Shown: one piece after another, positions 1-21,070 of the stretch | Position numbering within the stretch: position 1 is the stretch's first letter | Layout: each line of letters begins with the position of its first letter | IMG/VR virus record: IMGVR_UViG_3300044997_001177 | Span: 1 to 21,070 of that record | Origin: a virus | Strand: one strand, 5' to 3' | Length of the DNA stretch: 21,070 bases | The notes under the pieces: model-generated | Told to the model about the DNA's origin: nothing | The model's input: the letters and a program-made list of their open reading frames with translations, nothing else | Databases searched by the model: none | Translations under genes and position numbers: made by a program

Positions 1-387
1 GTGCAGTCTCCTCGATTGATGTTGCACGACTCAACTAACAGAGACGAAGTTTTAAAAGTTCATATTAACAGTGTGGAACCTACTGTATTACTAAGTCCGT
101 CCATGATGGAAGGCGTCGATCTAAAGGATGACCTAAGTAGGTTTCAGATTATGTGTAAGGTACCTTTTCCATATTTAGGTGATCTAGTCGTTAAGAAGCG
201 CATGGAAAAAAACGAAAAATGGTATCCTTATATGACTGCTAAATCGATTATTCAATCTCTGGGTAGATCCATTAGAAATGAAACTGATCATGCAATTTCT
301 TATATCCTAGACAGCGATTGGGATAGATTTTTTAGTAAAAATAGAAATCTTTTTCCCAATGAGTTTAATACGTTAATAAGTAGTTGA
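1..387 (+). CDS. XPD/DinG-type superfamily 2 DNA helicase, C-terminal fragment
   Basis: Only the last 128 codons are in the window. The reading frame is open at base 1, and the GTG there is probably an internal codon, not the start. The protein shows the C-terminal helicase lobe of the XPD/DinG (HELICc2) family: a motif V-like stretch PSMMEGVDLKDD at residues 33-44, then KVPFPYLGD, and motif VI QSLGRSIR at 85-92, whose arginines normally contact ATP. Such enzymes unwind DNA 5'-3' during repair or replication. Known XPD/DinG proteins carry an Fe-S cluster domain nearer the N-terminus, which cannot be assessed here. After the stop there are 65 bp without a gene before the Hc1-like gene. The family call is fairly secure, but the exact subfamily is not. 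Confidence 0.78.
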   Translation: MQSPRLMLHDSTNRDEVLKVHINSVEPTVLLSPSMMEGVDLKDDLSRFQIMCKVPFPYLGDLVVKKRMEKNEKWYPYMTAKSIIQSLGRSIRNETDHAISYILDSDWDRFFSKNRNLFPNEFNTLISS

Positions 388-441
388 TCTAAAGATTTAT
401 TTACTATTATTCAATAAGACATATATTTTAAGCTACATCTT

Positions 442-446
442 AGGAG
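442..446 (+). promoter_or_regulatory. Ribosome binding site of the Hc1-like gene
   Basis: AGGAG lies 6 bases before the ATG at 453. It is one of the clearest Shine-Dalgarno sequences in the window and fixes the start of the small gene. Confidence 0.75.
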
Positions 447-452
447 AATTTT

Positions 453-647
453 ATGGATAGCGTTGTTTTAGAAAAGTGGAACGAAGTAAAGTCTTTGGTT
501 GAAGCTCTTGAGCACGATGTTACCAAGAATGCAAAGGGCGTTGCTGCAGCAGGTGTTCGCGCTCGTAAAGGTCTTAGAGAGCTTAAGACAAGGGCTGGAG
601 AACTTGTTAAGCTAACAATTGAATTAGATAAAAAATCTAAGGAGTGA
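453..647 (+). CDS. Histone H1-like Hc1 family protein
   Basis: A 64-residue, lysine/arginine-rich, probably all-helical protein. It follows the Hc1 (chlamydial histone H1-like) pattern: an N-terminal helix VKSLVEALEHDVTK, then KGVAAAGVRARKGLRELK, then AGELVKLTIEL. The spacing of the HD..K, the KG..AAG.R.R block and the following leucines matches what is known of Hc1-type proteins in Chlamydia and Bacteroidetes. Those proteins bind and compact DNA. Here the likely role is phage DNA condensation or interference with the host nucleoid, which is inference. The start has a strong AGGAG site 6 bases upstream. Its stop (645-647) sits 2 bases before the ATG of the next gene, so the two are probably co-translated. 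The long lysine/alanine-rich tail of chlamydial Hc1 is absent. Confidence 0.72.
   Translation: MDSVVLEKWNEVKSLVEALEHDVTKNAKGVAAAGVRARKGLRELKTRAGELVKLTIELDKKSKE
639..644 (+). promoter_or_regulatory. Ribosome binding site deciding the start of the next gene
   Basis: AAGGAG overlaps the end of the Hc1-like gene and lies 5 bases before the ATG at 650. This favours ATG 650 over the in-frame GTG at 644, which lies inside the site. Confidence 0.7.
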
Positions 648-649
648 GT

Positions 650-1030
650 ATGCCTAGACATCACAATCGGGCAATATTAAGCGAAATTACAGAAAAACAA
701 CTAGACCCAAATAAAGAGTATGTTGTTGGTAAACATGGCTTAACATTGTCGTTTAATGAAAAGAAAAAGGAAAGAAACGAAGGCAGTAAAGAGTCTATCG
801 TCGATATTCCTGAAGTCTCTATTAACGAACAAGCGCAAAAAGAAGAAAGCGTTAAGCTACCATTATCTTCCAAAGATGAAGACCAACAAGAAGCGCAAAC
901 GCTCGCAGACGTAGGATCGAAACAGCAAGCTTCTAATGAAGTTGAAGACCCAATCGAGTCCGAGCTAAAATTAGAAACTAGTGGTGAAAAAGACAATAAA
1001 AAGAAAAAGGTTAACAAACCAAAACTTTAA
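650..1030 (+). CDS. Hypothetical highly charged, mostly disordered protein
   Basis: A 126-residue protein, not recognised. Residues 1-40 (starting MPRHHNRAILSE, with LDPNKEYVVGKHGLTLSF) could form a small folded unit. The remainder is dominated by Glu, Lys, Ser, Gln and Asp and is probably disordered. It ends in a basic tail (KKKKVNKPKL). The ATG at 650 is chosen because AAGGAG lies 5 bases upstream. The gene follows the Hc1-like gene by 2 bases, so a joint role with that DNA-binding protein is possible, but only context supports it. It converges on the minus-strand gene, with 7 bases between the two stop codons and no visible terminator. Confidence 0.7.
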   Translation: MPRHHNRAILSEITEKQLDPNKEYVVGKHGLTLSFNEKKKERNEGSKESIVDIPEVSINEQAQKEESVKLPLSSKDEDQQEAQTLADVGSKQQASNEVEDPIESELKLETSGEKDNKKKKVNKPKL

Positions 1031-1037
1031 TAACTTT

Positions 1038-1301
1038 TTATTCTTGAATTAAAGTCTTTACTTTTTGGTAAATATTCTTTTCAATTTGGCAGATTCTCAT
1101 TCGCGTCAAGCTATAGATTTTTCCTATTTCTTGAAGCGTTTTAGGACCTACCTTTGAAGTTATTATTACGCAGTTTTTACCTTCAGCGTAACTAATCCAA
1201 TTTTTACAAGATTTTTTTTGACAATTTACGTTGTGTAATTCGTGTAAGTCAAAACATGTTTTTTCTACGTTACTTACTACTTGTAATTTTCTTTTTTTCA
1301 T
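1038..1301 (-). CDS. Small sigma-70 region 4-like helix-turn-helix protein with a Cys4 motif
   Basis: An 87-residue protein on the minus strand, against the direction of every other convincing gene here. Residues 54-84 (KTLQEIGKIYSLTRMRICQIEKNI...) match the sigma-70 region 4 helix-turn-helix pattern (TL.EIG...G.TR.R..QIE.....). In sigma factors that element reads the -35 box. Sigma regions 1-3 are absent. The N-terminal half has four cysteines (C16, C27, C32, C44), with H20 and H23 between the first two, which could bind zinc or a metal cluster. Small Cys-rich sigma-like proteins of this type are known from phages and some deltaproteobacteria. A role as transcription regulator or sigma/RNA polymerase modulator is inference. 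It diverges from the PhoH gene across about 68 bp that must hold its promoter. Confidence 0.72.
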   Translation of the reverse strand: MKKRKLQVVSNVEKTCFDLHELHNVNCQKKSCKNWISYAEGKNCVIITSKVGPKTLQEIGKIYSLTRMRICQIEKNIYQKVKTLIQE

Positions 1302-1351
1302 GTATCTAACGCAAACACTACAAAATCTATATGCATTTGTTTAAATTGCGT

Positions 1352-1357
1352 TATAAT
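1352..1357 (+). promoter_or_regulatory. Possible -10 box in the divergent promoter region
   Basis: TATAAT occurs 12 bases before the ATG at 1370, inside the 68-bp gap between the sigma-like gene and PhoH. No convincing -35 element lies 16-18 bases upstream. If used, the leader would be only a few bases long, and the earlier ATG at 1331 could not be the start. Chance is a real possibility in this AT-rich DNA. Confidence 0.3.
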
Positions 1358-1369
1358 TGTTTCTACGAT

Positions 1370-2785
1370 ATGAAAAAAACTTATGTTCTAGATACGAACG
1401 TTCTTCTTAGCGACCCAAACTCAATATTTTCTTTTGAGGATAACGATCTAATCATTCCCATGGCAGTGTTGGAAGAATTAGACCATCACAAAAGTCGTCT
1501 TGACGAAGTTGGTAAAAATGCGAGACAAACCTCTAAAACCTTAGATGAACTAAGGTTAAAAGGTAGCTTGGTAGATGGCGTATCGTTACAAAACGGTGCG
1601 ACGCTTCGCATTGTTTCCATTAATCCAAGTATTTTAACCAATCTTCCACCTGAGTTGCTGTCGTCTAAAGTAGACAACATGATTATTTCTTTCATGTTGC
1701 AATTGAAACAAGAAAATTTATTCAATCCAGCTGATAATCCCAGCCCTGCTATCCTCGTCACTAAAGACATTAACGTAAGAATAAAATGCGACTCTTTAGG
1801 CGTAAAGTGTGAAGAATACCTAAAGATGAGGGTAACTGCAGACGCTGAACACTTTTATCGAGGCGTTGCGGTAGTTGAAATTGAAGAACGTCGTGTAGAA
1901 CAATTCTACAGAGAGAACGAATTAACTCTTAAACCTGAAGAAATAAAGGATAATGCGCTTTATCCCAACCAAATTGTTGTTATAAAAAATACCGGACAAG
2001 ACGGTAAAACTACGAAATCAGCACTGTCAAAATGTGTAAGCTTTGATAAACCACTCGTTCCTATCGCCAAAATAGAACAAGCTTTTGGTTTAAAACCCCG
2101 TAATAAAGAACAATCTTTTTCTTTAGACTTATTGTTCGATGATAGCGTAAAACTTCTTACTTTGACAGGACCGTCTGGAACTGGTAAAACGTTGTTAGCA
2201 ATCGCCGCAGCGCTAGAACAACTCAAAGGTATAGGCAATTCTGATTACGCTAAGTATGAAAAACTTATTGTTACACGCCCTGTACAACCGGTTGGTAAAG
2301 ACATCGGATTTCTTCCTGGTACCCTTGAAGAAAAAATGGAACCTTGGATTTCTCCAATCAGAGACAATGTTAACTTTTTAATGAATAATAGAAAAGGGAA
2401 TAAGAAGAGAGCTTCAATCGATCCCGCTAAGTCCCGCATCGGCGACGAGTATTACTTGGCTCTCATGCAAGAAAAAGGTCTCATTGAGATCGAAGCTATC
2501 ACTTTCATAAGAGGTAGATCAATTCCGAATGCCTATATTATCATCGATGAAGCGCAAAATCTATCGATGCACGAACTAAAGACGATCACCACGCGAGTTG
2601 GGGATGGTACTAAACTGGTTCTAACTGGTGATATCGAACAGATCGATAATGTGCATGTAGATGCATTTACCAATGGTTTAACATACGCTGTTGAAAAATT
2701 TAAAGAACACTCTATAGCTGGTCACGTCAACCTCATAAAGGGTGAACGTTCTGAGTTAGCAACGTTGGCTTCCAAGATACTTTAA
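1370..2785 (+). CDS. phoH: PIN-PhoH family protein (ribonuclease/ATPase)
   Basis: A 471-residue two-domain protein. The N-terminal PIN nuclease domain starts at residue 1 with KKTYVLDTNVLL (D8 acidic), then LEELDHHK, VDNMI and VTKDINVRIK, giving the usual set of metal-binding acids. The C-terminal PhoH P-loop ATPase has Walker A GPSGTGKT near residue 267 and Walker B AYIIIDEAQN near 388, followed by the typical KLVLTGDIEQID sensor region. PIN-PhoH proteins (bacterial PhoH2/YlaK-like) are linked to ATP-dependent RNA unwinding and cleavage. Many phages carry only the ATPase half. ATG 1370 is chosen over ATG 1331 because the PIN fold begins directly after it and the 13 extra residues look unrelated. 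Its role in infection is not settled for the family. Confidence 0.88.
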   Translation: MKKTYVLDTNVLLSDPNSIFSFEDNDLIIPMAVLEELDHHKSRLDEVGKNARQTSKTLDELRLKGSLVDGVSLQNGATLRIVSINPSILTNLPPELLSSKVDNMIISFMLQLKQENLFNPADNPSPAILVTKDINVRIKCDSLGVKCEEYLKMRVTADAEHFYRGVAVVEIEERRVEQFYRENELTLKPEEIKDNALYPNQIVVIKNTGQDGKTTKSALSKCVSFDKPLVPIAKIEQAFGLKPRNKEQSFSLDLLFDDSVKLLTLTGPSGTGKTLLAIAAALEQLKGIGNSDYAKYEKLIVTRPVQPVGKDIGFLPGTLEEKMEPWISPIRDNVNFLMNNRKGNKKRASIDPAKSRIGDEYYLALMQEKGLIEIEAITFIRGRSIPNAYIIIDEAQNLSMHELKTITTRVGDGTKLVLTGDIEQIDNVHVDAFTNGLTYAVEKFKEHSIAGHVNLIKGERSELATLASKIL

Positions 2786-2826
2786 TTAGTAAAATTTTTA
2801 AATTATGAATAATTGTATGTTAAGCC

Positions 2827-3903
2827 ATGAGTGGAATATTAGATAATAAATCTAGAATCATTGACGCTATCTTAACCACTGAGGGTCGGCGTCAATTGGC
2901 TGACGGTAATTTCGTAGTAAAGTTCGTTACTTTTTCAGATTTTCATGTCGTTTATCAAAAATCAGATGAAGGTCACGAAGACCCTACTAATAAAATTTAT
3001 TTAGAAAGCTTTAATGTTCCACACGATCAAATAATTTTTGAGAGTGACGACTCTGGAAATTTAGTACCATTTAAACAACACGAATTTTTAAACACAACTA
3101 CTTTAACTGGTTCGATTACTAGTAGCTTGTCTTGGACGAATTTTTATCAAGGTAAATTAAAAGAAAATACGAAAAAATATGGCATTAACTTCGCTGTAAC
3201 TAGTAGTTACGAAGAATCTGCAATTAAAGACATCAACTTCGCATCACAAATAGAAGGTATTCTAACTTCGTCGTTCGATAACTTTAAAAAAGTAACGATT
3301 ATTGGTTCTAAAGATACACTTTTTAACGATCAAGAGTTTGCTCTCAGCAATAACGAAGTAACGTTTGCGATATTGCCAGATGATCAAACTTTACAAATGC
3401 AGAATCCTTCGAACGTAAATTCGATTGACGCATTGTTTAATGACGAAAAATTGAGGAATGTAGATAACTTTAGATACCTTCCCCCCATTAAAAAAATCCA
3501 AGATTCCTTAGTCAATAAAACTAATATAGAAGAGCTTGAAAGAGCTGGATTGTTTTTAGGAAATTACCCGGCTTGGGGACCAATAGATAGATTGACGTAT
3601 CAAGATATTAAAAAGGAATTATCTAGATATGAAAATACTTCAAAGACCATATGTTTCGATCCAACCTCAAGAGACAACGAATTAGTCGCTCAAATGTTCG
3701 AAGTTACTCCAAGCGCAGTATCGAAACTTGACATTATCGATTACGGAAAGGTTAGTGATAATTCCAATAATCCTTTCGCGGATACACATCACGTATTTTT
3801 TGTCGGCAAGGTATTGATAGACGATACAGGCTCGACAAATTTTGTTCATCTTTTTACTTTAATCTTTGAGACCAACGAGGAAAACAATGTTCAGGCCTAT
3901 TGA
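2827..3903 (+). CDS. Phage virion structural protein, LDN/LT.GR N-terminal module
   Basis: A 358-residue protein. Its N-terminus (ILDNKSRIIDAILTTEGRRQ, then LADG, F and VVKF) is the same module that begins the protein at 11867, and I recognise it as a type seen at the start of virion proteins of large marine phages. The remainder (about residues 50-358) has no motif I can name. It opens the seven-gene structural block, so it is probably a neck, tail or baseplate component. The exact part is unknown. The start follows a 41-bp gap that shows only a weak AT-rich inverted repeat at 2801-2814. Its end overlaps the start of the next gene by 17 bases, which suggests translational coupling. Confidence 0.68.
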   Translation: MSGILDNKSRIIDAILTTEGRRQLADGNFVVKFVTFSDFHVVYQKSDEGHEDPTNKIYLESFNVPHDQIIFESDDSGNLVPFKQHEFLNTTTLTGSITSSLSWTNFYQGKLKENTKKYGINFAVTSSYEESAIKDINFASQIEGILTSSFDNFKKVTIIGSKDTLFNDQEFALSNNEVTFAILPDDQTLQMQNPSNVNSIDALFNDEKLRNVDNFRYLPPIKKIQDSLVNKTNIEELERAGLFLGNYPAWGPIDRLTYQDIKKELSRYENTSKTICFDPTSRDNELVAQMFEVTPSAVSKLDIIDYGKVSDNSNNPFADTHHVFFVGKVLIDDTGSTNFVHLFTLIFETNEENNVQAY

Positions 3904-6181
3904 ACAAAAAAAGTTTGAAACTTCGCTAGCTGTTTCTGACTATTTCGCTACCTTAATGGAATTAAGGAACAACAATTATCATGTAAGTTTAGACTTTAGT
4001 ATCAGTCGCTCTGAAGTTGAAGCCAAAAAACTAACGAAGATAAAAATAAAAGTAAGTAAAAAAAGTTATCAAGAAACGCGACAAGTTAGTGATAGTAATT
4101 TTTTAACAAAAAATTTAGAAGCTTTTAGAAAATTAAAAAGTAGAGAATCATCTAAAGTTTTAGAAGAGACTATTAGCTTAACAGACGCGCTTAAGTCCGC
4201 CAATAGAAAAAGACGAGTTTTAATAGAAGTAAAATCTCCTAATTTTGAAAAACAATTACAAAATTTTAGAAGTCCACCAACGGATTTTTTTACGTTGAGA
4301 GACAAAAATTTATCTATCATTAAAGATGTAAAGTTAGATCCTGCAGAAGCTATAATGCTTAGCGACATTATAATAGCTAATTCGAATATAACAACGCTAA
4401 AAAATCACTACTTGTTTAATTCGATAAATTCCCTAACCAAAGATAGGAAATACTATTCAGCTATAGAATCGAACTCGTCGCAGAATAAACTTTACATAAA
4501 CAAAATAATAAAAATACCAGAAAGATGCAAAAATGAACAGCTCGAGGTAACTTTTGAACTTTATACCGACAGCAACCCATACGCGTTAATCTTTGAAGAA
4601 AGAAAAAAGACGTTTAACATTCAAGATTTATTGTCGATAAAAAACTCTATAATAGAAAAACCTTCGATCAAAGAATCTTATGCTAAGATTGGTTTGTCAG
4701 GATTGTTAGTAAATCAATTAGATGAAAGGGCGTCAGGTATACAGGTCTTAAAAAAGACGATTAATTCTAATGATCAGGTATCACGATACACTACAATTTT
4801 TAAGAAAGAAAAATTCGTAAAAAACATAAATCAAAAAATAAACGAAGCCAATTCTTTATCAGAAATTCAAATTTATCGTTGCGTTGCCTATAATTCAGAT
4901 CCTGGTAGCAACGTTTTTTCTGCGTACAGAAACATCATAGTCGGAACCATTCCTTTTATCGATCCAACTATCATGTTAATTACAGACAATCAACAGCAAA
5001 AAGCTATTGAAATTACAGTAAAAAATCCTCCGCCTGAAGCTACAGAATTTCAAATCTTAAGAAGAAAAATATTAAAAGATAGTTTTGGAAGCTTTGAAGA
5101 CTATCAAGAAATATCTAGGTTTTTTACGACCAGACCAGCTCCACGAAAAATCTACGATGACAACGTAAAACACGGAGAATATTACGAGTATTCAATCAAG
5201 TATAAGTTGAATAGTGGCACGATTAAGCAGTCAGTTTCCAAGATCCATAAGTTTGTTGATTCATCAAACTTTAAATCTATCGTTGTAAATATCTCTGATT
5301 ATTCTTTGACTACGTCTAACTCAGGACCAGTAATTTCTTTTTCTATAAATTCTAATATTGTACAAGAAAAAAATAATCTAATTTTAGCAGCAATAAACCA
5401 GGCAGGAATTGGAGAAAGATTCCAAAAAGAATTTGAAAAAATAAAAGACAAATTCCAAGATATCGTTTTTTTCAAGGTAACAAGAACCAACCTGTCGGTG
5501 TCTCCTGCTATTCAAGAAGAATTTAAAGACGTTATATCGAGTGAGCAATTTATCGATAGTCCTGAAACGAGAAAAAATTCTGGTGTATCAGACATTAACT
5601 TAAATCACGATTATCTGTACGAAGTAAGGGGCTACTATAAAAGCCCCGCTTCTCTTATGAAGGATTTGGTAATAACCGTACCTTCACAAATTAAAGTTGG
5701 TACTGGTTCTTCCAAAAAAACATATAAATACAAGCCATATAAGTGGTTTCAACAAAAAGTTTTAAATTCAGGGACTCTAATGGCTGAAGATGCTGAAGGT
5801 AATTTATTACAACCGTCATTTCTTGAAGATGGCGATATCGGAATAGTTGCTAACACAAAGGTCGATAAATTAGAAGTGCTATTAGAAATTAAGTCGGCTT
5901 CCGCAAAAAGAGTCGACATAAAAACTATTTTTATTAGTTGGAAAATAGACGCTTCGATTGAAGAATACGATCACTTCGTTATTGTTAAAGAGTCTAATGG
6001 AAAAAGAAACGTATTAACTACGACTCAAAATTTAAGATATGCTGACGCAATATCACACGTCGATGTAGGAACAATTATTTACTATATAACGCCCGTTTAT
6101 AATGATTACTCGGTAGGTCCTACAATCAGAACAAACAGTATAGTTGTAAACCCAGAAGAACTAGATGGATCTATAAAATGA
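3887..6181 (+). CDS. Large phage structural protein with fibronectin-III-like segments
   Basis: A 764-residue protein. The first ~350 residues are charged, lysine-rich and unrecognised. Around 371-460 a beta-rich stretch (AIEITVKNPPPEATEFQILR, then YYEYSIKYKLNSG) has the rhythm of a fibronectin type III domain. A second such segment lies at about 680-764 (ISWKIDASIEEYDHFVIV, then IIYYITPVYNDYSVGP). Such domains are common on phage tail and surface proteins and often mediate weak binding. ATG 3887 is chosen because AGGA lies a few bases upstream. The in-frame TTG at 3866 has no such support. It overlaps the gene before it by 17 bases and the gene after it by 4 (ATGA). It is probably a tail or baseplate component. 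The domain call rests on pattern only. Confidence 0.62.
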   Translation: MFRPIEQKKFETSLAVSDYFATLMELRNNNYHVSLDFSISRSEVEAKKLTKIKIKVSKKSYQETRQVSDSNFLTKNLEAFRKLKSRESSKVLEETISLTDALKSANRKRRVLIEVKSPNFEKQLQNFRSPPTDFFTLRDKNLSIIKDVKLDPAEAIMLSDIIIANSNITTLKNHYLFNSINSLTKDRKYYSAIESNSSQNKLYINKIIKIPERCKNEQLEVTFELYTDSNPYALIFEERKKTFNIQDLLSIKNSIIEKPSIKESYAKIGLSGLLVNQLDERASGIQVLKKTINSNDQVSRYTTIFKKEKFVKNINQKINEANSLSEIQIYRCVAYNSDPGSNVFSAYRNIIVGTIPFIDPTIMLITDNQQQKAIEITVKNPPPEATEFQILRRKILKDSFGSFEDYQEISRFFTTRPAPRKIYDDNVKHGEYYEYSIKYKLNSGTIKQSVSKIHKFVDSSNFKSIVVNISDYSLTTSNSGPVISFSINSNIVQEKNNLILAAINQAGIGERFQKEFEKIKDKFQDIVFFKVTRTNLSVSPAIQEEFKDVISSEQFIDSPETRKNSGVSDINLNHDYLYEVRGYYKSPASLMKDLVITVPSQIKVGTGSSKKTYKYKPYKWFQQKVLNSGTLMAEDAEGNLLQPSFLEDGDIGIVANTKVDKLEVLLEIKSASAKRVDIKTIFISWKIDASIEEYDHFVIVKESNGKRNVLTTTQNLRYADAISHVDVGTIIYYITPVYNDYSVGPTIRTNSIVVNPEELDGSIK

Positions 6182-9100
6182 AGCGACAGATTCGAATAAC
6201 AAAGAGCAACGTAAGAGTCCCATCGCCAGTCGTGTTAAGAAATAATGCTACTGATATAAGAGACACTAGAGAAATTACAGAGACTAATAAAAAGACTTTT
6301 AAAGTAGAGCCTATTGTCAGGTTTTCAATATCTCAAGATAACTCCATTTTTTCTAATGGAAACACAGAACAATTTAACGCCTTAACAGGCATTGATGTTG
6401 ATAAGCCTGAAATAATAGCATTAACGGAATTTTTACCATGTTATTCCGAAGATTTGAAACTAAACAGAACAGGACAATTTTTTCAGGCAAAACAAGACGC
6501 ACTGTTGGTGTCTTGTGTAGATAGTCTATCTAACGTTTTTGAATCGATTAATAAACAAAAAGACATAGAAAACACGAGTCAAACAACTATAGCGAAATCT
6601 CTAGAGTCTAACAGAAGTTCTCTTTATGAATTTTGTGAAACTATAGAAAATAACATTAATTCTTTCATGGCCGGTGTCGAAGACACAAAAAGATCTTTTT
6701 ACTTTAAAAATAATTTTTCATATTTAATTCCTTTTACAATAAATGTTCCATACGACTTAAGAAAAGTTTCATCGTTAGATGAGATGACTAACGTACCTCA
6801 AGATGTTTGGAAAAACTGGACCACGACCAAAACGTGGCTTCAAATGTGTTTAGAATTTAAAGAAGCGCTTAAAAACGGTACTTCATCAAACGATAGTTTA
6901 TTCGTTATAAACCCTTTAGATGGTGTATCGGTTAACAATTCTATAAACGCTTATTCCTTGAACGAACCATCGAATAGAAAAAACAAATTAGGTTTTAATG
7001 AAAACCAAATACAAACTCTATCGGTTTTTAATGCTACTCTTGACGTTTCAAATGAAGATTTATTTAATTCCTTAAAAATTCAACTTAAAAAATTATTTTC
7101 AACGCGCGAATATTCGGTGCTCAACGTCCCGATGCGTGAATTAGTGGGCGACGACACTACTGAAAAATCAAAATCAATAGCGCGACTTAGCTATTTGATA
7201 ACTCGTGAATTAAATTACTCAAGCGAGCTCAGAAAACTCAGTTTGTCTAATTCTCCTGTTGTTGTAAACTTCAATTACCCTACTGAGAACTTAAACAAAG
7301 AAAACAACATAATATTTTGGAATTTCGTAGCAGGAAAAACCGGAAAAGACATAACAGAAATTCCAAAGAATCCAGATTCTTTAAATTCTTTAACCGCGCT
7401 TGCCCAAAGAGTGGAAACGTTAGCTAATAAAACGTATGAAATATTAACTTTCGAAAAAACGTATATAAACGACGATATTTCATCAAGCGACGGAACTTCT
7501 AGAAACGCTGTACTAACGCCAGGGTTAACTTACTACATCGACGGCGCGCTCACGTCAGAAAATTTCTTTTCTCCAACTTCTGCTAAGTCTCTAAGAGAAA
7601 ATGTTCGTACATCTCTTGATTCGTTGAAGGACATATTTTCTTCTTATGATGGTAATTCTCAATTTTTGTTCGATAATTTTATAAACGCGAGAGTAAAAAA
7701 CGACATTATTTATACAAAGCCGCCACAAAGCATTAGTTACTACAGTAACGCTAGTCTTATGTCTTTATCATTGATTAAGCAAAATCAATTAGAAGAAACT
7801 TTAGAAACTTTAGTAACCGACGAACAACTAGCTACTGACAATAACGCTAGTTCGCAACTAGAACTAAGCTATAAAAATATAAATAAAATAATAAGAAATC
7901 CGCTACACTTAATTAGATTTTTAGAAAATCAATTATTAACGGCAGATTTTTTACCTAGATTTAATCAACCGGCAGATATAAAAAACTTAAAAGATATTAG
8001 TCATCTTATCATCTCGTTTGCCTTGAAAAACCTAGATAAATCTTACAACGACAACAATCTTTTAAGTTTAATCTATATGTACGTCCTGATAAGAACAGAC
8101 GCGTTATTAAAAAATAATCAAGGAGTCAGTACGAATAACAATAAACTCAATCACGTAACTGATAAGATAAAAAACTATTTTATTGATTATTTCTCTAACA
8201 ACAAAGGAACATTGTCATTTCCCATAGAAGTTGATTATGTATTAAGCCCGGACACTCCTGGTAATTTAACGTCGCTAAATAAAATAGCAAAAATATTAGC
8301 TTCTATAGCTAAAGAATTTAACAAAGTAGATCCAGACAACTTTGAAGACTCAATTACAATTAACCCTTTTAAAACAGGCGTCGATATTTCAAAGAGTTTT
8401 TATTCTGGCGTTCAAAAAGAATCAGTGATGGTGCTTATATTCTTTTTGTGCTGTTTAATGATTAATGAAGTTAATTTTCAGTCTATAGATAACTTAATTT
8501 TCTCTAACGGAAACCATTTCTTTAGCGTAATAAAAGATAGAGAGCCTATTGAAAAAAAAGAATACTTCAATAATGAAGATACAGTAACAGTTGTAGGTGG
8601 TAGGGAATTTAATCTTTATAGATACGACGACATCATTCTAGAAGCTGAAGGTAGATTATCAAAAGAAATAGTTAGTCTAAAAAGAATGTCTGCTTGGTTC
8701 GTTTGTTATCTCACCATGTTCGAAAAAAAGCTGACTAACTTCATAAATCAACTTGAAAACACAGAAGGATTTTTTTCCAACGTTTGGGCACCAATATCTT
8801 TTATTATCAATGATGACGCCGTCGCGACGAAGATGCTAAACGTAGAGCAACTGAATTTGATTAAAAGCAAACTTGCATACATGAAAACCAGGTTGTCTAG
8901 TAAGTATGATTCTGGTTTAAAAAACTTGACCCCTTATTTCGTCTCATTAAAAAACAAAGATCAACAAGCGCTAAATTCTATGTTGCCGCTTGAAGATTTA
9001 CACATAGCGTCTTGGAACTTTTTACTTAAGGAATATCTAAAAAAACAAGAATTTTTAAGCAATAGAGCTAATAATCTAAAAATATTGTCGGTTGGAATCC

Positions 9101-9942
9101 CGCAAAAATTATATCAAAAATTACAAAAACCTACGAACGCGACCACGTTGAAAGATTCTATTGGCACTCAAAACATAGTTTCTATTAACGTTTATCTTGT
9201 GGATCATTTGCGCCCAACATTGATTCACAAGCCTAAAAAATTCATATTTGACTTAAGTAAATTTCCAATAAGAATCTTAAATTATTATCTCGACGGCATT
9301 GGCGCTCTACAAAAAATAAAATCAGATAGGGAAGGCTTAGAAAGCTTAGAATTGATAAACTATCTACCGTTCTTTAATTTGCAAAATTTTCAAAATATTT
9401 CTGAAATAAAAGCAGAAGATGCAGCGGATCTAATGGATTCAAATAATAATGAATTTTCTAAATATTTTAAAGTTCTAAACGAAGAGCAGATTAGACAGCT
9501 AAGAGACAACCATATGAACAGTTTGTTCTTTGAAGAGTACTTAAAATTTACAAGCGGCGTATCGTTAGACGAACATTCGTTTTATAACTTTGAAAAGATG
9601 GCGAAAGCATTCGACCCGTCGATGCTTGAAATACCGGCAGTCACTGATGGATCCATCGAATATTTCAAAAACACTATTTTTGTCGGTACTGACGAAATTA
9701 AAAGATCGCTAATAATCCCGAAAAAATTTGACAGAGTTTTCCATGTCTCTTTCGACCCTGAGGATTTCGAGATAGATGAAGTTAATACGAAAACTTTCGA
9801 TGGTGTTAACGTCATAAATTATTATGTAAACCAAGGAACGATAGTAAAAATTTCTGAAACCGAAGGTTACAAACGTGCAATAACACCAAACTCAGACGTA
9901 GAATTTAATAGTTACTATGTAGAATTAGAAGTAATAGCATAA
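6178..9942 (+). CDS. Very large structural protein of unknown fold
   Basis: At 1254 residues this is the largest protein in the window. No known domain was recognised. It is rich in Asn, Ser, Lys and Leu, with many predicted helical stretches. A strongly hydrophobic segment at about 750-768 (VMVLIFFLCCLMINEV) is unusual for an otherwise soluble virion protein. The C-terminal ~100 residues are more beta-like. It starts in an ATGA overlap with the preceding gene and ends 10 bases before the next, so it is translated as part of the structural block. Size and position suggest a baseplate, neck or tail-associated protein. A tape-measure role is not supported, because the long repeated coiled-coil/transmembrane character expected of one is lacking. 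Confidence 0.6.
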   Translation: MKRQIRITKSNVRVPSPVVLRNNATDIRDTREITETNKKTFKVEPIVRFSISQDNSIFSNGNTEQFNALTGIDVDKPEIIALTEFLPCYSEDLKLNRTGQFFQAKQDALLVSCVDSLSNVFESINKQKDIENTSQTTIAKSLESNRSSLYEFCETIENNINSFMAGVEDTKRSFYFKNNFSYLIPFTINVPYDLRKVSSLDEMTNVPQDVWKNWTTTKTWLQMCLEFKEALKNGTSSNDSLFVINPLDGVSVNNSINAYSLNEPSNRKNKLGFNENQIQTLSVFNATLDVSNEDLFNSLKIQLKKLFSTREYSVLNVPMRELVGDDTTEKSKSIARLSYLITRELNYSSELRKLSLSNSPVVVNFNYPTENLNKENNIIFWNFVAGKTGKDITEIPKNPDSLNSLTALAQRVETLANKTYEILTFEKTYINDDISSSDGTSRNAVLTPGLTYYIDGALTSENFFSPTSAKSLRENVRTSLDSLKDIFSSYDGNSQFLFDNFINARVKNDIIYTKPPQSISYYSNASLMSLSLIKQNQLEETLETLVTDEQLATDNNASSQLELSYKNINKIIRNPLHLIRFLENQLLTADFLPRFNQPADIKNLKDISHLIISFALKNLDKSYNDNNLLSLIYMYVLIRTDALLKNNQGVSTNNNKLNHVTDKIKNYFIDYFSNNKGTLSFPIEVDYVLSPDTPGNLTSLNKIAKILASIAKEFNKVDPDNFEDSITINPFKTGVDISKSFYSGVQKESVMVLIFFLCCLMINEVNFQSIDNLIFSNGNHFFSVIKDREPIEKKEYFNNEDTVTVVGGREFNLYRYDDIILEAEGRLSKEIVSLKRMSAWFVCYLTMFEKKLTNFINQLENTEGFFSNVWAPISFIINDDAVATKMLNVEQLNLIKSKLAYMKTRLSSKYDSGLKNLTPYFVSLKNKDQQALNSMLPLEDLHIASWNFLLKEYLKKQEFLSNRANNLKILSVGIPQKLYQKLQKPTNATTLKDSIGTQNIVSINVYLVDHLRPTLIHKPKKFIFDLSKFPIRILNYYLDGIGALQKIKSDREGLESLELINYLPFFNLQNFQNISEIKAEDAADLMDSNNNEFSKYFKVLNEEQIRQLRDNHMNSLFFEEYLKFTSGVSLDEHSFYNFEKMAKAFDPSMLEIPAVTDGSIEYFKNTIFVGTDEIKRSLIIPKKFDRVFHVSFDPEDFEIDEVNTKTFDGVNVINYYVNQGTIVKISETEGYKRAITPNSDVEFNSYYVELEVIA

Positions 9943-9952
9943 TTTAATTGAA

Positions 9953-11803
9953 ATGTCAGTACGTTCAAATCCATCCAAGCCCGTTTATTTCGTCAATGTT
10001 CCAAAGTTGTTCGAAAACAACGCTTTAGAAAATTTTAGCTGTAAATTTGTCTATAATTTTTATACTACGGACGAAAGAACGCAAGAAAACCAAAAGATAC
10101 CTGACATATATAAAAAATCGACTATATCGAAAAACGATATAAACCTGACAACATTTTCTTTGAGAGTTCCCAGGTACATCGAACTATCTTGGAAAACGAG
10201 CAATATTATTAATTCGATTGTCGTCAAAAACCCTGAATTACAAAAAAATTATTCAAAAATTTTTACTCAAGACAATATCGTAAACTCTAATTTTTTACCA
10301 TATAACTTCGAAAGTTACAGCGCGCTAGAAAACGCCGTCGAAGATATAAACAAAAATGTAGCGGGACAACTACTGACATCAACAGGTATAAGTCAAGCGA
10401 CGGTTTTAGAAAATTTTATTTCTGGCTTGATGAAAGATTACAAAGAAGTACCAGAAAAACCCGCCGTTCAACAAATTAGAGATCAAATAAAAACCGCTAT
10501 AGACTCTTTAGAAAGTTTTGTCGATAAGCCCGACGCACTCTTGGGATATAAGTTTTACGATGATAAAAATAAAAAAATCGAAACCAGCTTCGATTCGATG
10601 GCCGATAGAAATGTAAAAATTAACGTACAATTAAGCAATTCAATACTTGGCGATGTGTTTAATCTAACGACGTTGCCAACGCAAACATTAAATCAAATAA
10701 ACAGTTATAGCTTAAAAACCAACACTACTGAAGACCTGTTTATCCAACCAGTTTCGATAGGCGAACGAACTAACGAATTTCCAGATGCTACTAACTCTAT
10801 CCAAATCATTGGTTACGTTATCGACAGGTATAAATTTGAAGATGAGTCTTACGTTAAAGACAAAACTTTTTTTATAGATGACGTTAAGACAACAACAATT
10901 CTCGATGTTAACGTAAAATACGGTGGAATTTATTGCTATGCGATTAGATCGATAGCAAAAATTGAAATTCCTTCAGTACTAGAAAATAGCGACACTATAA
11001 ACAAGTGTATGTATTATTGCGCAGGAAAGCCCATTACGAAAACTATTACTTGTGAAGAAGACGTTTCACCCCCTCATCCCGTTGAGTTAAATTTTAATTG
11101 GGAATATAGGACCAGAGAGTTTTATGTTACTTGGCAAATGCCATTTAACGCGCAACGAGACATCAAACAATTTCAAATCTTTAGAAGAAGGTCGATTCAC
11201 GAACCATTCGAGTTGTTGGAACAACAGTGTTTTGATTTTTCTGATGTCAAACAAACTACGGGCGAGATTATAGATGGTAACAATTCAGCGATGACGAAAG
11301 AAGACGCGTCATTCGTCAAATATTTTAAACTACCAACCTACAGTTATCTTGACAAAGAATTTAAAATAAATTTCGAAACTTTAACAGCCTCTAAATATAT
11401 TTACGCTATTGTGTCCATAGACGCGCATGGATACATATCAAATTATAGCGCGCAGTATGAAATAAGTTTTGATTTTTACAAGAATCGAATAACCAAAAAA
11501 TTAATAAGCGTTTCTGGTGCACCAAGACCCTATCCTAACCTATATTTGAACGCGGATCTTTTTAAAGACGTGATACAAGTATCAGGATTATCTTCACAAA
11601 AACTAAAGATATATTTTATGCCTGAATATTTTAAGTTAAAGTATAACTCAGGCAAGATAGAGAAAATGGTTACTACAAAGCAAGATGGTGAACAAGGCGG
11701 ATACTATAAATTGCAGTTTATAAACGTCCAAAACCAAAAGTCAGATCAGCTAAGAATCAATATAGACGATCCGAATTTACTTACCAGAGTTGAGCGGCAA
11801 TAA
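9953..11803 (+). CDS. Phage structural protein with a fibronectin-III-like segment
   Basis: A 616-residue protein. Residues 1-370 are unrecognised. From about 372 to 530 a beta-rich region (HPVELNFNWEYRTREFYVTW, then IKQFQIFRRRS, later YIYAIVSIDAHGYISNYS) resembles a fibronectin type III domain and parallels the ILRRKI segment of the protein at 3887. The two may be functionally or evolutionarily related. The C-terminal ~100 residues (from ITKKLISVSGAPRPYPNLYL) form a separate unrecognised unit. It follows the 1254-residue gene by 10 bases and is followed by a 63-bp gap with a palindrome and a good ribosome site. Probable tail or baseplate component, by context. Confidence 0.62.
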   Translation: MSVRSNPSKPVYFVNVPKLFENNALENFSCKFVYNFYTTDERTQENQKIPDIYKKSTISKNDINLTTFSLRVPRYIELSWKTSNIINSIVVKNPELQKNYSKIFTQDNIVNSNFLPYNFESYSALENAVEDINKNVAGQLLTSTGISQATVLENFISGLMKDYKEVPEKPAVQQIRDQIKTAIDSLESFVDKPDALLGYKFYDDKNKKIETSFDSMADRNVKINVQLSNSILGDVFNLTTLPTQTLNQINSYSLKTNTTEDLFIQPVSIGERTNEFPDATNSIQIIGYVIDRYKFEDESYVKDKTFFIDDVKTTTILDVNVKYGGIYCYAIRSIAKIEIPSVLENSDTINKCMYYCAGKPITKTITCEEDVSPPHPVELNFNWEYRTREFYVTWQMPFNAQRDIKQFQIFRRRSIHEPFELLEQQCFDFSDVKQTTGEIIDGNNSAMTKEDASFVKYFKLPTYSYLDKEFKINFETLTASKYIYAIVSIDAHGYISNYSAQYEISFDFYKNRITKKLISVSGAPRPYPNLYLNADLFKDVIQVSGLSSQKLKIYFMPEYFKLKYNSGKIEKMVTTKQDGEQGGYYKLQFINVQNQKSDQLRINIDDPNLLTRVERQ

Positions 11804-11806
11804 TTA

Positions 11807-11857
11807 ATGGCTGGTTTTTTTGGTTTCACATACGTATGTAATAACGAAGAATCATAG
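11807..11857 (+). other. Possible 16-codon leader ORF
   Basis: An ATG 4 bases after the preceding stop opens a 16-codon frame (MAGFFGFTYVCNNEES) that ends inside the ribosome binding site of the gene at 11867. The placement would suit translational coupling, but no ribosome site of its own is visible and the frame is short enough to be chance. Confidence 0.2.
11828..11839. promoter_or_regulatory. Perfect 12-bp palindrome in an intergenic gap
   Basis: ACATACGTATGT is a perfect inverted repeat, located 28 bases before the ATG at 11867 in the longest gap within the structural block (63 bp). Its centre and spacing would suit a dimeric repressor site, but no second copy was found in the window. 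Confidence 0.3.
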
Positions 11858-11860
11858 GAG
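11856..11860 (+). promoter_or_regulatory. Ribosome binding site
   Basis: AGGAG lies 6 bases before the ATG at 11867. It is much stronger than the sites of most neighbouring structural genes, suggesting this protein is made in larger amounts. Confidence 0.7.
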
Positions 11861-11866
11861 TCACAG

Positions 11867-12583
11867 ATGGGTTATTTAGATAATTCGACGAATAACATTA
11901 TATTAGACGCTGTACTTACAGACTTCGGTCGCGAAGCCCTTGCGCGCAATAACGGATCCTTCAATATCATAAAGTTTTCTTTAGGTGACGATGAAGTCAA
12001 TTATGGAATTATCACCAAGTACGGAAGAACTATTGGACGAGAAAAAATAGAAAAAAATACTCCCGTTTTTGAAGCGTTGACCAATCAAAACCTAGCCCTT
12101 AAGCACAAATTGATTTCGATACCAACACCATTGGTATATTTACCGCAGCTTGTTCTTACATCGCCTAGTACGACGGTGTCTTTGATTCAAGGTAGGAATA
12201 CTAGCGTCGTTGTAACTGAATCGATTGCGTCTTCAGATTCTGCGACAGAATTAGACGCTAATATTGCCGATTCAGATTTTGATCTTTATTATCCTTCGTT
12301 GTTTTTACGCGTCGGAAGTCTAAACAATGCGCCAGGACAAGTATCACAAGATGCTTTAAGAACAGCTCAAACTGTAATCACAGCGAGTAATTTGACGAGT
12401 GCTAGCAGAACAGCGACTTTTGTCCTATTCGCAAATTCAATGTCGTCAAATACTTTTTCCACCTATGGTAGACAAGTTACTTCTGGTGGCAATACGGTTT
12501 ATCAAATTTCTACGTCTATAAAAATTGTTGGACAAAATTCTGGATTAGCGCTTAGTATTCCTGTAACGATTAGTCAATCTTGA
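11867..12583 (+). CDS. Phage virion structural protein, LDN/LT.GR N-terminal module
   Basis: A 238-residue protein. It begins YLDNSTNNIILDAVLTDFGR, then EALARNNGSFNIIKFSLGDD. This is the family of short structural proteins I recognise from T4-related and other large marine phages, and the same module opens the gene at 2827. The middle and C-terminal parts are rich in Ser, Thr and Ala and look beta-stranded (TATFVLFANSMSSNTFSTYG, then VTSGGNTVYQISTSIKIVG), as in many tail or decoration proteins. A strong AGGAG precedes the start, which may mean high copy number. The exact position in the virion is unknown. Confidence 0.7.
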   Translation: MGYLDNSTNNIILDAVLTDFGREALARNNGSFNIIKFSLGDDEVNYGIITKYGRTIGREKIEKNTPVFEALTNQNLALKHKLISIPTPLVYLPQLVLTSPSTTVSLIQGRNTSVVVTESIASSDSATELDANIADSDFDLYYPSLFLRVGSLNNAPGQVSQDALRTAQTVITASNLTSASRTATFVLFANSMSSNTFSTYGRQVTSGGNTVYQISTSIKIVGQNSGLALSIPVTISQS

Positions 12584-12604
12584 TAAAAGAAAGAACATTA
12601 CCTC

Positions 12605-13843
12605 ATGGCAACATTTCGCGAATTAGCATCCACTGACAAAAAGACTGCTAAGTCATTTTTAAATCAATTAATTGACGTATTGCAAGAAGACATTAGCGGA
12701 TCTACGTCTAGAAGAAAATATCAACACTTCGTCACAGGCGGTGTCGGTCCTGGTGTAACTTCTTCTTTGTTTCAGACTGTATATGATCAAGACTTTACCT
12801 TGCAGACCGCTAACCCGATATTTGATATTACGGTAGGTTTAGCACCTGATTATGATGGTGGTATTTTAGACACTGCAAAAACAGGTACTGACGCTACTGG
12901 TAAGTTGTTGTTCGCGAGTAGTTCTCTAATGGCTCGTGAAAAGGGCGAAATTTATCGACAATTTGCACAAGCGTTATTGGGAGACGGAAATCAGGAATTC
13001 AAAATACCTCTTGAGAATCAAGCTGGCGTAAATCAATCGACAGTAGATGCTGCTCTCTTCGTCGCGTTTAAAAGACTATTCGCAAGAGATCAAATTAAGC
13101 GTGAAACTTTTGCAATGAGATTTTATCAAACTGCGTCATTTGTCGACCGCAACGCTGATGGCTCTTACACAACGGGTGATGCGGGCACGAATCTTGATAA
13201 GACTACATTGTCGGGGTCTACGATCTATACAGATATCAATTCGGCAGATCAAAGATTCGTTACTTACGGTGGTCAATATGGCACGATAGTAGACTCTTCA
13301 AATACTTCTCTTCAAGTAGGGCTAATGTTCTACGACGCTGGCGTTGCCGTGTTCGATTTATCAAAAATCACATCGGGAAGTCAATTGATGTCGGGGACGA
13401 TCGATGCGATGTCCGAGGTAGGAACGATGACTTTAGGAGCTAACGACACACAATCGCAGTTCATTGCAAAATTTATACCTGACTTTATAATGTCTGGTAG
13501 CGTTGACAACATTATTGATCACGTCTGTTCTACAAGATTTCAATCTGGATCATTAACTGCTATTACATTCCAAAACATCACAAATATCAATAGCACGTTG
13601 ATATATTGCAGAGCTCCCGCGGATGAATTCAACTATTCTTCGAATCCTACTTTCGTTGATCAAAATAAGAGAATAGTTGTAATCGACGAAGGACAGGAAG
13701 GTGTACAAGACACCTTTACTTACATTACGACCGTTGGTCTTTACGATTCCAACAATAACTTGTTAGCAGTCGCTAAGTTGAGTCGACCAGTAGAAAAGAG
13801 CCCAGAAAGAGATTTAACATTTAGGGTTAGATTAGACTTTTGA
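12605..13843 (+). CDS. Phage structural protein, tail/baseplate-like
   Basis: A 412-residue protein. The N-terminal ~80 residues (LASTDKKTAKSFLNQLIDVL, then RRKYQHFVTGGVGPGVTSSL, then YDQDFTLQTANPIFD) are of a type I recognise from virion proteins of large marine phages. EFNYSSNPTF at about 341-350 resembles a motif found in baseplate and tail proteins. Its last 44 residues (from DTFTYITTVG to the end) align without gaps to the last 44 of the next protein, with 15 identities by eye, including the terminal DF. The two genes are 24 bases apart and probably encode partners or duplicated components. The Shine-Dalgarno is weak. The family-level structural call is good; the exact part is unknown. 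Confidence 0.7.
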   Translation: MATFRELASTDKKTAKSFLNQLIDVLQEDISGSTSRRKYQHFVTGGVGPGVTSSLFQTVYDQDFTLQTANPIFDITVGLAPDYDGGILDTAKTGTDATGKLLFASSSLMAREKGEIYRQFAQALLGDGNQEFKIPLENQAGVNQSTVDAALFVAFKRLFARDQIKRETFAMRFYQTASFVDRNADGSYTTGDAGTNLDKTTLSGSTIYTDINSADQRFVTYGGQYGTIVDSSNTSLQVGLMFYDAGVAVFDLSKITSGSQLMSGTIDAMSEVGTMTLGANDTQSQFIAKFIPDFIMSGSVDNIIDHVCSTRFQSGSLTAITFQNITNINSTLIYCRAPADEFNYSSNPTFVDQNKRIVVIDEGQEGVQDTFTYITTVGLYDSNNNLLAVAKLSRPVEKSPERDLTFRVRLDF

Positions 13844-13867
13844 TATGGTTTTTATTGGAATGATAAA

Positions 13868-16309
13868 ATGGCAATATTCCCAGTCACAAATGACGATGTA
13901 GAATTTTTTACCGTTTTAGTAAATCCAAAAAGATCTTACGTTTCTTCTTCGACAGGTGGTATAACAGGATCTTTACGCCTGTTTGCCCGTGGCTCAAATA
14001 TCGAAAAGGAAATTCTGCCATTAGCGAATTTTTCTGCCTCTTATTCAAACGATGAAAACCTAGAGTCTTTGAGAATAAGCGTAGTTAACAAAGCAAAATC
14101 TCTACAAGTTAGTGGTTCATTTTCTGGATCGCTACAAACGTATTTAACCAATGTCAATGATCAATCTTCGTCCGCAAAAAAACAAAAAGAGATAGTAGTC
14201 AATCGATTTATTCCGTCTCCTTCTTTTACGTCTAATACCATTAGAAAATGGAACGTAAAAGATATATTGGTACCATACTATAGCAATGAATATCCAACAG
14301 CCGGTTGGGGCTATACGAATTATAGCTCTATTAACTTTTTTACCGCGACAGGAATCGTTACGTCTTCGGTTCTGTTATACCCATCGATCGAAAGCCCTAC
14401 GCTACCAGAACATATGGGTTACGTTTCTGGTACGTACGCCCTAGCTGGTCCATTTTCTTTTGATCTTCGAATAAATCCTCGATATAAACAAGATTCTATA
14501 GATTCTGGTCACTTCAAAGCCGGTACGATATTTCATTTGTCTTCGAGCTATGCGTTGTCTTTAGTGACTGGTTCTAAAAAGGACGAGAACGGTTTACCAA
14601 TAGGATTTAGACTACAGTTGCAATTGAGCCATAGTGCTGACGTCCCTCCTTCTCGGGCAATACCAGGTTCATATCCTAATGATTTAATATTTTTAAGCGA
14701 AGACAATAGTTTGTCTTACAATAACTGGCACAGAGTAGTTGTACGTTGGGGAACAAACACGATCAACGAAGGTACGGGATCTTTCAACGTAGATGGATTC
14801 GATGTAGGTACTTTCGTAGTTCCTTCAGGCACCATAATGCCAGTTACATATACAAGCAAAGATGATCCCCGGGTTCTATGCGTCGGTAATTATTACGAAG
14901 GTAATAATTTCGATTCGTCGAGTCAATTGTTGTTTTTTTCCGATGTGGTAGCAGAAAGAGAAGGCTTGGAGGAATTATTGAACACAGCAGGAATGTACGA
15001 TTATCCTGCTAGCTATGCGTTTAATCATCCTCTAAAAGCAGAAGTACACGAATTAACAATTAGACGAAACTACATGTCGGATAAAGACATATTGCAAACA
15101 TCGGGAAGCGGTTTGGCGTCGACCAATACGTCCTCGATAGCGTTTTATTCTCCACCGTTCTTCACCAAGTCGTCACCGACCAGGAAATATATCGGAGGTC
15201 ATGGTGGCATATTAATAACGCCATTTCAAGAAGTCGATGGTACGACCGATGATCCGTTTAATGTTGGCATGGCTTTCTCTGTCGCAGGTCATTATATTAA
15301 CTTAGAAAACTTTACCAAAGATTTTGCTAACATGGTCTATCCGCGACTGCATCATCTCACGGGTGCTGCAATAGACTACACAACTGCCGCCGAACCGGCT
15401 AGCAACATTCTTTACAGAAGTCCTTTCACAAAGAAAAGAAATCTAACCATACTTCCTTGCGACCATGGTGGGTTTTATCCAAACTACGATTGGATATCGT
15501 CTGAAGACTCCACAAAGTATTTAGATCAATTTGGACGAGTAGATAAAAGCGTAATTAATTTAGATAATTTATTAAGCACTTCTTCATTGCTTATAAGCAA
15601 AACTCACGACCCGTCAGGTTCGACGTACGTCGATGAGTTAATTGGATTTTCTCCCGAAAGCCCAGGATTACCACCAGGACCAGCTTTTTCTAAATATTCA
15701 GCGACGTTTGGTAGCGTATCAGGTTCACCATTAACAATCTTCCAAAGGTTGAAGGATCCCTCTTCAGACCAAGTAACATTTTTTGACATAAGTAACTTGT
15801 TTTATGGTAGCAGAATTCTACCTAAATCGTTCACCCTTACCGATTCATCTTTAAGCGGTTCAGGTGGAAGAATTTCAATAACAATAAAAGACGATGGCGC
15901 AGGCAATCTTTACAGAGCAGATTCTTTAACGCCGCATGCTAAAACTAACTCGATAGGTAATATCTTTTACGATGAGGGAGTCGTAGTAATAAAGAGTCCC
16001 CACTTATATTTCTTCGGTAAAGAAGGATATGAGATGTCTTTTAAAGGTGAACAGAGATTGCATTCTTCGAAATACGAAATTTTAGCGCCATCAGGTCTAT
16101 TAAATTCTTCTTCTAATTCTTCATACGCCTTGGTCCAAAATTCAATCAGCGCGTCGAACGAGCCTAACGATACCGAGACGTTCGTATACATATCTAACAT
16201 TAATTTTCACGACGAAAATTTAAACGTCGTCGCGAAGGCCCAATTAGCCCAACCAGCGTTAAAACGTGAAAGCGAAAAGATACTATTTAAGATAGCTTTC
16301 GATTTTTGA
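13868..16309 (+). CDS. Large structural protein with a LamG/concanavalin-like domain
   Basis: An 813-residue protein. Residues 1-180 include a conserved-looking start (FPVTNDDVEFFTVLVNPKRS). About 189-407 shows the pattern of a LamG/concanavalin A-like jelly roll: ALAGPFSFDLRINP, NNWHRVVVRWG near 286, FNVDGFDVGTF, then VHELTIRRNYMSDKDI. Such domains bind sugars or pack beta sheets in tail and fibre proteins. The C-terminal 44 residues repeat the module that ends the preceding protein. It is separated from the gp4-like gene by a single base. A baseplate or receptor-facing role is likely, but no catalytic residues for glycan cleavage were identified. Confidence 0.66.
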   Translation: MAIFPVTNDDVEFFTVLVNPKRSYVSSSTGGITGSLRLFARGSNIEKEILPLANFSASYSNDENLESLRISVVNKAKSLQVSGSFSGSLQTYLTNVNDQSSSAKKQKEIVVNRFIPSPSFTSNTIRKWNVKDILVPYYSNEYPTAGWGYTNYSSINFFTATGIVTSSVLLYPSIESPTLPEHMGYVSGTYALAGPFSFDLRINPRYKQDSIDSGHFKAGTIFHLSSSYALSLVTGSKKDENGLPIGFRLQLQLSHSADVPPSRAIPGSYPNDLIFLSEDNSLSYNNWHRVVVRWGTNTINEGTGSFNVDGFDVGTFVVPSGTIMPVTYTSKDDPRVLCVGNYYEGNNFDSSSQLLFFSDVVAEREGLEELLNTAGMYDYPASYAFNHPLKAEVHELTIRRNYMSDKDILQTSGSGLASTNTSSIAFYSPPFFTKSSPTRKYIGGHGGILITPFQEVDGTTDDPFNVGMAFSVAGHYINLENFTKDFANMVYPRLHHLTGAAIDYTTAAEPASNILYRSPFTKKRNLTILPCDHGGFYPNYDWISSEDSTKYLDQFGRVDKSVINLDNLLSTSSLLISKTHDPSGSTYVDELIGFSPESPGLPPGPAFSKYSATFGSVSGSPLTIFQRLKDPSSDQVTFFDISNLFYGSRILPKSFTLTDSSLSGSGGRISITIKDDGAGNLYRADSLTPHAKTNSIGNIFYDEGVVVIKSPHLYFFGKEGYEMSFKGEQRLHSSKYEILAPSGLLNSSSNSSYALVQNSISASNEPNDTETFVYISNINFHDENLNVVAKAQLAQPALKRESEKILFKIAFDF

Positions 16310-16310
16310 C

Positions 16311-16709
16311 ATGCCACCTAAGAAGAAAAAAAGAAAGCGAAAAGGTCGCTATCAAAGGGGCATACATTCTTCTCCAATGGCAGGTGAATGTAAGTACCGT
16401 TCAGGTTGGGAGCAAAAATATATGGTCTACCTCGACGAAAATCCCGACGTCGCTTCATGGTCGTACGAAAAACTAGTCATCGAATACGTTTCTAACAAAA
16501 AAACGAAAAAGATTCGAAAGTATTACCCAGACTTCCAGGTCGAATATAAAGACGGACGAAAAGTCGTTGTAGAAATAAAACCGTCTAGAAAACTGCAACA
16601 AGCGACTGTCATAAAGAAAATTAGGGCAGCAAAAGAATGGTGCACAGAGCACGATATGGTCTATAAAATATTGACTGAAATAGAATTAAAAGATATAGGC
16701 TTGTTTTAA
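16311..16709 (+). CDS. T4 gp4-like head completion nuclease
   Basis: A 132-residue protein with a PD-(D/E)xK nuclease core: W33-E34, P73-D74 and E88-I-K90 (...YYPDFQVEYKDGRKVVVEIKP), preceded by the YRSGWEQKYM helix typical of T4 gp4/gp50-like and TnsA-like nucleases. In T4, gp4 acts late in assembly, and heads lacking it are defective in completion. The N-terminal 13 residues are almost all Lys, Arg and Pro and may bind DNA. The gene starts one base after the structural block ends, which fits a morphogenesis role. A TnsA-type transposition role is unlikely because no TnsB/C partner is present. Confidence 0.8.
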   Translation: MPPKKKKRKRKGRYQRGIHSSPMAGECKYRSGWEQKYMVYLDENPDVASWSYEKLVIEYVSNKKTKKIRKYYPDFQVEYKDGRKVVVEIKPSRKLQQATVIKKIRAAKEWCTEHDMVYKILTEIELKDIGLF

Positions 16710-16753
16710 TTCTATTTTACTATAGTCATTCTGGCTTTAAGAATAGCTGTATT

Positions 16754-17314
16754 GTGCGCAACTTAGTATTAGGACTAGACGTGTCGACGTCAGTTACAGG
16801 TGTATGCATAGTAGATCCTCAGATTGAAACTCTGTCAGCGGATTCTCATATAATCAATTTAGGTCGCGTTGAATTTAAAAAATGTAAAACACTATGGGAT
16901 AAAGCCGACGTAATTGCAAATGAACTTGCAAGTCTATTAAACGCACATCCTGGTACATATCGAGTTGCTCTTGAAGAACCTCTTTTAGGATTTAGAACGG
17001 GCATGTCTTCGGCTGCTACAATTACAACGCTAATGAGATTCAACGGTATAGTTTCATATATTTCTAGAGAGATATTCAAAGTAGATCCCGAGTATATCCC
17101 TGCGTCTTCCGCCAGAAAATTGTGTGGAATTAAAATGCAAAAAACCTCTGTGGCGGGAATGAGTGGAAAAGAACAGGTGTTCAAATACATGTCAGAGAAT
17201 GATTTAAAACACGTCGAATGGCCAAAGAAAAAGAATGGTTGCGCTGTCGATTGGAGCCGCGATGCAACCGATGCTTACGTCATCGCAAGAGCTGCTACTT
17301 TGCTTAAAAAATGA
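16754..17314 (+). CDS. RuvC-like Holliday junction resolvase
   Basis: A 186-residue protein with an RNase H-like fold pattern. GLDVSTSVTGVCIVD at residues 7-21 supplies the first catalytic Asp (D9), VALEEPLLG supplies E74 (or E75), and RDATDAYVIARA gives D170 and D173. These match the acidic set of RuvC-family resolvases, here of the phage type that lies near replication genes. It would cut branched recombination or packaging intermediates. The start is GTG at 16754; no ATG is in frame nearby, and the D9 distance suits the family. No clear Shine-Dalgarno precedes it. It is followed by the primase after a 34-bp gap that contains a hairpin. Confidence 0.82.
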   Translation: MRNLVLGLDVSTSVTGVCIVDPQIETLSADSHIINLGRVEFKKCKTLWDKADVIANELASLLNAHPGTYRVALEEPLLGFRTGMSSAATITTLMRFNGIVSYISREIFKVDPEYIPASSARKLCGIKMQKTSVAGMSGKEQVFKYMSENDLKHVEWPKKKNGCAVDWSRDATDAYVIARAATLLKK

Positions 17315-17326
17315 AAAAAGCAAAAG

Positions 17327-17350
17327 ACTAGCGTTACTGTAGTAACTAGT
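17327..17350. promoter_or_regulatory. Inverted repeat overlapping the primase start
   Basis: ACTAG (17327-17331), a CG bulge, TTACT (17334-17338), GT, AGTAA (17341-17345), CTAGT (17346-17350): two five-base arms on each side pair as a hairpin. Its 3' arm includes the first two bases of the primase GTG at 17349, so the structure could hide the start. No T-run follows, so a terminator is unlikely. Confidence 0.4.
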
Positions 17351-18317
17351 GCTTTCTCTTACTGATAAGATAAAATTTTACGAATCAATTTTTGGTCGCG
17401 GTAGAATATCGAGCAATGGCAAAAATTTCGACGTTCGATGTCCTATTTGTTCACCGAACGATGCTTCTAAAAAGAAGCTAGCGATTCGTACGGATGACGA
17501 TGCGAATCATTGTTGGGTTTGTGGGTGGAAAGCGAGAAGTCTCGCACCGCTTTTAAAGAAGTATGGTTCGCAAGAACATCTCGTAGCATATCGTGAATTC
17601 ACGGGCGGTAATCCTAAGCCGATTACTGCCGAGATCGATTCACAAAAAAAAATCGAGTTACCTAAAGACTTTAGATTACTAACACTCGCTAGTAACATAG
17701 ATCCTGATGTAAAAGCAGCGTGGCGATACGTTTACTCCAGAGGATTAACCGACCGTGATGCCTGGTATTTCAAATTTGGCGTTTCAGATGAGCCGAGATG
17801 GAAACGACGCGTCATTATGCCTTCCTTCGATTGTGAAGGTAATTTAAATTATTTTGTAGCTCGAGCTATTGACAAGGATAAAAAACCAAAGTACGATAAT
17901 CCCGATGTGGATAAAAACCCAATTGTCTTCAACGAGATTAATATAGACTGGTCAAAGAGAATTGTGCTTTGCGAAGGACCGTTTGACCTCGTCAAGTGTC
18001 CCGAAAATTCTATTGCGCTTTTAGGATCAGATCTCGACGAACGTCACGAGATATTCAATAAAATTTTGTTGCATAATACGCCTGTCGCCCTCGCACTGGA
18101 TGGAGACATGTGGCATAAAAAGACACCACGAATCGTCAAAAAGTTTCAAGAATACAACATTAACATTGTTGTTGTAGACGTTAGACCGTGGGGAGACCCT
18201 GGCAGTATGACAAAAGCCGAGTTTGACAGCGCTTTATTAGAAGCTAAACCTCTAACGTGGAGTGATGTGTTTTCTGACAGATTAAAGAAAGCGACGGAAA
18301 TTAGTTTTAGATTATAA
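17349..18317 (+). CDS. DNA primase with zinc ribbon and TOPRIM domain
   Basis: A 322-residue protein. A CX2C-X20-CX2C zinc ribbon (C31, C34, C55, C58; CPIC...CWVCGW) is followed by a TOPRIM-type catalytic region: IVLCEGPFD with E209, and ALALDGDMW with D251 and D253. This is the layout of DnaG-type phage primases that make RNA primers for lagging-strand synthesis. The protein is short and has no fused helicase domain. The start is GTG at 17349, within an inverted repeat, which leaves the start slightly uncertain. The gene is probably co-transcribed with the upstream RuvC-like gene, and both fit a replication-recombination module. Confidence 0.84.
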   Translation: MLSLTDKIKFYESIFGRGRISSNGKNFDVRCPICSPNDASKKKLAIRTDDDANHCWVCGWKARSLAPLLKKYGSQEHLVAYREFTGGNPKPITAEIDSQKKIELPKDFRLLTLASNIDPDVKAAWRYVYSRGLTDRDAWYFKFGVSDEPRWKRRVIMPSFDCEGNLNYFVARAIDKDKKPKYDNPDVDKNPIVFNEINIDWSKRIVLCEGPFDLVKCPENSIALLGSDLDERHEIFNKILLHNTPVALALDGDMWHKKTPRIVKKFQEYNINIVVVDVRPWGDPGSMTKAEFDSALLEAKPLTWSDVFSDRLKKATEISFRL

Positions 18318-18329
18318 TATTTAGTAGTG

Positions 18330-19334
18330 ATGAAAAACGTTGTCTATGCAAATGTAATATCAGAAGCCCGTCTTCGAAAAATAATTCAAGAAGAATTACA
18401 AAGAAAATACCTGATTGAAGAAGGACTATGGGATGATGTAAAAGACGGCGTTAAAAAACTGTCTAATTACGTTAGCGAAAAATTTAAGTCTGCCGCTGGT
18501 GAATGGGCAAACACGATCAGCTCCAAAATAGAAGCGTTGTCGCAAAGACCAGAAGAATTGAACGTAGTTATGTCTGCCATAAAACAGGGCATGGCAGAGT
18601 CTGGCGATTCCTTACCATTAGACGAAACACTTAAGATGGCGAAAGAACTAACGAAAGATTCTGCGCTAGCCGCGATTCAAAGTGATTTAGAAGGTCCAGT
18701 AAAAGAAAAGGCAGAAAAGCTACAAACGGGTGCCGCGATCGGTGAAGCTTATTCTATTCTTACTACTAATGAGTATATTAAACAACAAAAGATTTTAAGA
18801 GAAATGGGTCCTGAAACCATTTTTGGTTTTGGACTAGCGATTGTCGGGGGTTTACCGTTGCTATTTAAGGGATTATTGAAGTTGGCTAATTTCCTCAATG
18901 CTCCTAGGGCCGCTTCACTTTTTGAAAAGGCAGAGCACGTAACCCATGCTATTGAAGAAAAAGTCATAGACTATATTGTACCTGACGCGTTGTCATATCA
19001 GATTTATAAATTTTTGAATAGCAAGGGTTATCACGTAACTAAAAACAAAAAATTGTTGACATATGAACAGTTTAAAAACGATTCTGATAAGTCGAATGCA
19101 AGAAAAAAGACTGATGGCCTTGTTTACAAGGCAATGTTAATTTATTTCGCCATTAATGGTCTGGTAGGCGTATTGAAGGCAGGAGCTTCTCTTTTAGGTT
19201 TCGTCGAAGGTGGCGCTACGGCTATAAAAGGTGTTGAATTAGCACGCGGAGCAGAAGAAGTCGCAAGTATTGTTAGGGCGGCTGAAATCGGCACTGTAGC
19301 TGCTGCAGCAACAAGAGCTGCAAGTTCGATATAA
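18330..19334 (+). CDS. Probable membrane-associated or internal virion protein with an LRKIIQEEL motif
   Basis: A 334-residue protein of unknown function. Residues 9-21 (VISEARLRKIIQE) belong to an LR.II.EEL-type N-terminal helix that I recall from many proteins of large marine phages, of uncertain meaning. Helical, charged segments follow. Two long hydrophobic stretches at about 163-185 (GFGLAIVGGLPLLFKGLL) and 268-295 (MLIYFAINGLVGVLKAGASL) suggest membrane insertion. The C-terminus is Ala-rich. ATG 18330 is chosen over GTG 18327. The gene sits between the primase and SbcD. It could be an internal head protein ejected with DNA, a membrane-anchored infection factor, or a precursor processed by a phage protease. 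The sequence does not decide. Confidence 0.55.
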   Translation: MKNVVYANVISEARLRKIIQEELQRKYLIEEGLWDDVKDGVKKLSNYVSEKFKSAAGEWANTISSKIEALSQRPEELNVVMSAIKQGMAESGDSLPLDETLKMAKELTKDSALAAIQSDLEGPVKEKAEKLQTGAAIGEAYSILTTNEYIKQQKILREMGPETIFGFGLAIVGGLPLLFKGLLKLANFLNAPRAASLFEKAEHVTHAIEEKVIDYIVPDALSYQIYKFLNSKGYHVTKNKKLLTYEQFKNDSDKSNARKKTDGLVYKAMLIYFAINGLVGVLKAGASLLGFVEGGATAIKGVELARGAEEVASIVRAAEIGTVAAAATRAASSI

Positions 19335-19342
19335 TTTGAACA

Positions 19343-19350
19343 TATAAATA
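19343..19350 (+). promoter_or_regulatory. T4 late-promoter-like TATAAATA before SbcD
   Basis: TATAAATA, identical to the T4 late -10 consensus, lies 22 bases before the ATG at 19373 in a 38-bp intergenic gap. The same octamer also occurs inside coding sequence at 5723-5730 and 7878-7885, so chance is not excluded. Late expression would be unusual for SbcD. Confidence 0.25.
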
Positions 19351-19372
19351 AGATAGATGTATCATATTATTG

Positions 19373-20044
19373 ATGGTTAAAATTGCCCATACTGCCGACA
19401 TTCACTGGCGTGGTCTAAGTCGACACGAAGAATACCGAGAAGTTTTTACAGCTTTCAATAAAGATTGCAAAAAGAACAAAGTAGATCATATCTTCGTCGG
19501 TGGAGATATTTTTCACACAAAAACTACGGGTATTTCGCCCGAGTACATCGATCAATTAACGTGGTGGCTTGAATCAATGGCGCAAATTGCGCCCGTACAT
19601 CTTACGCTCGGCAACCACGACGGCAATCTTGTCAATTTGTCTCGACAAGACGCAGTATCGCCCATCGTCCAGGCACTTAACAATCCTAACGTTCACCTCT
19701 ACAAAAAAAGCGGAGTTTATGAGTTCCATCCTGGTTACAACTGGTGTGTTTATTCATTATTTGACGAAGAAGGCTGGTCAGAGGTAAAACCCGAACCTGG
19801 CAAAGTGAATATTGCCTGCTATCACGGACCTGTGTTAGGATCCGTAACTGAATCTGGCTGGGAGATTGATGAATCGCATATAAAGGTAGAGTTTTTCAAA
19901 GATTATGATTTTGCTTTGCTCGGTGATATTCACAAGACTCAGTATCTTGATTTTAGAGAAGTAGAAATAGAGATAGATGAAGATGATTTATACAAGTATC
20001 CTGGATGTACTATCATTGAATGCTTCAGCAAGATTTTTTGTTGA
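19373..20044 (+). CDS. sbcD: SbcD/Mre11-type nuclease, N-terminal catalytic part (interrupted gene)
   Basis: A 223-residue protein with the calcineurin-like phosphodiesterase core of SbcD/Mre11 and T4 gp47. All five metal-binding motifs are present: D9-I-H11, GGD45, GNH82D83, YH151G and GD185-I-H187. It would process DNA ends together with SbcC. The normal coding breaks soon after motif V. From about residue 198 (EIEIDEDDLYKYPGCT, then IIECFSKIFC) the sequence no longer looks like SbcD and stops at 20042-20044. The missing continuation (KKPWIAYSGSPVQQN) is found 170-odd bases downstream in another frame. ATG 19373 is preferred over the TTG at 19370. Whether this fragment is made as is, or joined to the rest by splicing, cannot be told. 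Confidence 0.82.
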   Translation: MVKIAHTADIHWRGLSRHEEYREVFTAFNKDCKKNKVDHIFVGGDIFHTKTTGISPEYIDQLTWWLESMAQIAPVHLTLGNHDGNLVNLSRQDAVSPIVQALNNPNVHLYKKSGVYEFHPGYNWCVYSLFDEEGWSEVKPEPGKVNIACYHGPVLGSVTESGWEIDESHIKVEFFKDYDFALLGDIHKTQYLDFREVEIEIDEDDLYKYPGCTIIECFSKIFC

Positions 20045-20208
20045 ACAGATATAGTCGTTATAATGAGAAAATGTAATAACTGTGGTGAACAACTTGCAAA
20101 AAATGCAGGATTACATCTATTAAGATTCTGGGAATCAGAAATAATAAACGAAAATTTTTCTGAGATTTTGACTAATAAGTTATGGGAAAAAAGATAAAAA
20201 TAAAGGTA
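19964..20208 (+). other. Sequence interrupting the SbcD coding region
   Basis: Joining GTA at 19961-19963 to the codons from 20209 would restore SbcD coding in frame (LDFREV-KKPWIAYSGS) and remove 245 bases. The GTA before each junction (19961-19963 and 20206-20208) leaves the edges uncertain by a few bases. The segment has stops in all three plus frames and carries the endonuclease remnant at 20063-20197. CAGATATAGTCG at 20045-20056 matches 10 of 12 bases of the group I intron S element (AAGATATAGTCC), but no proper P7 partner or P3-P6 core was found, and the part before it is short for a complete intron. It is either a decayed homing element or a shrunken intron. Confidence 0.6.
20063..20197 (+). 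pseudogene. Remnant of a Vsr/DUF559-type (homing) endonuclease
   Basis: A 44-codon frame. It begins MRKCNNCGEQL, a CX2C knuckle like those at the N-terminus of many homing endonucleases. It ends AGLHLLRFWESEI followed by INENFSEILTNKL, the C-terminal signature (G..VLRFWE.EI..N....I) of Vsr/DUF559/EDxHD-type nucleases. The central catalytic part, normally about 80-100 residues with the acidic and histidine residues, is missing, so it looks internally deleted. It lies inside the interruption of SbcD. Its end overlaps the ATG at 20182 of the next coding part. No Shine-Dalgarno is visible. It is probably inactive. Confidence 0.55.
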
Positions 20209-21070
20209 AAAAAACCTTGGATAGCTTATAGCGGTTCTCCCGTGCAGCAAAATTATGCTGAAGAACTTGACCATGGCTACCTGCTATGGGATATCGATGA
20301 CCAAAGAACTTGGGATGTTTCTTTTAGAAAATTGCCCAATCCGAAGCCGTATGTAACAATTCAGTGGAGCGGTTCTACTAAGGACTTGATGTCTACGGCT
20401 TCTCTACACCCAGATGGTTCGCGATTTAGGGTTCGATCGTCAGAAGCCCTAGGTCAAAAAGACTTTAGACTTATCAGCGAAACTTTGAATGCAAAGTTTG
20501 CTACCGAGGTTACTTTTAAGTCTGATTTTGTTGCAGATAAGTCTATAATCAAAACGGGATCATCGACGCTTGAAAAAGCTGACTTAAGAAATCCAGATGT
20601 TCTTATTAAGTTAATTAAGGACTATTATTCTAACACTCAGATTTCCAATTCTGAATGGGATACGATAACTGAGCAAGTCAAAAATTGTCTTTCTGGCGTT
20701 GCTTCACAAGACGATATTGCCCGTAACTCAAAGTGGTCTTTGCGTTATCTTTCTTTCGATAATATGTTCGCTTATGGTCAAGACAATGTAATTAATTTTG
20801 ATAAACTCAATGGTATTGTTGGTATATTTGGTCCTAATAGAATCGGTAAGTCTTCAATCGTTGGTACATTGATGTACTCATTATTCAATGCGACCGATCG
20901 TGGACCAGTAAAGAACATTCACGTTTGTAATATTAGAAAGCCTTATTGTTCGTCGAAGGCTATCATTAATCACGATGGTACCGATTACGTCATCGAGCGT
21001 CAAACAATAAAGAGCGAAAACAAAAAAGGCGTAATCAATGCTTCGACTTCGTTAAACGTTTTTAAGATCA
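20182..21070 (+). CDS. sbcC: SbcD C-terminal part fused to SbcC/Rad50 ATPase (runs off the window)
   Basis: An open frame of 296 codons without a stop to the window end. Residues 9-30 (VKKPWIAYSGSPVQQN, then YAEELDHGYLLWDI) continue the Mre11/SbcD fold after motif V. About 40-183 form its capping and linker region (PNPKPYVTIQWSG; LIKDYYSNTQISNSEW). From about 184 (KWSLRYLSFDNMFAYGQDN, then VINF) the N-terminal Rad50/SbcC ATPase lobe begins, with Walker A GPNRIGKSS at 217-225 and the region leading to the coiled coil. SbcD and SbcC are therefore fused in one frame, whereas in T4 (gp47, gp46) and E. coli they are separate. ATG 20182 is the first usable start. If the upstream interruption is spliced out, the true N-terminus is at 19373. 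Confidence 0.8.
   Translation, partial: MGKKIKIKVKKPWIAYSGSPVQQNYAEELDHGYLLWDIDDQRTWDVSFRKLPNPKPYVTIQWSGSTKDLMSTASLHPDGSRFRVRSSEALGQKDFRLISETLNAKFATEVTFKSDFVADKSIIKTGSSTLEKADLRNPDVLIKLIKDYYSNTQISNSEWDTITEQVKNCLSGVASQDDIARNSKWSLRYLSFDNMFAYGQDNVINFDKLNGIVGIFGPNRIGKSSIVGTLMYSLFNATDRGPVKNIHVCNIRKPYCSSKAIINHDGTDYVIERQTIKSENKKGVINASTSLNVFKI

Follow-up and report, generated by a model that had tools for sequence, protein, structure and literature searches.

What role does a phage have for a protein that holds one recognisable part of a sigma factor, encoded alone and antisense to its neighbours? The question is raised by an 87-residue protein, here called mini-sigma, whose gene lies in a 21,070-nt stretch of viral DNA (the window). 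Late transcription in T4 is the textbook case of host polymerase capture, achieved by gp55, which is region 2-like, together with gp33, which does not resemble sigma in sequence. A comparison has been missing, namely phages in which a gp55-like protein is accompanied by a true stand-alone sigma region 4, and the mini-sigma family supplies it.

The mini-sigma gene and its family

The gene and its recognisable parts are:

1038-1301, minus strand: mini-sigma, a stand-alone sigma region 4 protein; 87-aa open reading frame (ORF) with an ATG start
1056-1157, minus strand: Sigma70_r4 (region 4.2) match, residues 49-82 (PF04545, E 5.4e-08; also profile A2 against solved sigma chains)
1077-1106, minus strand: recognition-helix signature T-R-M-R-I-C-Q-I-E-K, residues 66-75, with C71 (R-M-R-[IV]-C-Q-[IM]-E-K in 116/116 distinct proteins)
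1170-1256, minus strand: cysteine module C16-X10-C27-X4-C32-X2-W35-X7-N43-C44, a probable metal site (four cysteines in 116/116)

The mini-sigma ORF is a real gene. A chance ORF was ruled out by the conservation of the family and of the locus, by dN/dS and by shuffling: an ORF of at least 87 aa appeared in 6 of 2000 order-1 shuffles of its 340-nt gap, and comparison with five close relatives gave dN values of 0.14-0.20 and dS values of 0.54-1.29. Overlapping scans of viral contigs returned 24, 78, 206 and 236 stretches encoding a mini-sigma relative. With at most 80 loci kept per scan, 169 viral loci were fetched (some contigs twice, the window excluded), which yielded 116 distinct mini-sigma proteins, every one with a five-cysteine pattern. 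Across the alignment of these 116, the five cysteines, L56, G60, R67, M68, R69, Q72, E74 and K75 are invariant. An alignment of 72 proteins showed C16, C27, C32, N43, C44, T55, L56, G60, R67, M68, R69, C71, Q72, I73, E74 and K75 to be invariant.

Searches of 50,697 phage records with the window's mini-sigma and with one distant family member returned no relative, and a search with a second distant member produced just two hits, both weak (E 0.7) and confined to the HTH; no full-length relative was found in these records. Among the matches listed from the bacterial and archaeal collection there were only two, both complete sigma factors. A partial cellular sigma gene was therefore rejected as an explanation, since both bacterial-genome matches listed are full-length sigma factors of the ordinary kind. 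Seven named phage records, searched by alignment and without a positive control, yielded no mini-sigma relative; two of these phages, both PhoH relatives, have Sigma70_r4 matches over the cut-off in longer frames of 201-399 aa. In the T4 record (L181), a 312-aa open frame carries a sub-threshold Sigma70_r4 match at 168763-168873 on the minus strand (5.4e-5, 20.9 bits).

The preliminary description of this DNA had proposed a free-standing sigma region 4 element, and this is borne out: in the 87-aa protein Sigma70_r4 scores 32.7 bits, above the Pfam cut-off of 24.1. The alignment runs over profile positions 16-49 of 50, and so takes in region 4.2 but misses the opening part of region 4. Sigma70_r4 is the sole Pfam match in the 87 residues and region 2 is absent, so mini-sigma is not a complete sigma-70 factor. 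The hits in NCBIfam and PHROGs were all weak and fell mostly within this same portion of sigma factors. A profile built from 72 family members (A2) retrieved 42 solved sigma sequences at E values of 0.001 or below (best 4.1e-07), in region 4.2 only. Mini-sigma thus encodes region 4.2 and no other recognisable sigma part, preceded by an invariant four-cysteine module.

Structure prediction gave a mixed answer on the proposed sigma-4 fold. With 23 sequences AlphaFold gave a poor model (pLDDT 64); a second, from 72 sequences, reached a pLDDT of 84.7 and a pTM of 0.54, with predicted helices at residues 16-22, 45-50, 56-62 and 67-86. Foldseek searches with the model against the PDB and BFVD returned nothing significant. 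Fifteen of the 18 PDB rows came from sigma or holoenzyme entries, with alignments of 31-35 columns, but no E value fell below 1.2, and VIA-align, run on 22 chains, never reached a Z of 2. The HTH is therefore supported by sequence, and for the whole domain these searches found no close solved relative.

The recognition helix is the most constant part of the HTH, with the signature R-M-R-[IV]-C-Q-[IM]-E-K in 116 of 116 distinct proteins. In E. coli sigma70 we take the -35-reading residues to be R584, E585, R586, R588 and Q589, with E585 presumably equivalent to M68 and R588 to C71. On this basis, both arginines flanking M68 and the glutamine are kept, and the glutamate has become methionine and the last arginine cysteine in 116/116, so that the family does not have the canonical -35-reading set.

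The C-X10-C-X4-C-X11-C segment of the preliminary description is present as given (C16-X10-C27-X4-C32-X11-C44), in the N-terminal half; a fifth cysteine, C71, lies inside the recognition helix and had been missed. Of the 116 proteins, 115 have a first spacing of 10 and 104 a third spacing of 11. N43 occurs in 112; at position 35, W predominates (100 proteins), followed by Y (11), F (3) and H (2). The family thus possesses four invariant residues of the kind that act as ligands in zinc-binding domains, and these permit a putative metal site, which we consider probable.

Large relatives and late promoters

The window is a 21-kb fragment with no gp55 gene in it, and the wider gene content was read from 33 contigs of at least 90 kb among the matches listed, 17 searched first and 16 later. 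Mini-sigma exceeds the Sigma70_r4 cut-off in all 33 records and is the sole such match in 32. The remaining one, the record of L257, has a second match over the cut-off in a 237-aa frame beside mini-sigma (G030:C1:132927-133064, minus strand).

T4 gp55 as a query produced a weak match in one of the first 17 records (7.4e-4). With the gp55-like protein found in this way as the query, one match per record was obtained in 17/17, at 1.3e-58 or better, and in 14 of the 16 later records at 4.1e-53 or better. The two others, which may both be fragments, gave a weak match (G021, 0.0018) and none (G027), so that a strong gp55-like late-sigma match is present in 31/33; using this tally instead of 17/17 did not move our estimate of any reading. 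Seven of eight gp55-like proteins tested matched PHROG_234, 'late sigma transcription factor' (best 6.2e-08). Most large relatives therefore encode, in the same phage, a gp55-like region 2 sigma. In sequence, the link to T4 gp55 itself is weak. A profile of the gp55-like proteins with the T4 row removed (A5) found no solved structure; aligned to T4 gp55 by hhalign it was colinear over 92 columns, with a P of only 0.065. A PDB match to gp55 obtained with profile A3 was discarded as circular, since T4 gp55 is itself a row of A3.

Other T4 parts were sought in the first 17 records. The gp33 profile (PHROG_254) matched in 0/17 and finds T4 gp33 at 1.6e-33. The T4-type sliding clamp gp45 (PF02916) matched in 0/17, T4 itself being positive; a divergent clamp is possible. 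The RNA polymerase beta subunit (PF00562) was likewise found in 0/17, which speaks against a phage-encoded multi-subunit RNA polymerase in these records and makes the host polymerase the likely engine. Mini-sigma itself had no match to PHROG_254 among its PHROG hits, and hhalign of A2 against T4 gp33 aligned six columns only.

A promoter to go with the gp55-like protein was suggested by word counts upstream of genes, from which the pattern NATA[CGT]TTA was derived. This late-promoter-like motif stands just upstream of genes in three genomes, G011, G014 and G002 (L138-L171). Non-coding sites at most 90 nt before a gene account for 15/19 occurrences in G002, 10/23 in G014 and 24/85 in G011, counted on the data from which the motif came and with gene calls that were simple ORF choices. 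For permuted patterns the mean was 0.8 in G002, 0.6 in G014 and 10.7 in G011, and the maximum 6, 3 and 22 respectively, so the enrichment is least clear in G011. When the 49 sites were pooled, no position in the 60 nt upstream exceeded 0.2 bits, and these promoters therefore seem to have no -35 element. A -10-only late promoter is thus apparent in three genomes, by a motif taken from the same data as the count. The suggestion that mini-sigma is a -35 reader is weakened from two sides, by the two positions changed in 116/116 and by the 49 sites lacking a -35 signal; the family-wide loss of two -35-reading residues would fit promoters of this kind.

The simplest reading is that mini-sigma fills the place of gp33: a gp55-like protein is present in most large relatives, gp33 is undetected and a stand-alone region 4 is present in all. 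We tentatively propose, at somewhat less than an even chance, that in these phages the late sigma comes in two pieces (is 'split') and that mini-sigma is its sigma-4 half, with a T4 gp33-like role. The cysteines would bind one metal ion, probably zinc, replacing the missing first helices of region 4 and giving a compact domain. On the host RNA polymerase, mini-sigma would then take the place of host sigma region 4 and clamp the beta subunit at its flap tip, as T4 gp33 does; the gp55-like protein would read the -10-only late promoter NATA[CGT]TTA, and the changed recognition helix would touch upstream DNA with little or altered sequence preference, or else bind the divergent control region that mini-sigma shares with PhoH. 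Being antisense and separately promoted, mini-sigma could also be timed differently from the operon headed by PhoH. What we infer from these genomes is thus the flap binding, the metal site and the pairing with the gp55-like protein.

Because the large records are related phages that share core genes, the co-occurrence of the two proteins is not independent evidence of a partnership; with some records perhaps fragments, the counts show that mini-sigma and the gp55-like protein are core genes, not that they meet. Two distant phages, Flavobacterium phage immuto and Microcystis phage Mel-JY01, encode a gp55-like protein and have no Sigma70_r4 match, so a gp55-like sigma can do without mini-sigma. 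The failure to find a T4-type clamp in the 17 records also tells against the proposal, as do the two large records lacking a strong gp55-like match, the weak sequence link to T4 gp55 and the Foldseek result. The gp55-like proteins (for example L123:1276-2193) have a conserved C-terminal extension of about 100 aa that T4 gp55 does not have. In the three tested, it matched no Pfam family over the cut-off and no sigma-4, and hhalign of A3 against A2 revealed no hidden sigma-4 match in the gp55-like proteins. This extension could do the job proposed for mini-sigma.

The antisense locus and competing explanations

Around mini-sigma the window contains:

453-647, plus strand: Hc1 (histone H1-like) small protein (PF07432, 4.4e-11; 115/117 distinct loci)
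644-1030, plus strand: charged ORF, tail-to-tail neighbour, ending 7 nt before the mini-sigma stop
1302-1369, no strand: divergent intergenic region between mini-sigma and PhoH; its right end depends on the PhoH start at 1370
1337-1344, plus strand: TTGTTTAA element within the divergent region
1352-1359, plus strand: TATAATTG, 10 nt upstream of the PhoH start, a near match to NATA[CGT]TTA
1370-2785, plus strand: PIN-PhoH gene, head-to-head neighbour (PhoH 2.5e-46, PIN_4 6.7e-31)

The PhoH start at 1370 was picked by likeness to relatives, the first listed ATG being at 1331. The charged ORF matches no Pfam family, and the Hc1-like protein is a candidate DNA-compacting protein beside the locus. 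Mini-sigma had been described as opposite to all other genes, and this holds: the long ORFs of the window and all ORFs with a clear family match are on the other strand, and the remaining minus-strand ORFs overlap plus-strand ones. The arrangement is conserved, as PhoH stands head-to-head with mini-sigma on the opposite strand at 117 of 117 distinct loci. The Hc1-like gene lies on the other side, also on the opposite strand, at 115 (at two loci it was not found). A cruder, ORF-based count over the first 79 loci, the window included, found both neighbours opposite in 70; we attribute the remaining nine to spurious small ORFs selected by this cruder approach.

Further along the plus strand, the ORF at 2827-3903 had no PHROG match at E values up to 1, nor did six large ORFs queried from 3866-16309 at 0.001. 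An SbcD-like gene at 19370-20044 (PHROG_100, 6e-18) ends early, and 20182-21069 reads by eye as the C-terminal part of an SbcD-like protein followed by an SbcC-like start (PHROG_77, 1.6e-8). Together, again as read by eye, these are possibly an interrupted, perhaps fused gp47/gp46.

The divergent region is short and carries a recurrent element. Of 81 distinct gaps, 57 measure 50-79 nt, and TGT[AT][CT]A, a pattern chosen after inspecting the gaps, occurs in 59/81 against 9.1 expected by shuffling. The longer form TTGT[AT][CT]AA stands upstream of few genes elsewhere (0 in G014, 1 in G002, 8 in G011). It was rejected as a genome-wide promoter element because its occurrences in the three genomes are mostly coding, and for the same reason we treat it as local. 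A classic sigma70 promoter for mini-sigma was also rejected: positions 900-1500 hold just two weak matches, a number not above that in shuffles, and neither is in the divergent gap. No terminator was found in the same interval around mini-sigma.

These findings bear on the main rival explanation, a local DNA-binding regulator, which we regard as unlikely; below it we rank a flap decoy and a redox switch. Here a repurposed sigma-4 HTH, as repressor or activator, would bind the conserved element in its own divergent control region beside PhoH, thereby autoregulating mini-sigma and timing the PhoH-tail operon. The head-to-head lock with PhoH at all 117 loci, the excess of the element in the divergent regions with its rarity upstream of other genes, and the nearly invariant recognition helix are all consistent with such a regulator. 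Yet 22 of the 81 divergent regions do not contain the element and the recognition helix is unchanged, and the element may merely belong to one of the two promoters. Stand-alone monomeric sigma-4 HTH domains are, moreover, usually weak DNA binders without polymerase, which counts against a local regulator.

A decoy for host takeover, which the preliminary description had also raised, seems to us distinctly improbable. Acting outside any late holoenzyme, it would occupy the beta flap and strip host sigma region 4 from -35 promoters, shutting down host and early phage genes. Region 4 homology combined with the -35-reading positions changed to M68 and C71 in 116/116 would suit this role, as would the position on the strand opposite to the neighbours, and the available text of PMC7892883 and PMC7824862 offers AsiA and gp33 as precedents for attack at the beta flap/region 4 site. 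However, a decoy would have no need of an invariant DNA-facing helix, and the flap interaction is predicted only; flap binding followed by gp55-dependent transcription would at first look alike. No anti-sigma family, such as one of AsiA type, is among the Pfam, PHROG and NCBIfam matches of mini-sigma, and nothing specific speaks for a decoy. What stands of the earlier interpretation overall is the stand-alone sigma region 4 with its conserved cysteine segment; its -35 reader has lost ground, its decoy has gained no specific support, and for its redox or metal switch the four invariant cysteines permit a metal site. The two weightiest facts lay beyond what the preliminary description had to go on: the conservation of the antisense, head-to-head arrangement with PhoH, and the gp55-like late sigma encoded by most large relatives.

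A redox or metal-sensing switch, in which the cysteines, possibly including C71, would hold zinc or an iron-sulphur cluster and toggle DNA or polymerase binding, is very unlikely in our view: the five invariant cysteines, one of them within the recognition helix, and the leading structure and profile matches, which include sigma region 4 chains solved in complex with WhiB, point towards it, WhiB proteins being four-cysteine iron-sulphur proteins that act on sigma region 4, but the near-fixed spacings, N43 (112/116) and the aromatic residue at position 35 (114/116) suit a structural site equally. We return to the proposal that mini-sigma is the region 4 half of a split late sigma, and compare it with what is known.

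Comparison with known systems

The T4 review describes gp55 and gp33 as a 'split-sigma', asks, in its available text, why sigma is split and why no fused form is known, and finds in gp33 no discernible sequence similarity to sigma (PMC2988020). T4 gp55 reads a -10-like element at late promoters without a -35 element (PMC2988020; PMC7892883, available passages). The accessible part of PMC7892883 has gp33 clamping the flap tip helix 'as sigmaR4' and calls it not structurally related to region 4; that of PMC7824862 describes gp33 as an HTH protein.

In the literature covered on stand-alone or minimal sigma region 4, zinc and phage split sigma (subscription journals and bioRxiv outside the scope), no description of the mini-sigma family was found. 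As far as the available texts go, we found no prior description of the cysteine module, the altered helix or the fixed antisense locus; single-HTH phage sigmas are already known (PMC7824862). The same source, in its accessible part, reports that group 2 jumbo phages, which are without a polymerase of their own, have a single-HTH 'minimal sigma factor', and proposes it as a beta flap binder. Mini-sigma resembles it as a stand-alone sigma HTH in large phages; the comparison is by description only, and unlike mini-sigma it comes, in the accessible text, with no mention of a cysteine module, PhoH synteny or an antisense position, in phages said to have gp33. A 2025 paper (PMC12619734, available portion) presents a lineage of large aquatic phages that encode a sigma factor and PhoH but no polymerase.

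With cellular sigma-70 region 4 (PF04545), mini-sigma shares the HTH of region 4.2, including R67, R69, Q72 and E74, and differs in the cysteine module that replaces the first part and in M and C at the equivalents of E585 and R588. Bacillus SigO and RsoA place sigma regions 2 and 4 on separate proteins, as we propose here; they differ in being cellular, in having no known cysteine module and in another gene arrangement. P2 Ogr and P4 Delta are small phage four-cysteine zinc-finger activators that contact the host polymerase, with a different cysteine spacing from mini-sigma and no known sigma HTH.

The closest parallel is T4 gp33/gp55. As in T4, a small separate phage protein accompanies a gp55-like sigma in most large relatives, with a probable host polymerase and -10-only late promoters; unlike T4 gp33, mini-sigma is a region 4 homologue by sequence and bears a four-cysteine module. 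If our proposal is true, the origin and timing of split sigma control become directly testable, and the family provides a compact module, perhaps dependent on metal, that targets the polymerase flap. We also advance, as an unlikely speculation, that a sigma truly in two parts has been retained by a large and mostly uncultured clade related to T4. Its region 4 half would be a real sigma homologue, with a metal or iron-sulphur module to stabilise it and perhaps to switch it, and T4 gp33 would be an unrelated later replacement. Should gp33 be such a replacement, comparing it with mini-sigma could answer why the 'split sigma' of T4 exists.
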